From positions 62,001 through 126,000 of the forward strand of contig JACPVF010000005.1 of NCBI GenBank assembly GCA_016191845.1: a stretch of 64,000 bases of DNA, given 5' to 3'. Positions 1 through 64,000 of the stretch are shown here, one piece after another; position 1 is the first letter of the stretch; each line of letters starts with the position of its first letter. The notes beneath the pieces were generated by a model, which did not search any database, had not been told where the DNA came from, and saw only the letters and a list, made by a program, of their open reading frames with translations. Both the position numbers and the translations under genes were made by a program. The DNA comes from Chloroflexota bacterium (GTDB lineage Bacteria > Chloroflexota > Anaerolineae > Anaerolineales > Villigracilaceae).

Positions 1-204
1 ATTCTTATTTACTGGTTACTCTTTGGTATTGATGTGAAGGGCTGGGTGCCGACCATGTTGATTATCACCTTCACGACGGGCCTGCAAATGACCATGTTAG
101 GAGTATTAGGCGAGTATCTCTGGCGCACTTTGGATGAGGTTCGCGGACGGCCATCTTTTGTGATCGATGAAATATATGATGAGACAAAACAGGATAAATC
201 ATGA
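1..204 (+). CDS. GT2-family polyprenyl-phosphate glycosyltransferase, C-terminal fragment
   Basis: The window opens inside a reading frame of 67 codons that ends with TGA at 202-204. It encodes a hydrophobic helix followed by the tail motif GVLGEYLWRTLDEVRGRPSF. That tail (last membrane helix, then LGEY-x-R-x-x-E-V-x-R-P) is characteristic of family 2 glycosyltransferases of the GtrB/ArnC/dolichol-phosphate-mannose-synthase type, which load a sugar onto a polyprenyl phosphate at the membrane. The stop overlaps the start of the next gene (ATGA), so the two are translationally coupled in a surface-sugar operon. The catalytic domain lies outside the window, so donor and acceptor cannot be stated. 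Confidence 0.8.
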   Translation: MLIYWLLFGIDVKGWVPTMLIITFTTGLQMTMLGVLGEYLWRTLDEVRGRPSFVIDEIYDETKQDKS

Positions 205-1136
205 GTGACTTTTTTCAACACCCCAATGCCCTGGTCGAGACCCGGAACATTGGCAAGGGAACTCGCGTGTGGGCGTTCGCGCACGTGTTACCGGACGCCG
301 TCATCGGCGCTGACTGCAACCTGTGCGACCATACCTTCATTGAGAGCGATGTGATCGTCGGCGACCGCGTGACCGTCAAGAGTGGAGTCCAGTTATGGGA
401 TGGGATCATATTGGAAGATGATGTCTTTGTGGGCCCCAATGCCACCTTTACCAACGATCTTTTCCCTCGCAGCAAGAAGTATCCTGAAAAATTTCCACGC
501 ACGGTAATCCGTAAGGGTGCATCTATCGGTGCGAATGCCACGATCCTGCCAGGCTTGACCGTCGGTCAGTATGCCATGGTCGGTGCGGGGACGGTTGTCA
601 CCAAGGATGTACCGCCCTATGCTATTGTGGTTGGTAACCCCGCCCGCATCATCGGATATGTGGACTCGAACCGGGAACGGACTGCCAGCAGTTCGTCGGT
701 GGACCAGGCCGAGGTTCAGGAGCGGGCGGTGGGTGTACAAGGCGTATCGGTAGTGAAACTTCCGCTCGTGGTGGACCTGCGCGGGAGTCTGAGCTTTGCT
801 GAGACCGGTCAGTTCCTGCCCTTCGTCCCCCAACGATATTTCCTCGTGTTTGATGTCCCCAGTCGTGAGGTGCGCGGCGAGCATGCCCACCGCACATGTC
901 ATCAATTTTTGGTGTGCATCAAGGGCAGTTGCTCGGTAGTGGTGGACGATGGCCAGCATCGCGCCGAAGTGCTGCTCGACCGTCCCAACCTGGGCATTCA
1001 TGTCCCGCCGATGGTGTGGGCCACTGAGTACAAGTATTCTGTCGATGCTGTGTTATTGGTATTGGCCTCCGATGTGTACAAGGCCGAAGATTACATCCGT
1101 GATTACGATCTTTTCCTGAAGGAGCTGGGTCGATGA
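201..1136 (+). CDS. WxcM-like bifunctional protein: sugar N-acetyltransferase fused to dTDP-4-keto-hexose 3,4-ketoisomerase domain
   Basis: This 311-residue protein has two parts. Residues about 1-155 are a left-handed beta-helix of hexapeptide repeats, with [12 protein letters not shown] at the end of the coil, as in FdtC/WbbJ-type acetyltransferases acting on dTDP-3-amino-3,6-dideoxyhexoses. After a short linker, residues about 180-311 are a small cupin of the FdtA/QdtA/WxcM type, with the histidine-rich [11 protein letters not shown] signature and a PPMVWA strand. This family isomerises dTDP-4-keto-6-deoxyglucose. The next gene is a DegT aminotransferase, so the expected order is isomerise, transaminate, acetylate. 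It overlaps both neighbours by 4 nt. The domain assignment is firm; the exact sugar (Fuc3NAc or Qui3NAc) is not decided by the sequence. Confidence 0.87.
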
Positions 1137-2254
1137 ATCAGCGCAAAGTCCCTTTCCTCGATATGAAATCACCATACCAGGAACTCAAGGCCGAACTGGA
1201 TGCCGCCTATCAACGCGTGATGGAATCAGGTTGGTACATTCTGGGTGAGGAGGTCAAGTCCTTCGAACGAGAGTTTGCAGCCTATTGTGGCGCGCGTCAC
1301 TGCCTGGGTGTGGGAAACGGATTGGAGGCACTGCATCTGATCCTGCGCGGATATGGGATCGGCGAGGGCGACGAGGTCATCGTGCCTTCGAACACCTATA
1401 TCGCCACCTGGTTGGCAGTCTCTTATTCTGGAGCCAGGCCTGTCCCCGTTGAACCAGATCCCCGCACCTACAACCTGGATCCGTTACGTGTCGAGGCGGC
1501 GATCACTTCTCGGACAAAGGCCATCCTGCCTGTGCATCTCTACGGTCAGCCCGCCGACATGGACCCGCTGCTGGAAATCGCTGGACGTCACAACCTCAAA
1601 GTGATTGAGGATGCGGCCCAGGCACAGGGTGCACGTTACAAAGGGCGTTTTGCAGGCGCTTTAGGGCATGCTTCGGGCTTCAGTTTCTACCCGGGCAAGA
1701 ATCTGGGTGCGTTGGGAGATGCGGGCGCGGTGCTGACGGACGATGATGAATTGGCCGAGAAGATTCGCATGCTGCGCAACTACGGCTCGAAGGTCAAATA
1801 CTACAATGAGTATAAAGGCTATAATTCGCGTCTGGATGAATTGCATGCAGCCTTCCTGCGCGCCAAACTTCCCACCCTCGAAGAATGGAATCAGCGCCGT
1901 GTAAAGATCGCTGAATATTATGTCGAGCGTCTTTCTGGCCTGCCCGGCCTGACCCTTCCGCACGTCCCCGAATGGGCTGAACCCATCTGGCATATCTTTA
2001 CTGTTTTGCATCCGCGTCGTGACGAATTGCAAAAGTACCTGGCAAGTCAGGGCGTGGACACGTTGATCCACTATCCCATTCCGCCGCACCTCTCGGATGC
2101 CTATCGCGACATGGGCATTCCACAGGGTACTTTTCCCATTGCAGAGCGAATTGCCGCCAGTGAACTCAGCCTGCCCATGGGCCCACACATGAGCTTCGAA
2201 GATGCCGAATATGTGGCGAATGCCATTCGGCGGTTCGCCGAGGAAACAAAATAG
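1133..2254 (+). CDS. DegT/DnrJ/EryC1/StrS-family PLP-dependent sugar aminotransferase (FdtB/QdtB-like)
   Basis: The protein has 373 residues, a normal length for the family. It begins with the typical [14 protein letters not shown] start and has a cofactor loop [13 protein letters not shown] near residues 59-71. The PLP-binding lysine is K189 in the motif [16 protein letters not shown]. The C-terminal half contains the [13 protein letters not shown] substrate-loop segment. The family converts a dTDP-3-keto (or 4-keto) sugar to the amino sugar using glutamate. Coming directly after a WxcM-type isomerase/acetyltransferase (4-nt overlap), the 3-keto-6-deoxyhexose is the likely substrate, which gives a 3-acetamido sugar for a surface glycan. 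A strong hairpin follows 11 nt after the stop, so this is the last gene of its operon. Confidence 0.9.
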
Positions 2255-2264
2255 CCCACCCAAA

Positions 2265-2299
2265 TCAAAATCGCCCCTGAACTCAGGGGCGATTTTTTG
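2265..2299. terminator. bidirectional Rho-independent terminator
   Basis: The arms AATCGCCCCTGA and TCAGGGGCGATT enclose a 2-nt loop, with an A-run before and a T-run after. It sits between the converging sugar operon and the SLH protease gene and can serve both strands. Confidence 0.9.
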
Positions 2300-2314
2300 T
2301 TAGTGAGTAGTCTG

Positions 2315-4300
2315 TTATGGCAGGTTGAATGCACGGACCAGGAAGACAGCCATCTGGTCGCGGGTGACGGTGGTTGTGGGACAGTAGGTAGTGGCAGTGC
2401 AACCGCCCGTGATCCCTTCGGCCGCCAGTTGCTTGATCCAGGCTGCGGCCCAGTGGGTGGTGGGCACGTCGGTAAAGCCTGTACTCGAGCCGACGTCGGG
2501 AGGTGCATAAGAAGAAGTGTACTTGGCTCGCAACAGGAATACGGCCATTTGGTCTCGAGTGACCGGAAGGCTTGGGCAGAAATTACCGTTACTACAGCCA
2601 CCGGTGATGCCCTCGGCCGCCAGTTGTTTGATCCAGGCTGCGGCCCAGTGGGTGGTGGGCACATCGTTGAAGCCGGTACTGGCTCCCACTGCCGGCGGGT
2701 TATAGCTGGAGCCGTGGATACCGCGCAGCAGGAAAACGGCCATCTGGTCGCGGGTCACACCCGTGGCGGGGCAAAATAGCATCGGACTGGTTGAGCAGCC
2801 GCCGGTGATTCCAGCGTTGTATAAGCGCTCGATCCACGAACCGGCCCAATAGCCCAGCGGAACGTCCCCGAACATCAGTATCTGGGCGTTGCTGTCGATT
2901 TCGACGGTGGCGGTGGCGCTGTGGTTCGTCAACTTGACGCTAAAGCCGTTGGTAGTGGAGGACAACACTTGCACTGAGATGCCATTCGCGGCGTCAGTGA
3001 AGGTCTCGCCCACGGTCCACATAGCGCTGGCGTCGCCGTTGTCATTATTGCCATCATTGTTGGGATCCACCACGTGAGCAGGATTGCCGTCGTTGCGATT
3101 TGGTTCGATCTCGTGGATGATGATTGCCACGCCGGGCAATTTCACATCATATCCAACCTGCTGGCGTGCCTCGACGGTGTAGTAATATCCTGCGTTGCCG
3201 AAGGGCAGGGTGGCCATTAAGTAAGCGCCTGGTGCCATGCCACTTTCCACTGGGGCGGTGGACGAGTAGAGTGTATATTTCATGGACGCGGGCACCCAGC
3301 CCAGCATGTCCTTATGGTACATGATGGTGTGCTGACCCAGACAGCCATAGGTGGCGTCGCTCAAACGGCTGCAATCGCTCCATGTGTCGCTCATCACATC
3401 CCAGCGATTGTCGTAGGTTTCGCCAAAATTGCCGGAGGAATGGGGTAGGCCGAAGGCATGGCCCATCTCGTGCGACATGACGGTGATTGCGCTGTATCCC
3501 CACGGCGGTTCCCATGTCATCGGCCAGACCTTGCTGACCCCGTCCAGTGTCATGTACGAGCCGCCGCCCCAGGCGTAACCATCCAGATCGTAATTGAACA
3601 TCAGGTTGATGCCGGTGAACCCAGCAAAATTGACATACGGGTTTGCCACGCCGGTGCAATCCGTGGCGGCACGATCAAAATCGAGTTGATTGTTATACAC
3701 ATAGTAGGAACGCGGCTGGGGCAGGGTATACCAGCCGACCGCGTTGCTGCCAGTGACGTTGATGTTGCCATACGAGATCTCGCGCCAGTAATGGTTCAGG
3801 CCGGGATAGGGGGAACCATACATGTTCTGAAAATAGGTCAGAGTCTTGGGTTCCTGGGCATAGTCGGAAAACTTGCACATGATGGAGATGAAAGGCTTGG
3901 AGCCGCTGACCGCCGATGGGGTTGTACTGCCGCGTTCGGGCGAATCCTTCGCCTCGACCGAAACCGCCGCGAAGACCGGTTCACTATCCGCCGCCGAGGG
4001 TTGGCTCGCCACCCCCGAAACGGTCACCAACTGACGGTTCAGGGCGAGGAGTCCGCCCTCAGGCAGGGATGTGTTTTCGTCCACGCTCAGACGGGTAGTG
4101 GTCCCCGCCTCGTCAGTGATGAAATACAACGGCCCTACCGAATCCGAGCCTTGCGGCCCGTCGCCCCAAATGATCGAAAGCCAGCCTGTGATGGACTGCG
4201 CTCCTGCCTCTTGCGCCCCCACCGGTTGCAGTCCGGAGAATGCCAGAACTGCGATGAAAACTGCTGCGAAAAAACTGCGTGTAAAGGTCCGTGCGCTCAT
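2315..4300 (-). CDS. secreted metzincin-type metalloprotease with three C-terminal SLH repeats
   Basis: This 661-residue exported protein starts with a signal peptide (hydrophobic stretch about 8-24, likely cleavage after VGA around residue 29). The start is supported by AAGGAG seven nt upstream. The central domain carries the extended zinc site HEMGHAFGLPH (H277, E278, H281, H287) and a downstream WDVMSD segment whose M303 fits a metzincin Met-turn, as in M6/M11-type peptidases. Residues about 470-661 hold three SLH-like repeats, each with a DV-P-x-x-x-W start, a GITGGC centre and a QMAVFLLR end, which would anchor the protein to the cell-wall polymer. It is the first of four SLH genes on this strand. 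The substrate is unknown, and the subfamily (M6 versus M11) would need a profile search. Confidence 0.85.
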   Translation of the reverse strand: MSARTFTRSFFAAVFIAVLAFSGLQPVGAQEAGAQSITGWLSIIWGDGPQGSDSVGPLYFITDEAGTTTRLSVDENTSLPEGGLLALNRQLVTVSGVASQPSAADSEPVFAAVSVEAKDSPERGSTTPSAVSGSKPFISIMCKFSDYAQEPKTLTYFQNMYGSPYPGLNHYWREISYGNINVTGSNAVGWYTLPQPRSYYVYNNQLDFDRAATDCTGVANPYVNFAGFTGINLMFNYDLDGYAWGGGSYMTLDGVSKVWPMTWEPPWGYSAITVMSHEMGHAFGLPHSSGNFGETYDNRWDVMSDTWSDCSRLSDATYGCLGQHTIMYHKDMLGWVPASMKYTLYSSTAPVESGMAPGAYLMATLPFGNAGYYYTVEARQQVGYDVKLPGVAIIIHEIEPNRNDGNPAHVVDPNNDGNNDNGDASAMWTVGETFTDAANGISVQVLSSTTNGFSVKLTNHSATATVEIDSNAQILMFGDVPLGYWAGSWIERLYNAGITGGCSTSPMLFCPATGVTRDQMAVFLLRGIHGSSYNPPAVGASTGFNDVPTTHWAAAWIKQLAAEGITGGCSNGNFCPSLPVTRDQMAVFLLRAKYTSSYAPPDVGSSTGFTDVPTTHWAAAWIKQLAAEGITGGCTATTYCPTTTVTRDQMAVFLVRAFNLP

Positions 4301-4408
4301 GTCGCTCCTTCTGGATGGTGAAATGTGATTTCAGTGTAGCGATTGATAACACAGATGGCTAGTGATAAACATCATAGTTTCAGTTGCTTTCAGGACTGTA
4401 ATGTGAAT

Positions 4409-4444
4409 AAAAAAGCCGATGACATATTGTCATCGGCTTTTTTG
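4409..4444 (-). terminator. Rho-independent terminator of the beta-helix SLH gene
   Basis: AAAAAGCCGATGACA and TGTCATCGGCTTTTTT form a long stem with a 3-nt loop (ATA...), just downstream of the stop at 4457 on the minus strand. Runs of A and T on both sides make it usable in either direction. Confidence 0.88.
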
Positions 4445-4456
4445 AAATTGGTATGG

Positions 4457-6562
4457 TTATGGCAAGTTGAAGGTTCTCACCAGGAACACCGCCATTTGGG
4501 CGCGATTGACCACGGTGGCGGGGCAGTAAATGCCCGCACCGCAACCACCGGTGATGCCCTCAGACGCCAATTGTTCGATCCAGGATGCGGCCCAATGAGT
4601 GGTGGGGACATCGGTAAAGACACCCGTGGCCGCGGGTGGGGCATAAGCCGAGCCATACTTGGCACGCAGGAGGAAGACGGCCATCTGGTCACGGGTGACG
4701 GGTGTTTCGGGGCAGTAATTCCCGCTTCCGCATCCGCCGGTGATACCTTCAGCAGCCAATTGCTCGATCCATGCAGCCGCCCAATATGAAGATGAGACAT
4801 CCGCGAAGATAGCACCTGTGGCGGCGGGTGGATTGTAAGCAGAGCCGTGTTCCCCACGCAGGAGGAAGACAGCCATCTGGGCGCGATTGACATTGACCTC
4901 GGGGCAGTAGTTCCCCAAGCCGCATCCGCCGGTGATGCCGGCGCTGGCCAGCCGTTCGATGAATTGCCACGACCAGTAGTCCATGGGAACATCGAGGAAG
5001 GTGGGAGCGTATTCGAATGCGCCAATGTCACAGGCCGATCCTTGCGGACGGATCGTGCCAACCTGATCTGTGCTTGGGCAGGCCCCTGCCGACTCGCCGG
5101 CATTGATGACCGGGGAACTGGCCAGCGGCTTGATGGTGTCTGTCAGGCCACCATTATTCTGCAAAATACCCAACTTGGGGTCGCCCTGACCAACGATGTT
5201 GTTGTTCACGGCGTGGGTCAGGCCGCAGCTGTAGAAGGGACCGGCATCCTCGATCAGGTTGTGGTGACTTTGGGTGGTGGTGTTAATTGCGCCGTAGCAG
5301 TCGCCGTTGGTGCTGTTGGCGATGACGGTGTTGCGCAGGATGGTGCCGTTGCTGCTGGTGTTGTAAATTCCGCCGCCAAAATTATTGGCCGTGTTCAAAC
5401 TGAATGTAACGGCAGTCAGGCTGGGAGCGCTGCTGGAGTTGAACATCCCACCGCCGTTGACACTGGCGGTATTGCCGCTGAAGGTGACATTGACGAGGGT
5501 GGGGTTGCTGCTACTGGTGTTGGCCATCCCGCCACCGCTGCCGGTGGCTGCATTTTCGCGAAAGGTGACGTTGGTAAGGATGGGGCTGGCTTGTTCGTTG
5601 TACATGCCGCTGCCATTGGTGGCAAAATTCCATAGGAGGGTGGAGTCAGTCAGCGTGGGACTGCTCTGGTAGTTGTACATGCCGCCGCCGCTGGTAGCGG
5701 TATTGTTATCGAGAATCACTTGGGTGAGTGTAGCCGTGCCTGCGTTGAAAATGCCTCCGCCCGAAGCGGCAGAGTTGAGGAAGAAGTAACTGCTGTTGAG
5801 CGTGAGCGTGGCTCCGGAAACATTCATGATGCCGCCGCCCCAGGTCCCGGCTGAGTTGGAATTGAACGTGCTGTTGTTGACGATGGCGTTTCCACCGACC
5901 GCGTTAAATAATCCGCCACCCACGCTGAACGGAATGGCCCCGATCGTGTCGACCGAGGTATTGCTGTTGAAATCAGTAGTGAGCACGTTGAGCGTGCCGC
6001 TGTTTTGAATGCCTCCCGCGCCCCCACCAATGTTGGAGTTACCCTGGAAGAGGCTGTTGGTGATCGTGGCCGACGCCCCGGTTTGAACAGTCAGGCCTGC
6101 GCCGTATAAGTTACTGGAAGAATAACCCTTGATGATGGACACGTTATCCATCACGAGGATCGCTCCGGGTTCCACAACCAACACGTTCGTGTTGCCTGTC
6201 CCGCTGTTGTCTGTGTCGCCATTCAGGATGATCCCGCTGCCGCTGAGAGTCAGCGATCCCTGGCCTGAAACAATGTTCAATGTAGTGGTTAGGTAGATTG
6301 TTCCAATAAGATTGAAGTTAATGGTGTCATCGCTGTTGCTGCCCGTGCCGCAATTTGCGTTGACGGGGGAGTTGTTGGCCGCTGCCAGGGCTTCACGAAA
6401 CGTGCAGAACACATCATCGGTAGTGTTGTCAGCCAGGGTGTTGACGGTATAGGTGCTGCCCAACGCGTACGCCGGGCGGACGTCAGCAAAGGACGCTGAA
6501 ATCAATGCCAGGACGGCCAGTAGGTGGAACCAGATCGATCGTTTGTTTCGGTCGGGGCTCAT
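4457..6562 (-). CDS. secreted right-handed beta-helix (CSLREA / choice-of-anchor Q) protein with three SLH repeats
   Basis: The protein has 701 residues. A signal peptide (about 1-33, ending near AYA) is followed by the CSLREA-type opening, visible as CTFREALAAANN around residues 52-63. Residues about 90-480 are a series of short Asn/Gly/Ser-rich rungs such as SGGGMYN, SGGGIFN and NGGGMFN, typical of parallel beta-helices in pectate-lyase-like or polymorphic surface proteins. The segment NNGGLTDTIKPLASSPVINA and the closing CDIGAFEY match the choice-of-anchor Q family. Three SLH repeats complete the protein (about 525-701). AAAGGAG lies eight nt before the ATG. No catalytic residues are recognisable, so it is more likely adhesive or structural than enzymatic, though this fold can be a glycan lyase. 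Confidence 0.85.
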   Translation of the reverse strand: MSPDRNKRSIWFHLLAVLALISASFADVRPAYALGSTYTVNTLADNTTDDVFCTFREALAAANNSPVNANCGTGSNSDDTINFNLIGTIYLTTTLNIVSGQGSLTLSGSGIILNGDTDNSGTGNTNVLVVEPGAILVMDNVSIIKGYSSSNLYGAGLTVQTGASATITNSLFQGNSNIGGGAGGIQNSGTLNVLTTDFNSNTSVDTIGAIPFSVGGGLFNAVGGNAIVNNSTFNSNSAGTWGGGIMNVSGATLTLNSSYFFLNSAASGGGIFNAGTATLTQVILDNNTATSGGGMYNYQSSPTLTDSTLLWNFATNGSGMYNEQASPILTNVTFRENAATGSGGGMANTSSSNPTLVNVTFSGNTASVNGGGMFNSSSAPSLTAVTFSLNTANNFGGGIYNTSSNGTILRNTVIANSTNGDCYGAINTTTQSHHNLIEDAGPFYSCGLTHAVNNNIVGQGDPKLGILQNNGGLTDTIKPLASSPVINAGESAGACPSTDQVGTIRPQGSACDIGAFEYAPTFLDVPMDYWSWQFIERLASAGITGGCGLGNYCPEVNVNRAQMAVFLLRGEHGSAYNPPAATGAIFADVSSSYWAAAWIEQLAAEGITGGCGSGNYCPETPVTRDQMAVFLLRAKYGSAYAPPAATGVFTDVPTTHWAASWIEQLASEGITGGCGAGIYCPATVVNRAQMAVFLVRTFNLP

Positions 6563-6668
6563 TCGGATTCTCCTTTGGCGAAATCAAGATCCCACATGGG
6601 GAATGGCGAAGTTCAGATTTTACTGGAACGCCTTGCAGGGCGGTGTGGGCCAAAAGTAGGATATGTGA

Positions 6669-6696
6669 AAGACGCCACCCACCAGGATGGCGTCTT
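6669..6696 (-). terminator. probable terminator of the ELWxxDGT SLH gene
   Basis: A 9-bp perfect stem AAGACGCCA / TGGCGTCTT lies 19 nt beyond the stop at 6715. On the minus strand it is followed by only TTTCA, so it is a weaker signal than the other terminators here. Confidence 0.6.
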
Positions 6697-6714
6697 GAGT
6701 TTTGACAAGAAGGG

Positions 6715-9369
6715 TTAAGGGAGGTTGAAGATGCGGACGAGGAATACTGCCATCTGGGCCCGGTTGACCACGGTGGCCGGGCAATAGTTCCCGCTGCCGC
6801 ATCCCCCCGTGATGCCTTCGGCTGCCAGTTGCTCGATCCATGCGGCGGCCCAATGCGTGGTGGGAACGTCTGTGAAGACACCGGTCGGTGTGGGCGGGGT
6901 ATAGGCGGATCCGTGTTCGGCGCGTAGGAGGAAGACAGCCATCTGGTCGCGGGTGACGGGCAGTTCAGGACAGTAGTTTCCACTGCCGCAGCCGCCGGTG
7001 ATCCCCTCGGCATAGAGTTGTTCGATCCACGCGGCGGCCCAGTAAGTGGATGGAACATCCGCAAAGACCGTGCCCGTGGCAGCCGGCGGCGTATAAGCGG
7101 AGCCATGCTCTCCACGCAGCAGGAAGACGGCCATCTGCGCCCGGTTGACGCTGGTCTCGGGGCAGTAGTTCAACGGTATGGTCGAGCATCCGCCTGTGAT
7201 GCCGCTCTCGTATAGATCCTCGATGAAATTATTGGCCCAGTAGGTGTGAGGCACATCGGCAAAAAGAGGATCTTTGACATAAGACCATAGTTCGTCGCCC
7301 GCATTGTTGCCGGAATCTCCACTGAAGAACAGTTTGTCATTGAAGACGGCCATGTAGTTGGCGTATGAACCGATCTCGCCAGGCCACAGGTCCAGTTCGA
7401 GGCTGGGTGGATTGACGCCGTTGTACATCCACAGCTCATACCCTGTGGTCGGCTCAGAGGCACTGAAGTACAAGCGGTCATCGAAAACGGTTAACGAACC
7501 GGGATAGGAACTATTTACACCGGGGTTGATGTCGGCTACGAGACTGGCTGGGTGGATACCGTCATACTGCCACAATTCGAATCCCGTGGAAGCTTCATAG
7601 GCGCGGAAGTAGAGGGTGTTGTTCAACACCGCCAATTCACTGGGATAGGAGTTGGCGGATCCACTGACGACATCCGCAGCCAGGCTGGGCGGGTTGACGC
7701 CGTCATATTTCCACAATTCGTTGCCCACTCCATTATTTCCGTTTGCGCCAAAGTACAGCATGTTATTGAAGACGGTCAGGTCGGTTGGGGAGGAACTCAT
7801 GGAGCCGGCATAGATATCGGCTGCGCGGCTGGGCGGGTTGACACCATCATATTTCCACAACTCGTAGCCGGCTCCGTCGTTTCCGTTGGCTGCAAAATAC
7901 AGAAGGTTATTGAAGACAGCCAAATATCCCGGGGAAGAACTCCCCGACCCGCTGTAGATATCGGCGGCCATGCTGGGCGGATTGACTCCGTCATACTTCC
8001 ATAATTCGTAACCGTGGCTGTCATCGCGGGCGCGGAAGTAGAGCACGTTGTTGAAGACGGTCAGGTAGGCGGCGTATGCATCCAATGGACCGCTGCGGAT
8101 GTCGGAGAGGCGGGCAGGAGCGTTGATCCCGTCATAGACCCATAACTCGTTGCCTGCGCCGTCATTGCCGTCGGCACTGAAATATAGCTTCCCATTGAAG
8201 GTTGCCAACTCGTTTGGATAGGAGCTATTGCCTTCCGTGTTTATATCCATAAACATCGTGGGCGGGTTGACCCCGTCGTAAGACCAGAGTTCGTTGCCTG
8301 CCTCATTACAGCCGCTGGCCTGGAAATACAGACGGCCGTTGAAGGCGGTCATGGCTTCCGGGTAGGAATCGCCAGTTGGACAAATATCCGCAGCTTGGCT
8401 GGGTGGGTTGGTGCCGTCGTACATCCATAGCTCTACGCCGCTGTTCAAGTCGTCGGCGCTGAAATATAACTTGGTGCCAAGGACTTCCAAGCTGGTTGGA
8501 TAGGAGGAACTGGAACCGCTGGCGATGTCTGCCACCATGTTGGCCGGATGGATGCCATCGTACTTCCACAATTCGGCACCATCGGTTCCATTGTCGGCGT
8601 TGAAATACAGCACGCCATTGAACAGGGCAAAATCGGATGGGGAGGAGGAAGCAGCCCCGGGATTGATATCGCCCACACGATTCGGTGAATTGACGCCGTT
8701 GTACACCCAGGGTTCTTCGCCCGCGCCGTCATTGCCGTCTGCACTGAAGACCAGGAAATTGCCCACTGTTTTCATGTAGGATGGGTTGGAACCGCCCGAA
8801 CCCGGGTAGATATCGGCCACACGGCTGGGCGCATTGACTCCGTCATACTTCCACAGCTCGGTGCCCGCCCCGTCTCCGCCGTCGGCGTTGAAGTAGAGCA
8901 CGTTGTTGTACACGGTCAGGTAATTGGGAGAGGAGGAATTCGAACCACTGTAGATATCGGCTACCAGGCTGGGGGTGTTGACCCCATCATATTTCCATAG
9001 CTCCTGCCCTGTTGCCTCGTTGTATGCGCCGAAATACAACACGTTGTTGAACACGGCTGGCGAAATCGGATAGGAGTCGAGTGGGCCAGGCTGGATGTCT
9101 GCAACCATGCTGGGCGGGTTGACACCGTCGTACACCCACAACTCATACCCATGGTCTGTATCTCCATAGGCGTTGAAATACAACTTGCCGTTGAATACCG
9201 CCATTTCCGACGGATTGGAAGAATCCCTGCCGTAGAGCGCGGTGTAGATATCGGCTTCTAATTGCGCCGTCCCTGAAGCTTGGACGCTGGCCGTAGTGGT
9301 CAGCAGCAAGGTCAGTGCTACCAGGGTCGAGACCCAACGTGTGAGTTTGTTATGAAACGATCTGAACAT
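6715..9369 (-). CDS. secreted ELWxxDGT-repeat protein with three SLH repeats
   Basis: This 884-residue exported protein has a signal peptide (about 1-31, ending SVQA). Residues about 35-690 consist of some 13 tandem units of 46-48 residues, each ending in a variant of GYELWKYDGVNPPS followed by ADI-x-x-G and an LYF strand. This is the ELWxxDGT repeat family, which is thought to form a beta-propeller or a solenoid of blades. The last 180 residues are three SLH repeats. The ATG lies three nt after the stop of the 76-residue gene upstream, and its ribosome site AAGGAG is inside that gene's end, so the two are one operon. The function is unknown; a cell-surface binding or display role is the safest inference. 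Confidence 0.85.
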   Translation of the reverse strand: MFRSFHNKLTRWVSTLVALTLLLTTTASVQASGTAQLEADIYTALYGRDSSNPSEMAVFNGKLYFNAYGDTDHGYELWVYDGVNPPSMVADIQPGPLDSYPISPAVFNNVLYFGAYNEATGQELWKYDGVNTPSLVADIYSGSNSSSPNYLTVYNNVLYFNADGGDGAGTELWKYDGVNAPSRVADIYPGSGGSNPSYMKTVGNFLVFSADGNDGAGEEPWVYNGVNSPNRVGDINPGAASSSPSDFALFNGVLYFNADNGTDGAELWKYDGIHPANMVADIASGSSSSYPTSLEVLGTKLYFSADDLNSGVELWMYDGTNPPSQAADICPTGDSYPEAMTAFNGRLYFQASGCNEAGNELWSYDGVNPPTMFMDINTEGNSSYPNELATFNGKLYFSADGNDGAGNELWVYDGINAPARLSDIRSGPLDAYAAYLTVFNNVLYFRARDDSHGYELWKYDGVNPPSMAADIYSGSGSSSPGYLAVFNNLLYFAANGNDGAGYELWKYDGVNPPSRAADIYAGSMSSSPTDLTVFNNMLYFGANGNNGVGNELWKYDGVNPPSLAADVVSGSANSYPSELAVLNNTLYFRAYEASTGFELWQYDGIHPASLVADINPGVNSSYPGSLTVFDDRLYFSASEPTTGYELWMYNGVNPPSLELDLWPGEIGSYANYMAVFNDKLFFSGDSGNNAGDELWSYVKDPLFADVPHTYWANNFIEDLYESGITGGCSTIPLNYCPETSVNRAQMAVFLLRGEHGSAYTPPAATGTVFADVPSTYWAAAWIEQLYAEGITGGCGSGNYCPELPVTRDQMAVFLLRAEHGSAYTPPTPTGVFTDVPTTHWAAAWIEQLAAEGITGGCGSGNYCPATVVNRAQMAVFLVRIFNLP

Positions 9370-9372
9370 CTC

Positions 9373-9603
9373 TCATCTCCTTTTTGGTGGGTAGATAAAT
9401 TCGATCACAGGCCTGTCATCTTCTGTATGGGATTTGCCCTTCCCAGCCTGCTGTCGCAGGAAGGCAAAAAGATTCTCCAGGTCGGTAAAGACGAGTGTCT
9501 CGTCCGTGTGTGGATCCTGGACCTGGATGCGCCAGGGCGTGGACTCGTCATCGCGCCACAGGCGCAGCAGGTAGACGTGGTACTCGGAACGGGGAATCAT
9601 CAT
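9373..9603 (-). CDS. small conserved-looking protein of 76 residues, function unknown
   Basis: This is a 76-residue, charged, soluble protein. It reads like a compact beta-rich domain (YHVYLLRLWRDDE, then WRIQVQDPHTDETLVF) followed by one helix (LENLFAFLRQQAG) and a basic tail. I do not recognise the family. It is probably real because it ends three nt before the ELWxxDGT SLH gene, supplies that gene's ribosome binding site, and lies divergent from the SARP-type regulator at 9701. It could be a co-expressed accessory of the surface protein or of the regulator. There is no signal peptide. Two adjacent ATG codons make the start uncertain by one residue. Confidence 0.6.
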   Translation of the reverse strand: MMIPRSEYHVYLLRLWRDDESTPWRIQVQDPHTDETLVFTDLENLFAFLRQQAGKGKSHTEDDRPVIEFIYPPKRR

Positions 9604-9678
9604 GGGAAATTCAGCCTATGGCGCGTTCGTGCAGGTGTGGTAAATTTGGGCATCCATTGTCTTTTATATCCAGATCGC

Positions 9679-9696
9679 CGCTTAGAAAGCGCTTAG
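9679..9696 (+). promoter_or_regulatory. direct repeat upstream of the SARP-type regulator
   Basis: CGCTTAG occurs twice with 11-bp periodicity (9679-9685 and 9690-9696), ending 4 nt before the ATG at 9701. SARP regulators are known to bind heptamer direct repeats spaced by 11 bp, so this may be an autoregulatory site. The same bases also form a small palindrome (CGCTT-AGA-AAGCG), so the assignment is tentative. Confidence 0.35.
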
Positions 9697-9700
9697 GGAT

Positions 9701-12700
9701 ATGTCGCCAAGACTCCGTATTTCGCTCCTGGGTGAAGTGTCCATCCAAAAGGAGGGGCAGCCCGTCGACGGGTTGCCTTCCCGCGCGGCTGAGGCGCTGT
9801 TCATCTATTTGGCTTGTCATCCCCATCCTGTCTCTCGTGAAAAATTAGCTGAATTGCTCTGGGCTGAGCGTTCCCCCGCGCAGGCGCTCACCAACCTGCG
9901 CACCATCCTCACGCCTCTGCGGCGCGAGTTGGGTGAGTACCTGTCCGTGACGCGCGATACTCTGGCCTTCATGGGCGCAGACGAGGCCTGGTTGGACATT
10001 GTCGAGTTCGAGCACCAGCTCAAGGCGTTGAGCGTACCTGCGGATCCCAGACAATTACAGGCTGCGCTCGATCTGTATCGTGGGGATTTTCTGGAGGGTT
10101 TTCACCTGCGGGATGGATACGGATTCGAGGAGTGGGCCATCCTTCAGCGGGAGCGGCTTCGCCAACTGGCCCGCGATGGGTTCCGTATCCTGGCTCATTC
10201 CCACCTCGCCAGTGGACTCTACACTGAGGGCCTGGCCGCCGCCCTGCGCTGGCAGCGCCTCGATCCCTATGACGAAGACGCCTGCCGCACTCTGATGTGG
10301 TTCCTGTTGCGCACGGGACAACGCGCCGTCTCCCTGCAAACCTACCAGACCCTCAAGAAAAAATTGGAAGCCGACTTGGATGTAACGCCCGCCTCCGCCA
10401 CCACAGACCTCTTTCGCCGCATCCAGCGCCTCGACTTTCCTCCCGCAGTTCAACTGCCTGCTTTTATCACACCGTTCGTGGGACGCAGCAGAGAGATTGA
10501 CGAACTCAAAGGTCATCTCCTCTCCCGCGCCCGCCTGTTAACCCTGACAGGGCCAGGTGGAATCGGAAAGACCCGCCTGGCGGTTGAAGCGGCGCGCGCC
10601 CTCGCGGACCGGGCCCCGGGTCAATTCCTGCATGGGATGTACTTCGTCCCGTTGACCACCGTGGACACATCCGAATCCCTGTCCACGCAGCTGGCCGAAA
10701 GTATCGGTTTTCATTTCCATGGCACGGACTCGCCCCGACAGCAATTGCTCGAACACCTGCGCGAACGCGAGATGTTGTTGATCCTTGATAACTTCGAGCA
10801 TCTCATGGACAATGCGGGGAGTGCCATTGCCTTCGTGGTCGAGTTGCTGCGTCAGGCACCCGAGGTCAGGCTGCTGGTTACTTCGCGGGAGCGGCTCAAC
10901 TTGTATGAGGAGATCGTCTTCGACCTGCAAGGTCTGGACCTCCCCAGGGACGATGTGCCCCGTCCCGAATCCACGGGAGCGATGGTGCTCTTCGTGCAAA
11001 ACGCCCGCCGTGTGCAGCGCGGATTTGCCCTCACACCGACTGAAGCCGAATCCGCTGCACGTATCTGCCGCCTGGTGGAGGGCGCGCCGTTGGCCCTCGA
11101 ACTGGCCTCAGCCTGGGTGCGGTATCACACCTGCACCCAGATCGCCGCGCAGATCGAACTTGATTTGGATTTCCTCTCCGCGCCGTATCGCGATGCGCCC
11201 GAGGCGCATCGCAGCCTGCGGGCCGTCTTCGAGCATTCGTGGACCCTACTCTCGGCGCGTGAGCAAACAGCCTTTGCCCAACTCTCGGTCTTTCGCGGTG
11301 GATTCACTTCCGAGGCGGCCGAAGCCATCTTGGGTGAATCTGCTGACGGCTGGATGCCCTTGATCGATTTAGCTGACCAGTCCCTACTCCAGCGCGGCCT
11401 CGATGACCGTTATGGCATCCATCCCTTGTTGCAACAATACGCTGCCGAGAAATTGTCGGCTTTGCCAGAGGCGCGTGGGTCGGCTTCTGCGCGGCATACC
11501 TCCTACTATCTGGGTTTCCTCACGAGCCTGGGCGGCGGCGAATCCCCCGAGCAGCGCATGCGCATCCGCCCTGAGTTGGACAATTTACGTCTGGCTTGGA
11601 ATCGAGCCGCGGAGGCGGGCGACCTACCTGCCCTGGAGCGTACGGCGGGTGTGCTGCATAGTTTCTTCAGTGTGCAGAGCTGGTTCTTGGAGGGAACTTC
11701 ACTTTTTGCAGACGTTCTTGCTGTGGTGGAGACGCAGACTCGGGGCGAGGCCGATGGCTTGTTGTGCGAGCTGCTTGGACGCAAGGCACGCATGCACACC
11801 CAGATCGGTCAACTGGAGCAGGCACGCGCCGATCTACAGCGCGCCTTGAACTATCTCAAACATCTTGACGATCCTTTGCGTCGTTCACGTGTGCTTGATT
11901 CGCTGGCCATTACGAACTATTATGCGGGCGATTATCCGCAGGCGACGACGTTGGCTCGTGAGAGCCTGAGTCTCTCTGAAGCAACAGGCAACCAGGATGG
12001 GGAGGCTTTCGCGCTCAACTTCCTGGGCAGTTGCGCCAAGGCTCAGGGCGACTATGCCGAGGCCCGCGCCTGCTTCGAGAGGTCGGTCACGGTCTATCGA
12101 GCCATGCAAGATGAGATCGGTGCGGCCATGGTGTTGAACAACCTTGGCAACCTGTTGCAGAATCAGGGCGACTTCGCGGGCGCACAACGTTACTATCTCG
12201 AGAGTAGTGACATCTTCAAGGCGCATGAGCACATCCATGGTGCGGCCACTACCTTGTCCAATGCGGGCAAGCTAGCCTTCAAGCAGGGACAGAACGAGTC
12301 CGCTCGCAGCCTGTTGACCGAAGGACTGGAATTGAAGCGCAGGATCAACGACAGGCGTGGGGAAGCCGTGGCGCTGGCGGGCCTGGCCGACATTGATCTG
12401 GCCGAGGAGGCGCATGATCAGGCACAGGAGCATTTGAAATCGGCCCTCGACCTGGCGCGACAGGTTGGAGACATACAGTTAATGCTCGACATCCTTGCTG
12501 CCGTAGCGGACCTGGTCAACCGCCAGTTGCGGCAGGACTTGGCCTCGCGACTGCTCTCGTTCATTCTCCATCACCCGGGTGCGGCCGAAGAGGCACGTCA
12601 GCGGGCTGGGCGACTTTCGCGGGAACTCGGCGAAGGGTCTGAGGGAAAATGGGATCAGGAATTGGTCGAGGATGTGGTCTCGATGGTGATGTCTGAGATG

Positions 12701-12703
12701 TGA
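9701..12703 (+). CDS. SARP/BTAD-type STAND transcriptional regulator (AfsR-like: DNA-binding, BTAD, NB-ARC, TPR)
   Basis: The protein has 1000 residues. Residues about 4-95 form an OmpR-like winged helix (LRISLLGEVSI ... REKLAELLWAE). About 98-245 is the bacterial transcriptional activation (BTAD) helical repeat domain. About 255-530 is an NB-ARC/STAND ATPase with Walker A GPGGIGKTRL and Walker B LLILDNFEHL. The C-terminal 450 residues are helical TPR-like repeats (for example ALNFLGSCAKAQGDYAEARA). In the family, ligand or partner binding at the TPR end releases ATP-dependent oligomerisation and gene activation. It sits between two SLH genes transcribed the other way, which makes these surface-protein genes plausible targets. 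That link is inference only. Confidence 0.88.
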   Translation: MSPRLRISLLGEVSIQKEGQPVDGLPSRAAEALFIYLACHPHPVSREKLAELLWAERSPAQALTNLRTILTPLRRELGEYLSVTRDTLAFMGADEAWLDIVEFEHQLKALSVPADPRQLQAALDLYRGDFLEGFHLRDGYGFEEWAILQRERLRQLARDGFRILAHSHLASGLYTEGLAAALRWQRLDPYDEDACRTLMWFLLRTGQRAVSLQTYQTLKKKLEADLDVTPASATTDLFRRIQRLDFPPAVQLPAFITPFVGRSREIDELKGHLLSRARLLTLTGPGGIGKTRLAVEAARALADRAPGQFLHGMYFVPLTTVDTSESLSTQLAESIGFHFHGTDSPRQQLLEHLREREMLLILDNFEHLMDNAGSAIAFVVELLRQAPEVRLLVTSRERLNLYEEIVFDLQGLDLPRDDVPRPESTGAMVLFVQNARRVQRGFALTPTEAESAARICRLVEGAPLALELASAWVRYHTCTQIAAQIELDLDFLSAPYRDAPEAHRSLRAVFEHSWTLLSAREQTAFAQLSVFRGGFTSEAAEAILGESADGWMPLIDLADQSLLQRGLDDRYGIHPLLQQYAAEKLSALPEARGSASARHTSYYLGFLTSLGGGESPEQRMRIRPELDNLRLAWNRAAEAGDLPALERTAGVLHSFFSVQSWFLEGTSLFADVLAVVETQTRGEADGLLCELLGRKARMHTQIGQLEQARADLQRALNYLKHLDDPLRRSRVLDSLAITNYYAGDYPQATTLARESLSLSEATGNQDGEAFALNFLGSCAKAQGDYAEARACFERSVTVYRAMQDEIGAAMVLNNLGNLLQNQGDFAGAQRYYLESSDIFKAHEHIHGAATTLSNAGKLAFKQGQNESARSLLTEGLELKRRINDRRGEAVALAGLADIDLAEEAHDQAQEHLKSALDLARQVGDIQLMLDILAAVADLVNRQLRQDLASRLLSFILHHPGAAEEARQRAGRLSRELGEGSEGKWDQELVEDVVSMVMSEM

Positions 12704-12716
12704 ATGAACGGGAATC

Positions 12717-12755
12717 AAAAAACATCCCCAACTATTTTGTTGGAGATGTTTTTTT
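12717..12755. terminator. bidirectional Rho-independent terminator
   Basis: AAACATCCCCAAC and GTTGGAGATGTTT form a 13-bp stem with one mismatch around the loop TATTTT. A-runs and T-runs flank it, between the convergent SARP regulator and propeller-type SLH genes. Confidence 0.88.
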
Positions 12756-12764
12756 ATCTGGACT

Positions 12765-15700
12765 TTACGGCAGGATCAGGTTGAAGGTACGTTGGAGGAA
12801 GACAGCCATCTGATCTCGTGAGACGGGCGTGGTAGGGCAATAGTTCCCGCCGCCGCATCCACCCGTGATTCCCTCGGCGGCTAGTTGCTCGACCCAGGCC
12901 GCCGCCCAAAAATTGGAGGGGATATCGCCGAATACGGCGCCCGCGGCAGTGGGTGGCGTGTAGGCGGAACCATGCTCCGCACGCAGGAGGAAGACAGCCA
13001 TTTGGTCACGGGTGACGGGTGTGGAGGGACAGTAATTTCCATCACTGCAGCCCCCCGTGATTCCCTCGGCGGCAAGTTGTTCGATCCAGGCAGCGGCCCA
13101 GAAGTCGGCGGGGACATCTGCGAAGACGGCACCCGTGGCGGCGGGAGGTGTGTATGCCGAGCCATGGATTCCGCGCAGGAGGAAGACGGCCATCTGGTCA
13201 CGCGTGACCGTGACAGTGGGACAATAATTCCCGTTGCCACAACCGCCGGTGATGCCTGCATTGTAAATGCTTTCGATGTACTTCCAAGCCCAGTGATTCA
13301 AGGGCACATCGGCAAAGGTGGTGGTTTTGTAGACGTTGTAGGTTTCGCCTGTGACGAAGTTGCCATTGCCCGTGCCTGCACCACCCAGTGGCATGGCAGT
13401 CAGGTCCAGAATTGAGTCGTTGTCGGTCAAGTCAAGGCGTAGAGTACCATTCGTCGTGCCGGTACTGACGGTCACCGTATAGATGGCACCAGAGCCATTC
13501 AGTGTGCTGATGCTTGCATCGCCGATCCCGCTGGCGGCCAGCGTAAAGTCATCCAATGTGACGCCGCTCACGTCTTCCGAGAAGGTGACGGTAAAAGTCA
13601 CACTGGCGGCGTTGGTGGGGTTGGGGTCCGTGCGGACGATTGACTGCACCGATGGCGGGATGGAGGCCAGACCGTAGGCGGCCAGGAAATCAGCCTCCGG
13701 GATAATGCTTCCCTGATTATTGGCATCTGTGAAGTCACCTCCGACAAAGAGGTCTTGATCCACAACCGCCAGAACCGAGACAACTCGGTTGAGAGAGCCA
13801 TTGCTCCCGCCATTGTGCCCTAATGCCGACCAATTTGTGCCATCGAATTTGGCTACATAATCGGCTTCGGGGATGCCGGCCGCGTTGCTGAATACTCCAC
13901 CCGCATACAAGTTGCCCCCGTACCAGACCAGGCTGTTGACTGAACCATTGAACACATTTGTGCCACCCACCGCCGACCAGGTAGTGGACTGAGTGTCGAA
14001 TTTGGCAATGCGGCTTGCGCCCGGAATTCCGTTTACACTGAATATGCCACCGGCGTAAAGGTCATTACCATTCTTGGTTAGAGCATAGACAGTGTTGCTG
14101 AGGGCAGCTGTGTTCCCGAGAGCCGACCAGTTGGCGCCGTCCCATTTGGCGATATAGTCAGCCTCGGCAATGGCAGCACCGGCATTGTTGACGTTGGTGA
14201 ACGCACCGCCGACGTACAGATTGCTGCCGTCCAACAATAGGGTATTGACCTGCCCATTCAAGGAACCCACGCCTGCGCCACCGTTCCCCACACTGGCCCA
14301 ATCCGTGCCGTTGAAGACTGCCAGGTAATCGGCTTCCGCGATGATTGTGCCGTTATTGTTAACGTTTGTGAAATTTCCACCCGCGTAGATATTCGACCCA
14401 CTGACAGCCAGGGCATACACCGTTCCGTTGAGGGAACCCTGTCCAGCGCCGTTGGTCTGCATGGCGTACCAGGTGGTCCCATCCCAACGGGCCACATAAT
14501 CGGCGGTGGGTAACCAGACGCCATTGTTGTAGGCACTGGTAAACGCGCCCCCGACGTACAAATTGGTACCGTCTGTTGCCAGGGCGTACACCGTGCTGCT
14601 CAATGCTCCGTAATTTTGATTCAGGTTCCCCACCGGATTCCACTGGCTGCCGTCCCAGCGTGCCAGATAGTCGATACGCGGATCGCCACCCAGGTCCCGG
14701 AAAGTCCCGCCGACGTACACATCGGTGCCGACCTTGGCAATCGCGTTTACGCTTGAATTGAAATCGCCGTTGGATGCCCCCAGTGTGGACCAATGTGTTC
14801 CATTCCAGACGGCGAAGTAGTCGGCGGCAGGTAGTACTGTCCCGTTGTCGTTGACATTTCCGAAATAGCCGCCAATGTACAGCTTGCCACCGGAATACGC
14901 CATTCCGGCAACACTATAATTCAGGGCCCCATTCCCGCTGCCGTTGCCGCCTAGGCCGCTCCAGGTACTGTTTGTAGTGTCGAACTTGGCAACGTAATCG
15001 GCAGTGAGGACGCTGGCCCCGATAAAGTAACCGCTTACGTAAATATCTGAACCTGTAAGAATGATCCTTTGGATGGCCGTCCCGCCGCCGGTTGATAGCA
15101 GGGCTCCTTCCCCAACGCCGTCATTGCCCAGGGCCGACCAGACGCTTCCATCCCATTTGGCGATGTAATCTGCGGCATTGACGCCAGCTGCGTTATAAAA
15201 GTTGCCGCCTACATACACGTTGTTTGAACCATCGATTTCGATGGCCCCCACAGCTAAATTCAAAGCGCCATTCCCGGAGCCATTATTGCCCAGCGCCGAC
15301 CAGTTTACACCATCCCACTTGCCGATATAGTCGGCTTCCGGGATAACAGCCCCTCCGTTATTAACGTCTGTGAAGAATCCACCGACAAAGACCTGACCGC
15401 TTGTATTCAAGGCAATGGAGGTAACCATGCCGCCCAGGGAGCCACTACCTGCACCATTGCCGCCCAATGCCGACCATACACCAGTTCCCAGGGCGACCTT
15501 GGCAATCCTGTCTGCTTCCGGAATGCCGTTGACATCAGTATACCGCCCACCGATGTAGAGAGAATTGGATGCGGTGTCATACTCCAATGTATTTCCCCAA
15601 TCGTTCAAGTTGGTAGATAGGCCCGGGACTGCAGACCAGACTGAGCCATTCCATTTGGCCAGGTAACTCGAATTCGGGATCACCGACCCATCGGGATTCA

Positions 15701-16208
15701 GCGCGTCGAAATTCCCGGTGACGTATAGGTCGCTGCCGACGAACAACATATCGCTGACCGACGCAGTCAATGCGGGCTGCCCTGCGCCGCCATTTCCGAG
15801 CGGGACCCAGGCAGACCCGTTCCATTTGGCAATGTAATCCGCCTCAGGATTGCCGCCTGCATCTTGGAAGCTACCGCCCACATAGATGTCGCTGCCGTTG
15901 ACGGCAACAGTGCTGATGCTGGCTTTGAATGCGCCGCCGCCCGCGCTCAACGCGGCCCACTGGTCTAAATCTGCGATTGGGGCAAGGACCGGCCCACGTT
16001 GAATGTCCAATTGAATATCCCAGCCGGATAAGTCAATGGCGCCTGAGACACCCATATGGGTGTTCAGAGAACCGTCTGGGTTGAGCAGGATTTCGGGGGA
16101 AATCCCCTTAGTTGTCTTTGCTGCCCGCGCAGGCGTGGCAGGAGTTGCCGCGAGTAATCCAATCAGCAGGTTCAATAAAACGAATAGATGAAGGATTTTG
16201 GTTTTCAT
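12765..16208 (-). CDS. secreted propeller-like repeat protein with Ig-like domain and three SLH repeats
   Basis: The reading frame is open to 16427, but the real start is the ATG at 16208. It has AAGGAG six nt upstream and opens a good signal peptide (MKTKILHLFVLLNLLIGLL, cleavage near ARA), and the longer version would overlap the divergent regulator gene. The mature protein of the 1147-residue product begins with about 13 repeats of 50-60 residues around YIAKWDGSxWSALG and a YVGGxF strand, resembling kelch or delta-60 style propeller blades. One bacterial Ig-like domain follows (from SVQSIVRTDPNPTNAASVTF, with FSEDVSGVTLDDF), then three SLH repeats. No active site is visible. It is a large surface-displayed protein of unknown ligand. 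Confidence 0.85.
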   Translation of the reverse strand: MKTKILHLFVLLNLLIGLLAATPATPARAAKTTKGISPEILLNPDGSLNTHMGVSGAIDLSGWDIQLDIQRGPVLAPIADLDQWAALSAGGGAFKASISTVAVNGSDIYVGGSFQDAGGNPEADYIAKWNGSAWVPLGNGGAGQPALTASVSDMLFVGSDLYVTGNFDALNPDGSVIPNSSYLAKWNGSVWSAVPGLSTNLNDWGNTLEYDTASNSLYIGGRYTDVNGIPEADRIAKVALGTGVWSALGGNGAGSGSLGGMVTSIALNTSGQVFVGGFFTDVNNGGAVIPEADYIGKWDGVNWSALGNNGSGNGALNLAVGAIEIDGSNNVYVGGNFYNAAGVNAADYIAKWDGSVWSALGNDGVGEGALLSTGGGTAIQRIILTGSDIYVSGYFIGASVLTADYVAKFDTTNSTWSGLGGNGSGNGALNYSVAGMAYSGGKLYIGGYFGNVNDNGTVLPAADYFAVWNGTHWSTLGASNGDFNSSVNAIAKVGTDVYVGGTFRDLGGDPRIDYLARWDGSQWNPVGNLNQNYGALSSTVYALATDGTNLYVGGAFTSAYNNGVWLPTADYVARWDGTTWYAMQTNGAGQGSLNGTVYALAVSGSNIYAGGNFTNVNNNGTIIAEADYLAVFNGTDWASVGNGGAGVGSLNGQVNTLLLDGSNLYVGGAFTNVNNAGAAIAEADYIAKWDGANWSALGNTAALSNTVYALTKNGNDLYAGGIFSVNGIPGASRIAKFDTQSTTWSAVGGTNVFNGSVNSLVWYGGNLYAGGVFSNAAGIPEADYVAKFDGTNWSALGHNGGSNGSLNRVVSVLAVVDQDLFVGGDFTDANNQGSIIPEADFLAAYGLASIPPSVQSIVRTDPNPTNAASVTFTVTFSEDVSGVTLDDFTLAASGIGDASISTLNGSGAIYTVTVSTGTTNGTLRLDLTDNDSILDLTAMPLGGAGTGNGNFVTGETYNVYKTTTFADVPLNHWAWKYIESIYNAGITGGCGNGNYCPTVTVTRDQMAVFLLRGIHGSAYTPPAATGAVFADVPADFWAAAWIEQLAAEGITGGCSDGNYCPSTPVTRDQMAVFLLRAEHGSAYTPPTAAGAVFGDIPSNFWAAAWVEQLAAEGITGGCGGGNYCPTTPVSRDQMAVFLQRTFNLILP

Positions 16209-16236
16209 TTTTTCTCCTTGTAAAGTTGGCGGCCGA

Positions 16237-16298
16237 ACTATATCCGCAAATTCATTGCCATTGTTGCCATTTTGTTGACTCTTTCCCTGCGGTAGAAT
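16237..16298. promoter_or_regulatory. divergent promoter region between SLH gene and XRE-type regulator
   Basis: TATAGT on the minus strand (16237-16242) is a -10 candidate for the SLH gene. TAGAAT on the plus strand (16293-16298) lies only 6 nt before the ATG at 16305, suggesting a leaderless message for the regulator. Between them TTGCCATT is repeated with 9-bp spacing (16255 and 16264), a possible operator. Confidence 0.45.
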
Positions 16299-16304
16299 CT
16301 TTGT

Positions 16305-18935
16305 ATGGTCAAACGACGCACCCCCCTCGACCCCTCTTCTTTTCAGACCTTTGGGGAATTGTTGCGCTATCTGCGCGAACGCGCCAGCCTGTCGCAGCGC
16401 GCGCTGGCCCAGCAGGTGGGCTATCACTACAGCTACATGAGCCGTCTCGAAAAGAACGTGCGCACGCCTGACACGCTCATCCTGCGTACACGTTTCCTCC
16501 CCGCTCTGCGTATCGGGAATGACTCTGCATGGGCCACGCGCCTGCTCGAATTGGCCATTGAAGGCCCGCAGGAGGATCTGGCTCCGAAAACGGAGTCCGT
16601 TGCACGTCCGCGCCCAGGCGCGAATCTACCTGTCAGCCTGACCCCGCTTCTGGGGCGCGAATCCGAATCGGCGGCCTTGTTCCAAATCCTCACCAGCGCT
16701 GACGTGCGCTTGGTGACATTGATCGGTCCACCGGGCGTGGGAAAAACGCGCTTGTCGTTGCACTTGGCGGAGCAACTCGCTTTGCATTTTGCCGATGGCG
16801 TCGTCTTTGTGGACTTGATGCCGATCCTTGACCCCGCGCAGGTGATACCCGAGTTGGCCGCTGCCCTGGGTGCACAAGAGACTTATGAGACTTCTATGGC
16901 GGCCAGCGTGCAGTCGGCGTTGCACGGACGTGAGATGTTGATCGTGATGGATAATTTCGAACAGGTGTTGGAGGCGGCGCCGCAGTTGATTCCGCTGTTG
17001 GGTGCCGCGCCCGGGGTGAAGATCCTGGCCACCAGCCGCGAGGCGTTGCGCCTGCGAGGTGAACAGGAATTCCCACTGGCCCCGCTGCCTGTGCCTGATG
17101 ACGCCGGCTCGGTACTGGATTTCCCTTCAGTGCAATTGTTCGTTCAGCGGGCGCGCGCCGCCAAGCCCGACTTTCAACTCAACGAGGCGGATGCAGCGCG
17201 CGTGACCGAGATCTGCCGCCGCCTGGATGGGCTGCCGTTGGCAATCGAACTGGCTGCGGCCCGTGTCCGCAGTTTTTCTCCCGCTGACATGCTCGAACAA
17301 TTCGACCGCCGTTTCCAATGGCTGGCCAACACGGGCCGCGATATTCCCGAATGGCGACGCACGCTGTGGTCGGCCATCGCCTGGAGTTACAACCTGCTGA
17401 CCGACAAGGAGCGCACACTGTTTGCACGGCTCTCTGTCTTCGCAGGCGGTTGGACGGTGGAGGCTGCTGAAGCAGTCTGTTGCGACGAGAGGGTCTGTCC
17501 GCGTAATGAGATGATGAGCATGCTCATGCAGTTGGTCGATCGTTCACTAGTGGTGGCCGAAGGTACGCGCTACCATTTCCTCGATACCATTGCCAGATTT
17601 GCGCACGAGAAGTTGATCGAGAGCGGCGATTTGGAAGAGCGGAGTGCCCGTCATCTACAGTACTTCGCCGAATGGGCCGAGTCACTCGAAACGCAGTTCA
17701 ATGCAATTCCGCCCGCCGTCTTCCAGGAGCGCACAGGGGTGGAACTCAATAACATCCGCGCCGCGCTGGAGTGGGCGTTGCGCCATAAAGAGGCGTTCGA
17801 AGACGGTCTGCGGCTTTCGATTCCCGCCAATTTGATCTTCCTCGAGCATGGATTGATCCGCGATGAATACGATCGTGCCCATGTCTTCCTGCGAAGGGCT
17901 GCTGTTCCCTCACTCAAAGCGCGTCTGCTTTTGCGTACGGCTGCATTGGGGCTGCGGTTGGGCCAGGATAGTTTGGCCCATGAATACTGTCTTAAAACCG
18001 AGGGTATGGCCCGTGAATTAAACGATAAGCGCCTGCTTGCGGATTCTCTGCACATGTTTGGTGATATTGATCGGGATAGAAATCAGTTCGACGCGGCTGA
18101 GAAGGCGCTGACCGAATGCGTGTCAATCTACCGTGAACTTAACCTGCTGCCCGAGTTGAATCGCAGCCTGACCAGCCTGGGAAATAATTCCTACTATCAG
18201 GGTCGACGAGAGGAATCGTCCGCTCTGTTGGATGAGGCTCTTGAAATCGCAACCCGGATTGAAGATGGTACAGGGCTGGGCGCTGCCCTGCGCGCCCGGG
18301 CCGGTCACCTGCGATTCGAAGGCAGGCTGGAGGAGGCGTTTGAAGCTTTCAAGCGCGTCCTGGATGTGGCGCGTGCCAACAGTGACCGCCCTAATGCTGG
18401 CATCGCCCTCGTGAACCTGTCGATTATCACGAACCTGTTCGAGGATTATCCCGCCTCGGAAAAATATGCGTCCGAGGCGATTGCCATGTTTCAGTCGGTT
18501 GGCGACGAGAACCAACAGGCCTTCCCTAAACGGATGCAGGCCTATGCGCTTCTGCATCAGGGATTCCCGACACGGGCACATGCCCTTGCACTGGAAAGCC
18601 TGGCCTCCAACCTCAACGGTGGGACGGGGGTTCTCAACTGCCTGACGGCCCTGGCGGAGATTAAGCTGGCTGAGGGGGGCCTCGAATCTGTGGCGCGGCT
18701 GTATGGCTTCCTTGCACCCCGCGTTCGTGAGAGGTATGCCGAGGCCAGCCCAGATGCTCGCTCCTACGAGCGCCTTGGCCGTGCCCTGCAGGGACACGTT
18801 ATCGAGGCTTGGCAGGCCGAGGGTGGCCGCATGACCTTGGAAGAGGCCGTGACCCTCGCCTCGCGCTGGAATCTGCCGCGCACGGGTGTCCCCAAGCCCC
18901 GTCCCACCCCGAAATCCAAGCGGAGCAGGCGGTAG
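16305..18935 (+). CDS. XRE-type STAND transcriptional regulator (HTH, NB-ARC ATPase, TPR)
   Basis: The protein has 876 residues. Residues about 10-65 are a Cro/CI-type helix-turn-helix (SLSQRALAQQVGYHYSYMSR). From about residue 110 a STAND ATPase follows, with Walker A GPPGVGKTRLSL and Walker B MLIVMDNFEQ, then RLDGLPLAIELAAARVRSFS as in the GLPL motif of NB-ARC proteins. The C-terminal 400 residues are TPR-like helical pairs. The protein probably integrates a signal by nucleotide-dependent assembly and regulates transcription. Its start has no Shine-Dalgarno but a -10 box 6 nt upstream. It diverges from the propeller-like SLH gene, which is a reasonable target. The terminator hairpin overlaps its last codons. 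Confidence 0.85.
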   Translation: MVKRRTPLDPSSFQTFGELLRYLRERASLSQRALAQQVGYHYSYMSRLEKNVRTPDTLILRTRFLPALRIGNDSAWATRLLELAIEGPQEDLAPKTESVARPRPGANLPVSLTPLLGRESESAALFQILTSADVRLVTLIGPPGVGKTRLSLHLAEQLALHFADGVVFVDLMPILDPAQVIPELAAALGAQETYETSMAASVQSALHGREMLIVMDNFEQVLEAAPQLIPLLGAAPGVKILATSREALRLRGEQEFPLAPLPVPDDAGSVLDFPSVQLFVQRARAAKPDFQLNEADAARVTEICRRLDGLPLAIELAAARVRSFSPADMLEQFDRRFQWLANTGRDIPEWRRTLWSAIAWSYNLLTDKERTLFARLSVFAGGWTVEAAEAVCCDERVCPRNEMMSMLMQLVDRSLVVAEGTRYHFLDTIARFAHEKLIESGDLEERSARHLQYFAEWAESLETQFNAIPPAVFQERTGVELNNIRAALEWALRHKEAFEDGLRLSIPANLIFLEHGLIRDEYDRAHVFLRRAAVPSLKARLLLRTAALGLRLGQDSLAHEYCLKTEGMARELNDKRLLADSLHMFGDIDRDRNQFDAAEKALTECVSIYRELNLLPELNRSLTSLGNNSYYQGRREESSALLDEALEIATRIEDGTGLGAALRARAGHLRFEGRLEEAFEAFKRVLDVARANSDRPNAGIALVNLSIITNLFEDYPASEKYASEAIAMFQSVGDENQQAFPKRMQAYALLHQGFPTRAHALALESLASNLNGGTGVLNCLTALAEIKLAEGGLESVARLYGFLAPRVRERYAEASPDARSYERLGRALQGHVIEAWQAEGGRMTLEEAVTLASRWNLPRTGVPKPRPTPKSKRSRR

Positions 18936-18951
18936 TCTGCTCCGCTTTTTT
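18919..18951 (+). terminator. Rho-independent terminator overlapping the end of the XRE-STAND gene
   Basis: AGCGGAGCAG and CTGCTCCGCT pair around an 8-nt loop that contains the TAG stop (18933-18935), followed by a run of T. Confidence 0.88.
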
Positions 18952-19023
18952 AAATTGCCGATTGACTTTACTTCCCTTCGATATAAAATTAAAGAGACAT
19001 TACAGCCGTGGGAGGTTCACATT

Positions 19024-19683
19024 ATGTCCAAAATTGTTGAAAAAAAGGATAGGCGGAATCAACCTGTACATGCTTCAATACAGGAAGTGCAGAAGAGGGA
19101 TACGAATGTCACAGCTACACTTATCACCCAGGTTGCTGTCGTGATCGTGGCAGCCATTGGTTGTATCTCTGCTGTGTCGGTTGCCTTCTTGAATTCCTCG
19201 CTGATCCCGCGATTATTTCCACCTACATCAACGGTAACACTTGTCGCCGAGACTCCTACGATGACGCCGATTTTACCAACTATTACCTTTACGCCATTTA
19301 ACCTTCCCCCCACACCGACAGAGACCCAACTCATCCCTTTGATGGAGCCTTTACCAACCTCAACCGTTGAGCCTGCAATCTCTAAAATGACGGTGATATT
19401 GACTGCCTCGATGGAGGAAGGCAAATCTCCATTACCTGTCAACTTCAATGCTCGGGGCTCCTTCGTCCAATTTGTGGATGGGAGCGTGGCGGCCTGCGGT
19501 TCGACCAGTTTTTGCACCTTTACTTGGGCCATTTATCGTGACCAAAAACGAGTCGTTGCACCGTTTCAGGGACAAGGAACATTCAGCTATACCTTTTCCG
19601 GCAAGGGAGTTTATTCCGTCACTGTGTACGTCTGTCGCGTGGATTCCTGCGCTGATGATGGAATTGTGATCACGGTCAAATAG
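19024..19683 (+). CDS. single-pass membrane protein with Thr/Pro-rich stalk and PKD-like extracellular domain
   Basis: I chose the ATG at 19024 because GGGAGG lies a few nt upstream and because the earlier in-frame codons run through the preceding terminator. The 219-residue product has a cytoplasmic basic segment of about 30 residues and one membrane helix (LITQVAVVIVAAIGCISAVS). A Thr/Pro-rich linker (TPTMTPILPTITFTP) leads to a beta-sandwich domain with PKD features: SPLPVNFNARGSF at the start and GVYSVTVYVC at the end. Four cysteines in the outer domain could form disulfides. PKD domains usually bind proteins or polysaccharides. It is flanked by terminators on both sides, so it is a monocistronic unit. 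The function is unknown. Confidence 0.7.
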   Translation: MSKIVEKKDRRNQPVHASIQEVQKRDTNVTATLITQVAVVIVAAIGCISAVSVAFLNSSLIPRLFPPTSTVTLVAETPTMTPILPTITFTPFNLPPTPTETQLIPLMEPLPTSTVEPAISKMTVILTASMEEGKSPLPVNFNARGSFVQFVDGSVAACGSTSFCTFTWAIYRDQKRVVAPFQGQGTFSYTFSGKGVYSVTVYVCRVDSCADDGIVITVK

Positions 19684-19708
19684 CGGAATTGGGCTTTTGT
19701 CACGGTAA

Positions 19709-19742
19709 AAAAACAGGCTACCATGCTGGTAGCCTGTTTCAT
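19709..19742. terminator. bidirectional Rho-independent terminator
   Basis: AAACAGGCTACCA and TGGTAGCCTGTTT form a perfect 13-bp stem with a 3-nt loop, between the PKD-like membrane protein and the convergent pstB gene. Confidence 0.92.
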
Positions 19743-19748
19743 ACTCTG

Positions 19749-20510
19749 CTATCCCATCCTGCCCGTGATATAGGCCTCGGTCAGTTCCTGCTTCGGGCGG
19801 GTGAACATCTCAGTGGTGGGGGAGAACTCCACCAGTTCGCCCAGCCAGAACAGGCCCGTATAATCCGAGACGCGTGCAGCCTGTTGCATATTGTGGGTCA
19901 CGATGACGATGGTGTATTTTTCCTTCAGCTCCGCGATCAACTCCTCCACGCGCAGGGTGGCGATTGGGTCCAACGCCGAAGTGGACTCGTCCATCAGGAT
20001 CACCTCGGGTTGAATGGCCACCACGCGCGCGATGCACAATCTTTGCTGCTGGCCAAGTGAAAGGCCGAGAGCGTTCTCATGCAGAATGTCTTTTACATCG
20101 TCCCATAAAGCGGCCTGGACCAGACTGCGCTCGATGACCTCGTCCAGTTGCCGCTTGGTGAGGTCTGCTCCCATCACACGCGGACCGAAGGCCACGTTGT
20201 CATAAATGGACTGTGGGAACGGATTGGGCTTCTGGAAGACCATGCCCACGCGCTGACGCAGGGTCACTACGTCCAAGTCCGTGCCGTAGATGTCTGTGCC
20301 GTCGAGCAGAATCTTGCCTTCCACGCGTGTCCCCGCAATGGTGTCGTTCATGCGATTGAGGCAGCGTAGAAATGTGGACTTGCCGCAGCCCGAAGGTCCG
20401 ATCAACGCGGTCACCTTGCGCGGCTCGATCTCCAGACTGATGTTAGTGAGCGCGCGCGAGGGACCGTAGTAGAAGTTCAGGGTTTGGACGGAGAATGCGG
20501 AGGCAGTCAT
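19749..20510 (-). CDS. pstB: phosphate ABC transporter ATP-binding protein PstB, first copy, with altered signature motif
   Basis: This 253-residue protein aligns over its whole length with PstB: Walker [29 protein letters not shown], switch histidine in [13 protein letters not shown], and the usual end EAYITGRMG. Two positions are unusual. The ABC signature reads LSLGQQQR instead of LSGGQQQR, and the Walker B segment reads [10 protein letters not shown] instead of DEPTSALDP; the catalytic glutamate is kept. It is transcribed away from pstS, pstC, pstA and a second pstB, with only 38 bp between the divergent starts. A -10 box (TAGAAT on the minus strand) lies 7 nt before the ATG, so the message may be leaderless. 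It may form a mixed dimer with the other PstB. Confidence 0.9.
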
Positions 20511-20517
20511 GCAGTGG

Positions 20518-20541
20518 ATTCTATCATCATTGCGATATAAT
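20518..20541. promoter_or_regulatory. compact divergent promoters pstB1 / pstS1
   Basis: On the minus strand TAGAAT (20518-20523) precedes the pstB start by 7 nt. On the plus strand TATAAT (20536-20541) precedes the pstS start at 20549 by 7 nt. Both place transcription start at the start codon. No TTAAC-type Pho repeats are found here. Confidence 0.55.
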
Positions 20542-20548
20542 CGGCCTG

Positions 20549-21433
20549 ATGAAATCGCTGCCCCGCCTCATCGGACTTTCGATCGCCCTGGCCCTGTTTG
20601 GCGTTTCCTGTGCTTCGACCGGTTCCTCCCTTTCCTCCCCTCAAACTTCAACTGCATACATTGAGAACAAAGGCTCTGACACCATCGTCAACCTGGCGCT
20701 GGCCTGGGCCGAGCAGTATCAAGCCGACCACGCGGATGTGCGTATTTCGGTGACGGGTGGCGGTTCGGGCACCGGCATTGCGGCCCTTGTCAACGGCACC
20801 GTGGATATCGCCAACGCGTCCCGTCAGATCAAGCCTGAAGAGGTGACCGAGGCGGAGGCCAAGGGCATCCAGCCTGTTGAGTTCGTCATTGCACGCGACG
20901 CCATCGCGGTCATTGTCAACCCCGAGAATCCTGTCTCCGAATTGACCCTCCAACAGCTCTCCGACATCTACAGTGGCAAGATCAATAACTGGAAGGAGGT
21001 CGGAGGCGAAGACCGACCCATCGTGCGGCTGTCGCGTGAGACCAATTCCGGCACGCATGTCTACTTCCTCGAGACCGTCCTTCGCCTGGGCCAGAAGGAA
21101 AACAAGACCCTCTTCTCGATGGATACGTTGCTCCTGCCTTCTTCAGAGGGCATCATCTACGAAGTGCGTCAGAATCCAAATGCGATCGGCTACGATGGCC
21201 TGGGCTACGTGCCGCATGACCTGAAGATGATCGCCATTGCGAAGGAGCAAGGCGGTGCATACGTCCTGCCTTCGGCGGACACGGTCAATAATGGGACCTA
21301 TCCTATTGCGCGTGACCTGTACATGTACACGGCAGGTCAGCCCACTGGCGCGGTCAAAGCCTATCTCGATTGGATCCTTTCGCCTGCCGCGCAGACCATC
21401 GTGACCAAACTCGGTTTCGTGCCGATTCAATAA
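20549..21433 (+). CDS. pstS: phosphate-binding lipoprotein PstS, first copy
   Basis: I use the ATG at 20549, which opens a lipoprotein signal ([18 protein letters not shown], then VSC as an imperfect lipobox) and lies 7 nt after TATAAT; an upstream in-frame ATG at 20495 would run into the divergent pstB. The 294-residue product has the PstS-like phosphate-binding motifs [32 protein letters not shown], and a central [11 protein letters not shown]. It captures phosphate outside the membrane and delivers it to PstC/PstA encoded next. A GC-rich hairpin separates it from pstC. The sequence is clearly different from the second pstS at 27996. Confidence 0.9.
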
Positions 21434-21442
21434 TTTCCACTT

Positions 21443-21476
21443 GCGCCGCCAGGAAAGGCGGCGCGATGTTGTTTTG
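21443..21476 (+). terminator. intergenic hairpin between pstS1 and pstC1 (attenuator-like)
   Basis: GCGCCGCC and GGCGGCGC pair around AGGAAA, followed by a weak T-rich stretch (TTGTTTTG). Such hairpins after a binding-protein gene usually lower expression of the downstream permease or protect the upstream message. Confidence 0.6.
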
Positions 21477-21487
21477 ATAAGAGGATT

Positions 21488-22384
21488 ATGGAAAAGACCC
21501 TTAACTGGCGAGAATATGTCGTCACCCGCCTGGTGCGAGCTTCAGGCTATTCGGCCATTGTCTTCGTTGCCCTCATCTTCTTCTTCCTTCTACGCGAAGG
21601 CCTGCCCACTCTTGGCGAGGTCCCATTCTCCACGCTGTTCAGCCTGCGCTGGTACCCGATCGAGAATTACTTTGGCATCCTGCCGCTTATCACGGGTTCG
21701 ATCATCGTCACGCTCGGCGCGACGTTGGTGGCTGTCCCATTCGGTATCGGCACGGCGGTCTACATCTCCGAGATCGCTCCGCGCTGGATGCGCGAGATTC
21801 TCAAGCCAATGGTGGAACTGCTTGGTGGACTGCCCTCCGTGGTGTTGGGATTTCTTGGCATTCTGATCGTTTCCCCCTTCTTGCGCACCTTCCTGGACCT
21901 GCCGACGGGTCTGACTGCCTTCACCGGTTCCCTGCTCCTGGGCGGGATCGCCGTCCCGACGGTGGTCTCCATTGCCGAAGATGCACTCGACTCGGTCCCG
22001 CGCTCGTATCGGGAGGGGGCCTGGGCGCTGGGCGCCACCCGCTGGCAGACCATCTGGCGCGTGACGCTGCCCGCCGCCAAATCGGGTGTGCTGACAGCGG
22101 TCATGCTGGGCGTCGGTCGCGCCATCGGTGAAACGATGACCGTCATGATGGTGACGGGTAACGCGCCCGTGCTGGCCATCACACCTGCCAGCATGTTCTC
22201 GCCTGTCCGCACAATGACCGCCACCATCGCTGCGGAAATGGGAGAGGTGGCGAACGGCAGTGTCCACTATCACACCTTGTTCTTCATCGGCATGGTATTG
22301 TTCATCATCTCGCTGGTCGTGAACGTGGCTGCCTCGTCGGTCGTGTTCCGTTCCAAGCAGCGTGCGGAGCGGGTGCTCTCATGA
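21488..22384 (+). CDS. pstC: phosphate ABC transporter permease PstC, first copy
   Basis: This 298-residue integral membrane protein has about six helices. It carries the coupling-helix motif EDALDSVPRSYREGAWALGA followed by TRWQTIW, and GRAIGETMTVMMVTGN, both typical of PstC. AAGAGG lies upstream of the ATG. The gene overlaps pstA by 4 nt (ATGA), so the two permease halves are translated together. With PstA it forms the membrane channel of the high-affinity phosphate importer. Confidence 0.93.
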   Translation: MEKTLNWREYVVTRLVRASGYSAIVFVALIFFFLLREGLPTLGEVPFSTLFSLRWYPIENYFGILPLITGSIIVTLGATLVAVPFGIGTAVYISEIAPRWMREILKPMVELLGGLPSVVLGFLGILIVSPFLRTFLDLPTGLTAFTGSLLLGGIAVPTVVSIAEDALDSVPRSYREGAWALGATRWQTIWRVTLPAAKSGVLTAVMLGVGRAIGETMTVMMVTGNAPVLAITPASMFSPVRTMTATIAAEMGEVANGSVHYHTLFFIGMVLFIISLVVNVAASSVVFRSKQRAERVLS

Positions 22385-23244
22385 TGCGACGTCTGCGCCT
22401 TAATCGTCACGTAACGGAACGGCTTGGTTTCAGCTTCCTGACCCTGATGGCCGTGGTTACCGTGGTGCCCATCGTAGCCGTGGTGATCTACATCCTCGTC
22501 CAGGGTATGCCCGCCATCTCATGGGAATTCCTCTCGGGCTTCCCACGCGACGGGATGCGTGCGGGTGGCATCCTGCCTGCCATCGTTGGTACATTCTATC
22601 TGACGATTGGCACGGCGGTCTTCTCGGTCCCGCTGGGCATTGCTGCCGCGATCTACCTTTCCGAGTATGCGGCGGACAACGCGCTCACGCGCCTGATCCG
22701 CATTGCCATCATCAACCTGGCGGGTATTCCTTCGGTGGTGTATGGACTGTTCGGCCTGGGTCTGTTTGTGCTGTTCCTAAAATTTGGTACCAGCATCCTG
22801 GCTGCTTCGTTGACGCTCTCGATCATGACCCTGCCCGTCATCATCAGCACTGCCGAAGAAGCATTGCGCGCCGTGCCACAGCCTTTCCGCACGGTCAGCG
22901 TCTCGCTGGGCGGGACACGCTGGCAGGGGATTCAGCGCATCGTCCTGCCGCAGGCTTTGCCTGGCATCTTGACGGGTGTCATCCTCGGTCTGGAGCGCGC
23001 CGCAGGCGAGACTGCACCGATCCTCTTCACAGGAGCGGCTTTCTTTCTGCCGCGCCTGCCCAACTCGCCTTTCGACGCGACCATGGCCCTGCCATATCAC
23101 CTGTTCGTCATCTCAACACAGGTGCCTGAAATGCCGCCCCAGGTCCAATACGGGACGGCGCTGGTGCTGTTGGTCTTCGTGTTGGGCATGAACTTGATCG
23201 CTACCACCATCCGTTCACGCGCTCGTGCGCGCCGTCAGTGGTAA
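22381..23244 (+). CDS. pstA: phosphate ABC transporter permease PstA, first copy
   Basis: This is a 287-residue permease with about six membrane helices and a PstA-type coupling loop (EEALRAVPQPFRTVSVSLGG, then TRWQGIQRIVLP). The motif [19 protein letters not shown] is diagnostic for PstA. It begins inside the pstC stop and is followed after 5 nt by a second, plus-strand pstB. The order pstS-pstC-pstA-pstB is standard. What is unusual is the additional divergent pstB on the other side. Confidence 0.93.
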   Translation: MMRRLRLNRHVTERLGFSFLTLMAVVTVVPIVAVVIYILVQGMPAISWEFLSGFPRDGMRAGGILPAIVGTFYLTIGTAVFSVPLGIAAAIYLSEYAADNALTRLIRIAIINLAGIPSVVYGLFGLGLFVLFLKFGTSILAASLTLSIMTLPVIISTAEEALRAVPQPFRTVSVSLGGTRWQGIQRIVLPQALPGILTGVILGLERAAGETAPILFTGAAFFLPRLPNSPFDATMALPYHLFVISTQVPEMPPQVQYGTALVLLVFVLGMNLIATTIRSRARARRQW

Positions 23245-23249
23245 ACCTT

Positions 23250-24008
23250 ATGACCGATAAGATCGTTATTGAAAATCTTTCCTTGACTTACTCCGACGGC
23301 GTGGAGTCGCTGCGTAATATCAGCATGGGAGTTCGCGAGAATGCGGTGACCGTGTTGTTCGGCCCCGCGGGTGGAGGCAAGTCCACGTTGCTGCGCTGCC
23401 TCAATCGCCTCAACGACCTGACCGAGGTCCGTACCAGTGCGGGCCGCATCCTGATTGACGGCGAGAACATCCTCGACCCGAAGACGGACGTCATCGCCCT
23501 GCGCCGCAAGGTGGGCATGGTCTTTGCCCGCCCCGTGGTGCTTCCGATGAGCATTCGCCAGAACCTGACCTATGGACTGGAACTGGCAGGCGAGAAGCGC
23601 AAGTCCCGCCTTGACGAAGCCGTCGAGCGCAGCCTCAAGCTGGCTGCCATCTGGGATGAAATCAAGGACCGCCTCGACGATCCCGCCATCGCCCTCTCGG
23701 GCGGACAGCAGCAGCGCGTCTGTCTGGCGCGCGTGCTGGCGCTCCAGCCCGAGATTATCCTGCTCGACGAACCCACCAGCGGCCTGGATCCGATCTCGAC
23801 GGGCAAGGTGGAGTCCGCGTTGCAGGAATTGAAGAAGGAATACACGGTCATCCTCGTACCACATTCGGTGCAACAGGCTGCTCGTACCGCTGATTACGCT
23901 GCCTTCTTCCTGCAAGGGGAGCTGGTCGAATACGACGAAGGCAAGTCCATTTTCACCACTCCGCGGGAAAAGCGCACAGAAGATTACGTGACGGGACGTT
24001 TTGGGTAA
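23250..24008 (+). CDS. pstB: phosphate ABC transporter ATP-binding protein PstB, second copy of the first operon
   Basis: I place the start at the ATG 23250; an in-frame GTG at 23238 lies inside pstA. The 252-residue protein has a normal signature ([14 protein letters not shown]) and Walker B (ILLDEPTSGLDP). Its Walker A is GPAGGGKSTLL rather than GPSGCGKST. The FQRPNPFP element typical of PstB is changed to FARPVVLPMS, and the switch-histidine segment reads VPHSVQQAA rather than VTHNMQQAA. The end EDYVTGRFG is normal. These changes are roughly complementary to those in the divergent copy at 19749, which has a normal Walker A but an altered signature. A strong hairpin after the stop ends the operon. 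Confidence 0.88.
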   Translation: MTDKIVIENLSLTYSDGVESLRNISMGVRENAVTVLFGPAGGGKSTLLRCLNRLNDLTEVRTSAGRILIDGENILDPKTDVIALRRKVGMVFARPVVLPMSIRQNLTYGLELAGEKRKSRLDEAVERSLKLAAIWDEIKDRLDDPAIALSGGQQQRVCLARVLALQPEIILLDEPTSGLDPISTGKVESALQELKKEYTVILVPHSVQQAARTADYAAFFLQGELVEYDEGKSIFTTPREKRTEDYVTGRFG

Positions 24009-24011
24009 AGG

Positions 24012-24040
24012 ACAGCCACCCAATGGTGGCTGTTTGTTTT
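24012..24040 (+). terminator. Rho-independent terminator of the first pst operon
   Basis: ACAGCCACC and GGTGGCTGT form a 9-bp stem with loop CAAT, followed by TTGTTTT. It ends where the Pho box of the regulator gene begins. Confidence 0.88.
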
Positions 24041-24082
24041 AACTGACTCTTAACAGAGCCAAAAAATCCTTTATGGTATAGT
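24039..24082 (+). promoter_or_regulatory. Pho box and promoter of the PhoB-like regulator gene
   Basis: TTAACT (24039-24044) and TTAACA (24050-24055) are direct repeats 11 bp apart. A -10 box TATAGT lies at 24077-24082, 21 bp after the second repeat and 8 nt before the ATG. The layout matches PhoP/PhoB-type activation sites and implies autoregulation. Confidence 0.7.
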
Positions 24083-24090
24083 GTTAACAA

Positions 24091-24801
24091 ATGGCAGAAA
24101 CTGTTCTTGTAGTCGAAGATGAAACCGCCCTGCGTGAAACGCTGGCCTATAACTTGAAAAAAGAGGGGTACGAGGTGGAGGCTGTCGGCGATGGACGCCT
24201 GGCCTTGGAGTCCGCCCGCCGCGTGAAGCCCGACCTGATCGTGCTCGACCTGATGCTGCCCGAGCTGGACGGATTCGAGGTCACGCGCATTCTGCGCAGG
24301 GAGATGAGCACACCCATCCTCATGCTCACCGCCCGCGACGACGAGATCGACCGCGTGGTCGGCCTGGAGGTTGGCGCGGACGATTATCTCACCAAGCCTT
24401 TCTCGATGCGTGAGTTGATGGCGCGTGTCAAGGCGCAGTTGCGCCGTGCCCGCCTGATCGAGGACGAGTTGCAAAAGCGTGCGCCTGAATCCTCCACGCA
24501 GGATGTGTTGACCTTCGGAAACCTGTCGGTTAACCGCACCCGCCGCGAGGTGACCCTCAACGGCACACCGTTGCAACTCAAACCGCAGGAGTACCAACTG
24601 TTACTGTTCTTCGCGGAACACCGCGGACAGATGCTTTCACGTGAGTTCATTCTCGAACGCGTCTGGGGTTGGGATTTCATCGGCGACAGCCGGACCGTGG
24701 ATGTCCATGTACGCTGGCTGCGCCAGAAGATCGAAGCCGACTCGGCCAACCCCACGCGTATCGTCACCGTGCGCGGCGGCGGCTACCGCTTCGAGGGGTG
24801 A
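24091..24801 (+). CDS. PhoB/PhoP-like phosphate response regulator (OmpR family)
   Basis: The protein has 236 residues. The receiver domain (1-120) has acidic pocket residues E9, D10 and E11, phosphoacceptor D53 in [10 protein letters not shown], and K102 in DDYLTKPFS. The C-terminal winged helix (about 135-236) ends with the usual [13 protein letters not shown] and [10 protein letters not shown]. It lies between two pst systems and is followed by a membrane protein and a PhoR-like kinase, which makes it the regulator of the phosphate response. A Pho box precedes it. No Shine-Dalgarno is seen and the -10 box is 8 nt from the ATG, so a leaderless message is likely. The OmpR family is certain; the phosphate role rests on context. 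Confidence 0.88.
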
Positions 24802-24852
24802 TTCGATAGGAATCGCAAGCCCTTGAGAGTTCCATACGTGCAAAATAAATGT

Positions 24853-25470
24853 ATGAAAACAAAACTGGAACGTTCCATCCTTGGCTTGATTCTAGCCCCG
24901 CTCATGCCACTGGCCTTCCTCCTGGGAGGTTGGTGGCTGGCCTACGTTTTCTTGCCCGAATCCTGGATTTTCCCGGGTGCGTTGTCCGGTCTGTTGCTCG
25001 GCTTGTTGTTGGACTTCCCACTCCTGAAAAAATGGCTGAATGATGCAGGTGCGCTCGCGATGCCATTTTGGGCAGTGGTGTTCGTTTTCTACTCGATCGG
25101 TCTTTTCGGATTTTTCATGGGGGTGCCTGTCTTTAACCTGGTATTAGCGTTGCCTGCGGGATTTATCTTGGGCAGCAGGCTGGCATCCCGACATGCAGAT
25201 GAAATGAAATTGCGTGTAGTCTCCAGGCGCGCGTCAGGATTTACTACCTTTGTTCTTGCGCTGATCTGCATGGCTTCTGCCATGATCGCATTGGCTGACC
25301 CCTTTACCGAGGCCAACTTGCAAGGGATGTTGGCTCTGCCCTTTGACGTGACACGCGGCATGGTCATTGGCCTGATCGCAGTGGGAGGCGCGGTGCTTTT
25401 GCTGCTCAACTGGCTCCTGACTTTTGTTTCTGTCCGTTTCACTTACCAATTCTTGAAATTCCAAGCATGA
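24853..25470 (+). CDS. polytopic membrane protein between the regulator and kinase genes, function unknown
   Basis: I use the ATG at 24853 (MKTKLERSILG); a TTG at 24823 would add ten residues without a better ribosome site. The 205-residue protein has about five or six membrane helices, for example LILAPLMPLAFLLGGWWLAY, ALSGLLLGLLLDF, and VIGLIAVGGAVLLLLNWLLT, with a basic loop RLASRHADEMKLRVVSRR in the middle. I do not recognise a family. Its last codon overlaps the start of the kinase gene (ATGA), so production of the two proteins is coupled. By position it could be a sensory or regulatory partner of the kinase, in the way PhoU and PstCAB couple to PhoR elsewhere; this is inference. Confidence 0.7.
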   Translation: MKTKLERSILGLILAPLMPLAFLLGGWWLAYVFLPESWIFPGALSGLLLGLLLDFPLLKKWLNDAGALAMPFWAVVFVFYSIGLFGFFMGVPVFNLVLALPAGFILGSRLASRHADEMKLRVVSRRASGFTTFVLALICMASAMIALADPFTEANLQGMLALPFDVTRGMVIGLIAVGGAVLLLLNWLLTFVSVRFTYQFLKFQA

Positions 25471-26684
25471 CCTGGTCATTATTTATCATCACGGCTCTGC
25501 TCATTGTGTGTGGCTTCCTGGCCTGGCGTTACCTTGCCCTGCGACGTGACATCCGTGCAATGGCCGAGCAGATCCGTCGTAAGGAAGACCCGACCGAGAC
25601 TGCCAGCGAACTCGGTGACCTGGCCAGCGCCCTTAGTGCGCGTCTGTCCGCCGTCCAACTTCAACTTTACTCCCTCAATATCGAACATTCCAAACTGTCC
25701 GCCATCCTCGATCAGTTGACCGATGGCGTGCTCATCGTCGATGCCGATGGCCGCATCCAGTTTGCCAATCCTGCTGCCGAGCGGCTCTTCGGTGAGAACC
25801 TGTTGGGCCGTTCGGTGACCGAGACCCTGCGCCATCATCAGCTCATCCAGACCTGGCAGCGTAGCCAGCAAAATGGCGAGTTGCAAAGCGACTCAGTGGA
25901 ACTCCCCGCCCGGAAACAATTCCTGCAACTCGTCGTCATCCCTGACCGCGATACTCACGGCGGCAGCCTGTTGCTTGTGCAGGACCTCACTCGTCTGCGC
26001 CGCCTCGAAACCGTGCGGCGCGATTTTATCAGCAACCTCTCGCATGAACTCCGTACACCGCTGGCTTCCCTGCGCGCGCTGACCGAGACCTTGCAGGATG
26101 GGGCGCTGGAAGACCCACCTGCCGCGCGCCGTTTCGTCGATCAGATCTCGGTGGAAACGGATGCGCTGACCCAGATGGTGGCCGAACTGCTCGAACTCTC
26201 GCGCATCGAGTCGGGGCAGGTGGCTCTGAACCTCAAGCCTGTTCCCGCCTACGACCTGCTGTCCTCCGCCGCCGAGCGGATGCGCCTGCAGGCCGAGCGT
26301 GCGAGCCTCTCCCTGCGCGTGGATGGTTCGCCCAACCTGCCGAAGGTCCGCGCGGACCAGGCGCGGCTGGAGCAGGTGCTGGTCAATCTGATCCACAATG
26401 CGGTCAAGTTCACGCGGCCTGGAGGAGAGGTGGCCCTTTTGGCGGAACCCGCCGAAGGGGCGGTCTGTTTCGTCGTGCGGGATACGGGCGTGGGCATCTC
26501 TGCCGATGACCTGTCGCGCATCTTCGAGCGCTTCTACAAATCCGACCGCTCGCGTTCGGGCGGCGGCACTGGTTTGGGATTGTCCATTGCGCGGCATATC
26601 GTCGAAGCGCACGGTGGAAAAATCTGGGTCGAAAGCCGCCAGGGCGAGGGTAGTTCGTTCTTTTTTACCATCCCGCTGGCCTGA
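25467..26684 (+). CDS. PhoR-like sensor histidine kinase
   Basis: The protein has 405 residues. One N-terminal membrane helix (about 3-22) is followed by a cytoplasmic coil and a PAS domain (about 75-175: LTDGVLIVDADGRIQFANPA). The HisKA domain has the phosphoacceptor H193 in FISNLSHELRTPLASL. The ATPase domain has the N box LVNLIHNAVKF, G1 box DTGVGI and G2 box GTGLGLSI. This one-helix, PAS-containing, extracellular-domain-free design is that of PhoR, which senses the state of the Pst transporter and PhoU rather than phosphate itself. It should phosphorylate the regulator encoded at 24091. The gene starts within the stop of the membrane-protein gene. Confidence 0.88.
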   Translation: MTWSLFIITALLIVCGFLAWRYLALRRDIRAMAEQIRRKEDPTETASELGDLASALSARLSAVQLQLYSLNIEHSKLSAILDQLTDGVLIVDADGRIQFANPAAERLFGENLLGRSVTETLRHHQLIQTWQRSQQNGELQSDSVELPARKQFLQLVVIPDRDTHGGSLLLVQDLTRLRRLETVRRDFISNLSHELRTPLASLRALTETLQDGALEDPPAARRFVDQISVETDALTQMVAELLELSRIESGQVALNLKPVPAYDLLSSAAERMRLQAERASLSLRVDGSPNLPKVRADQARLEQVLVNLIHNAVKFTRPGGEVALLAEPAEGAVCFVVRDTGVGISADDLSRIFERFYKSDRSRSGGGTGLGLSIARHIVEAHGGKIWVESRQGEGSSFFFTIPLA

Positions 26685-26692
26685 CAAAATTG

Positions 26693-26746
26693 TTTACTGT
26701 TTGATAACTGGTTCTTAAGTCCACTTTGGTCGTTGCGCGGTAAGAT
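26693..26746 (+). promoter_or_regulatory. triple Pho box and promoter of the 30-codon gene
   Basis: TTTACT (26693), ATAACT (26704) and TTAAGT (26715) are three hexamers at exact 11-bp steps. A -10 box TAAGAT lies at 26741-26746, 20 bp after the last repeat. The predicted start is near 26753, giving a short leader with an AAGGAGAG ribosome site. Confidence 0.65.
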
Positions 26747-26765
26747 GGGGGCAAGGAGAGATGCC

Positions 26766-26858
26766 ATGTTTCTAGCTGTTCTTTTTCTAGCCTGGGTGAT
26801 CGTAGTTGGTGTGGACGTCCGGCAGAAGCGGCGTGATTATCTGCGCACCCAGAAATGA
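26766..26858 (+). CDS. 30-residue single-helix membrane peptide, predicted phosphate-regulated
   Basis: This very short gene encodes 30 residues: a hydrophobic helix MFLAVLFLAWVIVVGVDV followed by a basic tail RQKRRDYLRTQK, so it should insert with the tail in the cytoplasm. It has every part of an independent gene: a triple 11-bp repeat of the local Pho type, a -10 box, an AAGGAGAG ribosome site 9-10 nt before the ATG, and a hairpin with seven T's 12 nt after the stop. It lies between the PhoR-like kinase and surE. I recognise no family. By analogy with other small membrane peptides it may modulate a transporter or the kinase, but there is no direct evidence for the partner. Confidence 0.7.
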   Translation: MFLAVLFLAWVIVVGVDVRQKRRDYLRTQK

Positions 26859-26869
26859 TGCCTCATAGC

Positions 26870-26896
26870 AGTCCCGGTCTCCGGGGCTTTTTTTAT
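26870..26896 (+). terminator. Rho-independent terminator of the 30-codon gene
   Basis: AGTCCCGG and CCGGGGCT pair (one G-T pair) around TCT, followed by TTTTTTT. Confidence 0.85.
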
Positions 26897-26904
26897 TGTC
26901 ACCC

Positions 26905-26958
26905 TTTACGAGTTGTTAACCCGTTCTTGCATTTCCATTAAACCTGCCCTGATATGAT
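26905..26958 (+). promoter_or_regulatory. Pho box and promoter of surE
   Basis: TTTACG (26905) and TTAACC (26916) are 11 bp apart, with a weaker third copy TTGCAT (26927). A -10 box TATGAT lies at 26953-26958, 20 bp after the third copy and 8 nt before the first possible ATG at 26967. Confidence 0.6.
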
Positions 26959-26966
26959 GAAACGGT

Positions 26967-27800
26967 ATGGAAAAGAAAATGAAACACATTCTGGTAACAA
27001 ATGACGATGGGGTATTGGCGCCCGGGCTGCTGGCTCTGGCGCAGGAAATGCGCAAGCTTGGTAAGGTAAGCATCCTGGCCCCTGACCGCAACTGGTCGGG
27101 CGGCGGACATGTCAAGACCCTGGATCGCGCGCTGCGCGTCCGTGAATTCCGTTTGGCTGACGGCACACAGGCCTTCGCCAGCGACGGTGCACCGTCTGAT
27201 TGCGTGGCGCTGGCTACGCTGGGCTACTTCAAGGAACCGATCGACCTGGTGGTCTCAGGTATCAACGTGGGGGCGAACCTCGGCCACGATGTGACTTACT
27301 CAGGCACGGTGACAGCCGCCATGGAGGCGGTCATCATGGGCGTGCCCGGGGTGGCGGTTTCGCTCGAAGCCATCGAAGGCCACATCGGCGAAGTGGATTA
27401 TTCTACGGCGGCGCAGGCTGCAGGTAAGGTGGTCCGCCAGGTGATCGAGAACGGCTTGCCGCAGGAGATCCTGCTAAACGTCAATGTGCCGTTCCTGCCC
27501 ACCGAAAAGATCCGTGGCATCATGCTCACCCGTCAGGGACTGCGCGTATATCACAGCCGTCTCGATGAGCGCGTGGACCCACGCAACCGTCCGTATTATT
27601 GGATCGGCGGCGATGCGCCGACTGGCGTCCCCGAACGCGGCACCGACGTGGGCGCGCTGGCTGAAGGTTTTGTCTCGGTCACGCCCATGCAACTGGACCT
27701 GACCGCCTTCCGCGCCCTGACCGATCTGAACACCTGGACCTGGGACAATCCCTCCTCTTTGGAATCCACGCTGCTGGAAGCCGTACAAGCAGAAAAGTAG
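26967..27800 (+). CDS. surE: SurE 5'/3'-nucleotidase (nucleoside monophosphate phosphatase)
   Basis: The protein has 277 residues (273 if the second ATG at 26979 is used). The metal-binding opening ILVTNDDGVLAPG and the family signature VSGINVGANLGHDVTYSGTV are both intact. SurE releases phosphate from nucleoside 5'- or 3'-monophosphates and short polyphosphates in the cytoplasm. A Pho-type repeat precedes the gene and it stands between phosphate-sensing genes and the second Pst operon, so here it probably recycles phosphate from nucleotides during starvation. SurE is more often found beside pcm or in stationary-phase contexts. No Shine-Dalgarno is evident at the first ATG. Confidence 0.92.
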   Translation: MEKKMKHILVTNDDGVLAPGLLALAQEMRKLGKVSILAPDRNWSGGGHVKTLDRALRVREFRLADGTQAFASDGAPSDCVALATLGYFKEPIDLVVSGINVGANLGHDVTYSGTVTAAMEAVIMGVPGVAVSLEAIEGHIGEVDYSTAAQAAGKVVRQVIENGLPQEILLNVNVPFLPTEKIRGIMLTRQGLRVYHSRLDERVDPRNRPYYWIGGDAPTGVPERGTDVGALAEGFVSVTPMQLDLTAFRALTDLNTWTWDNPSSLESTLLEAVQAEK

Positions 27801-27838
27801 CGACAGGTTTCTCCTCCTCTTCTTCTCCTGAAAAGGGG

Positions 27839-27869
27839 ACCTGCCCGCCACTGGGCCTGGCGGGCAGGT
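27839..27869 (+). terminator. hairpin downstream of surE
   Basis: ACCTGCCCGCCA and TGGCGGGCAGGT form a perfect 12-bp stem around a 7-nt loop. No T-run follows, so it may stabilise the 3' end or need Rho. It separates surE from the Pho-box promoter of the second pst operon. Confidence 0.55.
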
Positions 27870-27907
27870 GCATTTAACGGGGAATCTCAAAAAACGTCCG
27901 ACCGACT

Positions 27908-27961
27908 TTAACTGAACGTTAACCGCTCCTTCCCTTGCCCTTAAAAGCCGCTTGATAACAT
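27908..27961 (+). promoter_or_regulatory. Pho box and promoter of the second pst operon
   Basis: TTAACT (27908) and TTAACC (27919) are exact 11-bp repeats, with a weaker TTCCCT at 27930. TAACAT at 27956-27961 is a -10 candidate, 20 bp after the third position. An AAGGAG ribosome site follows before the ATG at 27996. Confidence 0.68.
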
Positions 27962-27995
27962 CAGCCACGTAGAAAAATCAAAGGAGAAAAAAGAA

Positions 27996-29183
27996 ATGAC
28001 CCGTGTTGTTCGTCCTGTATTCTTCGTCCTGGTCGCGTTGAGCTTCCTGCTTGCGGCCTGCGGTGGTACGCCTGCCACCCCCGTCACCGTCGTCGAGACC
28101 CAGGTGGTCGAAAAGGTCGTCACCGCCACCCCTGATGCTTCCATGCCCGAACTGCCCGCTGGCTCCGTTCAGATCAACGGCGCGGGCGCGACCTTCCCGC
28201 TTCCCGTCTATACCGAGTGGACCTATGCTTACTCGTATGTGGATCCCGCTGTGGTCATCAACTACCAGGGCATTGGCTCGGGTGGCGGCAAGAAGGCCAT
28301 CGTCGATGGCACCGTCGACTTCGCTGGTTCCGACTCCCTGCTTAAGGATGAGGAATACACTTCTGGCAAGGACCTGCAGATGTATCCGATGCTGGCTGGC
28401 GCCGTGGTCGTGATCTACAACTTCACGCCTGCCAAGGAATATCCTGCTGACTTCAAGGCCCCCAAACTGATTCTGGACCGCCAGACCCTGGTCGACATCT
28501 ACAACGCCAAGGTCACCAAGTGGAATGATCCCGCCATCGTGGCGCTCAACCCCGACCTGGCCGACTACCTGCCCGCCGAGACCATCACCGCTGTTCACCG
28601 CTCCGACGGCTCTGGCACGACCGAGATCTTCACCAAGGCCCTCACCGCCTTCAGCGCGGACTGGACCGCGGGTGGCGCCTCTTCCATCGAGTGGCCTGTC
28701 GATAAGGCTGGCAATGGCGTGGGCGGTAAGGGCAACGCGGGTGTGGCCGCCTCTGTCATCAACACCCCCAATTCCCTCGGCTACGTGGAACTCTCCTACG
28801 CTGTCTCCAATAACCTGGCCTTCGCCGACCTGATCAACAAGGCGGGCCAGAAGGTGACCGCCAACGCCGATAGTGTAGCCTCTGCCATGAATGACTTCTC
28901 GGGTGCCTTCAGCGACAAGCTCACCGCCACCATCGTGGACGGCGAAGGTGCTGGCTCCTACCCGATCGTGGGCTACACCTACATCATCCTGCACACCACC
29001 AGCATGACCGACTGTGTCAAGGCTGAGAAACTCCTGCAGTTCCTGCAGTGGGCCCTGACCGATCCCTCCGCCACCTCCCGTGCTGGCGCCCTGGGCTACT
29101 CGGTTCTGCCCGACGCCGTCCGCGAGCAGGTGTTCGCCAAGTTCGGCGAAGTAACCTGCAACGGCGCGCCCGTGCTCAAATAA
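27996..29183 (+). CDS. pstS: phosphate-binding lipoprotein PstS, second copy
   Basis: This 395-residue lipoprotein precursor has lipobox LAAC (C25) after a hydrophobic signal. A Thr/Pro/Val-rich tether (TPATPVTVVETQVVEKVV) leads to the binding domain, with INGAGATFPLPVYTEW, IGSGGGKKAIVDG, and HRSDGSGTTEIFTKAL, the phosphate-contact motifs of PstS. Codon use is strongly biased toward C/G third positions (GCC, ACC, ATC), as expected for a highly expressed gene. AAGGAG precedes the ATG. A Pho box lies upstream and a UUCG-capped hairpin with T-run lies before pstC, so the binding protein should be made in excess over the permease. Confidence 0.95.
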   Translation: MTRVVRPVFFVLVALSFLLAACGGTPATPVTVVETQVVEKVVTATPDASMPELPAGSVQINGAGATFPLPVYTEWTYAYSYVDPAVVINYQGIGSGGGKKAIVDGTVDFAGSDSLLKDEEYTSGKDLQMYPMLAGAVVVIYNFTPAKEYPADFKAPKLILDRQTLVDIYNAKVTKWNDPAIVALNPDLADYLPAETITAVHRSDGSGTTEIFTKALTAFSADWTAGGASSIEWPVDKAGNGVGGKGNAGVAASVINTPNSLGYVELSYAVSNNLAFADLINKAGQKVTANADSVASAMNDFSGAFSDKLTATIVDGEGAGSYPIVGYTYIILHTTSMTDCVKAEKLLQFLQWALTDPSATSRAGALGYSVLPDAVREQVFAKFGEVTCNGAPVLK

Positions 29184-29206
29184 ATTAGCTATCTCCCCAA
29201 GTCCCA

Positions 29207-29248
29207 GGAGGGTCCTGCTTCGGTGGGACCCTCCACCCCCTGTTTTTT
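29207..29248 (+). terminator. UUCG-tetraloop terminator/attenuator between pstS2 and pstC2
   Basis: The 12-bp stem GGAGGGTCCTGC / GTGGGACCCTCC (two G-T pairs) is closed by a TTCG tetraloop and followed by TTTTTT (29243-29248). It should terminate most transcripts after pstS, with partial read-through into pstCAB and phoU. Confidence 0.85.
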
Positions 29249-29304
29249 GCCACCAGCGCATATCCCTTTCCTCAGACTGTCGGGACTACATTCTGAGCAG
29301 AGGG

Positions 29305-30339
29305 ATGTGGGTTGTGGAAAACGGAATTGAGATGACGAAACAAATTTCCATTCCCCCTGAACGACATTGGTTCAGTCGCCTCCAGCGGATCACCCGTCAC
29401 GGCGATTCTCCCTGGCAGGCTATCATCATCGTTATGGCTGTGCTGGTCATGGTGTTGATGCTTGCCATCGGCTGGATGCTCTGGCGCGAATCCGCTGACG
29501 CCCGTGCCGCCTTCGGCTGGGGCTTTCTGACCCCCTCGCTCGATACCAGCTGGGACCCGGTCAACGACAAGTTCGAGGCCTGGCCTTTTATCTATGGCAC
29601 GCTGCTCACCGCCCTGACGGCCATTGTGCTGGCCATCCCGATCAGCCTCGGCGTCGCCATCTTCATGTCCGAGTTGTGCCCCGACTGGCTCCGCATGCCC
29701 CTCAACTGGCTGGTGGAATTGTTAGCCGCCATCCCCAGCGTGGTCTACGGCCTGTGGGGCATCTTCGTCTTTTTGCCCCTGGTGGTGACACCTGTGGGCG
29801 GGGCCCTGTTCGAGACCTTGGGAAAGGTTCCCATGTTGAACGTCCTGTTCACGGGCCCCATCCCTCCGAGCGGTGCTTCGCGTCTGGGGGCAGCCTTCAT
29901 CCTGACCATCATGATCATCCCCACCATTACGGCCGTCACTCGCGATGTGCTGCTTTCCATTCCGAGCAGTCAGCGGGAGGCGGCCCTGGCGCTGGGGGCC
30001 ACGCAATGGGAGACCATCTGGCAGGTATTGCTGCCCTACGGCCTTTCGGGCATCCTGGGCGCGGTGATCCTGGGCCTGGGGCGCGCCCTGGGCGAGACGA
30101 TGGCCGTCACCATGGTGATTGGCAATAGTATTGAGGGCTCGCCCTCGCTGCTACGGCCTGGCTATACCATGGCCAGTGTCATCGCCAATGAGTTTGCCGA
30201 AGCGGTGACCAAACTCCACACCCAGGCGTTGATCGAGATCGGTCTGGTGTTGTTCTTCATGACCCTGCTGCTGAACATGGTCGCCCGCCTGCTGGTCTGG
30301 CGAGTGGCGCGGCGGACTCCGCAGGAGGCGCGCGCATGA
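29305..30339 (+). CDS. pstC: phosphate ABC transporter permease PstC, second copy
   Basis: This is a 344-residue permease with about six helices and the PstC motifs AAIPSVVYGLWGIFVFLPL, IPSSQREAALALGATQWETI, and GRALGETMAVTMVIGN. It is longer than the first copy mainly because of an extended N-terminus and a loop around residues 165-190. An alternative ATG at 29332 would remove nine residues; neither has a strong ribosome site. The gene overlaps pstA by 4 nt. Confidence 0.93.
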   Translation: MWVVENGIEMTKQISIPPERHWFSRLQRITRHGDSPWQAIIIVMAVLVMVLMLAIGWMLWRESADARAAFGWGFLTPSLDTSWDPVNDKFEAWPFIYGTLLTALTAIVLAIPISLGVAIFMSELCPDWLRMPLNWLVELLAAIPSVVYGLWGIFVFLPLVVTPVGGALFETLGKVPMLNVLFTGPIPPSGASRLGAAFILTIMIIPTITAVTRDVLLSIPSSQREAALALGATQWETIWQVLLPYGLSGILGAVILGLGRALGETMAVTMVIGNSIEGSPSLLRPGYTMASVIANEFAEAVTKLHTQALIEIGLVLFFMTLLLNMVARLLVWRVARRTPQEARA

Positions 30340-31301
30340 CCGCCACCACCGCAACCAGCACGCGCTTTCAGCAATTGATCGCCGAACAGCAGGCATCCCT
30401 CACCCCGCGCCGGAAGATCGTCAACGCAGTGATGCTGTCGCTGACGGGTTTGATGACCCTGCTGGCGCTGATTCCCCTCTTCTGGATCGTCGGTTATGTG
30501 ATCTACAAGGGCGGCCAGCAACTCAACCTCGATTTCTTCACCCAACTCCCGCGTCCGCTGGGCATGGATGGGGGAGGGGTGCTGCATGCCATTCAAGGGA
30601 CGGTGGTCATCACGCTCCTGGCCGCCGTGTTTGCCACCCCGCCCGGAGTGTTGGCGGCCTTCTATGCGGCGCGTTTCCCGAATACGCCCTTGGGCGTTGC
30701 TCTGCGCTTCAGCACGGATGTGCTCTCAGGCGTGCCGTCCATCGTCATCGGCTTATTTGCCTACGCCCTGATCGTCAAGCCGATGGGGCATTACTCGGGC
30801 CTGGCAGGCGGAATCGCCATGGCGATTCTCATGCTGCCGACCATCATCCGCACCACCGAGGAAATGCTCAAGCTGGTGCCACATGCCCTGCGTGAAGGCT
30901 CGTTGGCTCTCGGCGCCCCCGAGTGGAAAACTTCAATCATTGTGCTGTTTCCTGCCGCCCTGAATGGGGTCATCACCGGCTTTTTGTTGGCGATTGCTCG
31001 CGCAGCAGGTGAGACAGCGCCGTTGCTCTTCACCGCTCTGGGAAACGAGCGTTACGACATCGGCACCATTGTTCGCAACGGGGTCGCACAAAACCAGTCC
31101 TTCCTCCAGATCCTTGAACGCATCGTTGACCAGCCCGTGGACTCACTTCCGCTCACGCTGTGGAAATATGCCCAGCAGCCCTATCCCGAGCGCGTCGAGC
31201 AATCCTGGGCGGTGGCGCTCGTGCTGATGATCTTCGTCCTCCTGATCAATGTTCTGGCCCGTCTGTGGGTGGAAGCCCGCAAACGCCGCCTGCAAGGTTA
31301 A
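30336..31301 (+). CDS. pstA: phosphate ABC transporter permease PstA, second copy
   Basis: The protein has 321 residues, with a soluble N-terminal segment of about 40 residues before the first membrane helix. The coupling loop [20 protein letters not shown] and the motif [18 protein letters not shown] identify PstA. It starts within the pstC stop (ATGA) and is followed 4 nt later by pstB. Together the four genes make one complete importer. Confidence 0.93.
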
Positions 31302-31305
31302 TCCC

Positions 31306-32139
31306 ATGACCATTCAAACCCTCGAAATTGAATCTCAAACCCATTCCGCCGGCTCGGACGCCAAGCCGCTGGGAGCCAAGATGGAAGTACAAAATATGTC
31401 GGTCTTCTACGGGAAGTTCCGCGCCCTGACCGACATCAACATGAACATCTACGCCAACAAGATTACGGCCATCATCGGACCGTCGGGCTGCGGAAAATCC
31501 ACCCTGCTGCGCTCCTTCAATCGCATGAACGACCTGACCCCCAGCGCTCGCGTGGAGGGGAGCATCCTCCTGGATGGGCGTGACATCACCGCCAATCGTG
31601 AAGACGTGGTCGATGTTCGCCGCCGAATCGGCATGGTCTTCCAGCGCCCGAATCCGTTTCCGAAGAACATCTATGAGAATGTAGCTTATGGTCCGCGCCT
31701 CTATGGGATCCGCCGTAAGAACGACCTCGATCTGATCGTGGAGAAATCCCTCAAGCAGGCCGCCCTGTGGGAGGAGGTCAAGGACAAACTCCACCAGAGC
31801 GGACTCTCACTCTCGGGCGGGCAGCAGCAGCGTCTATGTATCGCGCGCGCGTTGGCGGTCGAGCCTGAGGTGATTCTGATGGATGAACCCGCCTCGGCGC
31901 TGGACCCCATCTCCACCCTGCGCATCGAAGAGTTGATGCACGACATCGTCAAGGAATATACCATCCTCATCGTGACCCACAACATGCAGCAGGCGGCACG
32001 CGTTTCCGATTTTACTGCCATGATGATGATCGACGAGCATCGCTCAGGGCGCATGATCGAATTCGGGGAGACCAAGTCGATCTTTACCAATCCAAAGGAC
32101 AAACGCACCGAAGATTACGTGACTGGAAGATTTGGATAG
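31306..32139 (+). CDS. pstB: phosphate ABC transporter ATP-binding protein PstB, canonical copy
   Basis: The ATG at 31306 follows AAGG and is preferred over an earlier in-frame ATG at 31249 inside pstA. The 277-residue product keeps every PstB motif: Walker [29 protein letters not shown], signature [14 protein letters not shown], Walker [13 protein letters not shown], switch histidine [13 protein letters not shown], and the end EDYVTGRFG. About 25 residues precede the ABC domain. It serves as the reference for judging the two altered PstB copies of the first operon. Confidence 0.95.
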
Positions 32140-32142
32140 CGT

Positions 32143-32148
32143 TATAAT
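32143..32148 (+). promoter_or_regulatory. promoter of phoU
   Basis: A perfect -10 box TATAAT lies just after the pstB stop. The predicted start is near 32155, and AAAGAGG precedes the phoU ATG at 32178. No Pho repeats are seen at the expected place, so phoU can be made independently of starvation. Confidence 0.6.
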
Positions 32149-32177
32149 ACGACATCGAACCACAAAAAGAGGTATGT

Positions 32178-32864
32178 ATGCTTCGGAAAACGTTTGAGAC
32201 CGAGTTACAGCAATTGAAGGATGAGGTGCTTGTGTTAGGCAGCATGGCCGAGCAGGCCATCCTGAATTCTGTGGAAGCGCTCAAGAAGCGTGATCTCAAG
32301 GCTTCGGAAAAGATCCTCGAAGATGACCGTGCCATCAATAAGAAGCGCTTCGATATCGAGAACCAGTTGATGATCCTGATCGCCACCCAGCAGCCCATGG
32401 CCCACGACCTGCGCCTGCTGGCCTCCACCATGGAGATCATCTCTGAACTGGAGCGCATGGGCGATTACGCCAAGGGCATCGCCAACATCAATATCCGCAT
32501 GGGCGACCAGCCCTTGCTCAAGCCGTTGATCGACATCCCCCGCATGGCTCAGAAGGACGTGGATATGCTCCACCGCGCTCTGACCGCCTTCGTCAACGAG
32601 GATGTGGAGGCCGCCCGCGTCATCCCCGCCGAGGACGATGAGGTGGACGCGCTCTACAATCAGGTCTATCGTGAGTTGATGATGTTCGTCATCCAGGATC
32701 CCAAGTCCATCGAGCGCGCCAACTGGCTCCTGTGGGTGGCGCACAATCTCGAGCGTGTGGCCGACCGCGTCACCAACATCTGTGAACGCACCATCTTCAT
32801 CGCCACAGGCGAAATGGCGGAGATCAAGTCCACGGATGATGATTTTTGGAAGAACCAGTCATAA
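32178..32864 (+). CDS. phoU: phosphate signalling accessory protein PhoU
   Basis: This is a 228-residue all-helical protein with the two PhoU repeats: the first around residues 15-110 (LGSMAEQAILNSVEALKKRD, then ISELERMGDYAKGIANI) and the second around 120-215 (LWVAHNLERVADRVTNICER). The E-x-x-R-x-x-D-x-x-x-N-I metal-cluster motif is present in each. PhoU links the Pst transporter to PhoR and keeps the regulon off when phosphate is plentiful. It has its own -10 box but is also reachable from the pst operon. A strong bidirectional terminator follows. Confidence 0.94.
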   Translation: MLRKTFETELQQLKDEVLVLGSMAEQAILNSVEALKKRDLKASEKILEDDRAINKKRFDIENQLMILIATQQPMAHDLRLLASTMEIISELERMGDYAKGIANINIRMGDQPLLKPLIDIPRMAQKDVDMLHRALTAFVNEDVEAARVIPAEDDEVDALYNQVYRELMMFVIQDPKSIERANWLLWVAHNLERVADRVTNICERTIFIATGEMAEIKSTDDDFWKNQS

Positions 32865-32892
32865 CTTGCATTGTGCTCTACTCTCAAACCAT

Positions 32893-32929
32893 AAAAAAGA
32901 GGCGGACCATACGGTCCGCCTCTTTTTTG
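32893..32929. terminator. bidirectional Rho-independent terminator
   Basis: AAAAAAGAGGCGGACC and GGTCCGCCTCTTTTTT form a perfect 16-bp stem with a 4-nt loop, between phoU and the convergent NAD-salvage operon. Confidence 0.94.
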
Positions 32930-32930
32930 T

Positions 32931-34274
32931 TTACCACACCCGTTCCAGGTTGGGATTTTCACGCGGTCTGCGGCCTACCTTGGCCATATCCACCCATTCA
33001 CCGCGGAGCTTCACCCGCACCACGTCGGCGGTGAAGTCGGTGACCGTGGCGCCGTTATTGTTGAACAGGTACGAGCCCACCGCATAGATGTCGACGGGAA
33101 CGCCCAGCTTCTCGAACTTGCGGATCTTCTCGGGCTGGAATCCGCCTGAGACGACGATCTTCACGTTGCGGCAATATTCCTTCGCCGCCTCCTGCCAGGA
33201 CTTTGGCAGGCTCCAGCGCTCCCAGGCGGAATCCAACGCCTGACGGACGTTGAAGACCAGGCGCGGGGTCACGCCCAGGTCCAGGCTGGGCTCGCCCAGA
33301 GGCGGAACCGAAACGTCGCGCAGGCTTCCGCTCGTGTCGAGACGCACGCCGTACAGTTTGTACTTCTCAGCCTCTTCCTTTTGGCCTGCATCCATCAACT
33401 TGCGATATTCGGTGAACATGGCATCCAGCGTGCGCAGCGAATCGCGGACGCTGTCGTTGTTGAAATCCACCAGCGCAATGCGCGGCACGTTGACGGGCAG
33501 GACGCGCGCAAAGGCCATCATGGCCTCGGCAGTGTCACCCAGGAAGGAGGCGATGGCCGCATGGGCGATGGTCCCGCCGCCTGCGCCGCCCCACCAGTCG
33601 CCCTGGGCATCGGTCGAGATGAACGGGCCGATATCCTGGAAATGATCCTGATTAAAGCGCTGGACGGCAATGCTGTAGGCGTAGCCGTCGGCGGCCTGGG
33701 CCTCGTGCAGGTCGAAGCGGGCGGGGAAGAACAGCACGGGCTTGCCGCGCGCCGCCACCAGCGTCTCGTACACGTTGGTCGCCACGCGGCTGGAGCGGGT
33801 GAAGATGCCCAGGGTGGGCGTCTCCAACAGCGCAAAGTCGCGATAGCGTCCGCGCACCTTGAGCACGGGCTGGATGTAGAGCGGATTGCCATCCGACTCG
33901 ACTACGCAGCCGTCATGCACCGCCCAAACTTCGAGCCTGTCAGAGGTGTCGACGAAGCGTTCGCCCTCGAAGTAGCCCGTGCAATGCTTGAGCATGGCTA
34001 GGGCCTTGTCCACGCCCACGATGACGGTCTGGCCGACGCGGCGGGTGAACCATTGCATCTCCACTTCGATGTCGCCCACTGCGATCTCTTCCGGGGAGAT
34101 GCCTTCGGGCAGGTTGGGGTATCCACCGCGATAGATGTAACCCTCGGCGGCCAGCACGGTCAACATGCGGTTGATGTTTTCGAAATACTTGTCGGAATAC
34201 CAGCCCTTGCGCATCCGTTCGATGTCGAGTTTGAAAGTTTCGTTGGTAAGACGTTTTCCGTCGAAGATGGACAT
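32931..34274 (-). CDS. nicotinate phosphoribosyltransferase-family protein
   Basis: This 447-residue protein has the NAPRTase layout: an N-terminal domain with WYSDKYFENINRML, a barrel with RVATNVYETLVAARGKPVLF, and the C-terminal phosphate-site segment VSGGFQPEKIRKF ... VDIYAVGSYLFNNN ... TDFTADVVRVKL. The family joins nicotinic acid to phosphoribosyl pyrophosphate, the committed step of the Preiss-Handler NAD salvage route. It ends two bases after the phoU terminator on the opposite strand and follows a nicotinamidase-like gene by 3 nt, so the pair can convert nicotinamide to nicotinate mononucleotide. The family is certain; a different base specificity cannot be excluded. Confidence 0.87.
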   Translation of the reverse strand: MSIFDGKRLTNETFKLDIERMRKGWYSDKYFENINRMLTVLAAEGYIYRGGYPNLPEGISPEEIAVGDIEVEMQWFTRRVGQTVIVGVDKALAMLKHCTGYFEGERFVDTSDRLEVWAVHDGCVVESDGNPLYIQPVLKVRGRYRDFALLETPTLGIFTRSSRVATNVYETLVAARGKPVLFFPARFDLHEAQAADGYAYSIAVQRFNQDHFQDIGPFISTDAQGDWWGGAGGGTIAHAAIASFLGDTAEAMMAFARVLPVNVPRIALVDFNNDSVRDSLRTLDAMFTEYRKLMDAGQKEEAEKYKLYGVRLDTSGSLRDVSVPPLGEPSLDLGVTPRLVFNVRQALDSAWERWSLPKSWQEAAKEYCRNVKIVVSGGFQPEKIRKFEKLGVPVDIYAVGSYLFNNNGATVTDFTADVVRVKLRGEWVDMAKVGRRPRENPNLERVW

Positions 34275-34277
34275 GGG

Positions 34278-35306
34278 TTAAGCCTTTGGGAAATCCTTCC
34301 AGTTCTCAATGGGGTCCGTGGAGCGGACGATGTGCATGCCTGCCGCGGCGAAGTCGGCGTAGGCCTGATCGGCGGCGTGAGTGTAATCGGCACCCGGGAC
34401 GACCACGGGTGAGGTGCAATCTTCGAGCAGATAGATCTTCTTCGCCAGTGCGGGGTCCACGCCGCGGATGTCTTCCAGCAGGTCGGCCAGGGTCCACGCC
34501 ACGCAATGACTTTTGGCCTGTCCCGCCACGATGAGCGCGTCCACGTCCTGAAGCATGTCGATGTACTTCGGGTTGCGCTGTTCGAGCGTCTCGCCCATGG
34601 GACCCGTCTGCACCTCGGGGCCGATGGCGGAGTAGTTCTCGGTGAAGGGATGATCGCCCTTGACCTCGAACTGGGTTTGTGCCGTGCGGGCGATGGAATG
34701 GAAGAAGAGCGCCTCCTCCACCGACGAGACCAGCGCATGGCCCACACCGCCCAGCATGGCGTGGTATGGCCAGATTGTCAGCGCATATTTGCCGCTCATT
34801 TCCAGTTGCGTCACGTAATGCAACAACATTTCCTGTCCGTATTCGGGCGAGACACCCAACGGGCCCGCCAGCGCGGGGTTGAACTTCCACGTCCCCGAGC
34901 GCACATCTTCGACCTTGATCTGGGAGTAAGGGGAGGGGTGTTTTCCGTCGGCATCCACAAGGAAGATGGCATGGAAGATCTGGATCGACATGTGTGTGTC
35001 GAGCGTGGCCGTGACCTGTGAGATGACTCCCAGATTGCGATAGATGAACTCGCACAGACGCACGGTATCATCCACGGCGGCGCGTCCGCTGCGGCCCGCT
35101 ACAAACAACTCGAAGTCGGGCAGGCAAAAGGTGTTCTGGGTATCCACCAGCAACAGCCAGATGCGGCGCTTGTCGGCGGCTACGGGTTGAAGTCCGTGCT
35201 GCCTGGCCCAGTCCATGGCCTGGGTAGCGCGCTGTTCATAGGGGACGCGCCAGACCTGGTCTGCGCGTTGGGGGGTGAAGAAATCAGGTAAGGGGAGTGG
35301 TGTCAT
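34278..35306 (-). CDS. isochorismatase-fold cysteine hydrolase, probable nicotinamidase
   Basis: This is a 342-residue protein, longer than the usual 180-230 residues for nicotinamidase. D55 in LLLVDTQNTF, K173 before LTIWPYHA, and C268 in VAGQAKSHCVAWTLADLLED fit the Asp-Lys-Cys triad. The extra length is an N-terminal extension of about 45 residues and insertions around residues 120-165 and 205-240. Nicotinamidase hydrolyses nicotinamide to nicotinate, the substrate of the next enzyme in the operon. AAAGGAT serves as the ribosome site and overlaps a perfect palindrome, so translation start and operator are intertwined. Another amidase activity in this large fold is possible, but the context argues for NAD salvage. 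Confidence 0.8.
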   Translation of the reverse strand: MTPLPLPDFFTPQRADQVWRVPYEQRATQAMDWARQHGLQPVAADKRRIWLLLVDTQNTFCLPDFELFVAGRSGRAAVDDTVRLCEFIYRNLGVISQVTATLDTHMSIQIFHAIFLVDADGKHPSPYSQIKVEDVRSGTWKFNPALAGPLGVSPEYGQEMLLHYVTQLEMSGKYALTIWPYHAMLGGVGHALVSSVEEALFFHSIARTAQTQFEVKGDHPFTENYSAIGPEVQTGPMGETLEQRNPKYIDMLQDVDALIVAGQAKSHCVAWTLADLLEDIRGVDPALAKKIYLLEDCTSPVVVPGADYTHAADQAYADFAAAGMHIVRSTDPIENWKDFPKA

Positions 35307-35314
35307 TTTTATCC

Positions 35315-35337
35315 TTTAGTGTATTTTTTACACTAAA
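35315..35337. promoter_or_regulatory. palindromic operator upstream of the NAD-salvage operon
   Basis: TTTAGTGTA and TACACTAAA form a perfect 9-bp inverted repeat with a 5-T spacer, directly before the start at 35306. The arm length and 5-nt spacer resemble operators of NAD-metabolism repressors such as NrtR; no such regulator gene lies in the window. Confidence 0.7.
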
Positions 35338-35409
35338 TACGACCAGAAATGAAAGCGGATTGGTTCCGCTTGTGAACTGATTGTACCCGCCTCGGATGGA
35401 TTGTCAAGG

Positions 35410-35442
35410 AAAAAATTCAGGGCAGACGGATGGTCTGCCCTG
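35410..35442 (-). terminator. Rho-independent terminator of the kinase/acyl-reductase operon
   Basis: CAGGGCAGAC and GTCTGCCCTG form a 10-bp stem; on the minus strand it is followed by AATTTTTTCC. It closes the six-gene operon whose last gene ends at 35443. Confidence 0.88.
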
Positions 35443-36222
35443 TCAGCGTACGCGTCGTTTCCATTCTTCCTTGAGTTGTAGCTCTTTGGGACTAGCCCCC
35501 GAGTCGAGCGCCATGAAGTCGGTCATCAGGCGGTTGAACTTGATCTGGTCCTCGATCATCGGGAAGTGGCCGATGTTCTCGAGCAGGATCTGGTGGGTGA
35601 GCGAGTAGGGGTTCTGACTCTCGTCCACGGGCGGGATGATCGCGGGGTCGTTCTGACCGTACACGAACAGGCTTGGGACCAGGGCCTCGTGCATGGGCAG
35701 GCTGTCGGCCTGGATGTTGCTGATCGAGGCGGTGATCGCCTGCGGGTCCGCTTTGGTGGCGTCGGCCAGGGCGGTGGCGGATTCGGGGGAGCGGGTCGAG
35801 AGCCATTCCACCATTTCGGTCAACGAGGCGGACTTCATACGGGCGTTCACGCCTTCGTTGCTTTGCGGGCAGGAAACCGCCATAATGCGGTCCACGCTCT
35901 TGGGGAATTGCTGGATGAACTGGAAGCCGACCAGCGCTCCCAATCCATGCCCGACGATGGCGATCTTGCCGATGCCCATCTCGTTCAGGAAACTGTCGAG
36001 CAGGCGGGCCTGCTGTTCGAGCGAATATTTCGATGGGTCGCGGGCGGTATCGCCGAAGCCGAACAGGTCGAGCGCATAGGCGCGGAAGGAGGTGGAGGCC
36101 ACCTGCATGGCGGCGATCCAATAGCGCCAGGAGCCGACCCAGCCGTGCAGAAAGACGATGGGACGACCTCGTCCCAAGGCCTCGTAATGCACGATGGATC
36201 CTTCGATCATGATGGCGCTCAT
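35443..36222 (-). CDS. alpha/beta-hydrolase-fold protein lacking the nucleophile serine
   Basis: This 259-residue protein has the alpha/beta-hydrolase frame: oxyanion-hole HG in VFLHGWVGSW, LDLFGFGDTA, an acid-loop YGQNDPAI, and the late histidine in ENIGHFPM. The nucleophile elbow, normally G-x-S-x-G, reads GHGLG (residues 91-95) with Gly93 where serine should be; I read the codon as GGA. It should therefore not work as a serine hydrolase, unless another residue takes over. A related intact copy (GHSMG) is encoded at 48007. It is the last gene of the operon containing the giant kinase, which suggests a binding or signalling role. Confidence 0.8.
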   Translation of the reverse strand: MSAIMIEGSIVHYEALGRGRPIVFLHGWVGSWRYWIAAMQVASTSFRAYALDLFGFGDTARDPSKYSLEQQARLLDSFLNEMGIGKIAIVGHGLGALVGFQFIQQFPKSVDRIMAVSCPQSNEGVNARMKSASLTEMVEWLSTRSPESATALADATKADPQAITASISNIQADSLPMHEALVPSLFVYGQNDPAIIPPVDESQNPYSLTHQILLENIGHFPMIEDQIKFNRLMTDFMALDSGASPKELQLKEEWKRRVR

Positions 36223-36243
36223 GGCCTGTCCTGCCGTCCTTTG

Positions 36244-36618
36244 CTATTTGCCAAACTTGGTGAGGATGGCGCGCACGCGCTCGGTGAGTTGATCGGGGGC
36301 GAAGGGCTTGAGCAGGTACTCCTCTGCGCCTGCTTCGAGGCCCGTGGCGATTTCGCCTTCCTGTCCCTTGGCGGAGAGGAAGACCACGGGGATGTCCTTC
36401 AGTTCGGGGTTGGCCTTCATGGCGCGGCAGGCGTCGTAGCCTGTCATGCGCGGCATGCGCACGTCCATCAGGGCCATGTCGGGCAGTTCCTTGACGGCCA
36501 TTTGCACGGCTTCCTCGCCGTTGGAGGCGGTGACCACTTCATAGCCCGCGAAACGCAGGGTGAAGGCCACCAGTTCGCGGATATCGGGTTCGTCTTCAGC
36601 GATCAAGATTTTCGTCAT
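36244..36618 (-). CDS. single-domain response regulator (CheY-like receiver)
   Basis: This 124-residue protein is a receiver domain only, with E8, D9 and E10 in the acidic pocket, D52 in MALMDVRMPRMTG as phosphoacceptor, and K104 in EYLLKPFAP. It starts 7 nt after the stop of the 2470-residue kinase gene and is its most likely phosphorylation partner. Having no output domain, it must act by protein contact; possible targets are the serine-less hydrolase next to it or the REC-GGDEF protein on the other side of the kinase. Confidence 0.9.
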   Translation of the reverse strand: MTKILIAEDEPDIRELVAFTLRFAGYEVVTASNGEEAVQMAVKELPDMALMDVRMPRMTGYDACRAMKANPELKDIPVVFLSAKGQEGEIATGLEAGAEEYLLKPFAPDQLTERVRAILTKFGK

Positions 36619-36625
36619 TCATTCC

Positions 36626-39600
36626 TCAATTCTTTTGCGTCGGCAGAGTGAACGAGAAGACGCTGCCTTCGCCAGGGACGCCATTGCTGTGCATCCAGAT
36701 GTGTCCGTTATGCATCTCCACCAGTTGGCGGACGATGGGCAGGCCGAGGCCTGTGCCCGGGGTGGCCAGCACGAGCGGATGCTCGCCGCGGTGGAAGCGC
36801 TCGAAGATGCGAGCCTGGTCCTGAGTGGGGATGCCCACGCCGTTATCTTCCACGTCCACCTGAATCTCCCGTCCTCCCGTAGACTTGATGCGGATCTTGA
36901 TGGTGCCGTTTTCGGGTGTATAGTTGTAGGCGTTATCCACCAGGTTGGAAATGATCTGGCGTACACGCTCGGGGTCGCCCAGCACGCGCGGCAGGTCCTT
37001 GGGCGCGTCGAGCGAGATGGCCATGGGCTTCTTCTCGTCCTGGGTGCGGCGCAGCGTCTCACCCAGCACGTCCTCGGCCACATCGCGGATATCGATGGGC
37101 TGCGGGGTCAGGGTGACGCGTCCCGCCTCGATGCGCGAGATGTCGAGCAGGTCATTGACCAGCACGTTCAAGCGTTCGGCGTTGTTCTTGATGATCGTCA
37201 AAAAGTGCGCCTGGTTCTCGTTGAAAGCACCCGCCGCACCCATCAGCAGGATGTCGGTGTAACCCTTGATGGACGTCATGGGCGTGCGTAACTCATGACT
37301 GACGGTGGCTACGAACTCGGACTTCAGACGGTCCACTTCGACCTCGTGCGTGATGTCGCGGAAGATGGATACCGTGCCGAGGAAGTCGTTTTGGAAGATG
37401 ACGGGCGCCAGGTGGATCAGGGCGATGCGCCCCGTCTCCAGTTCCAGTTGCTGGGCGTAGGTGTCGCCTGGTTCGAAGGAGGACGGCTCCTCGGACCAAC
37501 GGCGGATGGTCTCGACCAATTCGGCGGTGTTACCGAACAGGCCGCCGAAGGACTCCAACGACTGGCCGATCATGTGATCAGCCTGCACCCCCAGAATGCG
37601 CTCGATGGACGAATTAACGAAGCTGATGGCGTTATCGTTGCCCGTGACGAGCACGCCGTCGGCCACAGCCTCGAGGATGGCCTGCGAACGGCTGGCCTCT
37701 TCCTGTTCCTTGCGCAACATGGAGCCGAGGCGCTCGGCCTGGTCGCGGATGAGTTCATACAGGTGGGCATTGTTGATGGCCACGGCCACCTGGCTGGCGA
37801 TGGCCTTGACCAGGTTCAGGATGTCGGGGCTGAAGAACTTCAACTCGCGATGGAAGATCATCAGCACGCCGATCACATCCTCGCCGACCAGCAGCGGCGC
37901 GACGATGGAACTGCGATGGTCCTGGCCCGAGGTGGTCGAGCGGACCCAGCGCGAGTCCTTGTGCAGGTCGTTGATCAGCACCGCCTCACGGTTCTGTACC
38001 ACCCAGCCCGCCAGGCCTTCACCGACCTTGAGCGTGAACCCGCGTGAGTTGGTGACGTCCGAGCGGTCACTCAGGTAACCGTAACCTGCGCGGTAGTGCA
38101 GCAGATAATCCTCGGGATGCAGCAGCATGATGGTGCCCTGTTCTGCGCCTGTAGCGTCGTTGAGCAAGGACAGCGTGCGGTTGAGCGCGCGGTCCAGGTC
38201 GAGGCTGGAAGACACCTCGGTCAGAATGCGCAACAGGGTGATGGTGTTCTGCTGTTCACGCGTCAATTGAGCGGTGCGCTCGATGACGCGTTGTTCGAGT
38301 TCCTGCGCCAGACGCTGGGTCTCAGCAAACAGGCGGCTGTTTTGGATGGCGACGATGGCCTGGTTGGCCAGCGTGCCGAGCAATTGCAGGTCTTCAGTGG
38401 TATAGGCGTTGGCGTGATAGCTCTGCGCCGAGAGCATACCGATGGCCTTGCCGCCCGGGCTGACCATGGGCACTGACAGGATCGAAAGCGGATCGGCGTC
38501 GCCGCCGTACACAATTCCGCCCGCCTTGTCTGTGTCTTCGAGCGTATTGGTGAGGATCGGCTTGCCCGTGCGGATGACCTTGCCCGTCAGGCTTTCTTCG
38601 TCCATGGGGTGTACGATGGACGGGATACGCGTGCCCTGCTCGATCAGGTACACGCCTTCGATCTCGTTATTGACTTCGTTGTACAGGCTGATGACGAAGG
38701 ACTCGGCTGGCATCAGCTTCTTCGTGGAGCGTTCCACGGCAGCATAGATCTGTTCCAGGTCGAGCGTGGCGCCGATCTCGGAACTGCTCTCGTTGAGGAT
38801 GGACAGGCGCTGGGCGGTCTGGAGGGTGGCCTCGTACAGGCGGGCATTTTCCAGTGCGATGGCCGTCTGGTTGGCGATGGTGCGCGCCAGTTCGATCTCG
38901 TTCACGCCGAAGTGGGTCTCGTTGACCGAGTGCGCAAAGAGCAGGGCACGCAGTTCCGAGCCGCTGATGAGAGGCAGGGCCAGCAGGGAGACGGTTTCCT
39001 GACCGACGAATTCGGTCAGCGGGGTCAGGTCCCGTTCGCGCCGGACGTTGCCTGTGTTGAAGACACCCAGTGACTCGCGCAGGCGGTCGAAGATGGGTGA
39101 GTAGGGCAGTACCTGTGGCAGGCTCTGTCCCGCAGCGGGCGTGGACGACTTCCACATTGCGCGGCTGTGTTCGAAGACCACTGCTGAAACGCGTTCTACG
39201 CTCACGGCCTGCAGCAGTTCCGCGCTGGCGGCCTGCAGGATCTGGTCCGCATCGAGCAGTCCGTTGAGGGATGAGGAGAAGCGGTTGAGCGCGGCCAGGC
39301 GTTGGGAGCGCTGGGTCAATTCGGAGGCGCGGTTGAGGCTGTCCTCGTACAAACGGGCATTATCCAGCGAGACGGCCGCCTGGCTGGCAAAGGTCATCGC
39401 CACCTGGACGTAGTCCTCGTGATAGAAGTGCGCCTGCCATTTTTCGAGCGCGATCATGCCGCTCAGCTCGCCCTTCGAGAAGAACGGAATGCCCAGCCAA
39501 GACAGGCGTGGTGCCTCGACGTGCGGGAAGCGCGGATCCTCACGCACATCACCGACGGCGATGGCGTGTCCCGTGCGCATCATCTCGTTGAACAGGGCGC

Positions 39601-42600
39601 TGTCGGAGATGGAGATGGTCAGGCCGAGGCGGCGTTCGTTATCGGGGAAGCCGTCAGCGGAGGAGACCATCAGACGGTCGCGTTCTCGCAACCACAGCGT
39701 AGCCGTGTCGTACGGCAGGATGGACTGGAGACGCTTGAGCAGGGAAGCCACCAATTGATCGCTGCGCAGGCTGGAGGTCAAGGAAGCGGCGGCGGCGTTG
39801 AGCGCCTCCAACTGTTGGGCGCGTTCCTGCGTGGTCTGTACCAGACGGACGTTTTCCAGCGAGATCGCCACCTGCTGGGCCAGGGAGAGCAGCAGGGCCT
39901 CGTCGTCGATCTTGAAGGCAGCCACGGTGTTGAAGTTGTCGAGCACCAACAGGCCGAGGTTCTTGTCGCCCGCCACGATGGGGATGAGCAGACTCGAGAC
40001 GGGCAGACGTCCGCCCGTAGCCTGGCGGTAGAGCAACAGATTTTCGGCGTTGAGCGGATAATCGCGCAGGAAGTTGATCTCATCGGCGCGGCGCGGCTTG
40101 CGCGACTCGAACACGATGCCAGGCAGGGCCTCGCCGCTGCGATAGGTCACACGCAGCAGGCTGGTGTTGTCGGCATAGCCCGAGACGGCGCGCGGCAGCA
40201 ACTGGTCGGCCTGCGGATTCCACAGCAGGGCCACGCCCGCGTGTGCGTTGGTGATCACGCGGCGCGCGCTTTCGAGCAGCGCCTTGAGCATCTCGTCCGG
40301 CGTCAGGCCTGCGATGCGGCGGCTGAAGTCGAGCAGCAGATCGACTTCCTGCAGGCGGCGGCTGGTCTCGTTGAGCAGGAAGATGTTTTGCAAAATGACC
40401 GAGGTCTGCCGCGAGATCTGGAAGTAGACCTGGCGGTCTTCGTCGGTGAAGGCGGGCAGGGGCTCGGGGGTGACGGCCAACATGGCGGCCACCACCTGGT
40501 TGCGGACCGTGACGGGCAGGCAGATCATGCCTTTGGCACGCAGCGCCGTCAGCAGGGGCGTGTCGCGCCACTCTTCGTCTTCGTCGAGGTTAGCGATCAG
40601 GATCGGGTTGCCCGTCTGCAGGACGACGCGTAACGGGTTACGCTGACCAAACAGGGCTTCCACGTTGGTGGCGCGCGGGATGCTCCCCAGCGGCGGCATC
40701 AGGCGCGGACCCTCGGCCGCGTTCTCGGCCACCAGGGCGGCCGACATGCCCAACTGGGTGAGTGTCTCGGTAGCAAGCGCCTTGAGCGCCGAGGCGGCGT
40801 CCAGCTGGCGGCTGACCGACTCGGTGATGGCCAGACCCGCGCGGATGCGTTGGGCGCGGCGTTCGAGGTTGTGCAGGGAGATGGTCTGCTCGAGATCCTT
40901 GCGCAGCAGCATGGGCAGGTCGTTCTGGCTGACGCTGAGCAGTTTCTGCTGACGCTGGATGCCGTCGGAGAGCGCCGCGATGCGAGTCTGGAAGGCATTC
41001 AGGCGGCCCGTGTTGCTGATCAGCAGGGAGGTTTGGGCGGCAAAGCCCTCGGCCAGTTCGATGGTGGCAAGGTCGGGTCGCAGACCGTTGGAGGGGTCGT
41101 CCAGGCTGATGAGGCCCAGGAGTTTGCCTTGCGCATCTTCGAGCGGGATGAGCAGGAAATCGTCCGCATTCCAGGCATTCTGTGCCGCGGCGGGCACGCC
41201 TTCATAACTCGAATACACATAGTGGATGTCGGCAGGCAGGATGGGCGTTTTGTCAGCAGGGATGAAATAGGAGCGGCTGATCTTGAACTCTGGCTTCATC
41301 AATTGCTGGATGCTGGCCAACGGTTGTTTGCGGGCCAGCAACTCGTTCAAGGTTTCCTGGGGAAGGCCCACGCCTGCCACGCGTCGCAGCATACCCGCCT
41401 CGGGCTCGAAGAGACTCATCAGCACCACGCGGAAGGGGGTGGCCACGCGTAAGCTTTGCGCCAGCATATACATGGCCTGCTCCATCGAGATGTCCTGGTG
41501 CAGGGCCTGGCTGACCTCGGTCAATTTGGCGAAGGCTTCGGCGCGACGGCGCAGCAATTCGGAGCGCTGGCGCTCCTGCTGGTACTGTTGAGCGTTGTAG
41601 ATGGCGATGGCTGCCTGGGCCGCCATCACCTCCATGATCTCGACCGACTCCGCTCCGAAGAACGAAGGCTGGTTCGAGTGCAGATTCAGCAGGCCTACCA
41701 CATTGCCCTGGTGCAGGATGGGCACCACCAGTGCCGAGCGGACATCGCCGTGCGGGGCGTGTCCACCGCCTGCGTCGAAATCGTTCACCACCAGCGATTG
41801 CCCCGACTGAATCACTTTGCGGTCGAGTGGGCTCAGGCTGTTATCGACGGGGCATCCCACCGCCATCTTTACCACGGGACCCTCAGACTGATTCCCAGCC
41901 TCGAGCAGCAGGATCGTTCCGCAGCCCGCCTCCAAAATGCGCAGGCTCTCCTCGTGGATGACTGTCAGCAGGTGCTTGAGGTCGAGCGAGGAGCCCAACT
42001 CGCGGCTGACGCGCGCGATGGCCGTCAGTTGCTGAACGCGCTGGCGCAGACCTGCATCGGTCTGACCGAGCAGACGGTCGCTTTCCACCGCCGCAGCCAG
42101 TTGTCCCGCCGCCGTGGTGATGACCTGCAGGTCGAAGGAACTGAAATGCTCCACCTGCTGGCTGCCCAACATCAGCTCGCCCAGACTATGCTCGCGCACC
42201 ACCAGTGGAACCACCAACGCCGATTCCATTTGCATGGCGTCTTTCATCGGGCGATAGAAAGACAGGACACGACGATCCGTGCTGAGGCGGCCCGAGAGAA
42301 AAGCCTTGCGGCTGTACGAAACCGTCAGCAAGTATTCGGGATCATCCACGAACAGGGTCTTGAACGAGTCCAGGGTGGATTCGGGCACATTCCAGGTCGA
42401 CTCGCGGTGCAAACGTAACTGCCCAAGCTCATCGTCCAACAGGAAGATCCCGCCAGCATCCGCCTGGAAGAGACGGATCAGTTCCTGCATCGAGAACTTG
42501 AGCACCTCGTTCAGCGTGGCCGAAGAGGCGGAGAGGCTGGCGATGCGCCGCAGGGCATCCGCACGCTGTGCTCGTGAACGGGATTGTTGCACCAGCATGG

Positions 42601-44038
42601 CGTTCTCGATGATGGTGGCCGCCTGATTGGCGACAATGCTCATCAGGCGCACTTCTTCATTGTTGAATGGGGCTGTCCCGCCGCGGTGATGCGAGACTTG
42701 CAGAAAGCCGACCATGCGCTTGTCCGAGACGAGCGGCACAAGCGCCGAGTCGCGCAGGGAGGCGGCCACAGCCACGTTGGTCAGGCCAAGGGTATGCCAG
42801 TTCTCATCCTGCGCGGCGTCGATGGTCAGGATCGGTTTTTGGTAAGAGAGGATACGCTCGGCGGGACTGTCGGCGGCGACGGAGGCGCGGTAGATTTCCA
42901 CGATGGAGGTCGGCAACCCGCGGAAAGGAACCTGCCCTTCGAGCATGCGGCGGTTCTCGTCGTACAACAGGAAGCCGACGATCTCCGCATTGAAGAGGGG
43001 AGCCACGCTGTCCACCAGGCGGGCAAACAGGTCGCGCGGTTCCTGGATGGCGCTGATGGCCTGGGTCAGGTTGGCGAGGGCCGCCAGTTCAGAAGCGCGT
43101 CCTTGCTCTTCTTCATATAACACTGCATTGCGGATCGCCACCGCCGCCTGGCCCGAGACAAAGCGGACCAACTCCAGGTCGTGCTGGCCGAAGGTGGCCG
43201 AACCGAGCTGCCCCGCCTCGACGGTGCCCATCAATTCGTTGCCCGCCATGAGCGGCACGCCCAGATAGGATTGCACCCGCGAGGCTGAGTCGATCTGGGT
43301 GATCTGAGTCCGACCAAGCAGGAGCGGCTGGCGCTGGCTGACCAGTTGCGAGGTCAGCGCCCCGAACTGGGACTGGTTCATACGCGTCACGCTGCTCGAC
43401 CCCTCGCCTGTGTCGTGAGTCCAGTAGGGGATCAGCGTCTGGTGCGCGGAATCCCAGACCTTGATCTCCGTGACCTCGGCGGGCACCAGGCGGTTGACAT
43501 TTTCCAGCACGGAGGCGATGGTGCTCTCCATGTCAAGGCTGGCAGCAATGGCCTCGCTGAAGTCGGTCACCACCTTGAGGATCGAGCCGTTTGATTCGCC
43601 CGAGGACAGGGCGGGGGTGAGGTCCAGTTGACGCAGGGTGACCAGGTTCAACGGCAACACACCGGGCACCTCATAGGAGGTGGCTTCCAGTAATTTGCCA
43701 TTGATGGTCAGGCGCTTCTGGCTGGGTTTCGCGCACACTTGCAGGAAGTCATCCAACGGGCGGACGCGGCGCGCCAGGCGTTCCAGGTCGGCCGCCTCAT
43801 CTTCACCGAGATTGAACAGCTGACGGGCAAGCGCGTTCAAATAGCCGATGCGCCCACCGGGCTCGACGACCAAAACGGCATCTGTAGTTTGTTGTAGATC
43901 GGGGAGAACCAGGGCTGGCTGATTGGGTTCAGCCGTGTTTTGATTGCGCGGAATCAGGACCATGAAGGCCCAAACCACGAATACGGACACCAGTCCGATC
44001 GCGAGCCCCCAAATTCCGATACCCAGGCCGGCCAGCAT
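36626..44038 (-). CDS. giant multi-GAF hybrid-sensor histidine kinase (11 GAF, PAS, HisKA, HATPase)
   Basis: This 2470-residue protein begins with one membrane helix (about 8-30) and a PAS-like segment (DAVLVVEPGGRIGYLNALAR). I count eleven GAF domains by their closing helices, for example QAAVAIRNAVLYEEEQ, QAATIIENAMLVQQ, QAAVSLDNARLYED, QTAIALENARLYEA and SQVAVAINNAHLYE. These are joined by coiled-coil helices. A PAS domain (VADGVLVTGNDNAISFVN) precedes HisKA with H2248 in VATVSHELRTPMTS, and an ATPase domain with N box SNLVDNAYNY, G1 DNGVGIP and G2 GTGLGLPI. GAF domains bind small molecules or respond to redox; no cysteine chromophore motif was obvious. The gene is flanked by two receiver proteins in the same operon. 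Confidence 0.92.
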   Translation of the reverse strand: MLAGLGIGIWGLAIGLVSVFVVWAFMVLIPRNQNTAEPNQPALVLPDLQQTTDAVLVVEPGGRIGYLNALARQLFNLGEDEAADLERLARRVRPLDDFLQVCAKPSQKRLTINGKLLEATSYEVPGVLPLNLVTLRQLDLTPALSSGESNGSILKVVTDFSEAIAASLDMESTIASVLENVNRLVPAEVTEIKVWDSAHQTLIPYWTHDTGEGSSSVTRMNQSQFGALTSQLVSQRQPLLLGRTQITQIDSASRVQSYLGVPLMAGNELMGTVEAGQLGSATFGQHDLELVRFVSGQAAVAIRNAVLYEEEQGRASELAALANLTQAISAIQEPRDLFARLVDSVAPLFNAEIVGFLLYDENRRMLEGQVPFRGLPTSIVEIYRASVAADSPAERILSYQKPILTIDAAQDENWHTLGLTNVAVAASLRDSALVPLVSDKRMVGFLQVSHHRGGTAPFNNEEVRLMSIVANQAATIIENAMLVQQSRSRAQRADALRRIASLSASSATLNEVLKFSMQELIRLFQADAGGIFLLDDELGQLRLHRESTWNVPESTLDSFKTLFVDDPEYLLTVSYSRKAFLSGRLSTDRRVLSFYRPMKDAMQMESALVVPLVVREHSLGELMLGSQQVEHFSSFDLQVITTAAGQLAAAVESDRLLGQTDAGLRQRVQQLTAIARVSRELGSSLDLKHLLTVIHEESLRILEAGCGTILLLEAGNQSEGPVVKMAVGCPVDNSLSPLDRKVIQSGQSLVVNDFDAGGGHAPHGDVRSALVVPILHQGNVVGLLNLHSNQPSFFGAESVEIMEVMAAQAAIAIYNAQQYQQERQRSELLRRRAEAFAKLTEVSQALHQDISMEQAMYMLAQSLRVATPFRVVLMSLFEPEAGMLRRVAGVGLPQETLNELLARKQPLASIQQLMKPEFKISRSYFIPADKTPILPADIHYVYSSYEGVPAAAQNAWNADDFLLIPLEDAQGKLLGLISLDDPSNGLRPDLATIELAEGFAAQTSLLISNTGRLNAFQTRIAALSDGIQRQQKLLSVSQNDLPMLLRKDLEQTISLHNLERRAQRIRAGLAITESVSRQLDAASALKALATETLTQLGMSAALVAENAAEGPRLMPPLGSIPRATNVEALFGQRNPLRVVLQTGNPILIANLDEDEEWRDTPLLTALRAKGMICLPVTVRNQVVAAMLAVTPEPLPAFTDEDRQVYFQISRQTSVILQNIFLLNETSRRLQEVDLLLDFSRRIAGLTPDEMLKALLESARRVITNAHAGVALLWNPQADQLLPRAVSGYADNTSLLRVTYRSGEALPGIVFESRKPRRADEINFLRDYPLNAENLLLYRQATGGRLPVSSLLIPIVAGDKNLGLLVLDNFNTVAAFKIDDEALLLSLAQQVAISLENVRLVQTTQERAQQLEALNAAAASLTSSLRSDQLVASLLKRLQSILPYDTATLWLRERDRLMVSSADGFPDNERRLGLTISISDSALFNEMMRTGHAIAVGDVREDPRFPHVEAPRLSWLGIPFFSKGELSGMIALEKWQAHFYHEDYVQVAMTFASQAAVSLDNARLYEDSLNRASELTQRSQRLAALNRFSSSLNGLLDADQILQAASAELLQAVSVERVSAVVFEHSRAMWKSSTPAAGQSLPQVLPYSPIFDRLRESLGVFNTGNVRRERDLTPLTEFVGQETVSLLALPLISGSELRALLFAHSVNETHFGVNEIELARTIANQTAIALENARLYEATLQTAQRLSILNESSSEIGATLDLEQIYAAVERSTKKLMPAESFVISLYNEVNNEIEGVYLIEQGTRIPSIVHPMDEESLTGKVIRTGKPILTNTLEDTDKAGGIVYGGDADPLSILSVPMVSPGGKAIGMLSAQSYHANAYTTEDLQLLGTLANQAIVAIQNSRLFAETQRLAQELEQRVIERTAQLTREQQNTITLLRILTEVSSSLDLDRALNRTLSLLNDATGAEQGTIMLLHPEDYLLHYRAGYGYLSDRSDVTNSRGFTLKVGEGLAGWVVQNREAVLINDLHKDSRWVRSTTSGQDHRSSIVAPLLVGEDVIGVLMIFHRELKFFSPDILNLVKAIASQVAVAINNAHLYELIRDQAERLGSMLRKEQEEASRSQAILEAVADGVLVTGNDNAISFVNSSIERILGVQADHMIGQSLESFGGLFGNTAELVETIRRWSEEPSSFEPGDTYAQQLELETGRIALIHLAPVIFQNDFLGTVSIFRDITHEVEVDRLKSEFVATVSHELRTPMTSIKGYTDILLMGAAGAFNENQAHFLTIIKNNAERLNVLVNDLLDISRIEAGRVTLTPQPIDIRDVAEDVLGETLRRTQDEKKPMAISLDAPKDLPRVLGDPERVRQIISNLVDNAYNYTPENGTIKIRIKSTGGREIQVDVEDNGVGIPTQDQARIFERFHRGEHPLVLATPGTGLGLPIVRQLVEMHNGHIWMHSNGVPGEGSVFSFTLPTQKN

Positions 44039-44052
44039 CGATTAAATCACCA

Positions 44053-44955
44053 CTATGCGGCGGAGGAGTTGGCGTCCTGTCGGCGCGCCTCGGCGGCCAG
44101 CTCAGTGATCTCGCGGATGTCGGCGAACGACTGCTGGCTCGGCGAAACGACGCCGATCGAGAAGGTCATGAACGGGACTTTTTCCATACCGCCGTCCGAT
44201 TTGGGAGCCTGGATGAAGCCCTGCTGGCGGTCGATGAAGTTGTAGTGAGTTAGCACCTCTTCGGCGAAGCGGCCCTTGAGCCGCTGTTTGAGGGCCGCGG
44301 CGCGCTCGTCCCTGGTGATGACGATGAAATTGTCGCCACCCGCGTGACCGATAAAGTCACTGGACGAGCCCACCTCGTCCACCACTTCACCGATCATCAT
44401 GGCCGTAAAGCGCAGCACATCGTCGCCTGCCACGAACCCGTACACATCGCGGAAGGACTCGAAATTGTTGACGCGGATGTCGAGCAGGGCCCAACTCTCC
44501 TCGCGGATGATGCGGCGTAATTGCTCTTCGATCAGGCGGCCGGCAGGCAGGCCCGAGCGTGGGTCGGTGAGGCTCTCGCGCTCCGAGCGGCGGATGGCGC
44601 CCATTACGCGCAGCTTGAGTTCTTCGATGTCGAACGGCTTGGTGATGTAGTCATCCGCGCCCAGTTCGAGCCCCTGCAGTTTATCGCTGCGTTCATCCTT
44701 CTGGGTCAGGAAAATGACCGGGATGTGGCTGGTGCGGGTGTTGGTGCGCAGATTGCGGCAGACTTCATACCCGTCGATGTCGGGCAGCATGATGTCCAGC
44801 ACGATCAGGTGCGGCAGGACATGGCGGGTCTTCTCCAGGGCATCGGAGCCGCGATTGGCTACATCCACTTCATATTGAAGCCCTGTGAAATAGATCTTGA
44901 GCATGTTGGCGATGTCGACATCATCCTCTACGACCAGCAGGCGGGCATTTCCCAT
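44053..44955 (-). CDS. response regulator with degenerate GGDEF domain
   Basis: The protein has 300 residues. The receiver (1-122) has D54 in LIVLDIMLPD and K106 in DDYITKPFD. The C-terminal domain (about 128-290) is GGDEF-like: it opens with LTDPRSGLPAGRLIEEQL, has the segment DIRVNNFESFRDVYGF that aligns with the substrate loop, and carries GGDNF (206-210) in place of GGDEF. With Asn for the catalytic Glu it is unlikely to make cyclic-di-GMP; it may bind GTP or act as a scaffold. It lies between the acyl-reductase-like gene and the giant kinase, 14 nt from the latter, and is a candidate phosphorylation target. Confidence 0.85.
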   Translation of the reverse strand: MGNARLLVVEDDVDIANMLKIYFTGLQYEVDVANRGSDALEKTRHVLPHLIVLDIMLPDIDGYEVCRNLRTNTRTSHIPVIFLTQKDERSDKLQGLELGADDYITKPFDIEELKLRVMGAIRRSERESLTDPRSGLPAGRLIEEQLRRIIREESWALLDIRVNNFESFRDVYGFVAGDDVLRFTAMMIGEVVDEVGSSSDFIGHAGGDNFIVITRDERAAALKQRLKGRFAEEVLTHYNFIDRQQGFIQAPKSDGGMEKVPFMTFSIGVVSPSQQSFADIREITELAAEARRQDANSSAA

Positions 44956-44971
44956 AAGGCCTCCAAAAATC

Positions 44972-46057
44972 CTAGTTGCGTCGCGCCCTTCGGGCGTTCG
45001 TACGCACGGTTTCGATCTGTTCTTCCGTTACTTCGCGTTCGAAAGAGCGGAATCCGCTCAAGCGAAAGCCATGCCGTTCGGCAATGGCGGTGATCTCCTG
45101 GACGCGTTCGACCGTGATATCCTTGCCCACGGTATAGTCCTCAAAACGGCCTTCCAGCGCCAGGGCCATGGTCTCGGCCATGCAGGCGTACGCCTTTCCG
45201 GGTGGAAAACCGAAGTTAAAATGGAAATTCACGGGGCCTGGCACATCTACCATTCCGCCGTCAATCACTAATATATCATTTCTTGCCGCGGCCACCATTG
45301 CAGAAACATCGCGGGGGCGGGCCACGTCGCATACCACGCTGCCGGGCAGCAGATGTTCCGGGCGGATGATGTCATGGATGGCGCTGGTCACGGTCAGGAT
45401 CAACTGCGCCCGCGAGAGGACATCCATCTTCGTGCTGGTCACCAGCTTGCTTTTGGCGCGGACCTGGAGCCGTTCCCGCAATTCTGCGAGTTTTTTCTCG
45501 TCCCGGGCCACGAGCAGCAGTTCGGCGGCCTCATCGGCCAGCAGTTCGGCGCACACGCGGCCGATCGCGCCGGTCGCACCGACCACCGCCACAGTGGCGT
45601 CTTTCATGGAAATGTCCATGATGCGGGCAGCGTCGCGGATAGCTTGGACGGCCAGCGCCACCGTGTAAGAGTCGCCCGTCGTGACGGGAACCGCCAGACG
45701 GTCCGCGATGGTGATGCCGGCGTCGCCCACCACCGAGGTGAAGGCGCCGAGTCCCAGGATGTCCGCTCCCAGTTTCTCGGCCAGGCGGCCGGTCTGGATA
45801 ATTTTACGATACACCGTGCGTACAGGCAATTCCATCATGCGGCGCGGCGTGAACGGGCAGGCGATGAACCAGCCCTTGATCTGCTTGCCGGTGGCCTGTG
45901 AGGTGATGCCCTCGATCTCCGAGATGTAAACGGGCGGGAAGTAGGTCGAGAAGAAATCGATCTGGCGCTCGTTCAGTACCTTTCCCAGAAAGGGAAATTT
46001 TCGGCTGACGTCGCGTTTGGGGTCGATGGGGTGGATGATGAACGCGAAAGAATCCAT
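44972..46057 (-). CDS. acyl-ACP reductase-like protein (cyanobacterial AAR family resemblance)
   Basis: The reading frame is open to 46522, but the ATG at 46057, 2 nt after the stop of the upstream gene, is the natural start; the longer N-terminus is low-complexity shadow sequence. The 361-residue product has a helical N-terminal region with LGLGAFTSVVGDAG and a Rossmann fold with VAVVGATGAIG (G160-G166). The C-terminal segment KAYACMAETMALALEGR carries C292. From memory, these match the cyanobacterial long-chain acyl-ACP reductase, which makes fatty aldehydes through a thioester on that cysteine. It sits directly after a beta-helix transferase and before signalling genes. The substrate is unproven, and a related SDR-type reductase is the main alternative. 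Confidence 0.75.
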   Translation of the reverse strand: MDSFAFIIHPIDPKRDVSRKFPFLGKVLNERQIDFFSTYFPPVYISEIEGITSQATGKQIKGWFIACPFTPRRMMELPVRTVYRKIIQTGRLAEKLGADILGLGAFTSVVGDAGITIADRLAVPVTTGDSYTVALAVQAIRDAARIMDISMKDATVAVVGATGAIGRVCAELLADEAAELLLVARDEKKLAELRERLQVRAKSKLVTSTKMDVLSRAQLILTVTSAIHDIIRPEHLLPGSVVCDVARPRDVSAMVAAARNDILVIDGGMVDVPGPVNFHFNFGFPPGKAYACMAETMALALEGRFEDYTVGKDITVERVQEITAIAERHGFRLSGFRSFEREVTEEQIETVRTNARRARRN

Positions 46058-46059
46058 GC

Positions 46060-47337
46060 CTACCACGACTCCGTATCCGCCTTGGTTTGGGGATGATAGG
46101 GAGTCTGGTGCATGTGCGCGGCTTTCATGCGGTGATGGTCGCTGTCCTCGAAGCGGATGTCGCGGTCGATGATACGGCGCTCCTTCGAGGCGGCCAGCAC
46201 CACGTCTGATTCGATGGTGCGGGCGGGGTAGACCAGCATGCCCGCACCGATGCGGCAGTTGTGACCTACGCAGCCGCCCATCACAGGGCGGTTGGAAATG
46301 CCCAGCTTGCCGTCGCCACTGATGGCGCGGATGGGGGCGGGGATCAGGTTGTAGTCGGTGAATGTGGAGCCCGCACCGATGAAGGTGTTGCGTCCCACCA
46401 CGCACATTTGCAGGCAGGTATTCTGCGCAATCATGGAGTTCTCCATCACGGTGGTCATGAACAACGCGGCGCGGAAGGGCAGGAAGGTACCGTCGCCTAC
46501 CACCGAGAGCATGATCTGACATCCCTGGCCGATGTTCACATTGTTGCCGATGATGCTGTTATCGATCACCGCACCTGCGTCAATATGGACATTATCGCCA
46601 ATGAATGTAGGACCCTTAATGACAACGCTTGGGTCGATCACGCAGTTCTTGCCAATCTTCACTACTTGAGAACACTCCAGAACCTGGCGTCCTTCATAAA
46701 TGGCTTTGCCAATAATCATGAGTTTGAAGGATAGCTCATCGTTGGCCTTCTTCTCGTAACGAGCTCCGCGCGCGAACAAGCCAAAGACCACATCTGCAAT
46801 ATAGATATGCACCCATGAGTCAATGGCCAACAGGGAGCGCAGAGGCACCTGAAAGACCAGGTCACCGCTCTTGTCAGCCATGTAGGTGGGGATGTGGTAA
46901 TAGCCAATCTCGCGCGCCTGCATGTCGATGACCAACGGCTCCACGTCGGCCACGGGGCCGTTGGGGTAGTACCACAGGTCGGCCAGGTATACACTCCCAG
47001 CAGGGGTATAGGAACTCGAAAGCGGCAGGGCGTGTTCACGGAAGGCTGGATCGTTCACCGAGAAGGCCGCTCGGGAGGCATGTTTGCGTTTTTTGGCCTC
47101 GGCAATGAAGGCGCTAATGTAGCCTTCGTCGAAGAAGAGGTTGTCGCGATAGGCCAGAGTAGGCTGACGGGTGGGCTGCAGGCGCTCGCCCGGGCGCAGT
47201 TCCTGCTCACTGGTCACATACGGGGCCAGCAAGTTACGTTGGTGCAGCCAAAGCGGGGTGTTTTGCACGCGCATTTCGCGGGCAGGCTCGCAGAAGGGCG
47301 CGATGATCTTCGGGGCGTTCAGGATTACCTTATGCAT
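46060..47337 (-). CDS. left-handed beta-helix (hexapeptide-repeat) transferase-like protein
   Basis: I use the ATG at 47337: TATAAT lies 6 nt upstream and the longer frame to 47481 crosses the preceding terminator and gene. The 425-residue product has an N-terminal region of about 210 residues of unknown fold (YRDNLFFDEGYISAFIAEAK). A long hexapeptide coil of about 150 residues follows (IGKNCVIDPSVVIKGPTFIG, then GNNVNIGQGCQIMLSVVGDG), then a short tail with DSDHHRMKAAHMHQ. Such coils usually carry acyltransferases or nucleotidyltransferase partners. Coupled to the acyl-reductase-like gene (2-nt gap), it could transfer or hold an acyl group. The N-terminal part is not one I recognise. Confidence 0.72.
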   Translation of the reverse strand: MHKVILNAPKIIAPFCEPAREMRVQNTPLWLHQRNLLAPYVTSEQELRPGERLQPTRQPTLAYRDNLFFDEGYISAFIAEAKKRKHASRAAFSVNDPAFREHALPLSSSYTPAGSVYLADLWYYPNGPVADVEPLVIDMQAREIGYYHIPTYMADKSGDLVFQVPLRSLLAIDSWVHIYIADVVFGLFARGARYEKKANDELSFKLMIIGKAIYEGRQVLECSQVVKIGKNCVIDPSVVIKGPTFIGDNVHIDAGAVIDNSIIGNNVNIGQGCQIMLSVVGDGTFLPFRAALFMTTVMENSMIAQNTCLQMCVVGRNTFIGAGSTFTDYNLIPAPIRAISGDGKLGISNRPVMGGCVGHNCRIGAGMLVYPARTIESDVVLAASKERRIIDRDIRFEDSDHHRMKAAHMHQTPYHPQTKADTESW

Positions 47338-47343
47338 GGGCTT

Positions 47344-47349
47344 ATTATA
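47344..47349 (-). promoter_or_regulatory. promoter of the beta-helix/acyl-reductase/kinase operon
   Basis: A perfect -10 box TATAAT on the minus strand lies 6 nt before the ATG at 47337, so the transcript would start at the start codon. It overlaps the tail of the upstream terminator. No good -35 box is visible. Confidence 0.55.
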
Positions 47350-47351
47350 AA

Positions 47352-47375
47352 CAAGAGCGGGTTTCCCCGCCCTTG
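47352..47375 (-). terminator. terminator hairpin of the PATAN/GTPase operon
   Basis: CAAGAGCGGG and CCCGCCCTTG pair with one mismatch, downstream of the V4R gene stop at 47390. Only a short TTT follows on the minus strand. Confidence 0.6.
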
Positions 47376-47389
47376 CAACCTCGTGAAAT

Positions 47390-48010
47390 TTATGGAATGG
47401 GTGTTTTTTCGATCTGGATCGTGCAGGCGGAGTCTCCGCGCGCGATGCACTGGTTTTCTTCCACGTTGAAGATCTTGCCACCGCTCATCCAGTAAAGCGA
47501 TTCCTGCAAAAGTCCCACCGCCATGTGGCAGACGGGTTCCTCAGTGTGACGTCCCCAGCACAGCGGACAACGCTCGATATGCCAGAGGAGATGGCGCTCT
47601 GTCTCCTCAAGGCGCACCACCTGGTCGGTGTGGTGGTTGAAGAGGTCCGCAAAGGCCTTGGCGCCTGTATGGAGTTTGGAGGAGAGCGGCAACAGTCGGA
47701 AAGCCATCTCGGTCAGCCCGATCATGGTCCCGTACTCGCGCAGGCCGTAGGTGAAAGTGGCCCGCCCGATGCGCAGGGCCAACCCTCGTCCACCCCGTGG
47801 ACCGTAGGCCTGTTCCAATGCCACGTGCAAGTCACTGATGGTCTGGAAGGGGAAGGCGCGATCCGTGGAAGCAGGGGGATAATTTCCGATGTAGTCGCTG
47901 TGAGAGGAAAGGTTCAAAACGGCGTGCAAGCCCGTGCGCCCGATGATCTCTTCCATGCCCAGTAGGATGATCCGCCCCATCTTCTGTGGATAAAAGAAGT
48001 CTCCACTCAT
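47390..48010 (-). CDS. V4R-domain protein
   Basis: This 206-residue protein ends in a V4R domain: HIERCPLCWGR, then PVCHMAVGLLQESLYW, then NVEENQCIARGDSACTIQI, with the spaced cysteines and histidines typical of the family. V4R domains are small-ligand-binding domains found in BchJ-like proteins, in XylR/DmpR-type sensors of aromatic compounds, and as stand-alone proteins beside signalling genes. The N-terminal 100 residues (GRIILLGMEEIIGRTGLHAV) are helical and probably dimerise. It overlaps the alpha/beta-hydrolase gene by 4 nt. The hydrolase product may be its ligand, but this is inference. Confidence 0.8.
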   Translation of the reverse strand: MSGDFFYPQKMGRIILLGMEEIIGRTGLHAVLNLSSHSDYIGNYPPASTDRAFPFQTISDLHVALEQAYGPRGGRGLALRIGRATFTYGLREYGTMIGLTEMAFRLLPLSSKLHTGAKAFADLFNHHTDQVVRLEETERHLLWHIERCPLCWGRHTEEPVCHMAVGLLQESLYWMSGGKIFNVEENQCIARGDSACTIQIEKTPIP

Positions 48011-48801
48011 GGGGCTGGCTCATCCAGAAAAGCCTTTAATTTTTGGCTGAATTCAGTCGGCTCTTCGAGCATGGAGAAATGGCCTGCTTTGGGAAAACGA
48101 ACGATCTGGGTTTGTGGGATCCCCGTCAACATGGGCTGCCACTGCATGGGGTGTACCACTTTGTCGCGATCCCCATACATGCCCATTGTGGGAATGTGGA
48201 CCTGGTTGAGCGATGGCCGCAAATCGGTGCGGCGCAGCGAGGCGATGGAGCGCAGGAAGGATTCGAGCGTGGTCCTGGACAGGTCACGGTCCATCATGTC
48301 TGGGAAGCGCGGGTCGCTGCAAATCTGGCGGGAGTAATAGTACTTCATCCACGCGCGGAAGGGGCTCATCAGGTTGAAAAGGAAGAATGCTACCGGACGG
48401 TAACCAGCCAGTTTCAGCAGCGGAGCCAGCGACGAGCCAACGATGGGCGAGCCGACCACCACCACTTTGCTGACCCGCTCGGGGTAGCGGATGGCGACCG
48501 AGAGGCTGACCGTGCCGCCCATGCTGTGTCCCACCAGAGGCGCTCGCACGATGCCGAGTTGTTCCATGAACTGGTTGACCAGGTCGACGAAGTCGTCGAC
48601 AGCATAGCTATCGCGCTTCTTGCCCGATTCGCCGAAGCCCCAAAAATCCAGTGCATAGGTGCGATAGAACGCACCAAGGAAGGCCATGGTTTCCTGCCAT
48701 AACCCCCACGATCCCAGCCAGCCGTGCAATAGAATCACCGGTCGTCCGCGGCCATAGACCTCGTAATGAACAATTCCCTGGTTGGTGGTGATGGAAGACA
48801 C
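48007..48801 (-). CDS. alpha/beta hydrolase with intact catalytic triad
   Basis: The protein has 264 residues. The oxyanion motif is VILLHGWLGSW, the nucleophile elbow GHSMGG (about residues 95-100), the acid loop GMYGDRDKVV and the histidine AGHFSMLEEP, all complete. It shares its opening (YGRGRP, LHGWxGSW, ALDFWGFGE) with the serine-less protein at 35443, so the two are paralogues in neighbouring operons. Esterases, lipases and lactonases of this shape cannot be told apart from sequence alone. It lies in the PATAN/GTPase/V4R operon, 21 nt after the GTPase stop. Confidence 0.85.
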   Translation of the reverse strand: MSSITTNQGIVHYEVYGRGRPVILLHGWLGSWGLWQETMAFLGAFYRTYALDFWGFGESGKKRDSYAVDDFVDLVNQFMEQLGIVRAPLVGHSMGGTVSLSVAIRYPERVSKVVVVGSPIVGSSLAPLLKLAGYRPVAFFLFNLMSPFRAWMKYYYSRQICSDPRFPDMMDRDLSRTTLESFLRSIASLRRTDLRPSLNQVHIPTMGMYGDRDKVVHPMQWQPMLTGIPQTQIVRFPKAGHFSMLEEPTEFSQKLKAFLDEPAP

Positions 48802-48822
48802 GCTGCTACGAAACCTGAATCT

Positions 48823-49362
48823 TTATTTGCCGTTTTCCATTTCCTCGAGGATGCTGTAGAGCAATTCGAGAAGAGTGGCCTTGACCGTGTTGCGGTCGGT
48901 GGCAACGCAGGGAAGGAGCTTGGTCTTGGGGTCGAGGCGCAGGGCGTGACGCATGTCGTCGATGTCCCAGGCATCTTCACGGTCCTGCTTGTTGGCGGCA
49001 ACCACGTAGGGGGTGGGGGCATAGGCGCGGAAGGTCTCCAGGATGGAGCGCGCTTCGCGGAAAGTCTCCGGGCGGGTGCTGTCGACCATGACGATGAAGC
49101 CGAGCATCCCCTCAGAGAGGATCTCCCACATGAAGTCGAAGCGCTTCTGACCGGGTGTGCCGAAGAGGTAGAGGACCAGGTCCTCGTCCACGGTGATGCG
49201 GCCGAAGTCCATGGCCACCGTCGTGTTGTCCTTGACCGTGCGCTCTTCCCTGGAAGAGATCTTCCGCTCGGTGGAGACGACGTCGATCTCGCTGACCGAC
49301 TGGATGAACTCCGTCTTGCCAGCGCTGAAGGGACCTGTTACCACCATTTTGACCGTTTGCAT
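48823..49362 (-). CDS. conservon-type (CvnD-like) small GTPase
   Basis: This 179-residue Ras-like GTPase has G1 GPFSAGKT (10-17), a threonine switch I, G3 in the strand LVLYLFGTPGQKRFDFMW, and G4 NKQD. The run TVAMDFGRITVDEDLVLYLF is the hallmark of the COG2229 group, best known as CvnD in Streptomyces conservons, where it works with a kinase-like protein, a roadblock protein and a DUF742 protein. Here the neighbour is a PATAN-domain protein instead. The glutamine after GTPG suggests slow intrinsic hydrolysis assisted by a partner. The gap to the upstream gene is 24 nt, so they are co-transcribed. Confidence 0.9.
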   Translation of the reverse strand: MQTVKMVVTGPFSAGKTEFIQSVSEIDVVSTERKISSREERTVKDNTTVAMDFGRITVDEDLVLYLFGTPGQKRFDFMWEILSEGMLGFIVMVDSTRPETFREARSILETFRAYAPTPYVVAANKQDREDAWDIDDMRHALRLDPKTKLLPCVATDRNTVKATLLELLYSILEEMENGK

Positions 49363-49386
49363 AAATATGATTCCTTCTATCCGGGA

Positions 49387-50193
49387 TTACATCGAGCGGA
49401 TACGACCGATCAATTTGTTGATCAGCGATTTCTGTTCGTTCTTGTCTTGGGTTGGGTAGGTCTTGGGGCTGGGCGGGACGACCACGCCTTCGGGTCGCAC
49501 GATCTCCACCAGCCCGGCCTGCAACAGGCCGTATACGATGCGGCGGATCTCCAGATCGTTCATCTTGCATGCTGCTGCGATCTGTTTCATCGTATTCTTC
49601 GGATTGATGTATTTGACGACGCGCCACTCTTCCACGTTCAGGTTGACGTTGGTCAGCGGGCGGTCGGTGAATTTGAGTGCCATCTCGAGGCTGGGGATCT
49701 CGTCCTGCAATTGCTCCCATTCGCGCAATTGGCGAGAGCCTTCGATGATGATGTTCTCCAGGTCGAGCCGCACGTTGATGCGGTCCTCAGGGGCCAGCAT
49801 GTCGGCCTCGAAGCGGAAGATGCCCTCCACCCAGGTGAACAGGCGGCGGATGATCTCGGTGAAGTAGGCCTGCAGGTTGAGGAGGATGTCCTCCTGGGTG
49901 ACGTACCCAGCATTGATCAGCAGCAGGCCAAGTTCCTTGTCGGTCATCGCGCCGGCGCGCTCGGTGATGGCACGATACTGGTTGGCGCTCAGTTTGTTGG
50001 CGCGGTGCAACACAGCCGCCAGGGTACTTTCCTCGCGGCCAATGCGTGCATACGCCAACTTCCCTTCGCGGAAGGAGACATAGGCCTGCTCATTGGGACC
50101 ATCCACAATGAGAGTCCCCGTTTTACTTGCAAGGTTGATCAGATTGAGCAGTTGGGTGATCGTAAAATCGCGTAAATTTCCGCGCAACGCCAT
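49387..50193 (-). CDS. PATAN (DUF4388) domain protein with C-terminal winged-helix region
   Basis: The protein has 268 residues. The N-terminus MALRGNLRDFTITQLLNLIN, followed by KTGTLIVDG and an EGKLAYAR strand, is the PATAN/DUF4388 fold, with its helical insertion around residues 60-150 (KELGLLLINAGYVTQEDILL). The C-terminal 100 residues look like a winged helix (MKQIAAACKMNDLEIRRIVY). PATAN proteins are found fused to or beside receivers and small GTPases and are probable interaction modules of signalling complexes. It is the first gene of its operon, behind a near-consensus promoter, and is the most likely direct partner of the GTPase encoded next. Confidence 0.85.
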   Translation of the reverse strand: MALRGNLRDFTITQLLNLINLASKTGTLIVDGPNEQAYVSFREGKLAYARIGREESTLAAVLHRANKLSANQYRAITERAGAMTDKELGLLLINAGYVTQEDILLNLQAYFTEIIRRLFTWVEGIFRFEADMLAPEDRINVRLDLENIIIEGSRQLREWEQLQDEIPSLEMALKFTDRPLTNVNLNVEEWRVVKYINPKNTMKQIAAACKMNDLEIRRIVYGLLQAGLVEIVRPEGVVVPPSPKTYPTQDKNEQKSLINKLIGRIRSM

Positions 50194-50209
50194 AGAAGGG
50201 CCTCAATAA

Positions 50210-50265
50210 ACCCCTCGGTGAGGGGTGGATAGGAGGATTATACTTGCAAGGGGTATAAGCGTCAA
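50210..50265 (-). promoter_or_regulatory. promoter and leader hairpin of the PATAN/GTPase operon
   Basis: On the minus strand TTGACG (50260-50265) and TATAAT (50237-50242) are separated by 17 bp, close to the sigma-70 consensus. The leader then contains a hairpin with arms ACCCCTC and GAGGGGT (50210-50226). Confidence 0.75.
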
Positions 50266-50384
50266 TTAAAGGGGCTTGTTTTTTGGTTTACAAGGATGCA
50301 AACGCGCAAATGGGCTTTTGGTACTCCCTGCCCGGGGCGCTCGGGGATTCATGATATAGTTGCCCGAACCCAAAAGGAGGTACC

Positions 50385-51764
50385 ATGCGATTAAGGTCAT
50401 TTTATCTGCTGCTGACCCTGTTCGCGCTGATGTTCCTGCCGCTCCAAACCGTGGCGGCTGCTCCCGCCGCGGACGTGGGGAACGACACCGCGACCCTCGA
50501 TTTCCCCAACACCATCACTTTCTCGGCCAACCTGACGGTCAGTTCGACCATCACCTCGGTCATGCTCGAATACGGCACCGAACAGCAAACCTGTGGACAG
50601 GTGGTTGCCAAGTCCTATCCACAGTTCACTCCTGCTGCCAGCCTGCAGGTCGAGTGGACCTGGGACATGCGCCAGAGCGGATCCCTGCCGCCCGGGGCCA
50701 CCATTTGGTGGCGCTGGCACGTCACCGACGAGTCGGGCAAGGAAACCGTTTCCGAGAAGAAGACCGTCACCTGGCTGGATAACGTCCACCCGTGGCAGAC
50801 CATCACCTCAGGCGACCTGCGCCTGCACTGGTATGGCTTCGATAAATCCTTCGCGCAGGAGATGCTCAATTCGGGCGTGGGCGGACTTGAATTCAACGCC
50901 ACGCAATCGGGCTTGAAGACCGATGCGCCCATCGACCTGTACGTGTATGCCGATTACAACGACATGCGTGATGCCATCCTCTACGAGCCTTCGTGGACGG
51001 GCGGCATGGCTTTCCCTGAACACAACATCGTCATCATGGGCACCTCCTCGGGTGCCGACACCAACTGGGACAAGAGCACCGTTGTCCATGAGTTGACGCA
51101 CGTGCTGGTCGGTCATCTCACCTTCTCCTGTCTGGGCGATGTCCCCACCTGGCTCAACGAAGGCCTGGCCGTCTACTCCGAAGGTGATCTCGACCCGAAC
51201 TCTGCTGCACAGTTGAATGACGCCATCCAAAACAACGACCTGCTCACAGTTCGTTCGCTCAGTGTGGGTTTCTCCGAGGTGGCAGACAAGGCCAGCCTGT
51301 CCTACAGCCAGTCGTACAGCATCGTCAAATTCCTGATCGAGACCTATGGTCAGAGCAAGATGACCAGCCTGCTCGAGGGGTTGCGCGATGGCTCCACTGT
51401 AGATGACGCCCTGCTCAAGGTTTACGGCTTCGACGTGGACGGCCTGGAAGATGCCTGGCGCGCCGCCATTGGCGCGGACCCCCGGCCTGTCTCCGTGCAA
51501 CCAACCGCCCAGCCCACCCCGACAGTGGTCCCCACCTATGCGCCCGTCTCGGGCGCGCCGTTGGCCGTGACCCCCACGCCGTACGTCGTGCCCACTTCCT
51601 CGTCCAACGGGAATCCCACGACACCGACGTTCTCGCCCTCGGGCCCGCCGCCCATGCTGACGATTGCCCTGCTGTGTTTCTGCTGCGTCTTCGGCCTGTT
51701 GATCGGCGTGATCGTGCTGGGCGTTGTCTTGGCTCAGCGTCGTAAAGGAGGAAACAATGGCTAA
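50385..51764 (+). CDS. membrane-anchored peptidase-MA-like metallohydrolase
   Basis: This 459-residue protein has a signal peptide (about 1-26). After a beta-sandwich region of about 110 residues, the catalytic domain carries HELTH (H235, E236, H239) and E259 in PTWLNEGLAVYSEGD, the gluzincin arrangement of the peptidase-MA family. A Pro/Thr-rich linker (about 365-430) leads to one C-terminal membrane helix (LTIALLCFCCVFGLLIGVIV) and a basic tail, so the enzyme is held on the outer face. TATAGT (50355) and AAAAGGAGG precede the ATG. It overlaps the binding-protein gene by 8 nt. The substrate is unknown. Confidence 0.82.
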   Translation: MRLRSFYLLLTLFALMFLPLQTVAAAPAADVGNDTATLDFPNTITFSANLTVSSTITSVMLEYGTEQQTCGQVVAKSYPQFTPAASLQVEWTWDMRQSGSLPPGATIWWRWHVTDESGKETVSEKKTVTWLDNVHPWQTITSGDLRLHWYGFDKSFAQEMLNSGVGGLEFNATQSGLKTDAPIDLYVYADYNDMRDAILYEPSWTGGMAFPEHNIVIMGTSSGADTNWDKSTVVHELTHVLVGHLTFSCLGDVPTWLNEGLAVYSEGDLDPNSAAQLNDAIQNNDLLTVRSLSVGFSEVADKASLSYSQSYSIVKFLIETYGQSKMTSLLEGLRDGSTVDDALLKVYGFDVDGLEDAWRAAIGADPRPVSVQPTAQPTPTVVPTYAPVSGAPLAVTPTPYVVPTSSSNGNPTTPTFSPSGPPPMLTIALLCFCCVFGLLIGVIVLGVVLAQRRKGGNNG

Positions 51765-53343
51765 TCTGAAGAAAATCATAGCGGCCTTGTTCAGCCTGGC
51801 CTTGGTTGTGACCCTGGTCAGTTCTGGCACGGCGCGCGCCGCCGCCCGGGTCGATGTCCCGATGAACCAGGCGTTGGTGCTCGAAGGCGGCGAGTCGACC
51901 AACCCGCGTGAGTATGATCCTGCCACCACGCACGGTTCGGGCGACAAGCGCCTCTACAGCGGATTGGTCTCCTTCGATCCGCGCCTCAATCTGACGCCCG
52001 ATTTGGCCGAGACCTGGGATGTGAACGCTGACGGCACGGTCTATACCTTCCATCTGCGCCCGAACGCCGTCTTCCACGATGGCCGCCCCGTGACTGCGGG
52101 TGACTTTGTCTACTCGTGGGAGCGCGCCCTCAGTCCAGCCTTGGCCTCAGATACCGCCCTGACCTATCTCGGTGACATCGTCGGTGCGAAGGAAATGGCT
52201 GCGGGCCAGGCCGACCACGTCAGCGGCTTGCGTGCCGTGGACGACCACACGCTCGAAGTCACCATCGATGCGCCCAAACCGTACTTCCTGCTCAAACTGA
52301 CCTATCCCACCGCCTTCGTCGTGGACAAGAAAAATGTCGAATCGGGTTCGGAGTGGTATCGTCAGCCCAACGGCACGGGGCCGTACAAGCTGATCGAGTG
52401 GACCAGCTTCCAGCGTATGGTCTATCAGGCCAACGCCGACTTCTACCTTGGCACACCGTCCATCCCGTATGTGGTCGTCAACCTGTATTCGGGCGACAGC
52501 CAGCGCCTGTACGAATCGGGCGAGGTGGACATCACCAGTGTTTATTCCATCGAGCGCTTTACCGACCCGACCGAGCCGCTGCACAACGAGCTTCTCACGG
52601 GTGTGAACCTGTGTACCAGCTACGTGGTCTTCGACAACACCCGCCCACCCTTCGACGATGTCAACGTGCGCAAGGCTTTCAGCATGGCCTTCAACCGTCA
52701 GCAATACATCGACGTGGTCATGCGCGGACATGCGCTGCCTGCCATTGGCCTGTATCCGCCCGGGCTGCCTGGATTCAACATCGCGCTCCAGGGCCTGCCC
52801 TATGATCCCGCTGCGGCGCGCGACCTGCTCAAACAATCCAAGTATGGCACGAACCTTCCGCCTATCGTCTACACCAATAGCGGACTCGGCAGTTACGTCA
52901 GTGCGGACGTGGCCGCCCTGATCCAGATGTGGGAGCAGAACCTGGGCGTGACCATCACGGTCGAGAACATCGAGCCGAATTACTATCTGGAGTCGATCTA
53001 TTCGGGTAACCACGGCCAGATCTTTGACGGCGGCTGGTGTGCCGACTACCCCGACCCTGAGAATTTTGCGGATGTGCTCTTCCACACGGGCTCGCAGCAG
53101 AATAATGGCGGCTACTCCAACCCTGCGTTGGATGCCATCCTCGAACAGGCCCGCACCGAACGCGACGTGACCCAGCGCATCGCGCTCTATCAGCAGGCCG
53201 AGCAGATGATCGTGGACGACGCGCCCGTTCTGTTCACCGTGCATTACCTGAGTTATCAACTGGTTAAACCCTATGTGAAGGGCTACGTCTTCACCCCCAT
53301 CGATATTCCGATCGAACGATATATGTGGTTGGAAGGAAAATAA
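51757..53343 (+). CDS. ABC transporter solute-binding protein, family 5 (oligopeptide/dipeptide type)
   Basis: The ATG at 51757 follows AAAGGAGG; the frame opens earlier but this start begins a clean signal peptide (MANLKKIIAALFSLALVVTL, cleavage near ARA). The 528-residue product has the family 5 features: LETWD-like LAETWDVNADGTVYTFHLRP, FHDGRPVTAGDFVYSWERAL, and the late GGWCADYPDPENF. There is no lipobox, so it may be released or held by another factor. No permease or ATPase gene accompanies it in the window. Its coupling to a surface peptidase suggests uptake of peptides produced outside the cell. Confidence 0.87.
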   Translation: MANLKKIIAALFSLALVVTLVSSGTARAAARVDVPMNQALVLEGGESTNPREYDPATTHGSGDKRLYSGLVSFDPRLNLTPDLAETWDVNADGTVYTFHLRPNAVFHDGRPVTAGDFVYSWERALSPALASDTALTYLGDIVGAKEMAAGQADHVSGLRAVDDHTLEVTIDAPKPYFLLKLTYPTAFVVDKKNVESGSEWYRQPNGTGPYKLIEWTSFQRMVYQANADFYLGTPSIPYVVVNLYSGDSQRLYESGEVDITSVYSIERFTDPTEPLHNELLTGVNLCTSYVVFDNTRPPFDDVNVRKAFSMAFNRQQYIDVVMRGHALPAIGLYPPGLPGFNIALQGLPYDPAAARDLLKQSKYGTNLPPIVYTNSGLGSYVSADVAALIQMWEQNLGVTITVENIEPNYYLESIYSGNHGQIFDGGWCADYPDPENFADVLFHTGSQQNNGGYSNPALDAILEQARTERDVTQRIALYQQAEQMIVDDAPVLFTVHYLSYQLVKPYVKGYVFTPIDIPIERYMWLEGK

Positions 53344-53355
53344 CCCCCCACCCAT

Positions 53356-53397
53356 CCTCCCCCATTTGCGCCGAACTTCAGGCATAAATGGGGGAGG
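53356..53397. terminator. long hairpin between convergent genes
   Basis: CCTCCCCCATTT and AAATGGGGGAGG form a perfect 12-bp stem around an 18-nt loop. No T-run follows on either strand, so its efficiency as a terminator is uncertain. Confidence 0.55.
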
Positions 53398-53420
53398 TGC
53401 CCCGACAGGGGCGGAGGGGG

Positions 53421-54353
53421 TTACGGTCTTGCCTCCACCACCACCTCGACATGGTCGATCTCCCCGCCCAGGCTGGACACCGTCATCGTGAACGGCAGAC
53501 TCGTCCCCGTCGGAATCGCGCCCCCCTCCCAACGGCGGACTCCTACCACTGCACCAAACTTATCATATGCCGTCGCGGCCACCCAAACGGTCGCGGCGGC
53601 TTTTGATTCGGCAGGCAGGAAGACCTGTCCGCTGACCTGGGCGCTGTGCCCGTTCCAATCCACTTGCACGAGGATGTTTTGCGCCGAGGCGGGCAGATAA
53701 CGCGCATCGTTTGCCTGAAGTTGGATCGCGGTCAGGACCTGCACCTGCGGAGTTACGTCCACGGGGATGGGTGCGTCAAAGAAAACCGTCATCGGCAGGG
53801 AGGTGTTGGGCGGCAGGATGTTCAGGATCAGCAAAGCAGGCTGGCTGGCAAGTTGATTTCCGTTCGCGTCGAACAATGTCACCTGCGCGCTGACATTCTC
53901 CAGCGCGGTGGCCGAGTCGTTGCGGGCCAGCACGAAGCACCACATCCCGCCGTCCGCGCTGGGGTGACAGGCCGTCTGCTCCACGCGGAACGGGGCAGGC
54001 TGCGGCGTCGGCTCACCCGAGGGATTCTCGGGGTCGCTGGGAATTTGGAGTACCTGTCCCACCGACATGCTGTTTGGCGAAATTTCAGGGTTGGCGGCCT
54101 GCAGGTCGTTGATCGAAACGCCGAACTTCAGCGCAATGCTGCCCAACGTGTCGCCCTGCTGCACGGTGTAGACAAACGGCGTGGGCGACGGCAGCGGCGC
54201 GGAAGCGGTCACCAGTCCCGAGGTCCAGGGGACGGCTGGGGCGGGGGTGGTTGTGGAATAGGGGCTGAGAGGGGAGACGGGTGCGGGCGTGGGATCCGCC
54301 TGGGGGACGCAGGCGGTCAGGAACAATGCCAGCAGGAGCAGAATGCGTTTCAT
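53421..54353 (-). CDS. LysM-domain lipoprotein
   Basis: This 310-residue lipoprotein precursor has lipobox LTAC (C15). A Pro/Thr/Ser-rich tether leads to one LysM domain (about 60-105: YTVQQGDTLGSIALKFGVSI). The rest (about 120-310) has two beta-sandwich segments of the FxLYD-like kind (CFVLARNDSATALENVSAQV and VWVAATAYDKFGAVVGVRRW). LysM binds peptidoglycan or chitin-like polymers. The gene overlaps the ThyX-like gene by 4 nt; this coupling has no obvious functional reason. Two cysteines in the domain may pair. Confidence 0.83.
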   Translation of the reverse strand: MKRILLLLALFLTACVPQADPTPAPVSPLSPYSTTTPAPAVPWTSGLVTASAPLPSPTPFVYTVQQGDTLGSIALKFGVSINDLQAANPEISPNSMSVGQVLQIPSDPENPSGEPTPQPAPFRVEQTACHPSADGGMWCFVLARNDSATALENVSAQVTLFDANGNQLASQPALLILNILPPNTSLPMTVFFDAPIPVDVTPQVQVLTAIQLQANDARYLPASAQNILVQVDWNGHSAQVSGQVFLPAESKAAATVWVAATAYDKFGAVVGVRRWEGGAIPTGTSLPFTMTVSSLGGEIDHVEVVVEARP

Positions 54354-55759
54354 GCCGTGAAGTAATTTTCTTCCACATTCTGCCAGGTCTCTTCGGGCAG
54401 GCGCATGTACTTCGTCAACAGCGGGTGGACGCGTGTCAGTTCCTCGTGGATGCGTTCCGCGATCTTGCGGATCGAGAAGTGTGCGTTGGAGGCCGCGCGC
54501 AACTGGCAGAAGTGATAGGCCGAACGCAGGTTGAACTCGGCCAGCACGCGGCGGTTGAATCCGTTGGGGACGGCGTATTGCGCCACGTTCGGGTCGAAGG
54601 CGTGCAGCTTTTCGTAGGTCTGCCCAGCCTGGTCCATCGCGGCGCGATAGCGATCCTCGAAGCCCGCTTCCGTGATGAGACGCGGTGTAGCGTAGCCGAG
54701 ACGCGCCGTCAGCAGTTGCGGCGTTTGCGTCATCATGCGGTGGCGTTTGAACTCGGCGTATGCGCCCTGATCCATGACGAGGTCGAAGGTGTAGGCGGCA
54801 TATTCCAGTTCGCGCAGCGGCTCGTCGAACTTGCCCAGCTTCCCGAGCAGCGACTCGGCCAGATGGTTCAGTTCATCTTGGGTGAGCGATTGAATGGAAG
54901 CCAGCGCGTCCGCAAAAGACACCTCCCCGAAGCGATACAGTGCCGCGGCTAGAATCTTTTGTTCGGCGTCTTTGTCGTAGTCAACGAGTGTGCACCATTC
55001 CCCGGTGGGTAGGGGCGGAGTCGCCCTATCCCTGCGCTCAAATTCTTTTATCGTTTCCATCAAATACGGCACAACATCCGCATACTTGACCAATGTGGGC
55101 ACCTCGGTCCTGGCCACCTCGCGCACGCTCTCGCCGATCTGACGCACCTCGGCCAGCGGATGCGACATCATTTTGCGGATGGCATTCTCCAGCACCCGCG
55201 CGTTGGCGGTCATGCCCAGGTTGGCCAGTGCGGCGGCGGGCAGCAGGAAGCGACACGAATCGACATACTGCGAGCGGATGCGGCGATCCCAGGCCTCGTC
55301 CTTTTCGTTCTCGCGGCGCGGAGAGCGCTTTTCCACCACGGCGCGGACGGGGGCCAGCGAGTCGGCGTAGGTCTGGAAGAGCATCCGCACGGTCCCGACG
55401 AATTCCTCTTTCAGCGGGTGACCTTCCAACTCGGGCGGGATGCTGAAGGCGTCGCCGTCCCATTTCTGGTAGCGGGTGGACTTCTCCGTGTAGGAGGCCA
55501 GCCGATTGCCTTCGATGGATTCGACCGCCACGCGTGAGACGTTCTCGAAGGCGATGTGCAGCACGGCGTGTTCCGCCACCGAGGCGTGCCCGTAGCCCAC
55601 GACCCATTTCTCGTGGAATTGGGCCGACTTCTCGTCGCTCAACTCGGCGGCAATGTCGCGGAAGGATTCAGGCGAGCGCGAGGTCTTGGCGAAGGCCACG
55701 GCGATGGTCTCGGGCGAAAGCTGCCTAGGCGATAAAAGATAAATTTGTCTCTCGGGCAT
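54350..55759 (-). CDS. double-length ThyX-like protein (FAD-dependent thymidylate synthase family)
   Basis: The protein has 469 residues, about twice the usual ThyX length, with two related halves. The first half has YGHASVAEHAVLHIAFENVS and NRLASYTEKSTRYQ but lacks the RHR of the ThyX motif. The second half has FKRHRMMTQTPQLL (R339-H340-R341) but lacks the serines that follow it in true ThyX. The signature is thus split between the halves, which may together make one active site. Thymidylate synthesis would be the family function; whether this protein does it depends on whether a normal ThyA or ThyX exists elsewhere in the genome. The last 4 nt overlap the LysM lipoprotein gene. Confidence 0.8.
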   Translation of the reverse strand: MPERQIYLLSPRQLSPETIAVAFAKTSRSPESFRDIAAELSDEKSAQFHEKWVVGYGHASVAEHAVLHIAFENVSRVAVESIEGNRLASYTEKSTRYQKWDGDAFSIPPELEGHPLKEEFVGTVRMLFQTYADSLAPVRAVVEKRSPRRENEKDEAWDRRIRSQYVDSCRFLLPAAALANLGMTANARVLENAIRKMMSHPLAEVRQIGESVREVARTEVPTLVKYADVVPYLMETIKEFERRDRATPPLPTGEWCTLVDYDKDAEQKILAAALYRFGEVSFADALASIQSLTQDELNHLAESLLGKLGKFDEPLRELEYAAYTFDLVMDQGAYAEFKRHRMMTQTPQLLTARLGYATPRLITEAGFEDRYRAAMDQAGQTYEKLHAFDPNVAQYAVPNGFNRRVLAEFNLRSAYHFCQLRAASNAHFSIRKIAERIHEELTRVHPLLTKYMRLPEETWQNVEENYFTA

Positions 55760-55797
55760 GGGAGGCTCCTCTGGTAAGTCGAAGGCATTATAACAAC

Positions 55798-55827
55798 GAA
55801 AACGCCCGAGGCGATGACCTCGGGCGT
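55798..55827 (-). terminator. Rho-independent terminator of the lipoprotein gene
   Basis: ACGCCCGAGG and CCTCGGGCGT form a 10-bp stem with a 6-nt loop; on the minus strand it is followed by TTTTCG. It lies between the lipoprotein stop at 55845 and the ThyX-like start. Confidence 0.85.
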
Positions 55828-55844
55828 GGAGTAAGTATTTGTTT

Positions 55845-56414
55845 CTACCAACCGTATGTTCGGATCAGACACTTCCCGTTTTCGGGAATCATCCACATTA
55901 GCTGAGAAATGGGATTGGGATCTGGAGCAGGGCCGCCTTCAGGCTTCATCGTAAGATAAATTTCCACATAGAAGACTCGTTCTTCAAGCAAGGTTGGTTT
56001 TGCAGACGGAGGAAGTTCCTTACCAGGGTTCCCCGAATTCCACCATTCTTCGACGGGTAGTATCTTTACCACCTCGGCGGACTCTATATTGTGGCAATAA
56101 GTTCCTCCGTCTGGCTCTGGAGTTGCATTAAAGTATGGCCCTTTTGCGGAGAATAGTTCGTGGTATGCGCTCCAATTTGTACAGCGATCCACGACTGCAT
56201 ACGCTTTGATAGTCTCGGTACAGGCGTCGAGGATTTGCTGCTCGGTCAGGGTCGCGGTGGGGGGGATGACAGTCTCATCTTGTGGGTAGGCGCTGGCAGG
56301 CAAAGTTGCGGTTGTGTCTTTCGGCGGGTTTTGTGTTGGCGTATTTCGGAGGGCGGAACACGCACTAATAACAATTAAACAGCCTAGTGCGAATACAGAC
56401 ATAAACCTTTTCAT
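55845..56414 (-). CDS. lipoprotein of unknown function
   Basis: I use the ATG at 56414, which has AAGGAG upstream and opens a lipoprotein signal with ISAC (cysteine 19). The 189-residue product has a Pro/Thr-rich tether (TPTQNPPKDTTATLPAS) and a compact domain containing five cysteines and the segment CTETIKAYAVVDRCTNWSAY. I do not recognise the domain. The gene is lower in GC than its neighbours and shares that feature with the SLH amidase upstream, so the two may have arrived together. Confidence 0.65.
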   Translation of the reverse strand: MKRFMSVFALGCLIVISACSALRNTPTQNPPKDTTATLPASAYPQDETVIPPTATLTEQQILDACTETIKAYAVVDRCTNWSAYHELFSAKGPYFNATPEPDGGTYCHNIESAEVVKILPVEEWWNSGNPGKELPPSAKPTLLEERVFYVEIYLTMKPEGGPAPDPNPISQLMWMIPENGKCLIRTYGW

Positions 56415-56468
56415 CGGTTTCTCCTTTATGAGAGTGTTTATCGGTGGAAAAATGATCATTCGAAGCCT

Positions 56469-58304
56469 CTACGGTAAATTAAAGGCATTTACCAGCAACC
56501 TTGCCATTTCGGCGCGTGTGATGGGTTGTTCAGGGCAGTAATTGCCGTTCCCGCAGCCATAGGAGATGCCTTCCACAGACATTTGCTTAATCCAAGCGGC
56601 AGCCCAATGGTCAATAGGTACATCATAGAAACCCGTTGCCGAACCAACAGAAGGTGGTTGGTAATCGCTGCCATGCCTCGCGCGCAATAGGAATACGGCC
56701 ATTTGGGCATTGGTCGCCAGACCCTCAGGACAAAAATTCCCGTTACCACAACCACCTGTAATGCCTGCTTCGGCGAAAGCTTTAATCCAATAAGCCGCCC
56801 AATAGGAAGTGGGAACATCGTTAAATCCCGTACTTCCGCCCGTCGGTGGGGTATAGTTTGCACCGTACATGCCCCTGAGAATGAAAACGGACATTTGGGC
56901 GCGGGTTAGATTGGCATCTGGACAATACGCTTTCGGGGTAGTGCTGCACCCGGTAGTAATAGCGGAAGCGTATAAACTTTCTACGTCAGAGTGATATGGA
57001 TGGCTTGGCGGAACATCCACGAAAGTGTTGTAAGGTGTTCCATCATAATACCCGGTTATTTTGATATATCTTTTTATATAGGCACTGAGATATGAAAGCG
57101 GATAATGCTTGCGATCATTTGTGTGAGCATTGTAATATATGGCGTTGTTTGGTCCTACGACATTACAATTCGGGGCGACTTCGACTACAACGATGGTGTG
57201 GAACCATCCTGAAGCGCCTTGTGCTTGAATGATATCGCCAGGACTTAATGTACAAGCACTTGATGCCGAAATTTCTGTACCAACTGGTCCTGTATAGTAA
57301 TTGCTTGTTAAGTAAGTATATAAAGCACTAACATCTGTCCATGCTGGGGACCGATCTCCATATCCAAAATAGTACCATTGATAGCTGCCTGTATTATCCA
57401 TTTGTGGGGCGCCATTCCAAATGACTTGTGATACGTAGTTTGTACAGTCACCTCCCAGTACTTGCCCGTCAAAATTACCCCATGTAGGATTGCGAAGTTG
57501 TGTATTTGGATCGTTAGAGGCCCATACGTTAGCGTAATTTACGGCCGCTGTTCTGTCGTAGGAATGGAAAGAAACGGATGGGGTGATTTCTGGGCTTTCG
57601 TCGTTTGTTGGAAAATCTGGAATGGCTGGTTTGGTGAGCCAATCTTTTTCATTGGGAGTGTTTTGGAATAAATTGGATGCGATCATCCTTTTTTCTTCTT
57701 CATAGTCACTCTGCAAACGGGACAGGATTTGTTCCTTGGTTTCGTTTTCCATCAGAGGGGTAAGGTCATCCTGATACTTGTCTTCAACGATTACCCACTT
57801 GTTTCCAATTTTTTCCAGGTTGAATACATGCTTCAGATTATATAGGTATGAGGGCTCAGGGGCATGTGCCTTGAAAATAACTTCATGGCCTTCCCTCAAT
57901 TGAACCACTGCCTGAGTTTTGTTGATCTCTATTGAGTCATAATCCAGCGTAAAAGAATATTTCTCATAGCCTAAGCCATACATCGAGGCAATGGCGAGTT
58001 CAACTTCCCGCTTGTCTGTTTCTTTTATTACCCAGTCTGAGGTCTTGTCTTTTAGTAAAACAGAAAAATCCCTTAATTCGAGATTTTTCTGTCCTTCATA
58101 TCGCAGAGTGAAATATGCGTTGATGGCGACCTTTATCTTTTCTTCATCTCCAAGGGATTTGTTATCTTGGGCCGCAAGATAACTGTCAATAACAGGGCTT
58201 TGTCCATGTTTTTTTTGGGGCATTGCGCCAATAGATAGCAATGCAAATATCAAAACGCCCAAAACGAGCCAACTTAAATTACGTCTTTGTCTGGTGTCTT
58301 TCAT
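56469..58304 (-). CDS. secreted amidase-domain protein with three SLH repeats
   Basis: The ATG at 58304 follows AAGGAG and begins a signal anchor (WLVLGVLIFALLSIGAMP). The 611-residue product has a membrane-distal region of about 200 residues of mixed alpha/beta, rather like a nuclear-transport-factor fold. A putative amidase domain (about 250-430) follows, with AAVNYANVWA, the cysteine motif GGDCTNYVSQVIW, and a histidine in GWFHTIVVVEV; Cys-His pairs of this type are seen in papain-like cell-wall amidases. Three SLH repeats finish the protein. It may trim peptidoglycan or a surface peptide. Its AT-richer codon use stands out from the other four SLH genes. Confidence 0.82.
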   Translation of the reverse strand: MKDTRQRRNLSWLVLGVLIFALLSIGAMPQKKHGQSPVIDSYLAAQDNKSLGDEEKIKVAINAYFTLRYEGQKNLELRDFSVLLKDKTSDWVIKETDKREVELAIASMYGLGYEKYSFTLDYDSIEINKTQAVVQLREGHEVIFKAHAPEPSYLYNLKHVFNLEKIGNKWVIVEDKYQDDLTPLMENETKEQILSRLQSDYEEEKRMIASNLFQNTPNEKDWLTKPAIPDFPTNDESPEITPSVSFHSYDRTAAVNYANVWASNDPNTQLRNPTWGNFDGQVLGGDCTNYVSQVIWNGAPQMDNTGSYQWYYFGYGDRSPAWTDVSALYTYLTSNYYTGPVGTEISASSACTLSPGDIIQAQGASGWFHTIVVVEVAPNCNVVGPNNAIYYNAHTNDRKHYPLSYLSAYIKRYIKITGYYDGTPYNTFVDVPPSHPYHSDVESLYASAITTGCSTTPKAYCPDANLTRAQMSVFILRGMYGANYTPPTGGSTGFNDVPTSYWAAYWIKAFAEAGITGGCGNGNFCPEGLATNAQMAVFLLRARHGSDYQPPSVGSATGFYDVPIDHWAAAWIKQMSVEGISYGCGNGNYCPEQPITRAEMARLLVNAFNLP

Positions 58305-58493
58305 GTTGTATCTCCTTGTGAATCCAGTTTTTAGCAACTGTCATTTTTTGCAGAATGACAGGTTATACTCATTGGACAAACAATTCTTGATGTTGTCAAT
58401 GAGAAACGGAAAGGTCCCGCCGAAAGAGAGATATTTTAAAATATTGTGGAAGTTTTTCTTTTTGTTACCACCACTATTGCTTCGAACTATACA

Positions 58494-58526
58494 ACAAAAA
58501 GCCCCGTGCGTCAACGGGGCCTTTTG
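58494..58526 (-). terminator. Rho-independent terminator of ribF, plus intergenic upstream of the SLH amidase
   Basis: GCCCCGT and ACGGGGC pair around GCGTCA, with AAAAA/TTTTT on the flanks, immediately after the ribF stop on the minus strand. The remaining 190 bases up to the SLH amidase start are AT-rich and contain no gene I can support. Confidence 0.85.
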
Positions 58527-59429
58527 TCACTTCAATATCTGGCGGGTCCTTTGCACATCCCTGTGCATCTGCTCGATCAACGCATCCAGCGAAGGGAACT
58601 TCAACTCGTCACGCAGGCGGGCCACGAAATCGAGTCTCAGGTGCTGGCCGTAGATCTCGCGGTCGAAGTCCAACAGATAGGCCTCCACGTTGGGCACGGT
58701 CTGGTCGTCGTGCACGGTGGGGCGCAGTCCCACGTTGATGGCGGCGGCAAAGCGTTCGCTTCCCAGCCAGGCCCAACAGGCGTAGATGCCGTTCGATGGC
58801 AGGGCCTTTTGCGGCGGATAATCGAGGTTGGCGGTGGGGAAGCCGATGGTGCGTCCGCGATGGTCTCCGTGGATGACGGGTCCGCCAATCTGGTAGGGAT
58901 GGCCGAGCAGCAGGGCGGCTTCGGCCACGTCGCCGCGCGAGACCAGTTTCCGGATCTCGGTCGAGGAGATCACGCCGCTTTCGTCGCCGACGGCTGGTAC
59001 CACTTCGACGGTGTATCCCAGCTCGCGGCCGATCTCGGTCAGGCGGGCGGCGTTGCCCTCGCGTCCCTTGCCGAGCGCGAAGTCATAACCGATGAACAGA
59101 TGCTCCAGCCCGAGGTGACGCTTGAGACGCGACATGAACTCGTAGGCGGAAACCGCAGCCAGGTCACGGGTGAATGGCTCGGTGATGACGACATCCACGC
59201 CCTGGGCGGCCAGCAGGTCCGCGCGCTCGTCAGGCGTGGTCAGACACTTGATCTCGTGTCCGCCCAGCACGCTGGCGGGGTGCGGGTGGAAGGTCAATAC
59301 CACAGAGGGGGAGCCCGCTGTGACGCGGCGAATAATCTCCTGGTGTCCGCGATGGACGCCATCATACACGCCGACGGTCAAACGGGCGCCCCGGAGGGAG
59401 GCTTCGGTGAGAGAACGATAATGCTGCAT
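58527..59429 (-). CDS. ribF: bifunctional riboflavin kinase / FMN adenylyltransferase RibF
   Basis: The ATG at 59429 (MQHYRSL) gives a normal 300-residue RibF; the frame extends upstream to 59516 only through truB and a hairpin. The N-terminal adenylyltransferase domain has GVYDGVHRGHQEII, and the C-terminal kinase domain has GPVIHGDHRGRTIGFPTANL and ends near LDFVARLRDELKFPSLDALI. It makes FMN and then FAD from riboflavin. It follows truB, as in many bacterial nusA-infB operons. No ribosome site is evident and a hairpin separates it from truB. Confidence 0.92.
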   Translation of the reverse strand: MQHYRSLTEASLRGARLTVGVYDGVHRGHQEIIRRVTAGSPSVVLTFHPHPASVLGGHEIKCLTTPDERADLLAAQGVDVVITEPFTRDLAAVSAYEFMSRLKRHLGLEHLFIGYDFALGKGREGNAARLTEIGRELGYTVEVVPAVGDESGVISSTEIRKLVSRGDVAEAALLLGHPYQIGGPVIHGDHRGRTIGFPTANLDYPPQKALPSNGIYACWAWLGSERFAAAINVGLRPTVHDDQTVPNVEAYLLDFDREIYGQHLRLDFVARLRDELKFPSLDALIEQMHRDVQRTRQILK

Positions 59430-59437
59430 ATAAAACT

Positions 59438-59459
59438 CAGCCGCCGAGACCGGCGGCTG
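59438..59459 (-). terminator. hairpin between truB and ribF
   Basis: CAGCCGCCG and CGGCGGCTG form a perfect 9-bp stem with loop AGAC (plus strand); on the minus strand GAGTTTTAT follows. It would act as a partial terminator just before ribF. Confidence 0.6.
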
Positions 59460-59466
59460 TGTTATT

Positions 59467-60390
59467 TTACTCGGAAGTGAAGAACACTTTCCTGGGTTGC
59501 CATTCGGAAGAGCCATCTTCCGCGGTGGCGATTTCCATCAGCGCCACCAGTTCGCCTTGCGTGCTGACGCCGCGGACCTTGGCCTCAGTGTTACCTTCTT
59601 TGACCTTGACGCGGTGGCCGTGGCGGACGGCTTCCACTTCGTCGGGGCTGAGCTCCACGGCGGGCCAGTCGCCCAGTGCCTCGGCCGCGGGGATCAGGAA
59701 CTGATACCAGTTGCCCGCGGTGAAGGCTTCCTGAAGTTTGCGCAACGGGGTGGCGTCGCGCAGGCTGAAGCGTCCGCTCTTGGTGCGGCGCAGACCGACG
59801 AGGTATGCACCACAACCAAGCTTTTCGCCCAAGTCATTGGCCAGCGAGCGGACGTAGGTGCCCGAGGAACAATGCACGTCCACCACCACTTCGGGCGGAG
59901 CCCATTCGAGCACTTCGAGGTGATGCACCTGGATCTTGCGCGGGGTCAGATCCACTTCCTCACCTTGGCGGGCCATCTCATAGGCTTTGCGCCCCTGCAC
60001 TTTGACGGCGGAATAGGGCGGGGGAGTCTGTTCGATCTCGCCGATGAAGGATTGGAGCACTTCTTCGAACTGCGCCTCCGTCACATTGACGGGCTGGTTG
60101 CTGCGCGTGAATTTTCCTTCGGCATCGAAAGTATCGGTGGTGGAACCAAGACGAATAATGGCTTGATAGCGCTTATCGGATGCGGAAACATATTCGCTCA
60201 AACGGACGGCGGGCCCGACCAGAATCACCAAAACGCCCGAAGCGCGCGGATCCAGCGTGCCTGTATGGCCCGCGCGCCTGAGACCCGTCCCGTTGCGGAT
60301 AACCTGCACCACATCGTGCGAGGTCATGCCCACGGGCTTGTCCACTACCAGAACGCCTGATATGGCGTTCTTGACATCTTGACTGTTCAT
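59467..60390 (-). CDS. truB: tRNA pseudouridine-55 synthase TruB
   Basis: The protein has 307 residues. The N-terminal motif GVLVVDKPVGMTSHDVV and the catalytic segment RRAGHTGTLDPRASGVL with D47 identify TruB, which makes pseudouridine 55 in the T-arm of tRNAs. The second conserved block, VHCSSGTYVRSLANDLGEKL, is present, and a C-terminal PUA-like part begins near residue 230 (VRHGHRVKV). It lies between the DHH phosphoesterase gene (57-nt gap) and ribF in a conserved order. Confidence 0.95.
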   Translation of the reverse strand: MNSQDVKNAISGVLVVDKPVGMTSHDVVQVIRNGTGLRRAGHTGTLDPRASGVLVILVGPAVRLSEYVSASDKRYQAIIRLGSTTDTFDAEGKFTRSNQPVNVTEAQFEEVLQSFIGEIEQTPPPYSAVKVQGRKAYEMARQGEEVDLTPRKIQVHHLEVLEWAPPEVVVDVHCSSGTYVRSLANDLGEKLGCGAYLVGLRRTKSGRFSLRDATPLRKLQEAFTAGNWYQFLIPAAEALGDWPAVELSPDEVEAVRHGHRVKVKEGNTEAKVRGVSTQGELVALMEIATAEDGSSEWQPRKVFFTSE

Positions 60391-60447
60391 TTTTCAGTCC
60401 TCCATATATGTATCGTACAATTATGACATATCTGTCTAAATTTTGTA

Positions 60448-61404
60448 TTAAAGCTGAAGCATTTCTCTGGTGGTCTTAAGAACGAGCGGCTGGATTTCGC
60501 TGAGGGCCCCTGGAATATCTGCTCCTGCGGCGGCGGCATGCCCCCCGCCTCCAAAGTGTTTTGCGATTGGCGAAACATCGATGCCTGGCTCGAGCGCACG
60601 CCAGGAGATTTTGACGTGATGATCGGTTTGTTCGACGAAGATCATCCCCACCTTGTTCCCGTCAATGGCGGAGATGATGTTGATCAGGTCGGCGTCGTCG
60701 TTGCCACCGTACCCTGCCTTCTTGCGGTCCGCCACGGTAAGCGTGCCCCACACGATGCCGTGCTTGCTCTCCAGGCTGGAGAGTCCCGCGCCCCAATAGC
60801 GGGCGGAGGGGAAGGAGCGGCGCACCAGCGCGCGCATGTAGATCTCGGGCATGTCCACCCCCGTTTCCATCAGCGTGGCGGCCTGACGCAGTGCCTCAGG
60901 GGTGGTGTTGGCGGTGCGGAAGCCGAGCGTGTCGGTGATGATGCCCGTCAGCAGGGCGGCGGCCACAGGTTGGGTGATCTGCAGTCCCCAGGTGGGCAGG
61001 TGGTTGGTGAGGATGGCCGACGTAGCCACCTCCTCCGCCTCGATCAGGTTCAGTTTTCCGAATTTTTCGTTGGTGACGTGGTGATCGATGTTGATGTCGG
61101 GCTGGCCGAAGTTCTCGAAGACCTTGCCTGTGCGCTTGAAGTCGGCGCAATCCACGGTGATGAAGGTGTCGTGTTCCCCTTGCGGCGCGGTCTGGATCAA
61201 CTCGCTGCCCGCCAGGTGACGAAAGGAGGCAGGACAACCATCTGCCAGGACCATCTGTACGTCCTTACCCGCGTCTTTCAGGGCCAGCCCCAATCCCAGC
61301 AGGGCGCCGATGGCGTCTCCATCCGGGCGGACATGAGAGGCAATGACAATCCGCCTGGCCGAAGCCAGGCGATTTTTTATTTCAGTAATTACTTCATTTT
61401 GCAT
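60448..61404 (-). CDS. DHH-family phosphoesterase, NrnA-like oligoribonuclease / pAp phosphatase
   Basis: The protein has 318 residues. The DHH domain has SHVRPDGDAIGALLGLG, TVDCADFKRTG and the name motif in NIDHHVTN; the DHHA1 domain ends with HFGGGGHAAAAGADIPG. NrnA-type enzymes degrade nanoRNAs of two to five nucleotides and dephosphorylate pAp. Between rbfA and truB this is the usual position of nrnA in Firmicutes and Chloroflexota operons. Upstream lies a gap of 119 bases with no gene. Confidence 0.88.
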   Translation of the reverse strand: MQNEVITEIKNRLASARRIVIASHVRPDGDAIGALLGLGLALKDAGKDVQMVLADGCPASFRHLAGSELIQTAPQGEHDTFITVDCADFKRTGKVFENFGQPDINIDHHVTNEKFGKLNLIEAEEVATSAILTNHLPTWGLQITQPVAAALLTGIITDTLGFRTANTTPEALRQAATLMETGVDMPEIYMRALVRRSFPSARYWGAGLSSLESKHGIVWGTLTVADRKKAGYGGNDDADLINIISAIDGNKVGMIFVEQTDHHVKISWRALEPGIDVSPIAKHFGGGGHAAAAGADIPGALSEIQPLVLKTTREMLQL

Positions 61405-61523
61405 GGCTTGATTTTACACTAGCGCTTCTGCACAAGTTTTGAAGATACCCTTTCATAATTGTAAGGCCAGCGATTTGTGGGTATTCCATCAAAGACTAAC
61501 CCACACCCGTGCAGATGATAACG

Positions 61524-61892
61524 CTAATTCTCCTTTTTCGTTTCGCTTTTCTTCCGTAATTCGGCCAGCACCTGTTCGATATGGTCGGCATGCTCGGGCG
61601 TGGGATCCCAGTGGAAGCGCAGGCGCGGAAAGACTCGCAATTCCACGCGACTGGCCAAAGCGCGGCGGATGAATCCGCTGGCGCTTTCCATACCGGCCAA
61701 TACCTCTTTGCTGCGTCCCTGACCTTCGACCGCCGAGACGTAAATGTCAGCGTAGGCCAGTTCACGGTCCACACGCACGTCGGTGACGTAGATCATGTGC
61801 AGGCGCGGGTCGCTCAACTCGCGGATGAGCATTTCCGAGAGTTCCTGGCGGATGCGGTCCGCAATGCGTTGAAGTCGAATTCCTGATGGCAT
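61524..61892 (-). CDS. rbfA: 30S ribosome-binding factor RbfA
   Basis: The ATG at 61892 gives a 122-residue protein; the frame is open to 62015 but the extra codons overlap infB. RbfA features are visible: QRIADRIRQELSEMLIREL, DPRLHMIYVTDVRV, then DIYVSAVEGQGRSKEVLAGM and a VFPRLRFHWDPTPEHADHI end. It binds 30S subunits and helps 16S rRNA 5'-end maturation. It follows infB, as is usual. Confidence 0.92.
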   Translation of the reverse strand: MPSGIRLQRIADRIRQELSEMLIRELSDPRLHMIYVTDVRVDRELAYADIYVSAVEGQGRSKEVLAGMESASGFIRRALASRVELRVFPRLRFHWDPTPEHADHIEQVLAELRKKSETKKEN

Positions 61893-61902
61893 GAGATGTG
61901 AT

Positions 61903-61924
61903 AGGGCGGGGTAATTCCCGCCCT
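61903..61924 (-). terminator. hairpin between infB and rbfA
   Basis: AGGGCGGG and CCCGCCCT form an 8-bp stem around GTAATT. No T-run follows, so it is more likely an mRNA-processing or stability element than a terminator. Confidence 0.45.
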
Positions 61925-61935
61925 GTTCCTTGATT

Positions 61936-63711
<1,776 letters not shown>

Positions 63712-63793
63712 GGGCCACCTCCTTCAAAAATATCTGATACGAACGGAGGCTGGCGGCCTATCCGTTCGATGGCAGGGACCCGTGAGCGAGGGG

Positions 63794-64000
63794 CTAGTCG
63801 TTCACATGCGGAGTCCCGCCGCGCTCCTCATCTTGCGGGAGCGAATTGAGAAAACCTTCCAGTCGCTCACGGTCTGCCGCGGTGAGGTCCGCTTTCAGAG
63901 CATGGGCCAGTGCGCCTTTCAGGGCGCGCTCCCAGCATTCGCGGCGGTCGTGCAGGTATGCCCCGCGCCCGGCGAGCTTGCCGGTGGGGTCCACCATGAT
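63794..64000 (-). CDS. YlxR (DUF448) family protein, partial
   Basis: The frame runs off the right edge, so only the last 68 codons are seen. They contain VDPTGKLAGRGAYLHDRREC and a following helix CWERALKGALAHALKADL, which are the second half of the YlxR/DUF448 fold, a small RNA-binding protein encoded between nusA and infB. An internal ATG at 63997 would truncate the conserved domain, so the true start is upstream of the window. The C-terminal 25 residues are acidic and not conserved. Confidence 0.85.
   Translation of the reverse strand: MMVDPTGKLAGRGAYLHDRRECWERALKGALAHALKADLTAADRERLEGFLNSLPQDEERGGTPHVND

Follow-up and report, generated by a model that had tools for sequence, protein, structure and literature searches.

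The locus between a phoR-type kinase gene and surE raises the question of whether a 30-codon ORF found there encodes a genuine protein, whether this protein belongs to the phosphate (Pho) response and, if so, on which component of that response it could act. The window, i.e. the complete stretch of 64,000 nt analysed here, carries two pst sets, phoB, phoR, the microprotein ORF, surE and phoU on one strand between positions 20495 and 32864 (Table 1); in relatives, phosphate clusters also hold ppk, ppx, CHAD and PHP genes. As 179 ORFs with a length of 25 aa or more overlap positions 20000–34000, short ORFs are common in the window, so that an ORF means nothing in itself and conservation is what exceeds chance. 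Ordinary gene calling can miss a microprotein of 30 aa.

A preliminary description of this DNA had assigned the ORF a complete transcription unit. All of its elements were found in place or within 1–2 nt: the three Pho-type repeats (TTTAC, ATAAC and TTAAG) are spaced by exactly 11 bp, and the −10 element, the ribosome-binding site and the T-tailed hairpin were each recovered by rereading the sequence. A genome of the same genus has a hairpin with a T run at the equivalent place, with diverged sequence. The next gene, surE, lies 109 bp downstream of the ORF and has a Pho-type promoter of its own.

Table 1. Features of the phosphate gene region in the window (R1, model built from the microprotein promoters of relatives)
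Feature	Position	Strand	Basis or remark
First pstSCAB set	20495..24008	+	Read from translations; TIGR00974 (PstA/PstC type) matches there
Partial Pho-type box before phoB (TTAACTGACTCTTAA)	24039..24053	+	R1 7.2 bits, E 0.48, rank 4 in window
PhoB-type response regulator	24091..24801	+	PF00072 and PF00486
Membrane protein (by eye) between phoB and phoR	24853..25467		No Pfam match
PhoR-type histidine kinase (PAS, HisKA, HATPase)	25467..26684	+	One N-terminal hydrophobic segment (by eye)
Three 11-bp Pho-type repeats, TTTAC-N6-ATAAC-N6-TTAAG	26693..26719	+	R1 28.1 bits; conserved 5′ of homologues
Pentamers of the repeats	TTTAC 26693..26697, ATAAC 26704..26708, TTAAG 26715..26719	+	
Position of fourth 11-bp unit, degenerate (TTGGT; wTAAA in relatives)	26726..26730	+	Column frequencies
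−10 element TAAGAT	26741..26746	+	21 nt 3′ of third repeat
Shine–Dalgarno AAGGAGA	26753..26759	+	
30-residue membrane microprotein MFLAVLFLAWVIVVGVDVRQKRRDYLRTQK	26766..26858	+	ATG at 26766, TGA ends 26858
Intrinsic terminator	26870..26894	+	Hairpin 26870..26888, then six T
Second Pho-type promoter, before surE	26905..26958	+	R1 17.2 bits, E 0.028 in whole genome
surE (nucleotidase family)	26967..27800	+	PF01975, E 3.8e-58
Partial Pho-type box before second pstS	27908..27931	+	R1 7.3 bits, E 0.47, rank 3 in window
Second PstS-type phosphate-binding protein	27996..29183	+	PF12849, E 3.1e-37
phoU	32178..32864	+	PF01895, two domains

Conservation of the frame in relatives had been set beforehand as one test of the claim, and the claim withstood it. 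In the same-genus genome, where the DNA of the unit matches at 69%, the frame, length and tail of the ORF are all kept; differences fall on the three codon positions as 8/6/18, and 12 of the changed codons are synonymous and 10 are not. An alternative is that the ORF arose by chance and that only the DNA or RNA is functional, for example as a promoter, an attenuator or a small RNA, in line with the abundance of short ORFs and the conservation of the upstream DNA itself. Against this stands the pattern across the family: differences between the 63 nearest pairs are distributed over the codon positions as 395/180/635, and, of the 609 codons that differ at one position, 402 changed synonymously where 180 were expected (the pairs are non-independent and the p-value of this excess is nominal). 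Moreover, the protein motif is kept while the DNA diverges, and the 15-residue hydropathy peak is high in all members (at least 2.23 in 98/98 distinct sequences), a value to be compared with a peak of at least 2.0 in 3 of the 199 ATG-initiated ORFs of 25–45 aa that the window holds, counting this ORF among them. We consequently rejected the chance ORF on the codon evidence and regard it as highly improbable. As judged from the sequence comparisons, the 30-codon ORF at 26766–26858 is a real gene.

A direct DNA search of 61 genomes, including the window's own, recovered the whole unit in that genome and the same-genus one only; another 37 genomes gave nothing beyond short matches (E ≤ 1) that we took as noise. 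ORFs of the microprotein type were also present 5′ of surE in other genera, and a profile (A2, E ≤ 0.01) identified relatives in 96 of the 152 genomes of the window's family. Candidatus Villigracilaceae AMX68 (L187) is the title of one locus with a member. Absence from the other 56 means no match at this threshold, and at least two of them (G033 and G104) do carry a diverged copy. Beyond the family, a second profile (A3, E ≤ 0.001) matched 48 of 301 genomes of the order, of which 47 belong to the window's family, and 12 of 298 genomes of the class, every one in that family. The sole match outside it (G042, family f7) is located 35 nt before surE. Some genomes have several copies; at L101:4061-4834, three consecutive copies, each differing in sequence, lie between phoR and PHP/surE.

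The earlier statement that no described family accounts for this peptide also held. When 46 members were compared with Pfam-A (E ≤ 0.1), the eight families listed were all weak and unrelated: the best match, to a plectrovirus TM protein (E = 0.0019), was taken as unrelated, and a weak family match for which a score was shown (E = 0.008) fell below its cut-off. Likewise, we found no account of the family among open-licence PubMed Central articles. The microprotein family is thus new, in that no Pfam or NCBIfam family fits it, and of a known general kind.

Its members consist of a single hydrophobic helix followed by a basic tail with the signature V-D-x3-K-R-R-x-F/Y-L, which agrees with the membrane peptide originally described. 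By majority, the core in 79 members reads V-F-x-V-D-x-x-Q/R-K-R-R-x-F/Y-L, with near-invariant D (78 members), K (77) and first R (77). Net charge averages −0.7 in the part before the conserved D/E and +3.8 from this residue onward, which by the positive-inside rule suggests an N-out, C-in orientation. Single-sequence structure prediction gave one helix only, spanning residues 2–29 (mean pLDDT 87). An ATG occupies the chosen start in 93 of 98 members. Of the other five, L082 and L099 have GTG, L087 has GTG and L279 ATG slightly upstream, and L090 has no usual start codon within the 12 preceding codons except for a GTG nine codons up; the L090 copy may be defective or may begin at another site.

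We next consider regulation. Membership of the Pho regulon was judged by PhoB-type 11-bp direct repeats at a fixed distance from a −10 element, and this arrangement recurs across the family: a strict TTTAC-N6-TTAAC-N6-TTAAG-like pattern precedes 33 of 79 members (33 of 81 profile matches), and the best −10 element, sought 8–25 nt downstream, was at 21 nt in all 33 boxes. The family consensus comprises four 11-bp units, of which the fourth (wTAAA), at +11, is degenerate in the window. With this fourth unit there could be room for two PhoB dimers, the last of them stopping ∼10 nt short of the −10 element, which is the arrangement of E. coli pho promoters. A second form (TTTTG-N6-CAAAC-N6-TAAAG, 21 nt, TATCCT), with the same 54-nt geometry, precedes 7 of the 79 members, all from one group of copies (L086:4946, L110, L111, L119 and others), with 6 nt to the ATG in four of the seven; its TTTGC/GCAAA part is palindromic, so that a different regulator is possible. 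Neither form was found for the remaining 39, some of which sit in operons or have near-matches.

A model of the strict form (R1) was built from 30 promoters, excluding the window, the same-genus genome and the near-duplicate L176. Searched against the whole 4.63-Mb genome, with 150 of 291 first-look candidates scored, it gave just two matches at E ≤ 10, the microprotein promoter (28.1 bits, E = 1.1e-5) and the one before surE; the partial boxes before phoB and the second pstS are both below significance. Over 41 stretches (E ≤ 1), 16 of the 34 matches lay before a microprotein gene (7 within the training set and 9 outside it), 11 before a pstS-type gene, two before phoU, one before surE (that of the window) and one before a PHP gene, and three had no named gene within reach. 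The pstS, phoU, surE and PHP matches are all outside the training set, and several are weak (E up to 0.11). The phosphate regulation claimed in the preliminary description is therefore supported at the level of sequence: the promoter is of the Pho type, and the same model marks pstS, phoU and PHP genes in relatives, from which we predict expression in low phosphate. Taken as a whole, the family almost certainly represents real Pho-controlled membrane proteins.

The strict promoters differ in what follows them. For 17 of the 33, including that of the window, 19–30 nt separate the −10 element from the ATG, with a Shine–Dalgarno-like motif in all 17. For another 15 the distance is 6–7 nt and such a motif is present in just three, which implies a leaderless mRNA; these 15 copies (L191, L118, L115, L182, L190 and others) are thus apparently transcribed without a leader. 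The remaining one, at L168, has 86 nt between the promoter (4786–4846) and the start at 4930, a leader that contains an inverted repeat (CCCGAAGG...CCTTCGGG). Terminator-like hairpins were found within ∼100 nt of 28 of 79 members.

At least one of the phosphate genes sought lies within 5 kb of 93 of 98 distinct members, or of 68 of 73 when the count is limited to loci picked through the microprotein. The nearest downstream one (within 1.5 kb, n = 98) encodes a PHP protein in 43 cases, SurE in 25, a pstS-type protein in 11 and PhoU in 8, one of the eight PhoU genes being a C-terminal fragment. In this last kind of setting, L270:3237-3547 of G073 has the microprotein followed only by the last 33 residues of phoU, a phoU remnant, and on a different contig of this genome a microprotein gene precedes a complete phoU. 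Upstream, the nearest phosphate gene on the same strand (within 1.5 kb) is phoR in 35 of 98. Polyphosphate genes (ppk, ppx, CHAD and sixA-like, named by eye) are frequent neighbours. Because the downstream gene varies, the neighbourhood singles out no partner.

Which protein could the microprotein act on? The adjacent membrane protein between phoB and phoR, put forward earlier as a candidate, is a poor one: it has no Pfam match and a narrow occurrence, as tblastn over 41 stretches, several of which do not reach that position, found it in the window and its sister genome only. A feedback inhibitor acting on PhoR alone, in the manner of MgrB and through helix–helix contact with the single TM helix of the kinase, would fit the one short N-terminal hydrophobic segment of PhoR and the place of the microprotein gene, which immediately follows phoR in the window and in many relatives (within 2 kb in 39 of 96 positive genomes). 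Its presence also correlates with that of PhoR (85 with and 11 without a PhoR match at E ≤ 1e-80 among positive genomes vs 32 and 24 among the 56 negative ones; p = 1.7e-5, a value that ignores completeness and kinship; this table and the one for surE below were compiled by hand). The 11 positive genomes without a PhoR match point the other way, above all G083 and G084, which have no phoB match either (E ≤ 1e-60) and nevertheless keep Pst, PhoU and an intact microprotein ORF. In these two (L092 and L093), the gene lies away from phosphate genes and its Pho repeats have decayed while the −10 element is kept. Their retention of the microprotein disfavours PhoR as the sole partner, which we consider unlikely. 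PhoR N-termini from genomes with and without the microprotein showed no obvious difference by eye, and the 32 genomes with PhoR and no microprotein match indicate that the phosphate pathway works without it.

The downstream genes suggest another role, that of a membrane tether for the cytosolic SurE or a PHP-domain phosphoesterase, which would salvage phosphate in starvation. One of the two is the nearest downstream phosphate gene in 68 of 98 members (25 of the 98 coming from SurE-chosen loci), and many copies overlap or adjoin the surE start (−19 to +16 nt), as in translational coupling. Again there is a correlation, with the microprotein present in 58 and absent from four genomes with a pho-locus surE vs 38 and 52 without one (Fisher 1.5e-11, ignoring completeness and kinship). 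However, those 38 positive genomes lack the pho-locus surE, some members neighbour neither gene (phoR-pst or phoU contexts), and the microprotein of the window is set apart from surE by a terminator and by the promoter that surE has of its own; we judge the tether to be an unlikely function, too. Still less probable is a stress-induced membrane-active peptide, resembling type I toxins or YohP, that damps energy metabolism and has no single partner. Short length, hydrophobicity, basic charge, a starvation-type promoter and several copies in some genomes would suit such a peptide, as would the metabolic silencing that a 2025 paper reportedly ascribes to YohP, but the near-invariant polar D-x3-K-R-R and the strong purifying selection fit a specific partner better. 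Pst and PhoU, by comparison, are the most constant candidates, and a Pst–PhoU mechanism is preferred on this basis: across 15 hand-picked genomes, the window's own included, Pst was found in all and PhoU in 14. Eight of the 11 PhoR-negative genomes (G083, G084, G066, G010, G072, G073, G126 and G139) were checked, with Pst in 8/8 and PhoU in seven, the exception being G126 (78% complete). Five genomes without a PhoR match (G006, G010, G066, G072 and G073) have the microprotein at most 300 nt upstream of a phoU that is 81–85% identical.

Small membrane proteins with roles like those considered here are known. MgrB and SafA regulate PhoQ, and the analogy, one of action, would lie in a small inner-membrane protein induced by the very system that it may tune; MgrB has a cysteine-containing part that is periplasmic, whereas the conserved part of the microprotein is predicted on the cytoplasmic side, and the sequences do not match. 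AcrZ, CydX and MgtS-type proteins are single-helix accessory subunits of large membrane complexes; they belong to different families and contexts, and binding of the microprotein to Pst is putative. Pfam holds models for KdpF, DUF1127 and MgrB, none of which was among the eight families listed for the 46 members (E ≤ 0.1). KdpF is a 30-aa peptide of the KdpABC potassium transporter for which a two-hybrid assay showed interaction with the sensor KdpD, and which reportedly plays no critical part in kdp regulation (PMC3618439). It resembles the microprotein in size class, in its single membrane helix, in the position of its gene beside a nutrient transporter and a two-component system, and, as predicted for the microprotein, in being regulated by that system; KdpF is co-transcribed with kdpABC, whereas the microprotein of the window has its own promoter and terminator and those of relatives have varied phosphate neighbours (PMC3618439). 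Small DUF1127 proteins, as described in an excerpted article, bind PhoR and tune Pi uptake, and DUF1127/YjiS is proposed to help PhoU engage PhoR (PMC12501420). Like the microprotein, they are often <50 aa, positively charged and tied to phosphate sensing by PhoR/PhoU; they differ in that there is no sequence match and that the excerpt mentions no transmembrane segment (PMC12501420).

We therefore return to the preferred reading, in which the microprotein would be a PhoB-induced regulator or adaptor of the Pst–PhoU(–PhoR) complex, a proposal that we consider quite possible, if somewhat short of probable. Under phosphate starvation, PhoB~P would bind the 11-bp repeats and the microprotein would be made. 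It would span the inner membrane once through ∼16–17 hydrophobic residues, with the N-terminus outside, the near-invariant Asp at the cytoplasmic edge and the basic tail (D-x3-K-R-R-x-F/Y-L) inside. Inserted beside Pst/PhoR, it could dock its juxtamembrane tail on PhoU or on the Pst permease/ATPase and so tune uptake or signalling; the most plausible modes of action would be negative feedback or the anchoring of PhoU to the membrane. A narrower version, in which the microprotein is a lineage-specific, dedicated adaptor with a tail that would hold PhoU (or PstB) at the membrane as a starvation-made addition to Pst–PhoU–PhoR, is more tentative and, as we see it, somewhat doubtful.

The way in which the phosphate signal passes between Pst, PhoU and PhoR is a matter of continuing debate, and little work on it has, to our knowledge, dealt with Chloroflexota. 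With matches in 96 of the 152 genomes of the window's family, the Pho-linked microprotein offers a concrete candidate for a missing part. Genomes such as G083 and G084, with no phoBR matches and a decayed box, amount to a natural loss experiment, R1 supplies a Pho-box model for the group, and one and the same small gene can be compared in leaderless and leadered form. If the adaptor reading is true, the canonical Pst–PhoU–PhoR chain would gain a starvation-made component, one apparently produced from leaderless mRNA at 15 of the 33 strict promoters.
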